A DNA stretch of 64,000 nucleotides from Dacryopinax spathularia (Eukaryota > Basidiomycota > Dacrymycetes > Dacrymycetales > Dacrymycetaceae): contig JBBPFI010000001.1 of assembly GCA_037974965.1 (NCBI GenBank), forward strand, positions 1,860,001 to 1,924,000. The letters run 5' to 3'. Within the stretch, counting starts at the first letter, position 1, and the number at the start of each line of letters is the position of its first letter. This document shows positions 1 through 64,000 of the stretch, one piece after another. Both the position numbers and the translations under genes were made by a program. A model generated the notes under the pieces. That model had not been told where the DNA came from. It saw only the letters and a program-made list of their open reading frames with translations, and did not search any database.

Positions 1-611
1 AAATCTCTTCTTGCAATGTTGCTATCTCCCTGGCGCAAGATGTCAGTACTTGTCGTGTGAGAATTCAACATGCGTGGGCTCACTTTTCTAGCTCGCCACG
101 CGTAGGTAACGCGTTTATCTTCGCCGCTACCTCGTCATACTCAATCATCTGTTTTCTCCCTATTTGCGCTCTTTCCAGCTCCTGCTTCAGAGTAGCGATA
201 TCCTCTCGATATCGCGCATGCAGATTGGCTACAGCAATATCAGAAGAGAGTTCGCAGAGATAACTGACGTGAACTCACCTATTCGTTCCCTCTCCTGCTG
301 ATATGCCAACACCTGCCTCTGCTCAGCCTGACACTGCAATGTCGTCTTCCGCAAAAAGAGCTGATATTGCGCTAGTTCTAGTAGAAACGCATCCCGCAGC
401 TCTTCAATGCTGGTTGATGAGGAAGCGTAGGGTGCTGTTCGTGCCTTTGCTGAATAGGCTTGGAATTTGCGAGTGAGCCGGCGGAGGGTGCGCTCGTCGT
501 TCAGCAGGCGGTTGTGGATGATCTCGTCTGTCATGCGTCAGTATATGGTCGATAAGTCCTACATAGAGCCTTACCTTCTTCTGAAGGAGGTAAGCCTGTT
601 GCACTAGCCAT
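1..611 (-). CDS. THO complex subunit 7 (THOC7-like), 3' part missing
   Basis: Subunit of the nuclear THO/TREX complex, which couples transcription to mRNA export. Four exons are readable on the minus strand: 611-575, 527-279, 228-55 and 29-1, the last cut by the window edge. Introns have GT-AG ends and the phases join cleanly. The second exon encodes NDERTLRRLTRKFQAYS and then CQAEQRQVLAYQQERERI, which match the conserved N-terminal and middle parts of the Tho7/Mft1 family. The rest is a long charged coiled coil (REDIATLKQELERAQ). I chose the start at 611 because it opens a short MASATGLPPSEE leader that splices in frame to DEIIHNRLLNDER. The family assignment rests on recognised motifs, not a search. 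Confidence 0.85.
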
Positions 612-1105
612 TAGGAGAAAAGAGTAAGTGGCGGGCGTTCCTGTGTAGCAGAGAGCTTGTGGTCGCTGTGGTGAGCGGCGCGAACGCGAGGGGCCAAAGA
701 AGAAGCGCCCTCAGCGGGTTATGTTACCTAGCTCGTTAGAGGTAGGTCTTTCCCCCGTCCTGAATGCGTGCCCTGTTTTCGTGCAGGGGGTAAGGGTCCA
801 GGGAAAGGTAATGTAAATTCGTCGGAAACGTTTTGATTTTTTGTCTCCGTTTGGGATGATGATCAGTGCTTCTTCCCTGCGGTGGGGAGGTTTCCCCTCG
901 GCCGTCGATGCAGTTTCAAGGTTTTTCCGTATTTGTTTCCGTTGCGAGTTGCATTGCCTCCATGACGTGATTCGCTTCGTCGGAGTTATTGGAGTGTGCA
1001 TGTGATTCATTTGCTTCCTTCGCATGGCGATATGGTGCATCTTTCGTTAAGAGTGGTCTTCTTTCTGTCTGCAGGACGTTGATTGAACGTCCTTCTGCCC
1101 CTGCG
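612..1105. other. intergenic stretch between THOC7 and family member A
   Basis: About 490 bp separating the THOC7 start (minus strand) from the first accessory gene (plus strand), so it should hold a divergent promoter pair. I see no convincing coding exon, tRNA or repeat. It marks the left border between core genes and the accessory block. Confidence 0.4.
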
Positions 1106-3191
1106 ATGATGGAGTCTTCGTCCTCCTTTGTTAAACCTGGTGGAGATGCTCGTCTTTCGAACGATCTGTTGAAGCAGTTCAAGAATATACTTCGGGCGGC
1201 GGCGCCGGAGAGCGAGGCGTTTTGGGACTTTGTAACGTCGTTGCCTATGGAGCGGTCGACTAGGGTGGGTCTACTTCGTTAATCTCGATGATGTACTGAT
1301 GCGATCGTTGGTTTAGGTCGTGTTGACGTCTGTTTTGGAGGCGAATTGGACCTTGTTCGAGTCGGTTCCCTCTAAGGTGGTGTCGTTTTTGGGAGAAGGT
1401 TGGATTGCTGGTTTCAAGTCCTTGGTTGACGAGAGTCTTCGTGCTGCGCCTCTGTCCTGGGAGCGTCTTCCGTCGGCAGTTCTCGGGCTCTTTGACAAGG
1501 GCTGGATCGATGCGGCTAAGAGTCGTTACGAGGTGGCTCTGAAGGCTCAAAAGCTGAGGAAGTCCCTGGAGCGGGTCGGTGAGGGTGGGGTGGATTGTGA
1601 TCCAAGCTACATTGTCAGCCTCGTTTTACTCTCTCGTCCCTTCGTGTCTTCGATCTTATATGAGATCGTAGCTTTCGAATATGTTTTTGGATGAGGATGA
1701 AGTCTTGGATGTCGGTTCCGGGGGCGAGGGAAATGCTGTTGCCTTAATGGTGAATAGTTTCGTTCTATATGCGGCAGTGAGTTGATTTTGTTGTAGCCTC
1801 CAGAAGAGCCTGTGAGGAATGCGGTGCCTGTATCGTCTAACGGAGTTGGATCGGTGAGTCTTGCTCTGTTTTTCGTTCTCGGATTGTGTTTGTGTTGATG
1901 TAGGCGCGCAGGATTGGTTGGCGTCCGGTTCAAATGGTTATCCTGTTAGCTCTGGAAATGGTGTCTCGTCGGTATATGATGTTTGGATTATAGTCGGGTG
2001 GTTGTTGACGTACGCAAGACTGGTCGCGGTGGTGGAGATGCGTTGTCCTTTGTGGCTGCGTCTTTGTTGTCTACCACATCCGGTGGAGTATGCTTTGTCT
2101 TCTGTCTTTATGTCGTCGTTATTCTTGACACTCTTATCTAGTTGCGTGGAGATGATGTTTCGGGCTCGCGCTCTCCATATGTGGATGGCGCACGGATGGA
2201 GGACCCGGATTCGTCTGCTGTCTCTTCCACTGTGGTTTCGACGGACTTATCAGCCTCTTTGGATGTTGCGGATCGGTCACCGTCCGTCCATTCGGTGAGG
2301 TCCGTAATCTCTGTTAGTTGGTTAATTCGCTTTGCTGAATTATTACAGTGTCCCTGTCTAGTTCGGTTGGAAGAGTGCTCATGTATTATAGCTGGATGCC
2401 ATGGCTGCTTTGTCTCCATCTGGCACTGATGTGGTGCGCCTTTCGTGATTCAATGGGGTGTTGACTTGTCGTGTCTGATTCGATGAGTAGTCTTCCGGAG
2501 GGGCTGCGTCGGTTTTCCCGCATGGCTGGGTTTGTTGCTTGTCGGTTTGTTGTGTGAAGGTGCTTATCCCGCTATTTTTAGTGTGAAAAGTGCATCAAGA
2601 AGCACATCCGGCAGAAGCAGGATCAGGTCGTGGAAGGTGCCCGCGTTCGCTGTTCTGGTTCTCTCAAGTATAGCAAAAAAGCAGGTCATGGGTGTGACCA
2701 TTGTAGAAAGGGCAACTTGACGTGTTCATTGCAACGGGGTACGTGTCGTTGATGATGATATTGTGTTTGGTTCTTACGTCTGCGTTAGAGGCAAAGATTA
2801 ACGCCGCCGCGGCGGATTTACGCTCCCGCTCCGGTTCATCTCGCACCGCCAAACGCGTATCACAGATACGGTCTTCTACGCATGTCTCGGCGAAGAGGCG
2901 AAAGGTCGTAAATGACGACGGTCACGTCGTTGGTGTTGGCGTACCTACGTCTGATGAATCCAGTCAGTTTGATAATTGTTCTTATGGCATTCGGGCTGAT
3001 CGTGTTTGATGGCAGGCGTTTATCTGGATGTCTTGCAGGGTCGCTTGCAGTGTATAAAGCTTATTGCGCATCAGTCCGACATAGATCGTTCGCTGTTTTT
3101 GGATTATCTCGATGAAACTTTGGTTCTCGCGGGAAACATGGCCTTGCTGTTGACGGAAGCGCGCAATCATCGTAGTAACGGAGGATCTTGA
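1106..3191 (+). CDS. six-cysteine-box family member A (unknown function)
   Basis: I do not recognise a named family. Exon 1 (1106-1264, MMESSSSFVKPGG start) is followed after a phase-0 intron by an exon from 1317 containing SVLEANWTLFESVPSKVVSF and FLGEGW, the helical module shared with the four relatives in this window. The middle (about 1620-2390) is Ser/Asp-rich, and its exon limits are uncertain. Clear exons follow: 2392-2433 (LDAMAALSPSGTDV), mini-exon 2491-2529 ending in Trp (SVFPHGW) and the cysteine-box exon 2582-2738 (157 bp). The box is CEKC, 19 residues, C, 13 residues, CDHC, 6 residues, C. Exon 2789 onward has basic AKRRKVV, a possible nuclear localisation signal. The last exon, 3016-3191, is helical. 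A zinc-binding nuclear role is inference. Confidence 0.65.
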
Positions 3192-3546
3192 ATTGGTCGT
3201 GCTTGTTGTGTTTTCTATTGTATGCCGTGCTGCAATCTAGCGTGACTGTAATCGTATTCCTCTTGTATGACACTAGTTTTGATAAACGCTCGGTTGTAGT
3301 ATTGATGTTCTTGCTCTCCTCAAACAGTCTAGAGGATCAATGCTTCTTTCCGATCCTGTAAATATTCTGGCTGCTTACGTGATAAGTGATGTGTCATCGT
3401 TGTTCTTTGCTCCTGTTAGCTGACATTTTGCCCTTCGGCACGGGTTCAGATGTTTGATTCCGCTTCTCTTTCGAAAACTCGATATACCGCCTGTCTCCTG
3501 TTTCGCTTTTGTCGAACTAATACCTTTCCCCTTCGTGCTCGTCGAC
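3192..3546. other. short intergenic stretch between family members A and B
   Basis: 355 bp between two tandem plus-strand relatives. It should contain the terminator of A and the promoter of B. I see no separate gene. Open frames crossing it on the minus strand have no recognisable features. Confidence 0.35.
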
Positions 3547-5411
3547 ATGGCGCCCTCTGCTGATGATTCAAACGTGAAGATCTTTCGTTCGTTGATGGCG
3601 TCTGTCTCTGATGAGGCGAAGTGGAGGCTCTTGACGGGTACGGAGAAAGGACGGGAGCGACTACGTGTAAGCATCTTGTTGGATTCATCATCGTGGTTTG
3701 AGATGTTGATGGCTTCGCAGTCCTCGGTGAAAGCGTTGCTGGCCGAGAATATCGATCTGTGGTCTGATGTATCATCCGCGCGTCCTCTGATGCATCTCCT
3801 GGGTCGCGAGTTCAGTCTCAGGGCGCATCGACTCTATCTCTCTAGCGTGTTCGGCGATGATATGGGTGATGCTGCTGAGGAGCAGTTTAAAGAACTCTAT
3901 GATGGCGATGATACGATCGAGTCCTCAGAAACGAGCGCGGCTGTTTCTCGTAATAAGGTAGATGTACTCTATTTCGATATTGTTGTATCGCTCTTTTTGG
4001 CTGACGTCTGTTTTGCATCTAGGATCCTTCTTCGGGTAGGATGTCGAAGAAGCGTCGGTTGAATCAGGATCCTTCCGTTTCTCCGAGTGGGTCTATTTAA
4101 TATCGATATTGGAATCACTGGAATCTGACGTGTTATATAGGAATTAATGCTGAGGTCATCGAAATCTCTTCGGATGATGAAGGGCCTGTGATGAGTAATC
4201 CGAGTGGGGTCTTCCTGTAAGAGTGTATTGTTCTTGCCTCGTAAACGTCCTTCATTGCCCACAGATCCCGTGAAGAGGCTCTTGCTGTTGTGTCTAAAGC
4301 CGTTCGATCCGGTTGGGGTTGGATCGGAAGCCGTTTGAAAGACGGCAAAGGAGTACCCAAGATTCCGTCGGTTGTAGAAGATGCGGACCTCTTCGCGATG
4401 CGGGTGGATGGTGAAGTTGAGGCGAAATTCCACTACCGTATGACCCGCAACGCTTTGGTATCAGCTGTTGAAGAGGTCGCGGCTTATAATTCGTTGCCGT
4501 CCGCCCTGGAGGTGGAAGACATCGCAGAGGTTATCGTCTTTCTTTTCTTTCCTTCTGGGTGATCTTATTCGTCTTGCAGACTGCCGATGATGTGTCGGAA
4601 GTAGGTGATATGCACCGCGGCTGGGTATGCTTTATCCAGTGGCGTGGTTGCGTGCCGAACTGATGCCGTTTCGAAGTGTTCCGAGTGCGATGATCAGTAT
4701 GCTGCGGAGAAGAAGCGCGGGGTATTCAGGGAGCTGCGCACGGTCTGTGGGGGACCGATCAAGATGGTGGAGGGTGAGGCTGCGTGGTCTTGCTACAATT
4801 GCCTTGAGCGCGGTATACGATGCGAATTTGCCAGAGGTATGCTGCTTGTGTTTCTTCTTCCCTGCGATTCTGTGAAGCTTACGTTTGGTCATGTATCGTA
4901 TAGATGTTCAACATGAAATGGGTGCTTTGCGTGCGCTTAACGTAACCGAAGAAAACGCTCCTCTCCATCACAATCGTCATTATGATCGTCCGGTGTGGTA
5001 TACATCCAAGGAGGGGACGATGAAAAAGCGTTCCTTGTTATCAATTTCCGGGATCAATGAACTTGCAACCGGCGGCGGTGGTTTACCCGTTAATGCGACG
5101 TCTGGCCCTTCGACCGGTCGGAGGGAGAAGCCCGTGTCCACGTCCTCCTCTGTCAATGCTGCGAAAATGTTGGATGTGAAGCGGGAGTCGGGAAAAGGTA
5201 TGTGTCTTCATCTTCGTTTGTCTATCCTCCGCTCATGCCCTCTATAGTTCATTATATGCTGGATGTGCAAGAGTATATCGGGTCGTTGAAAACGGAAGTG
5301 TTGGCTAAGATGGATGAGTATCCTAGCGTGGTCCCCGGTGCTATTCTCGACCAGGTCTTACGTGCGGAGATTGCGTTGTTGGACGAGCTGAAGGTGTATG
5401 TCAAAGTGTAA
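3547..5411 (+). CDS. six-cysteine-box family member B (unknown function)
   Basis: Tandem relative of member A. Exon 1 is 3547-3666 (MAPSADDSNVKIF start). The intron 3667-3720 is 54 bp and happens to stay in frame, but its position matches the other members. Exon 2 carries SSVKALLAENIDLWSDV and PLMHLLGREF. Then come basic SKKRRLNQ and VIEISSDDEGP, a long exon ending LPSALEVEDIAE, mini-exon 4580-4624 ending HRGW, and the cysteine-box exon 4677-4836 (160 bp: CSEC, 19 residues, CGGPI, CYNC, 6 residues, C). Exon 4904-5197 is Ser/Gly-rich. The final helical exon is 5248-5411 (YMLDVQEYIGSL to KVYVKV, stop). The junction near 4088-4141 does not splice in frame with canonical sites, so there is either an error or a lesion. 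Function unknown. Confidence 0.62.
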
Positions 5412-5708
5412 CGCGTGATCCTTCTAAGTGTTGTTTTCTCCATATAACCGTCATGCCCGATCAGAAAGAGCTCTATAATCCATAGGCAGTAATGCAAATA
5501 TATTCGGTGCATTTCATTCGTAAAGAGATTGGATGTCGTGGACCATCTATGTCTGACATGCCGTGTTTATCTAATAAGTGACCTTTCATTTTTCGCAGTT
5601 TCAATGGTTGCACTCAGCTGAACGCGTCGTGTGCTGTAGTTTCCGTCATCGTGATGTGTTCCGGGACGATGGCAACAGCGATGCGTCAATATTTAAATCG
5701 GAAATTCG
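5412..5708. other. intergenic stretch at the 3' side of the Helitron gene
   Basis: 297 bp between the stop of member B and the stop of the Helitron protein (convergent genes). The 3' Helitron end, expected to be a short hairpin followed by CTRR, should lie here or inside the neighbouring gene. I could not identify it with confidence. The inverted pair ATCGT...ACGAT around 5650-5675 is not followed by CTRR in the right place. Confidence 0.3.
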
Positions 5709-8700
5709 TTAGTATATATTATGTTCATATGCCTTTCGCGTTTCTTCGTCTAACTCGTTAATACGCTCATCCTCTAAACGAAGGAATTCGCTTGCGTGCG
5801 TGGTAAATAGCGTTGTGTCAAAATCTCGTAATAGACGGATACTGTCTCGTCCTCGACTTCTTGAAAGTGCAACGTACGCGTTGAATGGCGTAATGCCTCC
5901 AGAGGGGGGGTTAGCAATGTCGACTATTACGAAGGGCAGCGTTTGTCCTTGAGCGCGATAGTCCGTAAAGGCATAGGCCGGCGTCATGGGAAGTTGCTGT
6001 CGTACTACGGTTTTTTCTTCTCCATTTCTGAGGCGTACTTTGAATCTCTTTTCAAGCGGCGTAACAGGAACAACGTCAGCTGGCAGCCCGGGTAGTGGGT
6101 TCGCTTTTGTTCTTTGCAGTTTCACCAGCACGTATCGTGGTGGTCTGTGGAGGTATTGTCGGTGCGTAGTTCCCAACGAAGGAAAATCATCGTCATGCAA
6201 TCCAATGCCCACTATTTCGCCTCTCGCGCCGTTGGCGATATCAAGCTCGGTTTGGACATTCAATGTCACCATTACATTCATGCCGATTGCTAGCGGAACT
6301 TCATTCGGAAGTCCTCCTTGTTGACGTCCGACACGTGTCTTCTTTCTTCGTTCTGTTAGCATTCGATATCGTAGTTGTGCAGATATTTCTTTTCCATCCA
6401 CCGTGTCATATGCTTTCGATATGAGTAGTATTTGGCCGCTTTGCTGACAATGCTTGGCAACCGCGGCATCGTTCCATTTCGCTCGTACAGTGTGCCTTGA
6501 AGTAATTAGAACGGCGTTGTTCCAGGGTACATTATCAAAGTCGGTATGAGGACAGTCTTCGTTCCCAAGAACCAGACCTCTCAGCATTTGAATGTCGTCC
6601 TGAGTGCATAGTCCATTTCGTGATCGATGAAGAAACGCTAACCAGGTAGGATCTTGAACACGGCATTGTTCTTTTAGGACTACCACGGTCCTGAACTGAA
6701 GATAGATGTGTCGTCCTAGACGTTCGTCCTCGTTGTCTTTTGTCGGGTGTGCCGGTGTGTACAAAGCCGCATTTCTCTTGTTTGCAACCGGTGGGAATTG
6801 ATGAAAGTCTCCAGCGATTATAACGTTAACTCCGCCGAACGGTAGATCCGGATTTGTGTTTGGGTCGGCGGCAAGCTTAGCAATCGAAATATGGCGCGAG
6901 ACTTTCGCCAAAAAGTCCTTGGAACACATTGATATCTCGTCAATTATGAGATATACGGGATGTCGCCAAAGTGACGCCATTTTCGCTAGTGTTCGTGGCC
7001 CCACTTCTGCATTGGTGCGTTGTTTCCGTTTAACGGGTATCATGGTGATATGGTGAAGCGTGAGTCCATCGATTAAGGAGGCTGCAATTCCCGTGTATGC
7101 TGCTTTCAAGAGCAAATGCCGTTTACCTGGCATGTTGAATAGTTGTGTGATGCTTTGAATCACCCTTGATTTTCCCGTTCCTCCCTCTCCATAAAGCAGC
7201 ATGAGTAGTTGTGGGGGTTGTTGACCGTGAAACGTTCTTTTGGTATGTCGTCTAACAATGTCGAAAGCTCTTCTCTGTTCTGGCTTCAGGCCTTCCATGT
7301 CGACGGCGTCCATTGGCGCGCTAAGACCGATGTCTTGTGGAAGCAGACCTTGAATCTGCTGGTCTAAGATTTCGACCAAGGGTTGTATTAGGGTGCTGCT
7401 TTCTTCATCCGAGGTGTGACTGATGTTCAGTCTGTCGCTAAGCGCTTGCTGTACATTGAGCGCAAGTGTCTGCTGCCAAATAGACAAGTATTCTTCATTT
7501 CCGAGATGCAGTTCCGTTTCATCTGTTTCTTTGAGAGACCATGTTTCGTTTATCTCCTTGAAGATTCCTAGCCCAAGCGCCTTTGCCACCGCCTCTATTC
7601 CAAAGCTTAGCTCTCTTACTGGTTGGGTGGCGTCTTCGAGTATTCTCCAGTCCAGCTCGGTCAGGGCTTCAAAGTTTGTGACTCTTCCTTCGGGTAATTC
7701 TTCTTCATTGTATTCATCATCGCTCGACGGTTCGTCTCTGATGTCTGTGCGGTTGATGATGGTCTCCTCTGTCTCGCCAGGTGCCCGTCCTACGTCCACA
7801 TGTTCCTCCGCCCGAGTTCGACATTCATAGAAGTACTGGATATTACTGATGATATCGTGAACTCGCTTCGGTGCGTCGAGCAAAAATTCCTCATACGCTT
7901 CGTCCCATGATGACGCGTCGCCTTTGAGCTCCGTGAGGGCTCGCCATGGTTTTAAAAGGCACATCATGGCTGCTTTATGTGCTGTTGTAGTGCGAAGATT
8001 GTCGGCACGCGGAGGCCATCGCCCGGAAAAACTTGGCAGGGTGTTATGATGTATTGAACGATGAATCCGAGTCCTCGTTTCCGCGTGTTCGTAAGTTGAT
8101 CGGTAACGACTACGCCGGTTTCTTCTTCTTCCTAGCTGCTTCTCTTCAGATTCGACTTCTTTCTCTTCGTAGGTGTCGAGAAGGAAGCTGAGAAGGCACC
8201 AGCCTTCTAGATCATCTCCTCGGTGAATGTATTGGAGGAGCTGGTTTGCTTGCGGTACTATGTGACCTTCATCATTTGTTTCCATGATGATATCATCCTG
8301 TTAATAATGAACGAACACATGTCATGATCAGCGTTTGAGTATGGTCCCGTCACAGGGTGTCTTCTCACATCGTTGGACTCCATCTCTGCATATGCTTCTT
8401 CTACCCGTCTTTCTTCTTGCACAGCAACAGTTGAATCGTTCCTCCTATAATGTCTGTTCTCCGCGGTCAGTCTTGATCGTTGTCTATTATGGTTGCGTTG
8501 TCTTACCTTTGACGCTCGTCGATCTCGGGATACGCCCGATATAGCTCCGCCATAATCGTTGTCCAATATACGGTGATGTAAGCGTGCGATTGCCATACAT
8601 CTCCCCATCCCATAATATACATAACACATTGTGACGCAGATTTTTCTTGTTCTCTGTTAAGGATGTTGAAACATCGATAGATAAGTAATCGATTCCTTTC

Positions 8701-11608
8701 TCTGGCCGCGTGGATGTTGTCGTTTTCCTCAAAGTGGTATAGCAATTTGTCGGGTAGCAGTGCCATCATATTGTAACTGCGTCCTTGCTTCTTCGCCGCA
8801 TAGTTCGCGATGTAGAAAGCGACGTCTTTGGTATCCTCTCCATTGGTGAGGAGTTTGATATCATGATTGCAACGCATCGAAATGGCTGTTGCCGTGTTCC
8901 ACCCGTTCATGTATGGGTGTAATCGCCGGGTTCCCCATTGTCCGTTCGGGTGAACATAGGACTCGTCGCTCAAGGGGAACGGTGCATGTCGTTTGCACAC
9001 CATCTTCCCGTTTCGGTCTGACCGTAAACATGTATCCGTAGAGCACGTATGAAGCTGTAAGGTCCTCACGATTTCCCTCTCCATCTCCTTGCAAAGCACG
9101 GAATAGTTGGGATCGAGTGGGTTCGGCGGTCGAGAATATGAACATTCCGAGTTTTTCTGAACTGTGGATATATTTTCAGGTCGAAGTTCCGGAATGTCGG
9201 CCTTGATCACTTGGGAAATGTATTCCGCCATCCGGTCTCGAAACGCCGCGTCTTTTAGCCGTTCCTTCGTTTCGTAGGCGGACGGAGAGTTTTTTAGCCA
9301 GATGATGAAATGGCTATGTAAGGTTGATTTGCCTTGGATCTCAATCGGTCCGAAATAGGCCTTGATTTCGCCTAATATACCCATCTCCGATTCAAACCGG
9401 TTGCCGGTAGACCTCGCAAGTCGTCTACCTCCTTGACTGAATACGTTTCCCCGCATACCATCCTTGTGATCAACCCACATCATGTGCTTCAGGAATGCGT
9501 TCATGGTATACTGAAAAAATTTGGCAGCCGCATATGGATCATTCGCAACATTCTTGGCTCTCTTCTGACGGTTCGGACCTGCTGTGGACAGAAAACGATC
9601 CATGTCGATGTCTTCTCCGGCGAAGATTTGTAAGACGGGATCGTGAAGATCGTTCGGCGATATAGTGAACCATATGTTAGGAGGCCCGAAATAAAATGTG
9701 GTTCCCCATATATGATTGCACAAAGCTACTCTCGCCGCATCAGAACCCATGACGCGCGCGCCTACGGCCTGAAGTTGCTTCCGTAATTTCGCGACAGCGG
9801 GATTCGAGAAGGGAATATTTCGCTGCTCTTCATCGGCTGCTTGTCGCAGATCCTCTATGGTTATACTGGCAAGTTCGGCTGTGGCTCTCTGAAAATCTGT
9901 CTTGCGCATCTGTAGTCTTGCTGATCGTAATGCTTCTCTCTTCTGAATTATGCTGAACGCAACGAAAATCCAGGAACCATGCCGACGGAATCTTCGGTCA
10001 TGATACCGTAGCGTCCATCGCATGTGCTCTTTGAAAGAAACCTCCACACTTCTCGAATCCTCCGGACCCCCTTCTCCGTACGGAAATAATGCGATAAACG
10101 CTGCTGCTAAAGGATTATGACCGTCTTTTGTCGTACCATCTGGATTTTTGCCGAAGTCGTTTAAAGGTTTCCTTGCATGGCGAACGGCGTAACCTCCCTC
10201 GGAGGTGGACTCGTCCATCCGTGCAAGCGCGTTCATCATGAGCTCATGCTGACTAGCTCGAGTAAGATCCGTATCTTCCACCCCGAGTGTCTGCAATGGA
10301 ACAACGTAATCGGTTTCGAGATCTACGACATGGCGCGTGAGCAGATTCATCTGGAATTCGGTATGTTTTTGGCTCACTTCCTTGAAGAATGTCGTCATCC
10401 CTCTCGGGTTGATACGGATCATCTTCCATATCCACCCCGATTGTTCGATCTTCGTACCGAATAATGGCTAATATTTCTGTTGGGATCTCATCCTTGGGGA
10501 GCGATGATATGCGTTCATAGAACCTCCGATCATCCAGCTCCAGTTCATGATAAAACCGATTGTTCTTCTTTAACCACCGTAGCGCGTTCCATACTACCGA
10601 GCGTCGTACGCTGAATGTCTTCTTCAGCCAATGCTTACGAACGTCCTCCAGTTTCATCAATCCAATGAACGATATCGCGATCACGGAGGACAACACCTCC
10701 AGCGGCCTTGGGAATATACGTCCATCAAGCATTTTGACGATCTCCGACTGCTCAAGCCGAAATAGGACCACATTGCCTCGCATGCCATTCGGTACGCTAT
10801 CGAAGTTGAGATATTTATTGCTTCTTTTCGTCTTCGGATACATTTTGAATTGGAAAACTCGTGGATAATGATGAGCGACGAGCAGTTGCTCGGAAAGCGT
10901 CATTTGGGAGATCTCGATCGGTGTTTCGCCGATCCACATCGAGTTCGCCAATGACCAAGCCGGTAATCGTGCTGCTTGAAGATCTTTCAGACATTCTGGA
11001 CACATCCAGATCACATCCTTGTCCAATGCTGGTATTGCTATGAGCTTGCCGTCTCTCAGATTTGTCCGATGCCCCTCGATACTTTTCTCCGGGATAAGCA
11101 GTTGAGAGTTGGGTATATCTTCAAATCGCATCGACTGCATTTCTTGGGCGAAAAATTCGCCGGCACAACAACAGCATGTTTGCGACATTAATGCATCGTT
11201 CCCGGTCGCCATAAGAAAATCCAGATGGCACTGTCGCAATGTTTCATCATCGGGCGGGCGCATAAATTCACGTGGATCTTCCTCCGTCTCAGAGTACCAT
11301 GCCGTTTCGGTTCCGCGTTGATCCACCACTCGTCTTCTCTTCCGGGCAAACTCTGCGTCGTTCTCTTCTCTCTTCCGTCGCCTTCTTTCTCGCTGTCGCA
11401 AAGCTCGATTGTTCTTTTGCTCTTCTCGTCTTTTGCTCTTTCGTAGTTCTTTCTCCGCTGCAAATCTTTCCAGCGCCTCCAGTTCGCTTGCATCGACGCT
11501 AGATAATGCGTCGAGCAGTCGTTGCTTACTTCGCCTTGCTGATGCGGTGAAAGGTATATGAGGGAGCGCGTGAATGATTTCCGTCTTAGTTAAGCTCGAA
11601 AGCGGCAT
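5709..11608 (-). CDS. Helitron transposase (Rep/helicase), intact, four exons
   Basis: Rolling-circle transposase of an autonomous Helitron. Exons 11608-10378, 10322-8507, 8444-8369 and 8297-5709 join in frame to 1903 residues. The N-terminal part has a likely zinc knuckle (CCCC near residue 150, CPEC about 60 residues later) and a region resembling the DUF6570 domain of fungal Helitrons (PRVFQFKMYP to RPLEVLSSV). The Rep nuclease follows, with the two-histidine motif STLHSHFIIWLK and the paired-tyrosine motif FYIANYAAKK (Y-x3-Y-x2-K). The C-terminal half is a Pif1-type SF1 helicase: Walker A GEGGTGKS, Walker B LIIDEIS, GDFHQFPPV, DYRAQGQTL and YVALSRSRGRD. No internal stop or frameshift remains after removing three introns (10323-10377, 8445-8506, 8298-8368). 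I chose the start MPLSSLTKTEII at 11608 because it heads the first long exon. Confidence 0.92.
5709..11608 (-). mobile_element. Helitron (minimum extent = transposase gene; ends not located)
   Basis: The element must be larger than its coding region. Helitrons have no inverted repeats. They begin with TC, end with a hairpin plus CTRR and insert between A and T. I could not place either end. The largest space available without breaking neighbours is about 5412-12224. Because the single protein is intact, the element was probably active recently, but only a comparison with an empty site or with other copies would give the true ends and age. Confidence 0.8.
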
Positions 11609-12224
11609 GGTCAGAGACGTGCTGATTTACATGCTTCCATGGCTAGCGTACTTGTAGCTATATAGCACTATTAGACTGTCACATATCATCGTGATTGGAC
11701 GAGAAGGCGAAGACTAGCTGATGTGATACCAGTGGACTTCCGATTCTTTCGTATACAAATCGCCATGACTGCCATCATTCGGTGATGCGATGGATTGCCT
11801 ATGAAGGTGTCCGTGATTTTTTCCGGCTAATACGTCTTTCGTGTCATCTCCGAGTTAACCGAAACTCAAATTCGTCTTATTCGAAAGGATGGAAGCTGAT
11901 AAGAATGTGTAGCCCGCTTTCGTATTCGCTTCCGCATCATTATATTCACTCGGCAGTTTCGCAGGGCGCGTTGCCGAGCCTATCAGCACATTCGGCTGTC
12001 ACGAAGATGTTAGCTAGATAGAAAACCGGTCTTCTATTTTTTGGGCTCAGCAACGTGCGCTCCGTGCGTCGTTATGGAATTTTCCAGTGCGGTGTACTGC
12101 TTGCCCTATAACTAACTCACCATCTTGATCGTCGTGGATTTACCCCCTGTCTTCACCTTCCCCCTACCTTGAATATCCCGTTACCCTTCTCAGACGCCTT
12201 TCCCTCGGCTTCTGTCGCATAATC
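11609..12224. other. upstream region shared by the Helitron gene and an unknown gene
   Basis: 616 bp between two divergent starts (11608 minus strand, 12225 plus strand). It should contain the Helitron 5' end and both promoters. A TATA-like stretch, agctatatagc, lies near 11660 on the Helitron side. I see no coding exon. Confidence 0.35.
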
Positions 12225-13600
12225 ATGACTCGAACACAACCTCGTCGTAATCCGCGTAATAGGTCGGCTGACACCGTTACATCCGACAGTCCAAGTGCTT
12301 CGGATTCAGCTACACCCTCCAACTCCGGGGACGTGATTGAAGCTGATGCACCTTCGGGCGAGCAAATTTCTTCTTTGCCAAACTCTGTCGATTGGTGCGC
12401 TGTGTTTCCACTGTTCTTTCTGTTCCGTATTCGTTGATCATCCATCCCGACCGATAGCGGGAATCATGCTGTCCTCTCGTGTAAGCATCTCTTCTTTTTA
12501 CGAAAGACTTGCTGATTCAATTTTGTAGCCAAGTCTGATGACGACGCACCATTGAGCGAAACCGGTTCCCTCGTCACGTCGACAGTGTCAGGTTCCGCAG
12601 TCACGCCTACTGCGTCGCCTAATCAACGTTCGGCCACGCCCGACAGATCGGTGTCTTATCGTGAACAAGCGCTTCTTACTTGGATCAAGGAGTCGGGTTA
12701 CAATCTTTCTGATCCGCAGGACATGTCGTTACTCACCTGGGGCGTGCTCAATCAGGCCGACGGCGTCATTCTGCATGATGGTGAAGCGGCAGCGCATCTA
12801 ACCCTCATCGCTCGCATTTCCGAAGAGAACTTCAATCTTACGCCCCATGGTGGATGGCGCCGGGATGGTACCTTCTCACGGGATTTCAGCAAACAGAAGG
12901 CGAGTGCACTTTTAACGAACCCGGATCGTGCCCCTTTCGATGTGCTCTACGAATCCGCCCTTCGGAATATCGAGCAACTCCAAGAACGGGTTGCATACCC
13001 TGGCACGGAAATATTGTCCGTCGTAAAGGAAGGATGCATCAGGATCAGCTGGCCTTTGTTCGAGGTGGGTCTCGCTTCAGGCTTTTTTGATGATATATGC
13101 TGATGCGCACTTCGCCTAGCGTCGACCCACTGCTCAAACAAAGGATGATTGGTTGAGCGGAGGAGATGATGGTGGTCAGGCAGGTGCGTACGTTATTGTT
13201 CATTCCGTTCACATCAGCTTATCATGTATCATCTGTAGACAATGTAGACTACCACGTCTGGGACGATTGGACCGTTCCTGCGGCAATCGAACATGAGCTA
13301 GCTCGCTTGAAAGCCACGCATGTGCCGTTGCCGCTTCCGGCTTACGCATCGAACGGTCGTCTTATCAGTCCTTCGCTGTGGAAGGACGAGCTACAAGGCG
13401 CTGTAGTCAAAATCAAGTTAACGTTCAAGTATTACCATATCGCAAAGGAGAACAAGAGTACCTTCGTCCTAACACCTTACGACATTATCGTCGTCTCCCC
13501 TCCCGCGGTAATCAGTACGTCCCCACTAAAGAAGCGACGCCTCGTAGATGGACCTTCTGGTAGCTCCAGAAGACGGGGGGCGGTTTCGCAGACTCAGTAG
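12225..13600 (+). CDS. conserved-looking five-exon gene of unknown function
   Basis: Five exons (12225-12394, 12458-12480, 12529-13064, 13120-13183, 13239-13600) join in frame to 384 residues. All introns are 48-63 bp GT-AG. The second exon is only 23 bp. The N-terminus is Arg/Ser/Thr-rich (MTRTQPRRNPRNRSAD). A compact domain follows (SVSYREQALLTWIKESGY to VKEGCIRISWPLFE), and a second half has DNVDYHVWDDWTVP and VVKIKLTFKYYHIAKENK. The tail SPLKKRRLVDG is a likely nuclear localisation signal. I recognise no family. It starts 616 bp upstream of the Helitron gene on the opposite strand, so it could be cargo, but nothing proves that. It may also be a relative of genes common in fungal accessory regions. 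Confidence 0.6.
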
Positions 13601-13969
13601 CGATCTATGCATTTTCTTCTTATGTTACTGGAGGAGCCGCTACGTATCATTCCCTCCGCTACAGCAAGCTGAATAACGATTTCGTCTAAATTACTTTCAA
13701 TCTTGGCATTTATGTTCTGTTCGACGGCCGCCTCTGTGCTTCGCCTTGCACTCAATTTCGTTCTCGACCTTGATTAACGTTGACACAGCTATCCTTCCAT
13801 CTACTTTCGTCGACCTGATAGATCACACTATGTCGTGTTCCGAGTGGTTCACTTTGGTCAGACAACGCATTCCACCTCTTATCGTTCTTCGTCCATATTT
13901 GAAAAACATTCATCGGTCATTCATTTACGGACGAAATAACCTAATTCGTGATCACCGGAAAAAACCTAT
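13601..13969. other. intergenic stretch between convergent genes
   Basis: About 370 bp between the stop of the unknown plus-strand gene and the stop of family member C. Open frames here are not supported by splice logic or motifs. I see nothing beyond likely 3' untranslated sequence. Confidence 0.35.
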
Positions 13970-15537
13970 CTACATTGCTCCTAACGCTACGAGGGACTCG
14001 TTGGTGCGATCTTTGATCAGAGTGAACAGATCAGCAGCAACCTTCCAGTTAATTCCGTTATTCTCTTGAATCGTTTTCTCCAAACGACGGTCTGCATGAT
14101 CGATATACCTCTTGATCGCGATGAGCGTTCCTCCTAGAAGATACTATTACTTCCGGATACAGAATAGCGTCCTTCTAAGAACTTACCAAATTCACGTTTT
14201 CCTCCTTCGGCTTCGATGGTATTTTCGCCTATCTCGGCCTTCTTAGGCTCTTTCGGCAAAGTAGGCTCGCCTTTGATGGGACTTCCTCCGGAGCTCGCGG
14301 GGAAGGAATATCGACGCTTCAGTACCGCGGTCTTCTGCTGCATGTGCTTCAGTAGCTCGTTCGCAAGACTTTTATCTGCTGCGTTGAAGTCATAAGTTGC
14401 TCGCTTAATCTCGAATTTATAAACTACCATAAATGTTAGTTCTTTCCGCTTACGCACACGCAGAATAGATCACTTACGCGATGTGAATTCGCAAATGAGT
14501 CCACTGTCCCAGCACATGTGACACGCGAATGTATCCATTTCCTTGATAAAGATCGGTCCACCACACTGAGTACGTCTATCACGACGAACACCGGCCTTGC
14601 GATCTTGCCAGTAATAGAAGATGCAGGTTGAGCACTGCAAATATTATCATCAACCAAGTCCCTCCACGTGTATACACGCCATTACCCATCCTTCGAATTG
14701 ACGCACGTCGTCCTTTAATCTTTCATTCTACACACGGGCGAATCAACCAACCATCCCATCAATCAACTTGAATACACACCGTGTAAATCGACGTGACTTT
14801 ATCCGCGGAAGGAAGAGCGATCAAAGCGGCTTGCGCTTGCAACGGTGATAGCTGAAGACCTGGTGGGATTCGAACCATGTGAACAGGTCCTGCAGACGGA
14901 TTATTTGTCGTCGGAACAACGACGGACTTCACGATTTCCTCGGGTATGGCTTTCAGAAGGTAGCCGCGTTGCCCTCTGAATGCCGAAGGAATGCTTTCCG
15001 TCGTGTACGACGTACGAGTAATAGAACTTTCTTTCCTCGTAGCTTGCACAATCTGCATCCTCAGTGTCAGCAGTTCGTTTCTAAAGACATCAAATAACTT
15101 CACCTCGGTGACAGGAGCGTCCTTCTTCTCTCCGAACAGTACCGCCATAGCTTCCACCGTCCCCTTCCATATCGTAATCAGTAACAAAGACGCTGCATTG
15201 CCAGATGGACAAACTCACATAGTACTTCATCGAGGACAGACGAGGATCTAACTCTCGATACTCATCCCTTTTCTCCTTGAGCCATTGCTCATCCACCGCA
15301 GCGACCATTCCAGGCGTAAGACGGCTGAATGCGTGGAGATTAGCGTCAACATATCCTTGAATCTTCGACTAGCACGAAGCTGTCAGCAACAGCCTCCGCT
15401 TCAAAGTATAAACGCACGCTGATATAACTCTTGTTGGCTCGCACATAGCTCGGCCACGTTGACTGCCATGAAGCAGCGCAGAATGAGCGAAAAGCATTCT
15501 CTAGCTCAAATCTCTCTCTGGTCGAAAGCACTGACAT
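13970..15537 (-). CDS. six-cysteine-box family member C (unknown function)
   Basis: Seven exons join in frame to 417 residues: 15537-15418, 15368-15219, 15163-14780, 14727-14686, 14634-14478, 14423-14187 and 14133-13970. Exon 1 (MSVLSTRERFELENAF) is 120 bp, as in member B. Exon 2 has YVDANLHAFSRLTPG and DEQW, aligning with the shared helical module. Exon 3 ends QAQAALIALPSADKVTSIYT. The 42-bp mini-exon ends FEGW. The cysteine-box exon (157 bp) encodes CSTC, 18 residues, CGGPI, CHMC, 6 residues, C, then EF. Exon 6 is Lys/Glu-rich (KRRYSFPASSGG). The 164-bp final exon is helical (IDHADRRLEKTIQENN). No named domain is recognised. It appears intact. Confidence 0.68.
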
Positions 15538-15685
15538 GATGGTTGCAGGGAAGGATTTGATGGTTCGTCTCCATCGGCGCCCCTCAGTGATACCTCCGTC
15601 TGTTTGCCTCCGTCTGCGTACCGCGTGCTTCATCGGCGCGTCCGGAGGACTTTACATACATCTCCGAGCTCGCATATGTACCCTA

Positions 15686-16571
15686 CTAATCATCATTGTC
15701 TTCCCACATCGACAATGATGGATGCGAGGGAGTCCCCGCTCTACATTCCTCCTTCATGCCGAGTACTTCCTCTTGCACCGACTTAATCCTGCTATGTACC
15801 CTTTCCCACTCCTCTTCCGTCAAAACGGCTTTGAACGTTCTCCATTCGTCATTCAGCCGAAGGACTTGATCTTCAATCTTCATCATAACCGATCCTACAA
15901 ATATTACAACGCAATTCGTCCTTTCAAATTAGTACTCACTCAATGCTCTGTTCGCCGCTGTAATAAGGAGTACTTAATAACGACTACTTAAACGATTTTG
16001 ACAACGCACATATGATCATGTCGCCTGATGTTTGGACTGATTTCTCCTCTTTCTCCCTTCTCTCCCCGCCAGATCGTTCGCGATGTCTTCCAACGAAGTC
16101 TGGTCGTTCATCTGCCAAGATGAATCATCGAATACTGTACTTCCTTTAGAAAGACGCTTGGCTCCACTAACCCCAATCGAGCGGATACCATGACGGTACT
16201 TCGGTGTTCTTTCTTGACGAAAAGGTTCGTCCTCGGCCTTTCTCCAGTAGCCTGTCCACGTAGTCCTCCCCGAGGAACCTCCTTACTTCAGGAAACAATA
16301 GACGTACTTCATCCGGATTCTTCTCAAGATAAGGAACAATCATGGTCTATAGAGCATCAGAATGCGAAACACTCAGAATTACATTCAAACCCACCCTAAT
16401 CAAACCCGGTTCATTTGTTGTCATCTCCTCCCAGGTGCTTTCCATGCTCGCAAGGATGTTCATGTGTCTTAATGGATGGTCTCCCGCTTGTCGATACATC
16501 TCATCCAACACCCATGCAGGTATGACCACTTTCGCATTTGACGAAGAAGCATTTCCTTCCTCCGGGGCCAT
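15686..16571 (-). CDS. six-cysteine-box family member E, lacking the cysteine box
   Basis: Fifth relative, apparently truncated. Exon 1 (16571-16395, MAPEEGNASSSNAKVV) resembles the MAPSADDSNVK start of member B. After a phase-0 intron (16347-16394 approx.) comes the shared module IVPYLEKNPDEVRLLFPEV plus RRFLGEDY. A basic stretch (SGAKRLSKGS) and an acidic stretch (NDQTSLEDIANDLAGREG) follow near 16050-16190. The final exon, 15894-15686, is helical (IEDQVLRLNDEWRTFKAV) and enters in phase 1 like the other members. I could not find the Trp mini-exon or the six-cysteine exon anywhere between. Internal exon limits around 15900-16190 are uncertain. It may be a pseudogene or a short isoform-like paralogue. 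Confidence 0.45.
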
Positions 16572-16870
16572 TGACGACACAGTGTGGAAAGACAACATCT
16601 CTAGCTGCCGCGACGAGGCATCTGACCATTGATGACGCACGAGATGCTGTCACGTGTTCAAACGTACTATATTACTGTTCCTACGGAAGTCAACGGGTAA
16701 CTGGAAAAGAAAGACCGCCTGTAACTGCATGATTCCTCCTCCTGTCACCATAACAACACGAACACGAACACGTCTCTTTTGCATAAGCCCTCGAGGAACA
16801 GATGAATGATGAGAAATAAACGATGAAGAAAATACTTTTGGCGCAAAGCGCAATTGAAGTCCTTTTTTAT

Positions 16871-18645
16871 CTACAGACCCGACGCCAGCTTTGCTAAGTT
16901 GGCCTTCCCGTCCTTCAACGTTTGTTCGAGCATCGACATGCGCATAGGAACTTGCTCAAAATTCACGTGTCCGTTAGACCTACGGACATGATCGAAATCC
17001 GCCGAGAGACGCTTGACCTGGTCGTCGAGACGTTCGATGAAGCCACCTGATATCCCTGTCAAACACGTCGTTGCAATAAGTAACCATGGAACTTACGATA
17101 CCAATCTAAAGACCTCTCCCCTTCCGGCTTCGTACTCTTCTTTTTCCCCGTAACCGTCGCCGAAGGTATAAACGCGATCCCGTCCTTCTCCAAGTCCGCA
17201 GCGAATGCATTAGCTTCCTTCCTCGCCGACGAAGAAGATGCCCCAGCGTTGTTAACAGTCCTGGAAGAAGAAGGCACCATAGTGGAAGGACGGGATACCG
17301 TATCGTTGATAACCTGAGGAACGTTGTCTTCCTCATCGTCGTCCGACGAGACGATAGCGTCGAGCTTGCGCTTCTTCTCTCCCTCCAGCATAGCACGCTT
17401 CAACTTCTGCGAACGCGCAAACCAGGCTACAGGTTATTCAGTACGCGATAGACAAATGAAAGCTTGAATCTATGCTTACCAACTTGAAAGCTACACTTTC
17501 TCCCCACGTCCCTACAGTTATGACAGCTGAATCCCATCTTCGACGTGCCCATAATAGGACCAGGGCAGGACGTGCGTTGGTCGGGAACAACGCCGGCGAG
17601 AACGTCTGCCCAATAATCGTCCTCGCACATGTTACACTAAATCAACTTCAATACCTTCTTATCGCACTAAGGACAGAACAGCTTACCCAGCCGCGATGTT
17701 TCACTTTTCCTTTGGTAACCTCGGAATGATCATACGTCATCTGCAACAAAGAATCAGAATATCTCCATGTTAGAAAAAGATAAACGCACCCAATCCAGAA
17801 CCTCTATCTTGTTCGCCGTAGGCAAGACTTCCCTCGCCGCCTGCGACTTGTACGCAGGAAACTTCACGTCCGGACCGAGACGAACGTAATGCCACGTGCC
17901 ATCCGTCAACCTACCGTTACGATGCAACTCGGAAAGCTCGATCTGCGGTGGAACAGGATTATGCCAAGGTCGTCCTCCGCCACGACCTTCCCTCATAGGC
18001 AACGCGACACGACTATACGCATATATGATCGTTCCTTGCCACTCTTCGTTGACGACGAAGATACGGGCAAGAAACTGTTCCCTCTTCTCCTGCGTACGCG
18101 TCCGAACACCAACAGGAAAAGGCACAACGTTCGTCGTCGAAGCTGCCGAAGAAGCATTACCGCGAGGCTAACATACAAACAGCGCGTAAGCCATCAAGTC
18201 CGTCTTCGCTTAGAGAACTCACTACTCTCACAGTAACCAAAGGTCGATTCGCAACCTGAGCAGATGATGTCATGTTCTGCGCGGTCTACAACAAAGTTAG
18301 TACTGCTTCATCGTGAACGGAAAAACAAAAGCGTACCCTTGTAACCGTACCAGTCGAAGCCAGCGACTCGTCCGCCATCCTTCCTCTCATACGCATAACC
18401 CACTCCGACCCCATTAAGTCCTTCATCGGCTGAGTCAGAGAACGGAACATCGTGATGTCTCTATCCACTACGCGATTGATCACATCCTATAGATAAGATC
18501 AATCATAGAACGACGAGGCGGTCGAAGATGCACATACCTTAGCGACATCACCGAATTCCTGCACATGAGAACGCCACGCAACAGCATCCTTTGACTTCAG
18601 GAGCAACGCTTGAAAGCGTTCGGTATCACTAAGAGCGATCGCCAT
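16871..18645 (-). CDS. six-cysteine-box family member D (unknown function)
   Basis: Eight exons join in frame to 471 residues: 18645-18538, 18486-18337, 18285-18232, 18167-17790, 17740-17687, 17636-17480, 17426-17097 and 17055-16871. Exon 1 starts MAIALSDTERF, like member C, so I preferred it to an upstream Met at 18792. Exon 2 holds VVDRDITMFRSLTQPMKDLM plus GSEW. Exon 4 ends LPTANKIEVLDW. Mini-exon 17740-17687 ends VKHRGW. The cysteine-box exon (157 bp) gives CNMC, 19 residues, CPGPI, CHNC, 6 residues, C, then SF. Exon 7 has KKRKLDAIVSSDDDEEDN, a basic-acidic nuclear-type stretch. The last exon is a coiled-coil-like helix (GGFIERLDDQVKRLSADF). Function unknown; nuclear localisation is inferred. 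Confidence 0.7.
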
Positions 18646-20051
18646 AGATGGATTTAAGTCGAGGTCGATGAAGAAGGATGATCGTCGTTGTCGAAGTTGA
18701 AGAAACCCCTGTTCCGCGTCTAACGAAAAGTACATCCAAACAAATGCCTCCGCTTTTGCGGAGGCAAACGCGCTATTGTCTCCTCTAACCACGTGACGTT
18801 AGCACCTGACTTCAGGGCTCGTCATCGATATTAACCTTCTACTTACATCTTAGCGACAACGACTTCATATAACTTTCTTAAAAACTGCAAAGTTATGTCC
18901 TTGGTGTGTACGGTTAACTATGGTACACTTATATAAGAACTTCTCTATGGTGCGTGATGTCACTTAACTATATCCTTAGCCACATCGACGAGGCGTCATC
19001 ATCCTCCCGTATGATGAGGTTCGCCATTTCAGCAACCACCACGAAACCGTCCCACCAACTCCTCTTTCCTCTCCTTCTACATTTGACAATACTTCATTCG
19101 TCGCAGAAGCTAGATGTTCTTACATTCGACAGGCCTCAAAACAAAGCGATCAACGGCAACGCTTCAATCCGCCGTATCCCACACTCCTTCACCGCGTTGC
19201 CCAACGAAACAGTCCATGAAACGTCACCACAGCACTCGTACTTCAATCGTTATTCAAGCGCCATGCACGCCTTTGTCGATATTCGCTACATTATCGCGTT
19301 CGTTGCTAGCAGCGACATCATCGTTTCCGCCGAATTCGAAAACGTTTCGCCTTGGGTCGAAGTCGATCGCATCCACATACTCCTCGACTTCGACGACGAC
19401 GCCATCAGTGTCATGATCATCGCCAACACTGTCTTCTTCAGCACTGACGATGACGGTGACTTCGTCGATCTCCACGATCCCGCCGTTTTTCGTCGAATCC
19501 GACGTCAACGGTCCCTTCGTCGAGCTTGACGACGACGTTCGACTCATCGTAACCGACGATGAACAAACAGCATCCTCAACTTTGACGACGAACCTCCAAT
19601 TATCGCATCTAACTACAGCGACGCATTCATCGACATCAGGGACGACGATGCCTTTATCGACGTCGGCAGATCATACGCTGTTGTCGGTACGCGCCCACTC
19701 ATCGTAATCTCCGGCGATCGGCATTTACATTGGCACAGATAACGCGTACACGAATCGCCTCACGATGAAACGAACGGTGCGCCCGCAGCGCTCAACTCAT
19801 TCCATGGATTCGCTAACGTTATCCTTTCGCAGCCCTTGCCATAACGCTCGTCGTCTCGCCCATCGACGATGATCTTACGCCCCGCCACGCAACGATCCTT
19901 GTGCTGTCATCTCGTCCCGACAACATCACCACGTCGTTGCGGATTATAAGGAAACGGAATCAGCGCGTGGGCTCCACCTTCGCACCGTCCTTTCTCTTTT
20001 CCAGCGTCATATCCATCCCGTCTCATCACTCACTGAACTTGCCAGTCCAAC
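18646..20051. other. gene-poor stretch with GAC/CGA-rich low-complexity DNA
   Basis: 1.4 kb between member D and actin. From about 19,250 to 19,720 the DNA is full of cgacgacg-type runs, which create open frames on both strands with Asp-rich (plus) or Val/Asp-rich (minus) translations. I see no motif, splice pattern or start context that makes any of them a gene. A TATA-like sequence (tatataagaac) lies at about 18,930. The stretch probably marks the right border of the accessory block. Confidence 0.3.
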
Positions 20052-21664
<1,613 letters not shown>

Positions 21665-22102
21665 GCAATCCGGCGGATGTCAAGCTGGACGCAGAGCCGA
21701 AACGAGCCGGATTGAGATGTTTGTGTTATGATCACCTTTGTCCTCGATAGAGCAATGTCAATAGAGTTGCCATTACATATTGTATACGCGACATTCCAAC
21801 ATCCGGTCTAGCAATGAAATTCTTTCTTTCTTTCTTCTTCACAATCGAAGAAAAAATCTGCTTCTTCCCTTTCCCAACAAATCAATACCTTCTTTCCAGC
21901 AATGGATAGTATCAATTCATATCCGGTACGCTCATCGGTGATGCCTCCGACACACCAATCAGCTCCACTATCGGCGAACACGGACGAGCTAGGTCCCTGC
22001 CGGCGGAGCCCGGCCCCTTCCAAGTAAGCTGCTTAGTCAGGAGTTTATTGTCCCTTTCGCGCGCTGCAATGCAGCTGCCTCCCGGCCTGCTTCCCAACCG
22101 CC
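21665..22102. other. intergenic region upstream of SWC4
   Basis: Between the actin stop and the SWC4 start. It contains a pyrimidine-rich stretch (ttctttctttctttcttctt around 21,820) and otherwise nothing that I can name. It probably holds the actin 3' end and the SWC4 promoter. Confidence 0.35.
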
Positions 22103-23710
22103 ATGACCTCCGCCGACGTTCGCGAGATCGTCTCCTCGCTCGTCCCATCCGGCTCGGTACCGGCACCGCGCAAACCAGCTCCTCAGCCTACAACAAGAAA
22201 ACCGGATGGAATCTCGCGAGAGCTATACAACCTCATTGGCAATGCTGCACCTACGCTCGTTGCGCAGGTCAGTCGACCAAAGTTCAAGGCACGACCGGAT
22301 CTGGGCAGGGCGAGAGTAAAATGGCAAGTAGCAGATGTGTTCTTCAAGATCTCAGTGAGCTGACAATCTGAGCAGGGAGTTTCGCGAATTCGACAATCCT
22401 GCGCGGAAGGACCATCTCAAGCTGCATCACTGGGTGAAAGCGACAGATACAGGTGTGCTGGGATCTCCTCTGACCGAGGGGCGAGCACTACTTAATCAAT
22501 TTATCAGGCGACTATCGTTTTGCGAGATACAATATCGACTCCGCTCCCGTTTCCTACACGGACGAGGAGTACGAAGCCGTTTACGGCACGATCCCCGCTG
22601 CTCTGGATAGTGCGATGCTGGCATCCACATCGAAGGAAGACGCACCGTGGACAAAGGAAGATACCGACTATCTCTTTCGCTTAGTGCGCGATTACGACCA
22701 ACGATTCATCGTCATCGCAGATCGGTGGATGCCGCCTAGCGGGATCGATCGTCCGATTGAAGAGCTCAAATCGCGCTACTATACCGTGGCACGTGCGATC
22801 TTGGAACGTCGAATACCGGACGATGACCCCAACAAGGCGCAAACGCTCGCGAACTTTACGTTCAACAAGGAACAAGAGCGGACACGACGAGATTATGTGA
22901 ATGCGTTGTTCAAGCGCGAGCCAGAAGCTATTGAGGAGGAAGAGGCGTTGTACATTGAGGTGAAGAGGCTGGAGCAGACGGAGAGGAGGTTCACGAAAGA
23001 TCGGGAGGATCTGCTCCGCATGCTGGCGGGCGTGGAGAGCGGGTTAGGGACACTCAAGTTCGGAGAGGACGAGCCGAAGAAGAAGAAGAAAAGCGGTGAT
23101 ACCCCTGCGGACAGCCCTGCCACACCTGGAGCCACGACTACCACAAAGAAGGCGAAAGCAGAAGCGAAGTATGTTCCAGCAGATGGTGAGCAGATGCCAG
23201 ATCATCTCTTGGCGCATATGCTTACCCTTCCCAGACCCGGTCAATTGTGTCGTGCGATACGATCCAGCAACTGTCAATGCGAACGCGAAGGGCGGTTCAA
23301 CTGGCGTGTTCATGCGCTCTTCTCGTATACCAGTCCCTAAACCCTCGGTGGCATCGCATGTCACGCAGATCCTTGCCGAACTCCAGATTTCGCCAAACAC
23401 GCTCGTGATGCCAACGAAGGGCAATGTGGAGAAGCTTGATAGCCTTCTCAACACCGCTGGCATCCTTGTGGAGATGAAGCGGACGATCGACCGTCTAGAT
23501 CAGGAAATAAGGGTGCTCAAGGCAAGACAAAAGGGGGAGCACGTTGAAGATGTCGAGACGGCTGAAGATGGGGAGGGCAAGGGCAAAGCGGGCATTTCTG
23601 TGCGTTCTCACTTCTACCGTTGATGGACGAACAGACTCATGTGTGACATGCAGAGAAAACGCTCCATGTCGATCGTTTCGAACGCTACGAACAAGCGCCA
23701 ACGCATATAA
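22103..23710 (+). CDS. SWR1-complex protein 4 (DMAP1/EAF2 homologue), one-base frameshift as sequenced
   Basis: Shared subunit of the SWR1 (H2A.Z exchange) and NuA4 (histone acetylation) complexes. Exons: 22103-22323, 22376-22452, 22509-23185, 23235-23599 and 23654-23710. Recognisable parts are VKWEFREFDNPARKD and HHWVKATDTGDYRFARYN, then the SANT-like domain (APWTKEDTDYLFRLVRDYDQ, RFIVIADRW, IEELKSRYYTVARAIL), a charged coiled coil and a C-terminal DMAP1 region (VNCVVRYDPATV, NTLVMPTKGNVEKLDSLLNT). Intron 1 is GC-AG (22324-22375). Exon phases show that one base is missing between the DYRFARYN frame and the following DEEYEAVY frame, near 22,560. In an essential gene I take this as more likely a sequence error than inactivation. 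Confidence 0.88.
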
Positions 23711-26188
23711 CGATTATGGTAGCGACCTAGCTGATTTGGCAGGGATCCGCGTTGTTGGCGGATTGTTGGAGCAGCCGAGGAGTGCGAGAAGCTAGCTGGC
23801 AGGCGAACGGCTGGCGAGTGTACGATTGCGCGTGTACACTAGCGATCCCTTTATACTAGTTTTACGACCTTGAATATTCGGCATGATGGAAGTTTCACGT
23901 CTGTGCCCACAAGGTGGGAGAATACCTACGTATTCCCCGGTATGTCGGTCCCGACCAGGCACCTCGACTTTCCTGCAAGATCGTACATCTCAGGGTATTC
24001 TAGCTCGACATACGAAGCTCTAATTTGCCTCGCTGGAAGCCAGTCACGCGCGGAGAAACAGCTGAAATTATTCGGCGGCTGTAGAAACGACTGGCAACAT
24101 ATCGCGAAGGACAGCAACGAGCAGAAAAGTGCCGTGACCGAGGATCATACACCCAAGAGGCGAAGCGAGACGCCGAGGAACGGACAGGCATCACCCGGCC
24201 CGCGTCTCGTCATCGTCCGGAGAAATACGAGACAGGCACGCATGCGGGGAGCTTATGTCCTGATGGACCGTGCTCAAGCATGCATGTTGTTGCATGTTAC
24301 AGCGTCCCATCCCACGTTCAGAGGTTCATGAAAGGACTTTACGTACGACTCTGAGACAGGTCTGGAAGCTAATAACGACGCCATCGCCGGCGAAATCCTG
24401 CACCGATGGGACAGCGGACCACCGGTCCTGCCCGACAGACGCCGTGCCCTGCTATCTGCGCCACGTCCTACGTGCGTCCGTTCGCATTTCTACTGTGTGC
24501 TCGAGACAACGCGGAAATGCGAAACAGCGAGTGGGATGAGAACGAATCCAACATGTGCGCGTTGGCTGATCGCGGATCATGGGCTCGAACACCGAGGGCA
24601 GGCGTCCTGGATGCGATGCCAAGTCATCAGTTTCTAGATGATATGCATTTCCGCTTCTCCAGTCAGCAATCAATGTAAGTAATGTGACCATGCAATTGGC
24701 GTGCGTATAAGTGTGGGGATCTGTGCGGGCGGAATTGTTGTACTTGTCTGTCAAGCGCCCGTTCCGACGATCTTCCTGTCCGATAGGATGGCGACTAAAT
24801 TTGGAAAGTGTCGTCCCGGTTTGCAGTCCTCGGCTGGCCAGCGAACGCTCGAGAATCTTTCTTTGAGATTCTTTTCTTCTGCACGCATGATCATGAGCTG
24901 GAATTCCCTCACCGCAGCGGTGATGAACTGTTGTTCCTTGCGCATGTCTTGGAAGATGCACACGTCGCGAGATTTTGAAGGCGAGTGAGAACGGTGAAAA
25001 GCTTTGATGGCTGGCCCGGCGGCACGTGCGCCTCCGGCATGTCACGCCGTTCCCGTTCCGGAATCCCACGCCTTTGAAGAGGTGATTATGTCATCCCACT
25101 CAATCTGGAAAGCCGGAGAACGAGTATGGAAGGCGCCCGGCTTCGCGTCAAACACGTCATTTGCCTTTCGTATGCGCAGGTCCAAGCATGCGGGGAGGCT
25201 TTGCATTGGCTGGGAATCATCCTCCGTGATTTATTCTCATCAATCCCAATCTCTTATCCTCCTTTCATCTCCCCCGGTCCTCTGTCCTTCGTTGCCATCC
25301 TATTCCCATTGTCCACAGGCTGTGTTAGCTACCGGTGTTGGTGTCGGTAGTGTTGTTTGGTCGTCCAGCTCCGTAGCAAGTGCAAGATCAAGGTCGGACG
25401 ATTCTCGCCGCGGTATCCGTACCAAAGTTGCGCTATCAGCAACATTCCAGTCGCGCTATCACGTTCCAAAGCCGTGGTTTAGTCTGTATCAGACATCGCA
25501 GCGTGCAACCTCGTTCGGCGAACGGCTTCCAGAAGGGGCATATACCATATTGGCGACCATTTCCTCTGCTATCACTTTGCCCTCCGACCGCGCCATTCCT
25601 CCCTTCACCGCCTTTTCATCTCGCTGGAACGAATCGCGACGGATTCTCTGCCCCTTTCTGGATTACACGCTTCTTTTCCTTCCGCATCGTCGATTGCAGT
25701 ACGAACCGACGAACGTTCCCATCCACGGTCGCAGCTCGCCCCCCAACAAACTCGCAAACCTCCAACCATCGTTGCATAATACGACGTGGTCGTCACCTCA
25801 TAGATAAGTGGTTCGGGGCATTGTCATAGGTATGCACCTGGTGTTCCTCTCCTCCCACTTACCCTGGTTGCTCATCGTCCCTTCCCTCTATCTAGGTCAG
25901 GATTTCCGGTGGCATCGGCACACGGCGTCTGCCATCACGAGTCACCGGGGTGCCGAATTGCGACCTGCCAATAATTCGCCCCATCAACCATTGACGCCGG
26001 AAGCACGGCCCCACCTCCCCCTTGGTTGGTATCGGATTACTCGGTCCTTCTATTCGCAACCCCTGCAGGGGCACCCGTCGTCACTTTGGTGGTGGCCTCG
26101 AGGCCCCGCAGACCAAATCTCATATCGAACATCACATCGTGGGTAACGCCCCAGGCACTCGTTAGCTTGCTGCCCAGGTATTCCCCGA
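23711..26188. other. 2.5-kb stretch without a securely identified gene
   Basis: Between SWC4 and the RhoGEF. Several open frames of 80-270 codons exist on both strands, but they lack recognisable domains. The region right of about 25,250 is CT-rich and includes in-frame sequence with a likely acceptor (cccag before GTATTCCCC at about 26,178), so it may be 5' UTR or early exons of the RhoGEF gene. One minus-strand candidate is listed separately. Confidence 0.35.
24751..25206 (-). CDS. possible two-exon hypothetical gene
   Basis: Weak candidate. Reading the minus strand in one frame gives MQSLPACLDLRIRKANDVFD, then AFQIEWDDIITSSKAWDSG, a stop at about 25,045, and beyond it DMRKEQQFITAAVREFQLM and KERFSSVRWPAEDCKPGR, ending at a stop at 24,751. 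An intron from the gtgaca at about 25,045 to an AG near 24,955 would join them. The composition looks protein-like, unlike the other frames here. No family is recognised, and it could be chance. Confidence 0.25.
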
Positions 26189-29100
26189 ATGGCCCTCGTT
26201 GCACCGCCCTCATCCCGCCTCCCACCGTCGGTCATCCCGCCATCTGCTCGAGGGCCTCTTCAGCCATCCTCCTCAGAGCCTGACCTCTCTCGCATACGCT
26301 CTCCTGCTCTCCCTCTACCTCCTGGAGCAATGGCACCGGTCATCATCTCTCGCGGCCAGCAACCGCTTCAACAGGCGGGTCCAAGACGCCGCATAAGTCT
26401 GAGCAGGCGAGCAAGCGACGAGCAAGGGTCACAATCGTCGAGAGCAATGACCTCATCGAGCTCTATGCCCCCGACAACCAACAACCCGACAACGAGGGTG
26501 AAGGTAGGTGGCCTGCTTCAGCGTTTTCCATCTCTCCGAAGGTCTGGCTCGCGGTCATCGTCGTCTTCGTCTTCGCCATCCGCCACACCGGCACCTGCTC
26601 TCTCCCCGCTACCGACATCACCTCCCTCCAACCCAGCAGGACCACCGCCGATGACGACGTCCGCAAGTCTACCTATTGCTCGACCGTCCCTCACCCACCC
26701 GCCTTCTCCCCACCTTCCGGTGCCTCCACCGTCGGCTTGGTCGGGAGAGTACGTCCTGCCTCTACCTTCCCCTGTGTCACCCCTCACAATATCTCCGCTC
26801 TCTACCAGCCCCCTCTCAGTGTCCCCGCCCACCTCGCCCAGGCGATCGCACTCGTCGCCCTCAACTGCAACCGTTGCAAACCCCCACATGACTCCTTCAG
26901 CACGGCAAGAAGGCGCCGAGCATGCCACGCCGAAGCTTTCGGCCCAGAAGCGGGCGCAAACGATGCCGCTCCTGCCGCGAACGCATACAAAGCGCTTCTA
27001 CGGCCTTATGGAGATCATTGAGACAGAGAGGAACTACGTGCGGGACTTGGCATTGCTAGTTGAGGTACGTCCCGCCACTCCTCGCTTGTATTTCCAAATA
27101 AAGGCTCAATGTATGCGCCCAGGTCTACCTTCCTGCCCTTCATGCGCTTGACGCGGGTTTGTACCCCTTGATCACTCGCAATCTTCCTGCACTGCATACT
27201 GCTCACGTCAACTTTCTTCGAGAGCTAGAAGGCGCCTTACGGTCTGCTGGATTGCCGTTAAGCACGGAGCCGGAGGATCTGCTTGCGTTGGATTATTCGA
27301 CAGATGAGGAGCCAGGTCGAGTAGCAAGAGCAGTGGCGAGGATGAGTCGGGCGTTCTTCCTTTCGGTGAGTATACCTACATCAGGTGCATTCCATGCATA
27401 GCTGACTATATGCGCATAGACCGATGTATGGAGTCTCTACGACGAGTATTGCGCACAGCATACACTCGCCATGAATGCGCTTAACAAGCTATCCACCCGC
27501 ATGGGCGCGGAGTGGAAAGCTTTCGAGCGCAGATGCATGAAGCTCGCTGGGTCGGATACGGCTTCGTCAAGAGTATCGATGGATCTCAACTCTCGACCGC
27601 CCAGCCCGACTCTTACCGGCGAGGGTGATCGGGAACGAGGCCGACCGCCGCAGAAGCAACCCAGTTTGCACGATCTGCTGATCGGGCCGGTGCAGCGGAT
27701 ATGTCGTTATCCGCTTCTACTGGCAAAGCTGCTCCCTCCGGAACTCCGACAACATCCTCACTTGCCGCACGGTCATCACGGTCATCATGAGGAGATTGGA
27801 GTCAAGGAGTTACGAGCGGCTTACTCGGTCATGCGCGAAATCGTATCTCGTGTCGATGAAGCCCGCGAGCAGCACGAGCGGGAACTGCGTGGCCAGCGGA
27901 TTGCCGCCCGTGTGGAAGGTCCGCAGATCACGGAACATCTGATGCTGTCGCTCGGCCCGCCGCTCCTGGTCGGTGCTCTCGATGTGCTCGTCCTCCCTCG
28001 GACGATCTCGGGACCAGCAAACAGCCCGCATGCCAGTTCGGTGGCATCAAGCACGGTCGTATCGCCGATCAACCCTACGGCCAATACTGCAGCACCGGGG
28101 ATGACTGCATCGGGTTCGATGACTGCCAACCTGCCAAGCAAGGTCCGATATCTGGGCGCTTTCCTCTATGCGGGGTGTCTTCTCCTGGTCAAGCCAAAGA
28201 AGGGCAACGTGTACGAGGCGCGACACTGGCTCGAACTGGCAAACTGCCGGATGGTAGAGCCCAGTCCAGATGATCGTACGTCCATTTCTCGAGGGATTGC
28301 GCGGTTGTTTGCTGACCGTTTGTCGCACAGCTCCCTTGCTCAACTCTTTCTGCGTGACAAAGGATGACAAGAACTTCTACTTTGCGGCTTCTTGCCCGCA
28401 GGAAAAGGCTGTCTGGCTACCTGCGATTAGTCAAGCAATCGCGCAAGAGCACGCAGTGAGCGGAAGCCCCCTCTCGAGCATTGCCCACATGCCAGACGAC
28501 GACGACATTGTAACTCCCGTCCTTATGCAGCCACCCGTGATGCTTCCTGGCTCGCATTCCTCATCTGCTTCCTCAAGTGGTCCTACATCCCCTATTTCCT
28601 TCCCTCCCCTTGCTGGCGCTCTCGTCCTCCGCCGCCCGACTCCGCAACAGCGACAAGTCGTAGACCGCTGCCTGGCTGACGTGTACTCCGAGTCATGCCT
28701 ATCAGCCCGAGCTGGTGCTGTACTCTTCCCCGACTCTGGCCTCGCAGCAACGACCGGATTCAGCCGAATCATGCACCGCGACAGCTTGCTTTCCACCGCA
28801 TCAGGCAGCGACAGAGAGAACTCGCCCGCGCCTACGGAAAAGAAACGGAGACGGATGTCGGCCCGATCTTTCACCGCTTTCAGCGCCGAGACGTTCACTA
28901 ACGAGGACTCCGCACTCACGTCTGTTCCGGAAGACGCGCAGGACGAAGATGCGCCCACGATCACTCATCGGCGGCAGCGGACGTACAGCTACACGATGAA
29001 CAGCGTCAGGGACGCACTGCATGTGGGCCGTACAAGACCGGCAAGCATGCAGAATATCCCGCAGCTACAGACTTCTACGCTGCCGAGCGATGATCAGGCT

Positions 29101-29703
29101 CGGACCACTTCCACATCCCGTCCCGGACTCAGCCGCAGTTCGTCGATCATGTCGCCTTTGGCTTTCCTGGCTGCGAGGCAGAGGACTCGAAGTGCCCCGG
29201 TGTCGCCGTCTGATGGCCCGGCTCCTCCTTCTCCCGTGAACAATCGGCCCCCTCCTGTAGATACGACGCCTATTTCGACGTCGACCGATCCCTCGCCAAA
29301 CTCCGACCTGAACTCAGCCATTGAGTTCAGCGCTACCGGCCGCTACAGGGACCGGCTGGAGTCTTTCCCCGGGTCAACCGAAGGCGGGAGTCATGAAGGC
29401 GTTCTGTCCGACGGTGGGACGGACCAAGACCCAAGCGCCTCTGAGGAAAGTGCGCTAGCCCCGCCCTCACCACCAGAGGTCGTCCACACAGTCCATGTTC
29501 GCGTGCCGAGCAGCGAATTCGACCCGAGCCTGCTTACGGCGAAGGTGCAGACAACGGACTTGCAGAAGCTCAACCCTCAATATGGGAAGAAGCCGGCCGC
29601 CCCGACTCCTACACCCACCTCTTCTGCTCCGTCGACACTGCGCCGGAAAAATACGGGTAGCTTCTTCTCGAAGCTCAACCCCTTTACACCTCTTACCCAG
29701 TAG
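26189..29703 (+). CDS. Rho guanine-nucleotide exchange factor (DH-PH protein)
   Basis: Activates a Rho/Cdc42-type GTPase and so acts on polarity and actin. Exons 26189-27064, 27123-27365, 27420-28275 and 28331-29703 join to 1115 residues from this start. The first 270 residues are Ser/Pro-rich and disordered. The DH domain runs from about residue 270 to 545: KRFYGLMEIIETERNYVRDL, VYLPALHALDAGLYPL, then SLHDLLIGPVQRICRYPLLL, the signature DH helix. A PH-like domain follows at about 570-740 (HLMLSLGPPLLVGALDVLVL, KVRYLGAFLYAGCLLLV, then CVTKDDKNFYFAASCPQEKA). The C-terminal 350 residues are disordered and end KLNPFTPLTQ. The frame stays open upstream of 26189 to a possible splice acceptor, so the true start may lie further left. 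The Ser/Pro tails suggest phospho-regulation (inference). Confidence 0.88.
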
Positions 29704-30232
29704 ATTCTCTGCACCCTCTTTCCGTCTTCATTGTGTCCCGTCAAGTGGTGCTGAAGTCTCTCCTCTCCTGGCCCCATCGACCCGCCTGGTCTTGATGCTT
29801 CTTGCCGGCTCGTATTATTCATTATCCCATACCCGCGCCTCGGCGCACTTCATGTGTATCCTGCTCCTGCTCAGTCTCACTTCATGCAATTATTGTATTG
29901 GTAATTAGGTTACACCTCCACACGCCCGTTCGACACGCGCAAAAACAGAATGTATTTGTCTCTTACAGCATATATCTTCACTTCACTTCAACCTTACGTA
30001 TGCCGTTCGTGTATCATACCACATCCTTAATTACATGACGGTTATCTGTTTTTCGGGCTGTGGTGCTTTGCCTCCCGGCTATATTCGTTCTCAGATATGC
30101 TGGTATTGTGTATGCCTACGACATCAATATCTACAGTACCGGGAGGACAGGCTAAAAGAGCGAGAAAGAAACATTGCGCAGAATGCAAGCGAAGCATGCT
30201 ATTGTTGTAAGACCTCATCACGAATCTGATGG
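29704..30232. other. intergenic region between convergent genes
   Basis: About 530 bp between the RhoGEF stop and the stop of the F-box-like gene on the other strand. AT-richer than its surroundings. It should hold both polyadenylation regions. No gene seen. Confidence 0.4.
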
Positions 30233-32448
30233 TCAGAAGTCGTACTCCGCAGCCGTGGCGTTCTCCTCTCGAGCGCTAGCCACCGTCGAGTAGGCAGCGT
30301 AGGGAAGATCGCTTGCGGACAGCTCGGTATACTCCGAAGTGGGCGTGTCGCCATGCGTCGGGGACGGAGCGCAGGGGATTTCCACAAGTTGAGCAGAGTC
30401 ATCGTACAACGTGTCATCAGTCGCCTCTTCTTTGATACGCCGAGTAAAGGTGAACGGCTTGGAAAGCCTGACGTTGTCGCCATCGGTATCTTCGTTTCTA
30501 CGAGCAAGAGCGTAGGGAGGATCGGTCGCTTCTCCGTTTCTACGACTCCTCAAGCGCATCACAGACCGACGAACGTATTCCTTCTTCGGCCTCCTGTGCA
30601 AGGACTCTTGGATCTGGTAGTGGAGCGCCAATTCCTGCCCGATGAATTGTTGACGAAGCAAAGACAGTGTTTCGGCTTCCGGGAAGTTGAATGTTATCCG
30701 CATATCGTAGAGAGCGGCTTGTGCTTTGTTGTCGATGCCGGCAGCCAACACTCGGTCAAGCTTTGGGAAGATAGCATATATGAAGGCTTTGGCACACGGG
30801 CCATCTGAGCAAGTGATGCTTTCGGCGGCGAGATACTCTAGTTGCGGCACGACGTGGGCTGGATCAGAAAAGAGGCATCTGGGGAAGTCCAGTGAGAAGG
30901 GTACGTGCAGATAGCGGACCGAGCGACATCGGGTGAGATACCGGCAGAATTCGCTTATGGGAAGTACCAGTCGACTTTCGTTCTTGCCCAAGATATCGTC
31001 GCCGGCGTCAATGAGCAAGGCCTCCAGGCCCGTGAACTCCGCGGTGAGCATATCGAAGGTTATTTCTGAAAACGCTGCCATGTTGGAAGTGATCGACACG
31101 CATTTGAGGTTTTGGAAGTTGGAGAAGCTGGCGAAGGAATACCACTTCGACGGGTACAGGGCGAAGTGAAGATACTGTAAAGATTCGTCCCACCCCTTCT
31201 TACGCATTTCACGGCCCATGTCCGGAATCCATTCTGCATCCTCGATGAGGATTGAAAACGCTTGTAGAGTCTTCGATGATATTCGTTTCAGGAGGAGGCT
31301 GGGATTTGTTTCTGGGCTGGAGATGGAGAGGCGCTTCAGGGCTGGGAAAGCAACCGACATATCGGCAGGCAAGAGGTCTTTTTTCTTCTCGGGTAGAGTA
31401 GTCTGTATATTCAGTGACTCCAGCTTCGGTAACTCGGCGATGGAAGAGAGAAAATCTTCGACGTCTAGCGTAGGCCGAAGGTCAACCTTTCTCAGCGTAC
31501 GGAGCGAAGGTAGCAACGAGGTGACTGCATCAATCACAGCTTCTTTAGGACCGTCATCGCATGCAACTGAGAGGTATTCCACGCGTCGACATGTGTTCAC
31601 CAGTTCCAGCATGCTTCCCAGCCCAGCGGTAGGACGGGTTGCCCATGGTTCTTGAGGGAACCTCGCGGACAGCTGCCCGCCTGGGAGGCAGAGACAGAGG
31701 TGGGAAATGCGAGTAAAATCCAGATGTTCTTTGAGGAGCATTGCACACGACTCTCGAAAGTAGCTCTGCGCTTCGGTTACTCGAGCCAATCTGAGCTCCA
31801 GAGCAAGATGTGAGACACATTCGAACATGCGCGTTGATCCTGAGTAATGCTGGAGGATCGTGGCAGCCACAAGCGGTTGGTTTCCCGACGTCCTGCGATA
31901 TTGTTCTCCGATATATAACCGACGTATATGCGGCATATAATATTCCAATCGAGCGAAATCTTCTGGGGCCGGCGACCGAGAAGGAACAAATGCTTCCTGT
32001 CACGCAGAATTCGATGAGACACTATCAACAAAGTACGATTACTACTTACTCCATCTTTTTCCATGTGTACGGAAAGGTCGGCGGGAAAGAGGTAGCAGAG
32101 AGCATGGAAGGGAAGCCATTCCGACCAAATCAGGGGAAGTGCGAGCTCCCAGGCTTGCTTACAGGTTAGCCCGATATGTAATCGGTCTGTGATGTTTAGG
32201 ACATCCGATCTGAGGACATTGATGAGCAGCTCCTTCGTTGCCGGCCGATTCATCTCCAAGCCAGTAAAAGTGGGAGAAAGATGGACGGATGCTGGCGCTG
32301 TGTTGAGTCTGGAGATGAAGATGGCCGATGGTTCGAGAGGAAGGAAGGCGACACGAGTCGGGCTTTCAATTTCGTTGATCTTCGCGCGCGGATGCATCTC
32401 CAAGGCGGTATCAGTCGCAAACTCAAAGGCGGTGACTCCTTGTATCAC
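30233..32448 (-). CDS. F-box/leucine-rich-repeat-like protein
   Basis: Two exons, 32448-32050 and 31996-30233, join in frame (MEKDG then EAFVPSRSPAPEDF) to about 720 residues. The start is ambiguous: Met at 32448, 32397 or 32253. The last, MNRPATKELLINVLRSDV, begins an F-box-like helix (DRLHIGLTCKQAWELALPLI). The rest resembles the LRR-type F-box proteins that are abundant in Agaricomycetes: ECVSHLALELRLARVT, LLPSLRTLRKVDLRPTLDVE, ELPKLESLNIQTTLPE, AFPALKRLSIS. The C-terminus is acidic. It could act as a substrate adaptor of an SCF ubiquitin ligase, but the F-box is degenerate and no partner is suggested by context. Confidence 0.62.
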
Positions 32449-32504
32449 ATACGAACGAATTACATGCTACCTACTGTTGTTGTACATGATTAATCGCTGT
32501 AGCT

Positions 32505-34738
<2,234 letters not shown>

Positions 34739-34966
34739 GGTGATACTTGCTGGTGGTATACAGTTGCAGGGGAATTCGCGTGGGACCGTGGAAAGCGCAA
34801 TGTGCAGAAGCAAGGAAGCAGGGACGACTGTAATGAGGACGCGTCCGAGCTCTCGTCACCTGACTTGCTTAATTACATAAGAGTACTGCATCGCCACCAC
34901 TTTCACGCGCTGGGTAAAGGCCAAAAAGTTAGGCGGGATGGGCGCCTACGAACTCATTTATCGACG

Positions 34967-37043
34967 ATGGACCACCTCAGCAGAAAACGGAAGTCCTACG
35001 CCGGACGTGATGCTCTACTATACACGACCGTCGGAAGTCGAAAAGACCTCGAACTGGAATCCGCAAGCTCCAGCGCCGAGGAAGACGGTTCGGACCCGGC
35101 GGTCCCGTCCGATGAGGATGAGAATGACGAGGAGGAGGGAAGGGAGGGGGAAGAGAGTAGCGATGATGCCGAGGGTGATTTGGAGGGATCCGACGACATT
35201 GGAGAGAACGGACAGCCCCACTCAGACCAAGAAAGCAGAGAATCATGGTCTCCTCCAACTGCAGCGGTCCCAACCCACGGCTCTCGAATACCGCAACATG
35301 CGCTCACTGCGAAGGCGCCGCCTTCTGCACCGTTGCCTTCAACCTTCGAGTCGCTGGGAGTCTCTGCTGCGCTGATTCGAGCACTGAATGCTATGTCGAT
35401 CAAGAAACCGACGGAGATCCAGTCGGCATGCGTTCCTCCTCTGCTGAGAGGTACGTTTCCGCTTTTGGCAAACCATACATCTCCAGACTGACTGGGGATC
35501 TTAGGCGAGGATGTCATCGGCAATGCGAAAACCGGTTCAGGGAAGACCATCGCTTTCGCACTTCCCATTCTCCACCAACTCTCGCTCGATCCATATGGCA
35601 TCTTCGCGCTCGTTCTCACACCCACACGGTGCGCTTTCCCAATTTCCAGTCATTTGAAGGACTTGCGCTGATTCTAGTATAGAGAGCTTGCCTTCCAAAT
35701 AGCCGATCAGTTCGCTGTCCTTGGCGCACCACTCAATGCTCGAACGGCTGTTGTCGTGGGTGGCATGGATATGATGGCTCAGGCAGCCGAGCTGCGTTCG
35801 CGACCGCATATTGTGGTTGCTACGCCCGGTCGATTGGTTGACCTCATGCGAAGTGGAAGCGGGGAGTGGTCGTTGGGGCGGATACGCTTCCTGGTATGTG
35901 AAGCTTTCCGCTTTCCACAACACTGGCTCATATTTCCTAAGGTTCTTGATGAAGCTGATCGTCTCCTGACACCGACATTCGCACCCGATCTTGCGGAACT
36001 GTTCGCAGCCATGCCCTCGGAACGCCAAACCGGACTCTTTACGGCAACGCTAACCCCCGCAATCGAGGCTCTGGCAGAAGCAAAGCCCCGACCAGGCAAG
36101 AAAAAGCCGTTCATCCACAGGGTCGTGTCAGAGTAAGTCTAAACCCTGATTATGGCATAATTTTGGTCGCCCTGACATTAAACGTTCAGTACCGAGACTG
36201 TCGAAACCCTGAAGCAGCACTATCTGCTCTGCCCGCCACACGTTCGCGAACTCTATCTGTACTACCTGCTCTGCAATCCACCAGAGTCCATCTTGCATCT
36301 CAGACGCGAGCCACCACCAGCGAAGGGGTCGAAGCGTTCTTCCAAGAAGTCCAAGAAGGCTGCGCAGGAAGATGATGTTCCGATTCCCCCTCCACCAACC
36401 ATCATATTCGTCACACATCCACGGACCGCGGCAAGACTGACACTAATGCTCCAACAATTATCGTTACCAACAACATCACTTCATTCCCATCTCACCCAAC
36501 GGCAGCGACTAACTTCCTTGGGATTATTCCGATCACGTACTATACCCATATTAATAGCGACCGACGTCGCCAGCAGAGGTCTCGATATCGAGGATGTGGC
36601 GCTTGTTATCAATTGGGATATGCCTGGGGAAGGGCACGAGGAAGAATACGTGCATCGGGTGGGCCGCACCGCGCGTGCCGGAAGAGGGGGTGTTGCAGTC
36701 AGTTTTGTAGCGGGCGACGAAGACGGGGGGGCGGTGAGACGCGTAGAAGCAAGAATCAGTGCGTCTATTTCATCCTTTTTGTCGCCGTCGATCGGACGTG
36801 CCTGACAGATCGACGGGTTTTAGAGACACAGCTGTCAGAACTGGTTCTTCCGGAGGAAAAGGTGCTAGAGCATCTCAACCTCGTATCAACCGCCAAACGA
36901 TTAGCCAATATGGTAAGAGCCCGTTTACCTTCTTCGTCTACATTCCAGTCAAGTTCATTATCGTACAGGAGCTGCACGATTCCAAGTTTGGTGAGCGCGA
37001 AGCGATTCGGAGGAAGAAACGGGCGCGACTTGAGAAAGTCTAG
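34967..37043 (+). CDS. DBP8: ATP-dependent RNA helicase DBP8 (DDX49 family)
   Basis: DEAD-box helicase of small-subunit ribosome biogenesis in the nucleolus. Seven exons (34967-35450, 35505-35628, 35683-35893, 35942-36132, 36190-36758, 36824-36912, 36969-37043) join to 580 residues. An acidic N-terminus precedes the core: Q-motif [25 protein letters not shown] region, Walker [39 protein letters not shown] (DEAD), motif III TAT instead of the usual [23 protein letters not shown] and [13 protein letters not shown]. The C-terminus KKRARLEK is basic. The order and length fit Dbp8/DDX49 better than Drs1 or Rrp3 because both flanks of the core are short, but this choice is by resemblance only. Confidence 0.85.
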
Positions 37044-38795
37044 ACCTCGATCCCCTGGCCCAGCTGTCTCGCATGCGGTTGTTACTATTATTCATGGGGT
37101 TGTTCTGGGGTTGTGTAGGTATAATGAAGAGCCTATTCCCGCGAGAAGACGTAAATCCGAAAATTGGCCTCAGGATTTGCCAGCTGAGAATCGAGGAACG
37201 CAGAAGTTGTGGTGGCGGCCGCGCGACGGTGCGGAGCGGCGTGGCGACCGGAAGTTTATTCGACAGACGTCATAACACGCGTACGAGAAGCCTACATATG
37301 ACTGGCCAGTTGGGGCACGGCCGGAGAGGTCGGCACTCCGAATTCGTGCCTTTCCGGGTTTCAGCTTTACCAGTTCTTGATGGCGATGTGCATGTGCGTG
37401 GCGCATTGCCATAGCAAGCAATTCTTGCGACGAGTCTGGACTACCGATTCACGCCATCAGTTTACCAGCCCCGTCTCACACGGTGGTCATTCGCCGACGG
37501 CCAAAACAAGTCGCAATGGTGTCGATGGACCTCCGGAAACTGTAGATTCAGAACGCACCCTTTTCGTCATCATCTGAAACGAGTCATGAGGTCGACAAGG
37601 CGCCGACTACAGGCCGTGGGACGATTGCAAGTAGAGATAAATGCAAAGGACACGTTGTAAAGGCGTGCTATCACCGTCTGGCTGGGGCCAACGCATGCGC
37701 AGCCTCTGGAGACTCGTCATAGACGTCTGTTAGCGAGAAGGGTCCATTTTTGATGGAGTGGGGCTGCATAGCCTTTCACACGTTGTCCCTGAATGCTCCA
37801 GGTCCCCAGACGCGTACAAAGTCACTTCAGCAGGTTTATGATCCGGGGGTCCCAAGGCCAAGACAGCGTAGGATGGTGGTGGACTTGGGGACGTTGGGTG
37901 GGCAGGTCGTCATCGGTCATGAGACCCCCGGTTGACAGCCGGGAATGCGGCAAAGGTCCCGGCAAGGACCGCTTGTTCGCGCAGTTTGGCCCCTTCTGGG
38001 CGGGCCATCATCGTAGACCACGTTTCGACCTTGAATTGGGCGATTCAGGCTCGGGGCTTCGGTACCCCTACCCGCTTGTGATTTTGGCGTGTGAGCGTTG
38101 GAGTCAAAGTCAAAGGGGATGATAATCAGAGACAGGTTAGTACTGCGAAAAGAAGTGAAGAGCCGGTGTGGTGCCTGCCCAGCACGGACAAAAGAGTCGA
38201 CAACGGGGCGAAGCTGCAAAGGGGAAGGCGGCGGTCTCTGGTTTATTTCGCTTGGGCCAATCTTGTTCCCGTCCTGTCCGTCCATCATCCGGGGTGTTCC
38301 TAACACCACGAATATTCTTTCACCGACCGCCGCTGGCCTTCCCCATTCCCACCCTTCTTAGCCCGGCCCAATCCTTAACCTTTCATCCATACGCCTCCTC
38401 TCTCCCCTCCCATCACCTTCCTCCCCCCCATCGTCGCGGTGTCACCACCCAGACAACTCAGATCGTACCGCCCTTACCCCGATCACGACCCGCCTCTGCC
38501 TTGCCAGCAGATTCCATCCGCAAGGCTGTTACCATTCCCACTGCAGAGTCCAGTGCTCATCCGCCTGCTCTCCGTCTGTCCTTTGTCCGATTGAACGAAG
38601 CCTCTTTCCGCAACCCTGTAACCCTGTTCCCTGCCTACTCTCTGGCCCCGGGCGATCTTCCTCGACCTTCCGACTTCCAATTCCCCCGTCTGCCACGCGA
38701 CCGAAGCCGGCTATCCCCGCCTGCTATGTCCCAGTTAGCTTCTGTGAGTTTTGACCGTCCTGCTCCTCCTCCCCAACGTAGCGCTAACCACCATC
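37044..38795. other. 1.75-kb intergenic region
   Basis: Between DBP8 and the BTB gene. The left part has no coding character. The right part (about 38,280-38,795) is strongly pyrimidine-rich (cctcctctctcccctcccatc), as in promoters and 5' leaders of highly expressed fungal genes, and is probably the leader of the BTB gene. An 800-bp open frame from 38168 overlaps it in another frame without any motif. I see no RNA gene. Confidence 0.35.
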
Positions 38796-39947
38796 ATGTA
38801 TGCGCATTACTATCAGTCTCTGTCGCCTCCCTCCCTCATCGCAGACGATGCCGCCCTCTCTCCAAGCCGCAGCTCCTCCGCCGTCACCCCACCTCAATTC
38901 CCAGCTCCACCAATTGGCAACACCGCGACCATATCCATCAGCACGGCATTCCAGTTCGAGGATGCTGACCTCATCATCCTCTCGTCCGACTCGGTCTTCT
39001 TCTCAGTGCACTCACGCACGATTAGAGCTGCCTCGCCCGTCCTCGCCCAGCTGATTGATGCGTTATCCGCCTCGAACCCGTATCCGCCCGCCCCGAGCAA
39101 CGCTGCATCTTCGCCGACGGTGCTGAACAGCGAGAGATCCCCTTCGGACGTGGAGGCGCTCTTCATTGCGCCGCCTTCACCTGAGTCCCACCCTCCTACG
39201 CCACCACCACAAAAGCTCGCGCCGCCGCAAGCGGGCTCGCAACCCCTTATCCTCCCTCTGCCTGAACCCTCCGATGTGCTCAATGTCGTGCTTCACCTGC
39301 TCTATCAGATGCCATGCTCGCACTTTCTCCCTACCCTGCCCACCCTGCACGCCGTTATGACCGCTTTGCAAGCTTACAGTATCCCCATCCTTCCACAGTC
39401 CTTCATCTCGCACTCGCTGTCAACTCTGCTGGCTCCTCACGCGCCAGTACAACCGCTATACACCTATGCACTGGCGGCGTCCGCGAACCTTGAAGGCCTG
39501 GCGGTTCTGGCAAGCAGATTCTGTTTGCGCATACCTCTTAGCGACATCAGCGAGTCCCTGGCGACCCTTATGGGTCCACTATACCTGCGGCGTCTCATGT
39601 TCCTCCACCTGGGACGCGTGGAAGCCCTCAAGCGCACCCTTGCACCCCCGCCAGCGATGCACCCACCAACCACGTCCGACTGCGATATCTCCGATCAAAA
39701 GCGGATAACGAGGGTGCGGACTGTGTCGCCCTCGATCAGCCGCATATACTTACTTTTTGTTTAGGCGTGGGCTCTCGCAACTGCTTACTTGGCTTGGGGT
39801 GCTCGTGCGGACATGAGTGAGGTGGAGATGCGGGAAGTGCTTGAGCCTTTGAAGAGCAAGGTGGATTGCGTTGCATGCCAATCCTGCCTTACCGAGCGCA
39901 TCGAGCAGCTTGTTGTGGACTGGCGGTCCATCAAGGACACGATATGA
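38796..39947 (+). CDS. BTB/POZ-domain protein
   Basis: Two exons (38796-39713, 39765-39947) join to 366 residues. After a Ser/Pro-rich leader, ADLIILSSDSVFFSVHSRTI gives the characteristic BTB start (D, then V/F-x-V-H), followed by a disordered insert and then LPLPEPSDVLNVVLHLLY and AYSIPILPQSFISHSLSTLL, which fit the second half of the fold and the helices after it. The last exon ends VDCVACQSCLTERIEQLVVD. Such proteins are numerous in Agaricomycetes and may bind cullin 3 or form homodimers, but the target is unknown. I chose the ATG at 38796 because upstream exons would not splice in frame. Confidence 0.72.
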
Positions 39948-40981
39948 GCGGTGACAACATCGAGCATTGCGAGACGCGAGGGGATTTGGTTGGATGGATT
40001 GACAATGTCGCATTGGGCCTGGAGATGTTAGGGTTTCGACGTGGTGGTGAGGGCAATGCGCATATACCCGGCCTGCGCTGCCCCTCAAAGGCCGCTTGAC
40101 TGTCTTTCGCGATCAAGCGGTTTCTCTCTTTCACGACTATCCGACTGTATCGATACCTGGTGAGTACCTCTCCCATAGGTCAATGTTAAATGGGTCGCTG
40201 ACGACACTTGCAGCTTCTTTTCCATTTTTTTCTGCCGTCTTTCACCGCACACGACCGCACATAGCAATTTTGCGCCTTTCTCTCTTTCTGCTCCACTCCC
40301 TCGCGTCCCGCTGTGTTTCTACCCGCTCTCGTTTCTCCTTGCCCTGCACACCAGTGGCGGTCATGAACTCATCCTGCTAACGATAACGCCGTACCGACTA
40401 CTTTTTTCACGCAAGTCAACCAAACGCATACGAACCTCCTCTCTGTTGCTGTCTTTTTCTCCATTTCTCCTCACGCAAACACGGGCTTCAGTAATTCGTA
40501 TAATGAGAAATGGTTGGTATACATGTACCAACACCAAAACTCCCCTCGTGCTGCTCGCTGAACAAGTCGCCCTTCTCGAGCGACGTGGCCCCGAGCGTGC
40601 ATACCTTCTGCCGACCTTCACTTCTGATCGGACCAGAACCTTGGATAATCGGATGGATATAACTTAGTACGGTGGTCAAATTCACTCTATTAGGTACGTA
40701 AACGTGCGGAAGAGAGCCTCCGACAGCGAGACCGACTCAGCCAGCCAAGCCTAATTCGCACCCGGCTACTGACGCGTTGTGTGCGGGGTTGACGTCCCCA
40801 ACGCGTTCTCGAGGCGCCGGCCGGCTATACCAGTGTTCCCAAAGGTCATCCCTTTGTACATCTATCAGCAGTGCTACTAGACAACGACTACGCTCTTGCT
40901 TTTGACCATCATGCTGCATTGACAACCTAGAGGGACTTTCAGCTTGTCAACTGAACTTGCACAACCTCAAGTAGAATCAAG
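39948..40981. other. 1-kb intergenic region
   Basis: Between the BTB gene and the TMEM135-like gene. It has T-rich tracts (ttccatttttttctgcc at about 40,217) and no long or motif-bearing frame. It probably contains the 3' end of one gene and the promoter of the next. No RNA gene recognised. Confidence 0.35.
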
Positions 40982-43113
40982 ATGGTCCTGCACGTCACGG
41001 AGGAGCCACCGCCCGACCCCTCCGACCTTCCCCAGCCAACTCTGAAGCTACCCACCTCCTTACCCGTACCACCGCTCACGAGCATCTCCTCCTCCAGCTC
41101 TGGCAGGCAAAAACGGCCCATACTGCAACGCGTCCTCACCCTCTCCTCGATCGAATCTGCTTTCGGAGGGCAGAATGCTTTCGTCCGCCTGACGAAAGTC
41201 CGGAGTGTGGACAACCTCCTCGTCCTTGCGCAGGACCCGGCCTTCCAGAGGGAGGCGACTAAGATCGTTTGGCGTCCTAGTGGGGAGAAGAGGCGGCGGT
41301 TGGTGAAGTGGGAGGATGTGCTGCGACACGCTGCTAGGGGGGCTACTCGTGCGTTCTTCCTTTCTCCTACCCCAACCGCGCAAGCTGAACACTGATGCAT
41401 TCAGGCGCTGGGACACTGGCATTCTGCATTCGAGCTGGGGTCAACCTGGTCCTCATGCTGTTCACTGCTTGGAAACGGAAGAGGCTGCGTGTTCAGATGG
41501 TACTGCATGCTATCTTTGGCCAAGACTCGTTTCGCTTCGGCGCAATGCTCGGTACGTCTCCTCATTGTGATGCCTGCCTATACCTAACGCGCACCGGCAG
41601 GATCTTTCGTCGGGCTATACAAGCTCTTCCTCAACGGACTGCCGCTGCTACGTCAGCGTATCCTGGCCACAGCGGTCACAAACCCAAATACGCCGCGGGA
41701 TGTACCGGGCACGCCGACCGGCGAGAAGGGCGAGACGGAACCCAAGTCTCTAGATTGGACGGCCGAGCTTCATCCTACCCGTTGGGAGACCGCGCTGGCC
41801 GGAGCTATCAGCTCACTGGCGCTGATGTTTGAGAAGAAGCATCGGAGGATTATGATCGCCCAGCAGGTCTTCGTCCGGTACGTCCCCCGCATGACGTCCT
41901 TCCAAGGCAGGGCCTTGCTCACTTTGCCGCAGAGGGCTCCAAGCAGTTGTCCTAGCGCACAACCTCGTCATACCCCATGGCACCGTCCTCATCTTCGGCC
42001 TGGCCTGCGGTCAGATCATGTACGCTTTCCTCCTCCGACCGGAGACGATCCCGAAAGGGTACAACGAATGGATCCAGAACGCCAGTAAAGTCTCTAAAGA
42101 AGCGGTGCTCATCAATCGGCACGCGAAGAGGGAGGGAAAGTGGGATCCGGAGTGGATGAGGATACAGAGGGATCAGAAGGCATGTGGCACTTTGACTGGT
42201 CCTGCATGATTCTGACTTTCGGGTTTTGATAGACCACAACCCCGCTGAACAAGCAGTTGATCAACGCTGATATTACTAAAGCACTCCAAGGGAACTACGG
42301 CCCGCCGTTTGTGCCCTGGTACGTTCTGTCTCTGCTACCTTGCAGTAGTCGACCCACTGATGAATGCACAGCGAGGCCGTCCACCCATGGATCGACTCCT
42401 GCCTGGACGTTCCACTAGATCGATTTTTCGCCGTTGCGAAATGGATGGCACCTGTATACACTGCTCTCCACTTGATTCCAGCTCTCCTATTCAGACCAAA
42501 GAGGTTCATGGAGAGGCCTCTTCTGAGCCTGTTACGAACAGCTGCAGGCATCCTTCGCAGTTGCTCTTTCCTGGGCATGTTCGTCGTCATATACCAAGGT
42601 CAGACTCTCCTCCCGAGCTCCACTGCGCATCTTACCAGAAAACACAGGCTGGTTCTGCTTCAAACACCAAATGTACCTCCGCCCCGGCACACCCGAAATC
42701 CTACGCAAGTTCTTCGCCTCCCGGTTCTCTTTCTGGCTCGGAGGGTTCATGACCTGCGCCTCCCTCTTCGTAGAAGAGCAGAAACGCCGCTCAGAGCTGG
42801 CGATGTACGTCCTCCCCAAGGCGCTGGAGAGCGCTTGGGGGATGTTGAGGAGCCGGAGATTGGTGTTTAAGGTTCCGAGGGGTGATGCCGTGCTGGCCGC
42901 TATTGGGATGGCGATGGTTATGGTACGCTCTTCCTCGCTAAAGAATGATGTACAGAGGCTGATGATATCGTTACAGAACTCGTATCAGGTGTGTAGGGTA
43001 TATAGTATAAGTCCATCGCGCGTGCTGACCCCTTCCCTCTCTCGCAGCACGACTCCGCCCACCTCTCCCGCCTCGTAAGAGGAATTCTATACCAGTTCAT
43101 CGGTCCCAACTAG
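40982..43113 (+). CDS. TMEM135-like multi-pass membrane protein
   Basis: Nine exons (40982-41348, 41405-41551, 41601-41877, 41933-42179, 42233-42318, 42372-42598, 42639-42922, 42956-42988, 43048-43113) join to 577 residues. Several hydrophobic helices are visible: AGTLAFCIRAGVNLVLMLF, SFVGLYKLFLNGLPLL, GTVLIFGLACGQIMYAFLL and FSFWLGGFMTCASLFVEE. The pattern, including HPWIDSCLDVPLDRFFAV and the ending RLVRGILYQFIGPN, is that of the TMEM135/Tim17-related family of mitochondrial and peroxisomal membrane proteins. The start MVLHVTEEPPPD opens a soluble, disordered leader. The intron after RIQRDQK (42180-42232) has a GC donor. Exon 8 (33 bp) is the least certain. The function of fungal members is not settled. 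Confidence 0.75.
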
Positions 43114-43212
43114 TCCTCTTCCTCTTCTCTTTCTCTCACAATGTATCACCACCTAGTCAACCTCATGTAATGCCCCACAAAACGAAATGAAAGCCCATGA
43201 CCTTTACAGGAA

Positions 43213-45366
43213 CTATCGATAAGCCGAAGCGGGCGGCAACCCCGGGATCTTCCCATACTCGAATTTCTCCGCCCTCCATACCTCCTCGCACTCACTCACA
43301 AACTCCTTCGGGAGCATACTCCAAGCCGTTGCGACTCTAGAACGAGCAGCATCGCTCTCCGGCCATGTAGGCCTTTTGTACTTGCTCCTCAGTTCTGGAG
43401 GGAGGAGATGTCCAGCCTCGGGGTCGAAAGACGGAGGTGGGCCGGGCTCCCAGCGGGGTTTACCAGGGAAAGGGTTGATGAAATCCGGTACGAGGGGTCG
43501 TTGACGGTACTTGATCGTTATTTTTTGTTGGGTGGGCGCTTGGGGGTTGGAGAAGGCGCCGAAGCCTGCTTGGGCTTGGGCTTGGGCTTGGGATTGGGAT
43601 TGAGACTGGGGTGGACCAGCTCCGCCGGGGCCGAAGGCGGATATTGTGCCGAATGGTTGTGGTGGGGGCGGAGGTTGGGCGAAGTTGTTGGGAGGCGGTT
43701 GGGGTTGTGGTTGGCCGAAAGCGTTCGTCTGCTGAGTAGGCTGACCAAAGGCATTCGTCTGCTGAGGAGACTGACCAAAGGCATTTGTCGCTGGCTGAGG
43801 CTGAGGTTGACCAAATGCGTTCGTTTGCTGCGTGGGCTGGCCAAACGCATTCGTCGCTGGCGGCTGCTGCGTAGGCTGACCGAACGCATTCTGTTGCGCA
43901 GGCTGGCCAAACGCGTTCGTCCCCGTCTGCTGCTGGCTAAAAGCGTTCGTCGGCTGAGCAGGCCCCATCCCCCCAGGCCCGAAAGCGCTCCCCGTCGTCT
44001 GCTGTTGCTGAGGTTGAGATTGAGGTTGCGGTTGGCCAAACGCGTTCGTCCCCTGCTGTTGCTGCGGTTGACCAAACGCGCTCGTTCCGGGCTGCTGAGG
44101 CTGAGGTTGACCAAACGCGTTCGTCTGCTGCGCAGGCCCCATCCCCCCAGGTCCAAACGCACTCCCCACCCCCGCCCCAAGAGCAGGCTTAGGCGGGTCC
44201 ATACCCACTAACCCCAACGCCGACCCCGCCTGCGCACCACCAGCACCTGGATCTGGATCCTGAGACTTGGAAGCTTCGTTCATCTGCCTTCGCCTGTCTG
44301 CTTCGGCCAGGATTTGGGCGAGGCGGTGCGGGTCTTCTGTATATTGGGCTCTGGCGTTGGCGACTGCCGAGTTCCACATGTTTTCCTATGCGCCAAACAC
44401 ATGTCAGCACTCACTCCCGCTAACACATCCCTCTCGCCACCACCACAAGCAGACCACGAGAGAAAGGAGAACAGACGTACATATTGTTGCAACCCCCCCG
44501 GCACGTTCCTAAGCCTATAATACTCCACCCTCACCTCATCGGGCGAGACATCAAGCCCTTCGATAATACACGGCTCGTGTTTGTATACGCTGTAGGATGT
44601 GAGCGGCCAGCCGCCGCCATGGAGCGTGTCGTGCATGTCCGCGGCGAGGAGGGCGGCTTCTTTCGCTCCTGCGCTACTCGGGACGGCTGCGTTAGTATCT
44701 GCCACCTGCCAACACACGGAAAGAGCAGGGAATGGGGGAGGGGGGACGTACTTCTGCGTTGATTGTTGCCCAGCGGCGGGGCCATTGTTGCCGGTTGTAT
44801 TGGCGGCAGGTTGACCGAACGCGTTCACCCCTTGCCCTGAGCTGCCAAAGCCAGTCTGGGTGTTGCCCGCCGTTCCTCCCCAAGCACCAGCGGCAGCCGT
44901 ATTGCCCGAAGATCCCCATCCCCCGTCCGCCGCATTACCGCCCCAGCCTCCTCCTGTCGTATTGCCCCACCCGCCTCCCGTGGTATTCCCCCATCCTCCG
45001 CCAGTAGTATTTCCCCACCCTCCCCCCGTATTACTCCCAGCCCCACCCTGCATTCCGGACGCTATACATCACTAGCTCAGCACTCTGGGCAGAAAAGTGT
45101 AATGCACACAAGATGGGACTGACCAGCGGGTTGAGGGTTCTGCGGTATATTCCCGATATGTCTGTTCCTGCACGCCCAGCCGAACCTGCAGGTGCCGCGT
45201 TGGTAGTAGGTGCAGATGGGGGCGTTGGGCTAATGTGTGTTCGGTCGCGCGCGACGGAGCAAGGGAGCAGGAGGACGGGGTGATGAAGCGATGAGTAGAG
45301 GTGGATGAGGTCAGTTAGTGGTGGTGGTATGCGGTTAGAGGAATGGGGACGTACGTCTGTGGACAT
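43213..45366 (-). CDS. NUP42-like nucleoporin (CCCH zinc finger plus FG repeats)
   Basis: Cytoplasmic-side nuclear-pore protein expected to bind Gle1 in mRNA export. Exon 1 is only MSTD (45366-45355 approx.), then after an intron PNAPICTYYQRGTCRFGWAC, giving a C-x7-C-x5-C-x3-H finger. A phase-1 intron leads to a Gly/Trp repeat block (GGGWGNTT about four times) and a helical stretch (AALLAADMHDTLHG to RVEYYRLRNVPGGLQQY). After one more intron come more than a dozen AFGQP-type FG repeats (44150-43680), then a C-terminal domain ending EVWRAEKFEYGKIPGLPP, similar to the Gle1-binding tail of Nup42. The stop is at 43213. The family is inferred from this domain order. It is divergent from the aminopeptidase gene. 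Confidence 0.8.
43680..44150 (-). repeat. coding tandem repeats for AFGQP (FG) units
   Basis: Imperfect DNA repeats of roughly 25-45 bp whose constant part reads ttggccaaacgcgttcgt or close variants on the plus strand and encodes NAFGQP on the minus strand, separated by Gln/Pro-rich linkers. They form the FG domain of the nucleoporin gene. The similarity extends to the third codon positions, so the block probably grew by replication slippage. Confidence 0.8.
44930..45045 (-). repeat. coding tandem repeats for GGGWGNTT units
   Basis: About four direct copies of a 24-bp unit (plus strand similar to ccccatcctccgccagtagtattt) encoding GGGWGNTT on the minus strand inside the nucleoporin gene. The copies differ mainly at synonymous sites. 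Confidence 0.75.
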
Positions 45367-45591
45367 GGTTGGCCCTTTGCTGCTCTCAAGCCTCCTCACT
45401 CACTCAGTGCCGGTACTATTGTCCAATCAGTGGTGGTTGACGGCGGCGGAGGCACGCAATAAGGGCCAAGACAAGCGCCCATCGTGAGCACCGCCACCAA
45501 TCAGGGTCTTTCGGCATTTCCCGAACTATGTGACGTTCCTCGCTGTCGTGCATTCCAGCCTGGTCCTGCTCAGCTAGAGCTAGGGAAAGGG

Positions 45592-47018
45592 ATGGAAGGC
45601 CATCTCTCCCAATTACTCAGACGGACATGTACACGGTCTTCAGGATGCACGCCAGTACTGGGAAGAAGACACCTCGCGAGTTCACCGCGGAAAGTGACCG
45701 CTGGCGTCTTTGCGCAACCTCAATCCCAAGGTCGGCGGAGGGTCGTCCTCCCCCACACAACCAAGCCCTCCTCCAACATCTCCTCCGCCTCCACCTCCTC
45801 TCCCCGCCCGGCTAGCGAAGGCGAAGCAGAAGCAGCAAGAGAGGAAGATGAAGACGACGAGCCAGACGACGCCTTGCTCGCCTCTCTTCACAGGCATATG
45901 CAAACGGGATACGAGATCCTCATGCCCCAACCGCCCTACACCAAAGGAGTAGCCCACATCCCTCTGCGTCACGTTCCGGAACATATCCCAAGACCTCCCT
46001 ACGCTCGGGGGGATGCGAAAGAAGGAGAAGGCTACGACCCCGACCCCGGAGACCCCGGTCTAATCCCCCTTGGAGGAGACGAAGAACGCGGCCTACGAGC
46101 AGCCGCACGTCTAGCCAAGGACACGCTCCAACTAGCTCGCGAACTCGTAAAAGTACGCCCCTCCTCCCCATCCCCCCCCCCTGTTCTCGCTAGACGCTGA
46201 CCGAGCACCGCAGCCGGGTATGACGACAGACGCCCTCGACCTCGCACTGCACCAATACATCATCTCCCACTCCGCCTACCCCTCCCCATTAGCGTACCAC
46301 CAATTCCCAAAATCAGTCTGCACAAGCATCAACAATGTCCTTGCGCACGGTATACCCGATTCCCGCCCCCTCAAAGAAGGGGATATAATCAACGTCGACA
46401 TCACCGTCTACCTGAACGGCTGGCACGGCGACACCAGCCTGACCTTCCCCATTGGCTCTGTCGATCCGCGTGGGTTGGAGCTCATTGCCGCTTCTGAGGG
46501 AGCGCTGCAAGCTGGGATAGACGCTTGTGGACCTGGAAGACCGCTCAAGGGGATTGGCGGGGCTATCGAGAAGTACCTGAGAAGGGAGCATGAGGGGATC
46601 AGTGTGAATCGCCAGCTGGCGGGACACGGGATTGGACGGGTGTTTCATAGGCAGCCGTGGGTCTTGCCGCATGAGAATGAGGAGCCGGGGGTGATGAGGG
46701 AGGGGATGGTCTTTACTATTGAGGTGCGTGCCACCGTACTCCGTCCTCCGTAGTCTTCTTCCTGTGCTTTCCTGGGAAAGGAGCTGATGACGTTGAGTGT
46801 CTAGCCGTGCGTGGTGGACGACATGGATTCAAGAGGCTGGGTCTGGCCAGATGGATGGACGATCTCCACCGAGGTGCGTATTTCTCACACCTTTACTGAC
46901 ATTCAGTTATTGACGGCAAGCTAATTGCTGTCCTGTACTGTAGACAGGAGCCAGAACCGCCCAAGCGGAACACACAGTCCTCATAACCCCCACAGGAGCA
47001 GAAGTGCTCACTCGATAA
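45592..47018 (+). CDS. methionine aminopeptidase type 1, mitochondrial-like
   Basis: Metal-dependent removal of initiator methionine. Exons 45592-46152, 46214-46723, 46805-46873 and 46944-47018 join to 404 residues. I prefer the ATG at 45592, because MEGHLSQLLRRTCTRSSGC onward is Arg/Ser-rich without acidic residues, as in mitochondrial targeting peptides. An in-frame ATG at 45484 would add 36 residues. The catalytic domain shows HIPRPPYARG, KSVCTSINNVLAHGIPD, the metal ligands in INVDITVYLNGWHGDTSLTF, GHGIGRVFHRQPWVLPHEN, FTIEPCVVDDM and the last Glu in AQAEHTVLIT. The length and leader fit the MAP1D group rather than the cytosolic zinc-finger form. Confidence 0.88.
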
Positions 47019-47141
47019 CCATTTCTCTCCCACATCCAAATTATACAATCTTCCTCCCAGCAGCCTGGGAGGGGGTTGTCTAATACCATCATCTAGCATC
47101 ATACCAAACACTCCGACCTGCGAGATGGAAGAGGTGTGTGT

Positions 47142-47154
47142 GGGGGGGGGGGGG
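47142..47154. repeat. homopolymer tract, 13 G
   Basis: A run of 13 G preceded by a short GT repeat (gtgtgtgt) lies between the stop codons of the convergent aminopeptidase and acyltransferase genes, 3 bp from the latter. It is a likely slippage and sequencing-error site. Confidence 0.8.
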
Positions 47155-47156
47155 AG

Positions 47157-48958
47157 TTAGGTAATGATAAGCTTCACAACCCGGACCCAGTCGTCCATGT
47201 ACCCTTCTACGACTTCTCGCGGCATTGCGGACTCGTTGAAGTCTACGTCGACTTGCATACTGCCTCTCCAGCTACAAGCTCTGAAGAACCTGTGCTCTCG
47301 CATCAGCGTCCATTTATTCCAACTGTCCTTGGCCAACAGGGCACGGGGACGGGGCAAGAGAGGGGAGGAGGGGAAGGGGCGGACTTACGGCCCAGGCCTA
47401 GACTGATTTATGGAGCTGAACTGCGAGCGAATGCTGAGCACCTCCTTGCCCGCCGCGTCGGGATATGAGGGATCGAGGTAGTTCTCGCCTACTCCGTCGC
47501 CGGAGTAGGATGGTGCTCCTGATGGATGGGGCGACCTACATCCCCCAATACCCCAGTCAGCCCGCGTCCGCAGGAGGGAAGAGCGAGGAGGAGAACGGGA
47601 GGAGAACAGGAGAATAAGGGTGGGGGACTTACGGCGCCCCCTGCAGCACAGGCGTCAACATCAGATCGAACAGCTGTCCCGAGACCGCCAGCAACGCCGG
47701 AGTTTCCCGCTGTTTCCTATACTCCGCCTTGACCATCTCTGCCATCTCTAGCAACAATCCCTTATCCTCGTAATTCTTCTTATCGCGCAATATGTCGACG
47801 GGGAGGATTATGGCGTTCGAGGCAAAACAGTTCCCTGGGTAGCCGGAGCGCTCGTTGTAGGGCGGGAGAAGACCGTGCCGGCGGGCGTTCATGATGCCGT
47901 AGAAGACGAATGCTGCTCCTTTTGGCGTTTCGCTGGTTGGGGGGTTGTCGATCGCCACTACTAGGCAGAGGGCGGCGTGGACTGCCCCCGTGCGCGCACT
48001 GGTCAGCCTGGAAGGAAGTGGGGAGGGGAGGGGGACGCACAAAGTTGGTTGACTGTGGAGCCGTGCGATTTTGCAGCTGCGTGGATTTGTTGGCTTTCTT
48101 CGGCCGTGAAGCGGCGTTGAAGGTGACGGGAGGGGCCGAAGGCGACGTTCCATTTTTTGAACGCATGCATACGCTGCCCTTCCTGTAAGCGTGGCTCAGG
48201 AGCTGTGAAGACGGGGAGACACCAACCGGGAAGGAATCGCCTATGTCGCCCAGTACCTCAGCGAGTGTCTTGGTATACACCGGCCCTTCCCTCGGTTCAG
48301 CCGCTGAGAGGATCTCGCTCGCGCATGGCAGTAGGTTCTTCGCCTCCTCTCCCCACTTCAGAGTACTCGCCGCTTCGACTGAGTCACCAGCCAGAACGTG
48401 CGCAACACGCTTAAGATACCGCGTCATGAGGATCTCCAGCCCGACGCCGTCGAATATCGCGTGGGTCGTTTGGATCATCAGCCCGGTTAGCCGACCACCC
48501 TCATGAGTGATGTAGAGCTTGGTCGGGTACTCTTCAGGTCCCGGAGGGACCCACTGCAGCTCATAGCGCAGCCCTTCCAGGTCCTGTCCATCCTTGGCAA
48601 GAGTCACGGTCCGTTCCGTCCAGTCTTGAACTTCGGAGAAAGAAGCCGGAAGCCGGTAAGTGATCAGCCCATGTTGGGTTTCGGCCACTCTCATCTGGCC
48701 CGCAATGGTCGGCACTTCGAATCGGAGGCCCATCCATGCCTCCCGAGCAGCAGCCAAGAAATCAGGTACAGAGACATTTTTGGTAAAGTCTAGCTCTAGA
48801 GCGAGGAAGAGCGTGCTCTCGCCGTTTACGAACCGCGTTTGGACGTCCATGACCGTTTCGGTTCCCCAGACTTCGCGCTGCAAGAGCTTTGGGTCGGAGG
48901 GCGAGGGGCGCCATTGGAATCTGCTCCAGTCGAACGGCGGGAAGTTTGCCTTAGCCAT
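47157..48958 (-). CDS. O-acetyltransferase / condensation-domain-like acyltransferase
   Basis: Predicted CoA-dependent acyltransferase resembling fungal trichothecene 15-O-acetyltransferase and alcohol acetyltransferase types; the substrate is unknown. Exons 48958-48227, 48182-48041, 47981-47633, then two more to the stop at 47157. The start MAKANFPPFDWSRFQWRPS is followed by TRFVNGESTLFLALELDFTK, and the catalytic H-x3-D-G motif is clear in MIQTTHAIFDGVGLEILMTR. Exon 3 has LCLVVAIDNPP and SGYPGNCFASNAIILPVD, and the C-terminus has MQVDVDFNE and MDDWVRVVKLIIT. There is no secondary-metabolite cluster around it, so its name should not be taken as evidence for mycotoxin synthesis. It is divergent from the uL1 gene. 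Confidence 0.75.
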
Positions 48959-49589
48959 GGCTTGGTGTGGGAAGACATGTTGTCCTTTTGCCTCGCAGGT
49001 AGAAATAGGCTGCCGAGTGCTGCTGCCTAAGACGCGGAGAAGAGCAATTCAATTCTGATCGGAAAAACGGGTCCGTTTCAGTCGTGTTTCGCGGGCGCTT
49101 ATGCATAGCAGTGCCGCGCTTGATGTTCACACCGCCCGGTACCCGTATGCGTATCCGTGGGACAGATGGTTCCCCGTTGTATGTCGGGTTGCGTGGACTG
49201 TGAACAGCAAAGTGATGTTTGGTGGTTCTTCCCTGATGAGCTCGTTCGTAATCATAGTCGGCATGGGAATCAACGATCGGTATGGAGTGTGCAAGTCACA
49301 AGGTAAGCTAGGATTTCGATAGATGCGTCCAATGAATGAATTCTTGTGCCGTAAATCAGCGCGGATTAGCAACGCCTTTGGAAGAAGTCCGAAGGCTGGT
49401 TCAGTTCGAAATGCAGAATGGGCATCCATGGAAGCGAGGTAGGGTGGCACGGAGATAAAGATAATCCGAGTGGCGGTGTTACCTGAAAACTGTACAGCAC
49501 CTTTTATCCTCCTCGCATCTCGCGCTGTCGGCTCCATCCGTTCCTCCACCACCGTTACCCACCCCCACCTATCAATCTAAAATATCAGC
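48959..49589. other. divergent promoter region
   Basis: 630 bp between the acyltransferase start and the uL1 start. The uL1 side is pyrimidine-rich (cttttatcctcctcgcatctc), typical of ribosomal-protein gene promoters. No gene seen. A minus-strand open frame of 141 codons here has no domain. Confidence 0.4.
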
Positions 49590-50419
49590 ATGAGGTATGA
49601 TATTCCGTCAATATCTACTGTATCGACAATACTAATACCAAGAATGACAGCTCCAAGCTCTCAGTGCCAAGCGTGCGAAGCAGCGTCCGCAACCTCCTCG
49701 AGGAGGCCAACGGCGAGAAGAAGCGCAAGTTCGTCGAGACGATCGAGCTCCAGATCGGTCTCAAGAACTACGACACCCAGCGTGACAAGCGGTTCTCGGG
49801 CACCGTCAAGCTGCCCAATGTCCCGCGTCCTCGCATGAGCATCTGCATTCTCGCCGATGCCGCCGATATCGATCGTGCGAAGCAGATCGAGCTCGAGTAC
49901 ATGAGCGTTGATGACTTGAAGAAGTGCGTACTGCGATGCGAGCCATCCATCCAATTCAGCATTTGACACTAACCCACATGTGCAGGCTCAACAAGAACAA
50001 GAAGCTCGTGAAGAAGCTCGCTAAGAAGTACGATGCCTTCCTGGCCTCTGACTCGCTCATCAAGCAGATCCCGCGTCTGCTCGGGCCGGGTCTCTCCAAG
50101 GCTGGCAAGTTCCCCACGCCCATCTCGCACAACGAGGACCTCGCTGGCAAGTGCACTGAAGTGCGCTCGACCATCAAGTTCCAGCTCAAGAAGGTGCTCT
50201 GCCTTGGTGTCGCCGTCGGCCATGTCGAGATGACCGAGGACCAGGTGCTGGGCAACGTCATGCTTAGTGCGTTTACTAATTGCATCCTTCCCAATCCAGT
50301 CACTGACAATTTGTGCCACAGGCATCAACTTCCTCGTCTCGCTGCTCAAGAAGAACTGGCAGAACGTCAAGTCGCTTAACCTGAAGACGACGATGGGCCA
50401 CCCCATCCGTCTCTACTGA
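49590..50419 (+). CDS. 60S ribosomal protein uL1 (L10a)
   Basis: Large-subunit protein of the L1 stalk. Exons 49590-49594 (five bases, ATGAG), 49651-49923, 49986-50266 and 50322-50419 join to 218 residues, the usual length. The sequence is strongly conserved: [92 protein letters not shown] and the ending [11 protein letters not shown]. The very short first exon is fixed by the frame: ATGAG joins CTCCAAGCTC to give MSSKLSVPS. Codon use is heavily C/G-ending, as expected for a highly expressed gene. Confidence 0.95.
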
Positions 50420-50878
50420 TCAACTCGCACGTTTCTGATCGCATTTGATCCGCGTTGTGAACGATATGCCGGGACAGATGCTACGGGAGGGATAGGGTCG
50501 TAATGCAAAACACAGGCTTCGCACGCTTAGACCAACGGGCGTCGGGTGGGACGGCTGATTGGGAGCTGATACGATATCCGTCTCTTTCTTTTGTACTTTG
50601 TTCTGGGGTTGTCATGATTCGGAAATGCGATTATTGACGGCATATTATGCTGTGCCGCCCACTTCTCGGTAAACTGGAACGTGCATTTGGAGGAACATTG
50701 GACCTGCGTAGTTATTGCTGCTTTATGTACAGATGATTTGGAGAGGAAACAAGACGAAATCACTTGGAAGGAAAGGGAGGTATCCTCGGAACGCGGATGA
50801 ACCATAGAAAGAAATAAGAACTGACCAGTGGGGAATGACGAAGAAAGACCCATCGCAGTCTACCTAGCTGCTCGCTCC
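50420..50878. other. intergenic region between convergent uL1 and GRR1
   Basis: 460 bp of presumptive 3' untranslated sequence for both genes. No additional coding exon could be supported. Confidence 0.4.
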
Positions 50879-53800
50879 TCAAGCCTCCTCGATCCCACCC
50901 GCCCCATCCCTGCTCCTCCCCCTCCTAAACAAGAACTCCAGCGGCCCTCTCCTCCTACCACCTTGGCTGCCCATACTGCTCCTCCTGCTCCTCGTCCCGC
51001 CCTCGAGCATCCCGCCTTCTCCAGCAGAAGCAGAAGCAGGATCGAGGCCATTCTGATATCCCTGGCCCATACCGAGGGACAGACCGTCCACGTCGCCCGT
51101 CTCTGCCAGGTCGAGGTCTGGTGTGCCTGGCTGCTGCTGCTGCTGCTGTTGTTGTTGGAAGGTAGCAGCATACCCAGCAGGCGGGACGGGAGAAGGTGCA
51201 AAACTCCCCGTCTGAGGCGTTGGTGCAAGACTAGTAGGCGCACTAGACTGGGATGGCGAGGGCACATACTGCTGACCCTGCTGCTGGCCCTGCTGGGGAA
51301 CGGGGAAACGCGCCAGCGGATGAAGAAACTGCGCCATTTCTCCTCCTCCTGCTCCTCCTCCGACCGTCATCCCCGTTGCCCCAGAAGAAGGCCCAGGGTA
51401 AGAAAACGGCAAACTGCTACTCCCTGCTCCTGCCCCTCCTCCGACCGTGCCGGACGGAGCACCAGGATAAGAGAAATCAAACATGCTCGGATCTGTCTGG
51501 CCAAACGTATACCTCGGGACCTGCTCCGTCGTCTGCTGCAGGGCCAAACCAGACCCAGAACCCAACCCAGAGGCAGAGGCGGAGCTGGCAGCGTAGGCCG
51601 GTGCTGGCACTTGAGCAGGGGTACGACGACCGCGCTCAGCCCGGGCGCGGCTGCTTTCTGGCCCTGGCCTTGGGTGTTGGTGATGATGCTGCGCCCAGCG
51701 TTGGGAGTAGCGAGGCGGCGCATCCCTGGTCGTATGCCGGTTCTGGCCGTTCTGGCCGTTCTGGCCGTTCTGCCCTGGCATGGAGGGATCGGGAGGGTCG
51801 AAGTCGTCGATCGGGTCGTCTTCCAACTCTCCTTGGATAGCGTCGTTCGGCCCGAAGCTGATCCCAAGGCTGAGAGCTTCGAGCTGCCCTAGCTGGTTTG
51901 CGAGGTCGTCCCTCGTCCCGTTCGCATTCGCGTGGGCCGTGTGTCCCGCATGTGCGCTTCCGTTCGTCCTCCCCCCGAATCCTCTCTCTGTCCCCTCGCC
52001 CTCGGCATCTTCATTTCCCTCCGCATCACCCGGCCCATTCTCGGGAGGCGGCGTCGTACTCCCCTCACTATCGCTCCCCGCTCCCTGCCCTCCCCCGCCT
52101 GGCCCCCTAGCACCCCCACCAGCAGGCCCGCCCCCCTCACCGCCCTCCCCACCCTCCCCATCCACCCAAACCCAAGGCACACTCGCCAACCCGCCCAAAT
52201 ACTTCCTCAGCTCGCCCACGCCCTTCCCCGAATAAACGCAAAACGTCCTCTGCTGATTCTCCGAGAACTCCTTCGGCGGCGACCTGCAGAATTTCTGCAG
52301 TTCCGGTCTTCTGAATGCTGGGACGCCGGTGAGGGAGAGATGCGTTAGCCGGGTGAGTTTTTGGAGCAGGTAGTGGACGGCTTGGACGGAGATGGATTCG
52401 CAGTAGCTGAGATGGATGCGTTCCAGTGTATGATGTCGGTCTCCCAGCGCAAACAGGGCATTATCGGTGAGATTGGTGACCCTCACAAGCCCGATCCTGC
52501 GCAGCTTAGGCAACTGCGCCAGCTCAAAAACCGACATATCCGTCAACAGCCCACAACAAGCCAGATCGATATACCTCAGCCGCGTACAGCTCACCGCCAG
52601 ACTTCTGATAGACCGATCCGTGAGCTGCGACACATGCCCGAGGTGGAGGTAGTGCAGGTGCTTGCCGAGCTTGCCGATGGGCTCGACGCAGTCTGCGGAG
52701 AGGGAGACGCATTTCGCCAGGACGAGGTTCCGGATCCGGGGGGAGTTGGAGATTATTCGATGGAGGGCTTCGTCTGTTAGGAGAGCGCAGGATGTGAGGT
52801 CGAGCATCCTAAGATGATCAAAGGAGACTCCCGCGGGTAGGGAGTAGGTGAGCGGGTCGAGCGAGCGGGAGAACGCAGCCCCGATAGGTGCAGGGGAGGG
52901 GAGCGGTTTGAGCGGGAAAGCGTTATCCCCCAACGCGCTACATCCTGCCAACCTGAGCTCCCTGAGCTGCCTCGAGTTCAAGAACAAAGCTCGGGGAGTC
53001 AGGTCCCCCACCCCCACACACCCATTCAGGTCCATCTCGATCAACAGCGGACACCCAGTAGCGAGCGCCGCGAACGCAAGGTCGTCAACTTCTTTCAGGC
53101 CGCAGAGCTTCACCCGCCTGAGCAAGCGCGAATGGCGCGCGAGAGCGAGTATGCCTTGATCGGTAAGCTTGGTGCAGTTTGTGAGGTTTATCCCTTGCAG
53201 CCTTGTGCAGCTGCGCGCGATCGCTTCGAGGGCAGAGTCGTTAAGGTCGACGACGTTCGTTAGGTCGAGAGCGACGAGTTGCCGGAGTTGCGGCAGGATG
53301 TGCTGCAGTGCTGGTGAGGTCAAGGATGTACAGTTTGCGAGTGTGAGACGCTCGAGTCGCGTGCAGAGGGACAAGCGGGCAAAGATGGAGTCCGTACAGT
53401 CCGGTCCCAGCAGGGCGAAATTCAGCCTCCTAAGAAACACCGGATAGGGAAAAGTGAGCGGTCTGTACTCCCTCAGCCTGCTCTCCCTCTCTCCCTCCTC
53501 GCGAGGAGAGTCGAACGGCGATACTGTCCCCACCTCCCCCGGCGGGCGAGCGAGGGAGAGAACGGAGATGAGCTTGAACAGAGAGGAGACCTTGCTGAAG
53601 ACGGGTTTGTGCCAGAGGAGCTCGACGGTGCATTGACACCATTGGCGTGATACGAGCAAGGCGGAGTGGAGGTCTGTGTGGGAGGGGACGAAGCGGAGGA
53701 TATGGATGAGGATCTCGTGTGGGAGGTTGTTGGCGAGCGGGAGGGGTTGGCCATTCGAGTACTGGGAGCCGTTCGTTTGGTGGCCGTTTGTGAGGGTACC

Positions 53801-54061
53801 ATTTGAGTGAGAGGTTGAGGAGGTTACGGAGGTGGGCTTGATAGTGCTTGCCCGCTGGCGGTTATAGGCATGGCTGACCGACTTGCCCTTCGACGAGGGT
53901 TTGTCGTAGGAGTTGTTGTTGGGAGAGACGTCCCATGGAGCTGCCGCCTGCCCCGACCCGCGCGAGGGGAGTGCGAGATCGGGAATATCGTATTCCTCGT
54001 CGTCGGATTGGGAAGTGACGGATGGAGAGCGGTTCGGGGAGGGAGTGGGGAGGAGGGCCAT
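50879..54061 (-). CDS. GRR1: GRR1-like F-box/LRR protein (SCF ubiquitin ligase)
   Basis: Substrate receptor of an SCF complex involved in nutrient signalling and cyclin turnover. A single 1060-residue frame without introns. The F-box is at residues 111-155 (NNLPHEILIHILRFVPSHTD, ALLVSRQWCQCTVELLWHKP). Amino-acid-type LRRs run from about 200 to 590 with the CTRLERLTLANCTSLTS, HSRLLRRVKLCGLKEVDDLA and CTRLRYIDLACCGLLTDMSV patterns. After the LRRs, PPKEFSENQQRTFCVYSGKG matches the conserved end of GRR1/grrA, followed by a long Gly/Pro/Gln-rich tail with GQNGQNGQN repeats and a polyglutamine run (51129-51157). The start MALLPTPSPNRSPS has no better alternative. The missing introns are unusual for this window. 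Confidence 0.9.
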   Translation of the reverse strand: MALLPTPSPNRSPSVTSQSDDEEYDIPDLALPSRGSGQAAAPWDVSPNNNSYDKPSSKGKSVSHAYNRQRASTIKPTSVTSSTSHSNGTLTNGHQTNGSQYSNGQPLPLANNLPHEILIHILRFVPSHTDLHSALLVSRQWCQCTVELLWHKPVFSKVSSLFKLISVLSLARPPGEVGTVSPFDSPREEGERESRLREYRPLTFPYPVFLRRLNFALLGPDCTDSIFARLSLCTRLERLTLANCTSLTSPALQHILPQLRQLVALDLTNVVDLNDSALEAIARSCTRLQGINLTNCTKLTDQGILALARHSRLLRRVKLCGLKEVDDLAFAALATGCPLLIEMDLNGCVGVGDLTPRALFLNSRQLRELRLAGCSALGDNAFPLKPLPSPAPIGAAFSRSLDPLTYSLPAGVSFDHLRMLDLTSCALLTDEALHRIISNSPRIRNLVLAKCVSLSADCVEPIGKLGKHLHYLHLGHVSQLTDRSIRSLAVSCTRLRYIDLACCGLLTDMSVFELAQLPKLRRIGLVRVTNLTDNALFALGDRHHTLERIHLSYCESISVQAVHYLLQKLTRLTHLSLTGVPAFRRPELQKFCRSPPKEFSENQQRTFCVYSGKGVGELRKYLGGLASVPWVWVDGEGGEGGEGGGPAGGGARGPGGGGQGAGSDSEGSTTPPPENGPGDAEGNEDAEGEGTERGFGGRTNGSAHAGHTAHANANGTRDDLANQLGQLEALSLGISFGPNDAIQGELEDDPIDDFDPPDPSMPGQNGQNGQNGQNRHTTRDAPPRYSQRWAQHHHQHPRPGPESSRARAERGRRTPAQVPAPAYAASSASASGLGSGSGLALQQTTEQVPRYTFGQTDPSMFDFSYPGAPSGTVGGGAGAGSSSLPFSYPGPSSGATGMTVGGGAGGGEMAQFLHPLARFPVPQQGQQQGQQYVPSPSQSSAPTSLAPTPQTGSFAPSPVPPAGYAATFQQQQQQQQQPGTPDLDLAETGDVDGLSLGMGQGYQNGLDPASASAGEGGMLEGGTRSRRSSMGSQGGRRRGPLEFLFRRGRSRDGAGGIEEA

Positions 54062-54907
54062 ATCGCTTTGTCTTTACGCTTGCGTAAGGTCGAGGGAAGA
54101 GTGGGGATTGTTAAAGTAGAGGCGGAGATGAACTTGGGGTTGGGTGTCGTGTGGATGCGGCAGGGCGAGCCGTGTCCAGCGGATCACCAAGCTGTACCGT
54201 ACTCGGTTCTCACAGCACCGCACCTCCTCGTCTCTCGCGCTATGAGCTCCTAGCACAACGACTCTCCCACTCTCAAAAGCAAACGCAGATAGAGGGGCTA
54301 AGACGAGTAGTAGATGAGAACGAAGTAAGAGTAAGGGACACCTATAGTTGAGTGTAGTACGTGGTGTCGTGTCGGATGGACGGATGGGAACCACTTGAGA
54401 CGAACGGAAGGGAGGGAGGGAAGTGTGCCCTGAACGGCAGCGGCGGCGGCAAGGCGGGACACGCGTGCGCCACACCCACACGCCGCTTATATTGGGCCAA
54501 CTGGCAGGTCGGCGGTGTTCAACGGTTGGTTCTCATGGGTTGGATTGTGTGATTTATGGGGTAGCTACGTGGGTAGGGCTAGGGGGACGCTGTTCCGTCG
54601 GTATGATGATAAGAATAAGGAAAAAGTAGGTTATGAGGTGTAATGCTTGTTTTTGCTAGTCCGAGCGCTGGCGCGTTTCTCCGAACTTCACCAGGGGATC
54701 ACGTAAGACGCTCACCACTCCGAGTAACTGCGACACGTTATGTGCTCTGTGTCCCGCCATCCAAGTGTAAGTTCATGACAATCATGGAATTACAGATAAT
54801 CGAGCCAGACAGCCCAAGAAAAGGAAAGGGTTACATTCTGACCTCCTAGTCCGCTGCACTACCGCGGCGCCAGCCAGGAGCTCAGAGGCCGCAAGCTAGC
54901 TCCCGGC
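54062..54907. other. intergenic region upstream of GRR1
   Basis: 850 bp between the GRR1 start and the stop of the U1C gene, both on the minus strand. No long frame with features. A tRNA-like half-sequence near 54,845-54,880 lacks a T arm and was not accepted. It should contain the GRR1 promoter. Confidence 0.35.
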
Positions 54908-55806
54908 TCATTGTCCCCCTCCACCGCCCTGCATCATCCTCAACCGATCAGGATGGATCCCCCCAGCCGGCACGCCCCCTCCACCGCCGCCACTCCCTCC
55001 AGGCGGCGAGCTGAACCCAGGTCCTCCAGCTCCTCCCGACGGACCACCAGGCGCAGGTCCATTCGGTCCTGGCAGACCACCAGTAGGTGAGAAAGGCGGC
55101 ATCCCTGGTGGGAACGGCATCCCGTTCGGTCCGGGGGGGAAAGGCGGTGCTCCTACCCGAACATCGTCAGCATCCTGCTTTCACACTCTCAAGAAAGGGA
55201 GAGAGACGCGGGAGAGAGGTTGAAGAGAAGAGAAGAGACAAGGAAGAGGAAGAGGAAGAAGACTCACCCATCCCAGGCGGCCCACCAGGCGGGAACATCC
55301 CCGGCGGAGGGATCATCCCCGGCGGAGGCGGCGGGGGCATGCCCATCCCGCCCATCCCCATCCCTCCCATCGGTCCCATAGGCCCAGGCAGGCCCATAGG
55401 CCCCATACCCGGCATAGGAGGCATCCCAGGCATAGGAGGCATCCCCGGTGGCCCTCCACCTGATGGACCGAGCACCCCGACGCCGAAGCCTGCTCCGCCC
55501 GGAGGAAGACCGGATTCGTACGCTTTTGTTATTTGGTCGATTATGTCTTGCGCTTTGTCGTGCCCTAGTGCTGTGGAAGGTGTTAGTATTCGCGCTCGCG
55601 CTCTCATAGCGTCTAAGCATATATAGAAGGATGTACTCACATGCATAGTAGTCGCGCACGTTTTGAAGGTGATTTCGCCCAGAGTTGTGCGCTTTTCGGA
55701 CTGCAAACGAGATTAGTCATGTTCAAGCTTTGCAGAAGAGGAACATACCTGAGGCCGAATCGTGCGTCAGGAAGACATCACAGTAATCACAGTAATGTTT
55801 CGGCAT
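54908..55806 (-). CDS. U1 small nuclear ribonucleoprotein C
   Basis: Core U1 snRNP protein that helps 5' splice-site recognition. Exons 55806-55749, 55700-55641, 55570-55268 and 55152-54908 join to 221 residues. The N-terminal C2H2-type finger is complete: MPKHYCDYCDVFLTHDSAS, VRKAHNSGRNHLQNVRDYYA, then SLGHDKAQDIIDQITKAYES. The finger has C6, C9, H24 and H30 in the family spacing. The rest is low-complexity Gly/Pro/Met (GMPPMPGMPPMPGMGPMG and similar), usual for U1C. All exons join in phase, and the start is fixed by the invariant MPK. It is divergent from RRP7. Confidence 0.95.
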
Positions 55807-56128
55807 CCTTCTCTTCCTCCTCTCTCTCTCTCACTCAACACCAGCAACAGCGGCAATCAAAGGTAGTCTCGAAATCCTGCAACAGAAGTAGAGTGGTATG
55901 GGCTTGTAAGAGAAACAGTGTGTGATGATGGTCGTACGTCGTTGAAGAGCGCCCACACCCAAGGGCGAGGGCAGAGGGTGACTAAGTGGCAGTGCATTTA
56001 CTTCCGTTTCTCCCCGCTCGAAATTTCCGGACCCTGACTTCTCTTTGCTGGGCTGAACGAGAACCGGTTCGCCGCCAGAGGCCTGCCAATACGGTACCGT
56101 ACCCTCCTCTTCAAGCAGCTGTAGCAGG

Positions 56129-57316
56129 ATGGCTGTTAAGCGAAAGCGTCCTTCCGAACCCAACGCCGAAACCTCTGGCTCGAAAGAAGACGGGGCTAAG
56201 AAAATGAAAGCGCCGAAGATGCCTACTAAACTGGGGGACTTCATCATCCTCCCCCTCCAACTCCCACCGGTCGCAAACCTCCCCTCAGCAACCCATTATC
56301 TCTATCTCCGGGCTCATTCGGGCTCTTCATCATCTTCCTCCTCGTCTGGTGGAGCAGGAGCATCAGGAGGAAAAAGCGGGGAAGAGTTGCCAAAAGGGCG
56401 GACACTGTTCGTAGTTAATTTACCGGTCGATGCGGGTGTTAGGGAGGTTAGGGAGCTTTTTGGGAGGTGGGGGGTCGTTGAGCGGGTCGTTTTGCGTGGA
56501 GAGCAACAGGCAGGCTCAGAGGACTCTCTGTTTGAGGAGGAAGATGATCAGGGGGAAGCTGCCAAGCATGCCGATCATGAGATGGACGCGGACTCGGACG
56601 AATCAGACGAGGACGAGAGCGACGCCGAGCCCTCCACCAGCAAACGTCGCAAACGCTCCAAACGCCCAACCAACACCGCACCCCCCATCCCACCCCTCCC
56701 CGACCTCCCCCCTGGCCCTCATCCTACCGCCCGCTCAGCACACGTGATATACCTCGACCCCACCTCCCTCTCCCTCGCCCTCAAGCCCCACCCTTCTCCC
56801 GTACCCATATACACCCGCCCCACCCTCGGCCTTCAGTACTACATCTCCCTCCATTCCGCTCTTCGCCCGCCTCTTGAGGTCGTTAAGGCCCACGCGGACG
56901 CATGGATGGAGCGCTGGGAACTGGAGAGAGAGGCAGGGAAGCAGAAGAGTAAGTACCGGATGGGCGAAGCGGAGGTGGACGAGGATGGGTTCACGCTCGT
57001 CAAGCGTGGCGGGAAATACGGCCGTGCGCTGGGCGGAGTAGTCGGTGTCGCGAGCAGGGAATTCGAGCTGGCGCACAAGCCCCGCCTCTCTACCATTACT
57101 GGCGCGGCTGGTGCGGTGCCGGAAGAGGCGGAGAATAGGAAGGGCAGGGGGAGGAAGAAGAAGGCTAGGAGGGCGGCGGGCGAGGTGCCGGACTTTTATA
57201 GGTTCCAGGTGAGGGAGAAGAAGCGGAAGGAGTTTGTGGAGCTCAGGGAGAAGTTTGAGGAGGATAAGAAGAGGGTGCAGAAGCTGAGGGAGGAAAGGAG
57301 GTTTAGGCCGTACTAG
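56129..57316 (+). CDS. RRP7: ribosomal RNA-processing protein 7 (RRP7)
   Basis: Component of the UTP-C/CURI complex needed for 18S rRNA maturation. Single exon, 395 residues. The N-terminus MAVKRKRPSEPNAETSG is basic. LGDFIILPLQLPPV and then GRTLFVVNLPVDAGVREVRE form the RRM-like domain, interrupted by an acidic insert with ADSDESDEDESDAEPS. ALKPHPSPVPIY and QKSKYRMGEAEVDEDGFTLV follow, and the strongly conserved C-terminus FYRFQVREKKRKEFVELREK ends in RRFRPY. A small open frame within the same exon is not a gene. The start context gcaggATGGCT and the 322-bp gap to the divergent U1C gene support the chosen ATG. Confidence 0.92.
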   Translation: MAVKRKRPSEPNAETSGSKEDGAKKMKAPKMPTKLGDFIILPLQLPPVANLPSATHYLYLRAHSGSSSSSSSSGGAGASGGKSGEELPKGRTLFVVNLPVDAGVREVRELFGRWGVVERVVLRGEQQAGSEDSLFEEEDDQGEAAKHADHEMDADSDESDEDESDAEPSTSKRRKRSKRPTNTAPPIPPLPDLPPGPHPTARSAHVIYLDPTSLSLALKPHPSPVPIYTRPTLGLQYYISLHSALRPPLEVVKAHADAWMERWELEREAGKQKSKYRMGEAEVDEDGFTLVKRGGKYGRALGGVVGVASREFELAHKPRLSTITGAAGAVPEEAENRKGRGRKKKARRAAGEVPDFYRFQVREKKRKEFVELREKFEEDKKRVQKLREERRFRPY

Positions 57317-57592
57317 ATCGTTTGGTGGGCTATCTATTGTCACGATCCCTTAATGCATTGATGGGCACTCTACCGCTGCTCTATGCCGTACGATTCCTTG
57401 TGTGCGAGCACGATTATGGATCGTTACTGGCCCACATTGCGCCTGCATATACGAAAATGAATTATCGAAAAGATGAGCGAGGGATGATCGGCTTCACGAG
57501 AAGACCGCAGGCAACAAGGCGGTAACAGACACTTCGGCGTTTACAGGCGCATGTGTCGGGTCTAAGCAAAAGGCATAAGGATGAAAAGGTTT

Positions 57593-57674
57593 GATCGACG
57601 CAGGAGTCGAACCTGCAATCTCTTGATTGCGCACAAGTCGTAGTCAAGCGCCTTGACCATTGGGCCAGTCGACC
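57593..57674 (-). tRNA. tRNA-Arg(ACG) with a 10-base intron
   Basis: The cloverleaf can be drawn on the minus strand. The acceptor GGTCGAC pairs with GTCGATC (one G-T). The D arm contains GCCCAATGGTCAAGGC. The anticodon stem CTTGA/TCAAG encloses a 17-base loop that contains ACG (57639-57641). The T arm is GCAGGTTCGACTCCTGC. Removing 57628-57637, just 3' of the base after the anticodon, leaves the standard seven-base loop. The D-arm and loop resemble yeast tRNA-Arg(ACG). CCA is not encoded. It lies between RRP7 and the RTP1-like gene. Confidence 0.92.
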
Positions 57675-58069
57675 TAACTGAAAGAAAGCCTCTCTGCACA
57701 GTTTATCACCAACCTGCTCTCTTGTGGGGGAACGCAATACGGAATGATGAAGGACAGGACTGCTACCCTTCGGTCTTGTTCAGAGTGTCACGTCTCCTGA
57801 ATCATCTCTCAGAATCATATGTACACCAAAATCAGTAAAATACACCAAAGACCTGCTTGACCAAGCTCGAACCTTCTAGTCATCTTCAACCTTCGGGCGC
57901 CTAAAACTGTTCATATGAGCGCTAAGTCGCCAGTGGCTGAGTAAACAATATACGACATTCGTTGGTCCCTTTGCCAATCACGGCACTTTGCCACTCGTAT
58001 TTCTGCTCTCTCCTCCTCCCACCAGTTTCCTTTGGATACCCACATTTCTTGGTTAACGACCTCAACAAA
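57675..58069. other. intergenic region upstream of the RTP1-like gene
   Basis: About 395 bp. No coding exon recognised. It includes the 5' flank of the tRNA gene (minus strand) and the promoter of the RTP1-like gene. Confidence 0.35.
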
Positions 58070-61000
58070 ATGGCTAGAAATAAACCTCCTCCTTCTTCAT
58101 CTGCTGGGAAGAGTGCGAGCGATGGTTCAGGGAGTACGAAGCGGCCACCGAGGACGCTCTTCTCCTCATTACTGAGAGCTGCGCATATCCTCGCTTCACT
58201 TGCTGGGCCGTCACCTGAAGAACGGACACCGAGCATGGTCACCCGTGTCTCGGCCGACGACCTACGCAAGAAACTGAGAAGTTTTGAGCGCGAGCTCCGG
58301 GACTGGGCGACGAACTTCTCCGGCGAGCAGTTGGAGGAAGACGAGGTGGTCGACATACTCGCTGCTGTCGGGCAGATGAGCTTGAATGGTGCTGCTGCGG
58401 GTGAGGATGGAGAGGATAGGCCGCAGGATATGATGGAGTGGAAGGCGCTTTATGAGGAGGTGGTTATGCGGGGATTGTGGGTGGTGGAGCAGATCCAGGC
58501 TGGGCTGGTGTTGGATATGGTTAGGGAGAAGGAGATTGCCGATGAGAGGAGTAAGGATGGGAAGGAGAAGGGGAAGGAGAGGGATGCTAAGGGGAAGGGG
58601 AAGGAGGTTGAGCCATGTGAGCCTTTCCATTTAACCTTTGCAGTGTGCTGATAAGATCTCCTGCAGACAGACCCCTCGTTCTCGGCGTGAAAGACATGCA
58701 GGACATCCGCACCCTCCTCACTCTCATATTCCAGCATCTCGCGAAACTATTACAAGAACGACTGGCAGCAGCAGCAGCCGACTCCGCCAAAGCCCCACCT
58801 CCTGAGGCCAACCCACCCTCCCCAAGCGCAACATCCCCACGCTCCTGTTCTGCTACAACACTTCGCTTCTACCCCCCACCAGCCCCCATCCTCCGCCTGC
58901 TCCATCGTCTTTTCGCACTCCTCTACACCGAGCTTCCACCCGGTGCGCAACCCCCAACGGGCTCAAACGAGAACGCTCGGCCACAGATGAAGTACCGCGC
59001 TACCCATACGCATATAAGCAACATCATCCTGCACCGGCATTGTTCGCCGCTGCTGGTGGCATGTATAATCCTTGGCTGGGCACCGCCCCAGTTGAAGATC
59101 TTCCCTGGCGAGGGGAGGCAAGGCGAGGAAGAACAGCTCCGGATCCGGGAATACGTAAGGAGGCTGTTACACTCGTACGTGTATTTCTACACTGTATGTA
59201 CCTCATGCTAATCTGGTGAAAAGTCTTCCTACCTCGCAAGGTCTCGCAACCCTCGGAATGCTCATGTCCAACGCTCCTCTCCCAACCAAGCTCGTCCCTC
59301 CTTACGCACGCACAGTCTGCAGAGAGTTCATGACCAGCCTCGTCGTCCGCCCCGACGGCCCCAGGGCACTAATGGACGTCGTCTTCGGTGAAGCTGGGGA
59401 GGACGTAGCAGAAGTCACGATCGCAAAGCTGGAAAAGGTCGCCCTGACGCTCAGTGCGATCCCGCGACAGAGGCAGGCGTCGGCGTACTACGCCCCTCTG
59501 GTGCCTAAGCTTATCGAGCTTCTCTCCCCGCCCGAGAACGCCGCACCGAGCCAGCAAGTACCGGCGAGTCACGTGAAGGCCGCGGCGTTCACTCTGTCGA
59601 GGATGATGATCCGTACCGGTACTGCCGAAGCGCAGATCGCGCGCGAGCTAGTGCGGCCATATCTGCAGACGGCGTTCCTGCCGCCGGACCATGTCTACCA
59701 CACGCGCTTTCCGCCCGATGCGCAGCCTGCCACTCGGCAGACGTTGAAGCTCATACTGACATTGCTGGCGAATTGTGACCCCAGCCCGCCCTTGCTGCAT
59801 CATGTGGTCGGGGAGATCTTCCCGCCTTTATGGAACCTCAAGGAGACGCTCGCTACTCACCCCACGGCGGATCCAGTCCTAAAAGAAAGCGTGAACGGCT
59901 TGCTCGGCGGCTGGGGCCGGATAATCGATCTCCAAAATTTTGTCGATGGCCTCGTCAACCTAGTGGAGAAAGGCACAGGCTGGGGGTCGGACAACCGCTG
60001 GGAATGGGCTTTAGGGCCTGATGGTCCATTTATCCGCGAACGCGAGGCTTTGGGGGTTGAGGACCTGGACGAGTTGGAGGAGAGGGATCCGCTCGAACAG
60101 CATCCCAATCCGAGGATGGTCGTGGAGTTTCTCAAGGATGTAGGGAGGAAGGACGTGAATGCGGAGTTTTTCGTGAGGATGCTGGATTCTTATGGGAATA
60201 CGCATGCGGAGGAGGGGGATACTGCCGAGTACGTCTTCATTACTTCTCGCGCGGAGGGCGTTGGCTGACGGAGGGCGGGTAGTGCGATGTTCTATCTGCA
60301 GTTCGTGGTTGCTATGGCTGATACGATGGGGCATACGGTACTGGAAGAGCCTAGGCATATCCTATCTTTCATACTACATGCCCTGGAGTCGACTGTCAAA
60401 CGCATCCCGGACGCCAAAGGCCCGCTGCAGCAGGAGGCCAAGTCGCCGTGGAAGGTCGTAGGCGGGGATAACGATGATGAAGAGGAAGGGGAGGGTGAGG
60501 AGGAAGGGGAGGGGCATGATATCCTCGCTAGCACGGCTGTCACCCTGCTGTTGGCCGTGCTAGACGGTACGTATTGCCGTCGTCATCATGGAGAAAATAG
60601 TAGCTGACCATCTCCTAGCAAACGACACATTCCCACCTGAAACGATACCCATTCTTAACAGCATATATCAACATCTTGAACAACTCACCAACCATCCTTC
60701 TGCCTCACTCGCGGAAGCGGCTCGCGACGCTCGTCTGGTACTTGCCGCACGGCGTGCAGCAGCAATGCGCGAAGCGCCTTCAGACGAGCAGCGCCAAGAC
60801 CGAGCCCGACAAAAGGCGCTCGAGACGTACCAAGAAGCTTTGCGGCTCGTGCAGGACTCTATCCTGCCTGTCCGAGCACATGGTCTCACCCTTCTCCGGC
60901 AACTGATCACCCCTCCCGTCAAGAAATCCTCTACTGGCGCTCAAGTGGCCCAGGATACCGTCCTGATCGACAGCGCCCTCATCCCCGGTATACTCGACGT

Positions 61001-61823
61001 ATTCCTCACCGCCGTACAAGACGACGACAGCTACGTATACATGAATGCGGTGCACGGTCTCTCGGCGATGCTGCAGGGCCCCGCAGGACTGCAGAATATG
61101 GGCCCTATGGTCGTCCGCCGGCTTGTGGACTTGTACGTGCAGGGGCTTGTGCCTGATCTCCCTACGGCGGAACTGGACAAAAGACTCAGGATTGGCGAGG
61201 CGATCTCGCAGGCCGTTGCTGGGCTTGGGCAGGGGGTGGAGCGTTATGGTAGGTTTCTTCTGCCTTGGCAGGATACTTGTAAGCTGATAGGTGGGATAGT
61301 CCAGATTATCGTACCCGCCATGCTGGCCGTCACACGCTCCCCGGATTACCCGACCGTTCTGCGCAGCTCGGCACTATCCATCCTCAGCCGCTGTGTAGAC
61401 GCGGCCGCCCTCTCCCTCCTGCCCTACTACCCCGAGCTGCTCTCCCTCCTCGTGGACCTCATCGGGCTCGAGACCGTCGTGCGCGGCACGGCCGCCGCCA
61501 TCGAACTGGAGAAGAAGTCCCTTGCCTCACAGCTCCCGAACGGCAAGCTCCCCGACCCCGCGGACCTGTACCCCTCGCTCAAAGACCCCAAGATGCCCGC
61601 TTTTAGGCGCGCGGCCGCGTATGTCCTTACGACTCTGCTGAGGGAAGCGGCAGAGAAGGAGTTTGCGGATCGAGTGCTGGATGCTCAGCTTGCGCAGAGG
61701 ATGGGGAGGTTGTTGAGGTATGTGAGGGATACGGATGTTGATGGGGTCGTTAAGACCCACGCGGGGGAGGCGCTGGCGAGTATGCAGGACGTTGTTAGGG
61801 CTAGGCTGGGGCTGCAGCAGTGA
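58070..61823 (+). CDS. RTP1/TANGO6-like RNA polymerase II assembly and nuclear import factor
   Basis: HEAT-repeat protein of the Rtp1 (yeast) / TANGO6 (metazoan) family, proposed to assist RNA polymerase II subunit assembly and nuclear import. Exons 58070-58616, 58667-59174, 59224-60228, 60283-60566 and 60619-61823 join to 1182 residues. The N-terminal third is mostly helical (LRSFERELRDWATNF, LLTLIFQHLAKLLQERL). The middle has ILHRHCSPLLVACIILGW. The RTP1 C-terminal domains are clear: QDSILPVRAHGLTLLRQLI, DTVLIDSALIPGILDVFLTA, VQDDDSYVYMNAVHGLSAML, LDKRLRIGEAISQAV, and the final domain with FRRAAAYVLTTLLREA and GRLLRYVRDTDVDGVVKTHA. I chose MARNKPPPSS at 58070 over an upstream in-frame ATG at 57962 because the leader between them looks untranslated. 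Confidence 0.85.
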
Positions 61824-62003
61824 GCTGTTGGCGGAGGATCTTGTGGTGAGACCTTGTAGTATATAGTGATGAAATCTCATGACTTTGAGCTGTGTAGCTC
61901 TGACGATAATCGTACATTTCCCTCTACAACCCAGCTCAAACTATGCCCTGGTCCAACCGAGCCAGCACTGCAGGATGCCGACAAGACAAGAAGACCGTCA
62001 TGC

Positions 62004-62909
62004 TCAATCATCATCCGCAGCCTTCTTCTTCTTCTCCTCAACCCTAACGATATTCCCCTCCGGCACGCCCTTCAATACGCCCACCTGGTCAACAATCATA
62101 TCCACAACCTCCTCCGTCACGTCCCCCTGGACGACAATCTCGTCCTGCCCCTGCGGGTTCTTGCTCACACTTGCGCCCGTCGCGAACTTTTGCGCGAACA
62201 GCTTGGCCGCTTTTTTCAGGTCGACGTTGAATGCTTCGAGCCCGTGGATGGAGGTGACGTGTTTCCGCTTGTTGCGCTCCATGCGCTTGATCGTGATCTT
62301 CGATTCCTACAACACACGCGATCAGCATCTCTCCTTCCCCTTTCCTTTCGACTTTCCCCTTGCTCATGCCAGTGCAGCAAGGGAGAGAGAGAGAGAGGTA
62401 GAAGAGCAGGTACGCACCTTCCGTTTCTTCTCGGCTGCACTGGCCTTAGCAGCAGCCTTAGCCTCCTTCTTGGCCCCGTCCTCCTCCAGCTTCTTCTCCT
62501 TCTCCAGGCTTAGCGTCCCGACCTTCTTGGCAATCGCATCTACATCACTTGATCAGCATCCTGCATTCGTCTCCTTTCCGGCTTCGGCCCGCGCCGGGGG
62601 AGGAGGGAGAGGAGGAGAGAGAGAGAGAGAAAGTGAAAGAGGAGCGTACCCTCAGACCAATACTTCTCATACAGATCCGGATGCTCCTTCTCCAGCCAAG
62701 CCTTACACTTGGTAACAGACGAGCCGAACTCGCAGTACTCCGGCGGGAAGCTGCACACTACACACACACACACACAAACACGTTCCACCGTCAGCTGCAA
62801 TCTCGCGGGGAAGGAAGGAACTGGGGAGAAGGAGTGTGGGGGACGGACCTTCGCAGTATAGGACGGTGAGCGGCTTGATAGGGGGTTCGGAGGGGCCGGC
62901 TTCTGACAT
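62004..62909 (-). CDS. density-regulated protein homologue (DENR/TMA22)
   Basis: Ribosome-associated factor that, with MCT-1, recycles 40S subunits and supports re-initiation. Exons 62909-62849, 62757-62650, 62539-62418 and 62306-62004 join to 197 residues. The N-terminus carries a zinc-binding-like stretch: VLYCEVCSFPPEYCEFG and VTKCKAWLEKEHPDLYEKYW, with four cysteines in the family spacing. The middle is Lys/Ala-rich. The C-terminal SUI1 domain reads ITIKRMERNKRKHVTSIHGL, KKAAKLFAQKFATGASV and QDEIVVQGDVTEEVVDMIVD. The acceptor for exon 2 is the AG before TGTGCAGC at 62757, not the later AG, because only that keeps VCSFPPEYC in frame. Confidence 0.93.
62758..62780. repeat. CA dinucleotide repeat in an intron
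   Basis: About nine CA units directly next to the acceptor of the first DENR/TMA22 intron (TG-rich on the coding strand). On that strand the pyrimidine tract is replaced by a GT run, so the site may be length-polymorphic. Confidence 0.7.
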
Positions 62910-64000
62910 GATTGGGTATTTGACTGAAAAGTGAAAAGGGAGATGTGGACGAGTAAGCGCTGGGAGCCCTTCAGTTTGATGGGCTGCAATGCTCTTCAGG
63001 GACGATCAACTTGAAGGGCAACGTCATGTGTGGCTGTGCAGCAATTTTCGTATATAAAGGTGAGGGGCACTTACAGCCGTGACACTCCTCCTCCAACAAT
63101 ATCATCAGTGCTTGTAACAAGTGACTGCCCCCGGCTGTCGAATTAGGCTGCCTCCAGCCTGCTATGGACGAAAGGTTCGCTGATGACCGAGGAGCAAACA
63201 CACGCGCTCCATCCTCTCTGTTGGAGGGAGTTTGTAGTACAGTAACTTGCCTATTTCTTCCCCGCCTTTCGCGCTGTTGTCATTCCAAGCATAAGTACCT
63301 AAGTAGTAAGGCGTTTCGGAGGAATGAACGTCTACGATCCACACCTTACCCGCCAAGCGAAAAATCTCGTCATCAAGAATGCCTCTAAGCTGCAAGTTTG
63401 CCTCCCCAAATGCCGGTCCGGAAATCCACCAACTCCAACTCCTTCCTCATCCTTGGCCCTCAGCTTGGCAACCAAGCCCAAGCCCAAGCCCGGCTTATCT
63501 CGGTCGGTTGCCTTATCAGGGAGAGTGGAGATCTAGGGCTCGGCGTGCTGCGCAGTAGGAGGCTTGGCATCCTCTCGTTCAGGTTGGCATCACAGTACCT
63601 TGCCTGCTATTCCAGCTGTTCCTTGGTGAGACGGCGATTATCGCGCGCATTGAGCCATAATTCGTGATACTCTGCCGTGAACAAACAGATGAGAGAGTAA
63701 GTAGAAAGTTGACCGAACCGGGGTAAAGGAGTAAATCCGATCCGGCTCGGTTCCGCTCCCTACTTGAGGCCCAGAACGCGGCGCACGTGGCGCCCCTACC
63801 ATCGCCCGTCGCCCACCGAGGGAGCGGGTACGACGTCATCCGTTCTCGTCCTGACGAACGCAGGAACCCGAATCAATTCCCACATCTCGGGCCTAAGGGG
63901 GAGCACCCACACCATGCGGGTTGTGTGGGATGCCGTGGAAGTTACCAGGGACAAGTGGGCGTCATTGCCCGTTGTATAGAAGTGCGAGGGGCCTCGGGAT
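62910..64000. other. right end of the window, no secure gene
   Basis: Short open frames only. The best is on the minus strand at 63400-63162 (QLRGILDDEIFRLAGKVWIV, then ETPYYLGTYAWND), which looks protein-like and may be an exon of a gene that continues, but no flanking exon could be joined with confidence. A short aagcccaagcccaagccc repeat lies at 63,475-63,495. The last 300 bp show nothing clear. Confidence 0.3.

Follow-up and report, generated by a model that had tools for sequence, protein, structure and literature searches.

A diverged family of cysteine-box genes within a giant multi-gene Helitron of Dacryopinax spathularia

The locus and its genes

The window, i.e. the whole 64,000-nucleotide stretch of the Dacryopinax spathularia genome that was analysed, contains five diverged genes (g1-g5; table 1), all of which lie within a single 21.3-kb mobile unit surrounding a Helitron gene (RepHel; DUF6570, Rep and PIF1 domains). 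RepHel is located between g2 and g3, and is accompanied by a second, divergently oriented element gene, gX, and by a copy of a host actin gene. The gene starts and ends that had been proposed from the sequence alone hold, the five models being stop-free throughout and every donor being GT. An automatic splice model supplied g4 and g5; most of g1 and g2, and the micro-exon of g3, were set by hand with a shared plan in mind, so that agreement among the g1, g2 and g3 models is less independent.

Table 1. Features of the mobile unit, in positions of the window.
Feature	Position	Strand	Description
Mobile unit	724..22025	.	21,302 bp; ends accurate to 1-2 bases
Left terminal sequence	724..788	+	TTACCTAGCTCGTTAGAGGTAGGT...; inverted repeat and predicted hairpin; present in 7 copies
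g1	1106..3191	+	12 exons, 486 aa; Cys box from 2582
g2	3547..5411	+	9 exons, 474 aa; Cys box from 4677
RepHel	5709..11626	-	DUF6570, Helitron_like_N, PIF1; three open frames 11626-10253, 10467-8503, 8300-5709
gX	12225..13601	+	element gene, 384 aa; divergent from RepHel
g3	13970..15537	-	7 exons, 417 aa; Cys box 14482-14634; micro-exon 14686-14727
g4	15686..16571	-	5 exons, 226 aa; has just the N-module and the last exon, no box
g5	16871..18645	-	8 exons, 471 aa; Cys box 17484-17636
Actin gene copy	19933..21774	+	captured host gene, introns kept; last exon out of frame (by eye)
Right terminal sequence	21984..22025	+	ACGAGCTAGGTCCCTGCCGGCGGAGCCCGGCCCCTTCCAAGT; present in 7 copies

A shared gene plan

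In all five models the first intron is in phase 0, as the sequence-only reading had it, and the last in phase 1. In g1, g2, g3 and g5 an LPSA-type motif precedes a micro-exon that ends in GW, after which come a phase-0 intron, a six-cysteine box, phase-1 introns and the last helical exon; the introns flanking the box are in phase 0 and phase 1 in each of these four genes. They carry the full family plan (N-module, LPSA-type motif, GW micro-exon, box and phases 0/1/1), with a weak N-module in g2, and g4 has only the N-module and the first and last intron phases.

The same reading had ascribed one layout to all five genes, which stands for some parts only. The signature of the second-exon helical module, [FLM]-x-G/D-x-x-[WFY], is seen by eye in all five. 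When the g1-type and g3/g5-type N-modules were compared as profiles, none of 200 column shuffles was as good, and the same was true of g4 against each of the two profiles; the homology of the g2 module is weak, because 10 of 200 shuffles equalled its match to one profile (0 of 200 for the other). The motif ahead of the box (LSPSGTDV in g1, LPSALEV in g2, LPSADKV in g3 and LPTANKI in g5) and the box itself are present in four genes and missing from g4; LPSAVL near the N-terminus of g1 was rejected as the family motif, its position not being homologous. The box is spaced C-x2-C-x19-C-x13/14-C-x2-C-x6-C, and a slightly relaxed cysteine pattern has four matches in the window, all in these genes, and none in 100 first-order Markov windows. 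As to the final helical exon, the sequences align poorly, so that its homology rests on its place and on the intron phase shared by all five genes.

None of g1-g5 has a Pfam match above cut-off, in keeping with the claim that no named family has this order. Protein database searches, with about 8,000 candidates scored in each, gave no match at E 0.001 for g5 and none at E 1 for g1; DUF3716 (PF12511) in g2 is below cut-off (E 0.89), and a search for DUF3716 in the fungus's own genome was uninformative, its controls being silent as well. A structure prediction of the box from four sequences (pLDDT 61) was too weak for use, and VIA-align, with one chain compared, reported no match. The existence of a real, diverged family, so far without a name and with the domain order described, is supported as far as the predicted proteins can be read.

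Fungal zinc clusters (Zn2Cys6) are spaced C-x2-C-x6-C-x5-12-C-x2-C-x6-8-C. The second half of the box, C-x2-C-x6-C, resembles this Gal4-type cluster (PF00172), but the first spacing in g1, g2, g3 and g5 is 19 as against the 6 generally given for the cluster. In a profile search of the PDB with the box, five of eight weak matches were fungal zinc-cluster domains (best E 0.089), and PF00172 itself matched below cut-off (E 8.3 for g1 and 1.9 for one box). Membership of the box in Zn2Cys6 is rejected, since both spacing and profile score fail.

The mobile unit: RepHel, gX and the ends

The three RepHel frames are neighbouring and lie on one strand, and, with joining introns assumed, they combine the Rep (Helitron_like_N, E 5.1e-32) and the PIF1-type helicase (E 5.4e-24) of a Helitron with DUF6570 (E 1.5e-34). 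gX is divergent from RepHel in all seven elements of the subtype. A database search with its protein gave four relatives, all from Dacrymycetes; proteins 40-52% identical to it occur in Calocera cornea and Dacryopinax primogenitus. These relatives point to a Dacrymycete host and make the Agaricomycete setting presumed in the sequence-only reading doubtful. The gX profile had no match in the PDB, nor two of the gX relatives in PHROGs, and a structure prediction of a gX exon without alignment (pLDDT 44) was too weak for use.

The unit is bounded, and is found in copies. A second copy, 99% identical, stands between unrelated flanks on another contig (C2:2752623-2773923), and both ends recur in five shorter copies, of which four measure 321-366 bp and the fifth 2,986 bp. 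The ends read TTACC... and ...CAAGT, or their complements, and the adjoining bases differ among the seven copies. ACCTAGCTCGT stands two bases in from the left end and its complement 31 bases in from the right end, i.e. the terminal inverted repeats are asymmetric; a potential GCCGG/CCGGC stem is also found at the right terminus. For the left 67 nt the fold is better than in shuffles (z -3.1), and for the right end it is no better (z 0.76). The right-end pattern occurs at 11 places in the genome, the reversed pattern at none. By-eye comparison of the flanks of the seven copies gave no target-site duplication and no shared bases, hence neither a TT target nor TTTT followed by T/C, and the canonical Helitron1 features (TC at the 5' end, CTRR at the 3' end and an A/T insertion site) were looked for at the unit and not found. 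RepHel runs antisense to the polarity suggested by the ends. A second family (C11/C14), with two copies and about 18.5 kb between ends, has similar ends and the same asymmetric-repeat plan. The unit is a giant multi-gene Helitron in the style of Helitron2.

Distribution in the genome

The idea of a local host gene family is not borne out. At least 20 Cys-box matches exist in the genome, and each of the 20 found is no more than about 22 kb from one of seven RepHel loci, which belong to a single subtype and are themselves seven of 45 Helitron_like_N matches. Excluding two one-residue variants, there are 14 box lineages, of which 13 have the full set of six cysteines. A g1-like box adjoins RepHel at each of the seven loci, in the same place and on the strand opposite to RepHel; at C3:1579022 g2 has a counterpart that carries the LPSA motif, the micro-exon and the box, and these three parts recur, as read by eye, in other elements. 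The matches found are clustered around one Helitron subtype, with a gene plan shared across elements. The gene g4 turned up in just the two near-identical copies of the unit; the N-module search reached these and the 2,986-bp copy alone and generally missed diverged N-modules, so that its silence elsewhere is no sign that g4 is missing there. Separately, C6:828289 gave a weak match to the g5 N-module (E 0.395).

Known systems

The closest known system is HELPO1 of Pleurotus ostreatus with its capA and capB genes. These basidiomycete Helitrons carry one to four extra genes downstream of RepHel, several of unknown function and with no copies reported beyond the Helitron boundaries; capA, capA2 and capB are about 45% similar, and capB occurs in five other basidiomycetes, with RepHel in the same orientation in four of the five (Castanera et al. 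2014, PMC4289320). HELPO1 differs in being up to 13.7 kb long, its ends being T[C/G] and CTRR and its target A/T (PMC4289320), as against about 18.5 and 21.3 kb and asymmetric inverted repeats here, the cap genes being compared by description. FoHeli of Fusarium oxysporum, of Helitron2 type, likewise has asymmetric terminal inverted repeats, with the 3' repeat set about 20-40 bp in from the end, a transposase gene that is inverted in some subgroups and, in FoHeli3, an additional ORF that lies upstream in the opposite orientation and has no known domains, like gX. Hairpins are among its features; it differs in size (about 5-11 kb), in having few genes, and in terminal sequences and target preference (Chellapan et al. 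2016, PMC5148889).

Origin and possible role of g1-g5

The five genes are almost certainly resident genes of the element. Since relatives adjoin every copy found of this element type, they probably serve the element and not the fungus; that they are maintained for its benefit is likely, and residence and benefit taken together are equally so. The genes would have arisen via duplication inside the element lineage and been retained through their usefulness to it. Their products are most likely element-encoded nuclear accessory proteins, and may be regulators that bind DNA and have a likeness to the zinc clusters of fungi. The cysteine box may form a zinc-binding, DNA-contacting fold, and the proteins would probably bind element DNA, either at the ends or at the divergent promoter of RepHel and gX; such binding would regulate or assist rolling-circle transposition, or oppose silencing. 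Precedents for a transposon gene directed at the silencing of the element that encodes it are reportedly VANC of Arabidopsis VANDAL elements and the TET/JBP genes of fungal DNA transposons, with no sequence relation claimed. The regulator assignment is quite possible, if somewhat short of probable.

Single strands are exposed during rolling-circle transposition, and the proteins could be accessories of replication or of single-stranded DNA, a part that RPA may play in plant Helitrons, instead of transcriptional or anti-silencing regulators. The box and the micro-exon are fixed and the middle varies, which would suit such a role; however, Pfam gave neither an OB-fold nor an RPA match, and several diverged paralogues per element suit sequence-specific regulation at least equally, which leaves this alternative with a modest chance of being correct.

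Extra genes of Helitrons are usually interpreted as captured passengers, those of fungal Helitrons included (PMC4289320; PMC6431247), and the 21.3-kb unit does contain such a gene. The actin copy is 96.5% identical over 1,843 bp to C1:233729-235571 (PF00022, E 5.1e-77), is confined to the 21.3-kb element family and has its likely donor still in the genome; it is a captured, decaying passenger. Against the view that g1-g5 are likewise host genes carried without use, none of the 20 Cys-box matches found is placed away from these elements, and a g1-like gene and gX accompany all seven elements in fixed order. Moreover, coding differences in g1-g5 are depleted in amino-acid changes: between the C1 and C2 copies there are 30 nonsynonymous and 22 synonymous differences (pN/pS 0.41, binomial p 0.002), close to the ratio of 0.44 (12 and 8) in the compared parts of RepHel. 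Between elements, synonymous sites of the g1 box are saturated in eight of ten pairs, and dN/dS is 0.20 and 0.30 in the other two. The five genes differ in appearance from the actin passenger, with its likely donor locus and broken frame, and passenger status is improbable for them.

A host accessory cluster (e.g. for recognition or defence), which is nearest to the sequence-only reading, would, if hit by a Helitron insertion and later segmentally duplicated, account for genes on both sides of RepHel. It is rejected as very improbable, because the copied block stops at termini shared with five shorter copies and resembling those of the second family, and because the gene order recurs at seven RepHel loci; plain segmental duplication is rejected on account of the shared termini.

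Significance

Fungal Helitrons are given as 6-7 up to 14 kb, and those of maize as up to 39 kb, in a review that also describes full-length capture of host genes as exceptionally rare (PMC6431247). Where their ends could be placed, elements of the present subtype measure about 18.5-21.3 kb, and one Helitron subtype is here found with a conserved paralogous family and a second conserved gene adjoining all seven copies found, the near full-length capture of a host gene in the same unit providing a control for g1-g5. The case is also a warning that gene families of elements can pass for fast-evolving host genes. A bolder and rather unlikely proposal is that a lineage of giant fungal Helitrons has its own expanding family of modified zinc-cluster proteins, which bind DNA and control the element in its transposition or against silencing, and that an N-module from this family is fused in frame to the sole detected host SPT16 gene, on C18; if true, a piece of an element regulator would have been reused in host chromatin machinery. 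Finally, the finding makes a question testable: do Helitrons encode their own regulators?

Extent, copies and termini of the unit

The five related genes (g1-g5) lie within a Helitron-type mobile unit, a copy of which is found in inverted orientation at C2:2764k (C numbers denote contigs of the same genome). The similarity between the two copies starts at window position 724 and ends at 22025, the flanks compared being unrelated beyond; 18,109 of the 21,302 positions are comparable, with 155 differences and one gap. When the genome was searched with each terminal stretch, the same pair of unit ends was recovered five more times. Four of these copies are short and non-autonomous (321-366 bp; table) and, where aligned, are 82-97% identical to the one listed first. 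The fifth, of 2,986 bp, retains 233 bp at the right end (90% identity), 67 bp at the left end, and 282 bp left over from the region where g1 starts (72% identity). A second family is represented by two copies on C11 and C14 (~97.6-98.6% identical in the pieces compared), with ends similar to those of the unit and ~18.5 kb apart.

At the left end, which contains ACCTAGCTCGT, folding is stronger than in shuffled sequence (z -3.1); at the right end the complement of ACCTAGCTCGT lies 31 bases inside and is followed by a GCCGG/CCGGC stem, the fold of which is no better than shuffles. Neither a target duplication nor a shared flanking base was seen among seven copies. The right-end pattern occurs at 11 places in the genome, and at none in reversed form; nine are copies already known and two are new, with no match near C3:1584k, C10:489k or C1:1816k. 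The new sequences (C3:2065662 and C5:764558) are of the C11/C14 type and are possibly further copies. Asymmetric terminal inverted repeats are also a feature of Fusarium Helitron2-type elements, in some subgroups of which RepHel (the Helitron gene) is antisense, according to PMC5148889; by comparison with these elements, the left end of the unit would be the 5' end and RepHel would be antisense. Outside the unit, window 46151-61823 holds ordinary host genes (M24 peptidase, F-box/LRR protein, RRP7 and RTP1-type protein), and a tRNA is found at 57592-57674.

Copies, six-cysteine box loci and further genes of the unit
Feature	Position	Strand or orientation	Content
Short copy	C4:2092367		both unit ends
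Short copy	C6:1584845		both unit ends
Short copy	C10:169663		both unit ends
Short copy	C14:134923		both unit ends
Box locus	C1:1816k		2 boxes
Box locus (window)	C1:1870k		4 boxes
Box locus	C2:2764k		4 boxes
Box locus	C3:1584k		4 boxes
Box locus	C10:489k		2 boxes
Box locus	C11:502k		2 boxes
Box locus	C14:848k		2 boxes
RepHel	between g2 and g3	-	DUF6570, Helitron_like_N, PIF1 matches
gX	window 12225-13601	divergent from RepHel
Actin gene	window 19933-21774, beyond g5		PF00022 match

Gene plan

The sequence-only reading had proposed one layout for all five genes. With its start and end coordinates the models are open throughout in every case, and the layout holds for g1, g2, g3 and g5, which share the N-module (a helical module in the second exon), an LPSA-type motif, a six-cysteine box and the last exon, but not for g4, the model of which has the N-module without box or LPSA motif. 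In the four genes, the N-terminal exon ends in phase 0, the second exon carries a [FLM]-x-G/D-x-x-[WFY] signature followed by a variable middle, and the exon with the LPSA-type motif, which comes next, again ends in phase 0. It is followed by a micro-exon (13-18 codons, with GW at its end), by the box exon of 157-160 nt, which opens in phase 0 on the first cysteine and ends in phase 1, and by the last exon, in phase 1 at its start. The g1 and g2 models and the micro-exon of g3 were set largely by hand, with the shared gene plan in view; the g4 and g5 models are automatic. The box consensus is C-x2-C-x19-C-x13/14-C-x2-C-x6-C, the last gap being of seven residues in one C11/C14 lineage; a slightly relaxed pattern matches four times in the window, each time in one of these genes, against no match in 100 Markov windows.

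Because its scores beat 200 of 200 shuffles against both the g3/g5-type and the g1-type profile, the g4 N-module is assignable by sequence to the shared module family. That of g2 is the weakest of the five, with equally good shuffles in 0/200 cases for one profile and 10/200 for the other; the modules compared were exon pieces cut and joined by hand, which may flatter the scores.

At C18:193814-194035 there is a further N-module, of g5 type (47% identity, E 3.9e-6). It shares an open frame with a stretch that by eye is the SPT16 linker, and the only match to PF08644 detected genome-wide follows directly downstream. By eye, the 4.8 kb preceding the module contain no SPT16 N-terminal domain but a transporter-like gene. 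Here a module from a Helitron gene has possibly been fused to a host chromatin gene.

Resident genes or passengers

A search of the genome with the four boxes gave at least 20 matches, all around seven loci (table), each of which also has a Helitron_like_N match (723-726 bp) and a DUF6570 match. These loci account for 7 of the 45 Helitron_like_N matches in the genome; of the remaining 38, even the one closest to a box, at C14:821k, is ~21 kb off and outside the element there. At all seven loci a g1-like box is opposite in strand to RepHel, from which the neighbouring gene gX diverges. About 30 other DUF6570 matches belong to another Helitron subtype, mostly a single open frame near 2,000 aa with no Cys-box match alongside; identical scores among some of them suggest recent copies.

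The captured actin gene serves as a control for passenger behaviour. Its 1,843 bp, introns included, are 96.5% identical to C1:233729-235571, the likely donor, which by eye has RPN10 and SDA1 as neighbours; its last exon is no longer in frame, and the gene is absent from the other elements searched. The actin gene of the C2 copy has a one-base gap as well. The box genes differ from this passenger, since all 20 matches lie in the neighbourhood of the elements, 7/7 loci have a g1-like gene, and the plan of LPSA motif, micro-exon and box reappears in other elements (by eye; g1-type box identity 53-80%). Between the window and the C2 copy, g1-g5 differ by 30 nonsynonymous and 22 synonymous changes, the neutral expectation being 77% nonsynonymous (p 0.002, simple binomial); the compared parts of RepHel show 12 and 8, and gX, partly covered, 0 and 2. 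Counting against resident genes, however, are one stop each in g3 and RepHel of the C2 copy and the loss of the last cysteine in 1 of 14 box lineages (C3:1595348). As for g4, it was seen only in two near-identical copies, in a search too insensitive to prove its absence elsewhere.

Function of the box proteins

Pfam gave nothing above cut-off for g1-g5. A PDB profile search with 13 aligned boxes (omitting the C3:1595348 lineage and, from the C2 copy, two variants that differ by one residue) returned eight matches within E 10, none of them reaching significance (best E 0.089), five of which we take to be Zn2Cys6 DNA-binding domains (ethanol regulon factor, LEU3, LAC9 and PUT3 twice). These weak zinc-cluster matches, together with the basic stretches after the box in the g1 types, favour a reading of the box proteins as putative nuclear DNA-binding proteins; predicted structure models were too poor to be weighed. 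Identity of the box with the Zn2Cys6 cluster itself was rejected, as the spacing differs. Tentatively, the box proteins may be regulators binding element DNA; a role in replication or on single strands seems rather unlikely.

Relation to known elements

Four relatives of gX, 40-52% identical, are present in the protein database, one from the Dacrymycete Dacryopinax primogenitus and three from Calocera cornea, presumably a Dacrymycete too. This makes a Dacrymycete the probable host of the unit, although a gene that moves says little about relationship. No match to g1 or g5 was obtained in the same database, which fits fast evolution or absent gene models. gX belongs to no known family; stretches of it, among them LHDG and HGGW, are invariant, and as a marker of this Helitron type it is preferable to the Cys-box genes.

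Searches of the open-licence literature on fungal, basidiomycete or Dacrymycete Helitrons, Helentrons, gene capture and accessory genes listed no paper on these genes. The closest known case, compared by description, is that of the cap genes carried by Helitrons of Pleurotus. According to Castanera et al. 2014 (PMC4289320), these genes have no copies outside Helitrons, several are of unknown function, and capB adjoins RepHel in other basidiomycetes as well. Relatives of the box genes may be present among these cap genes.
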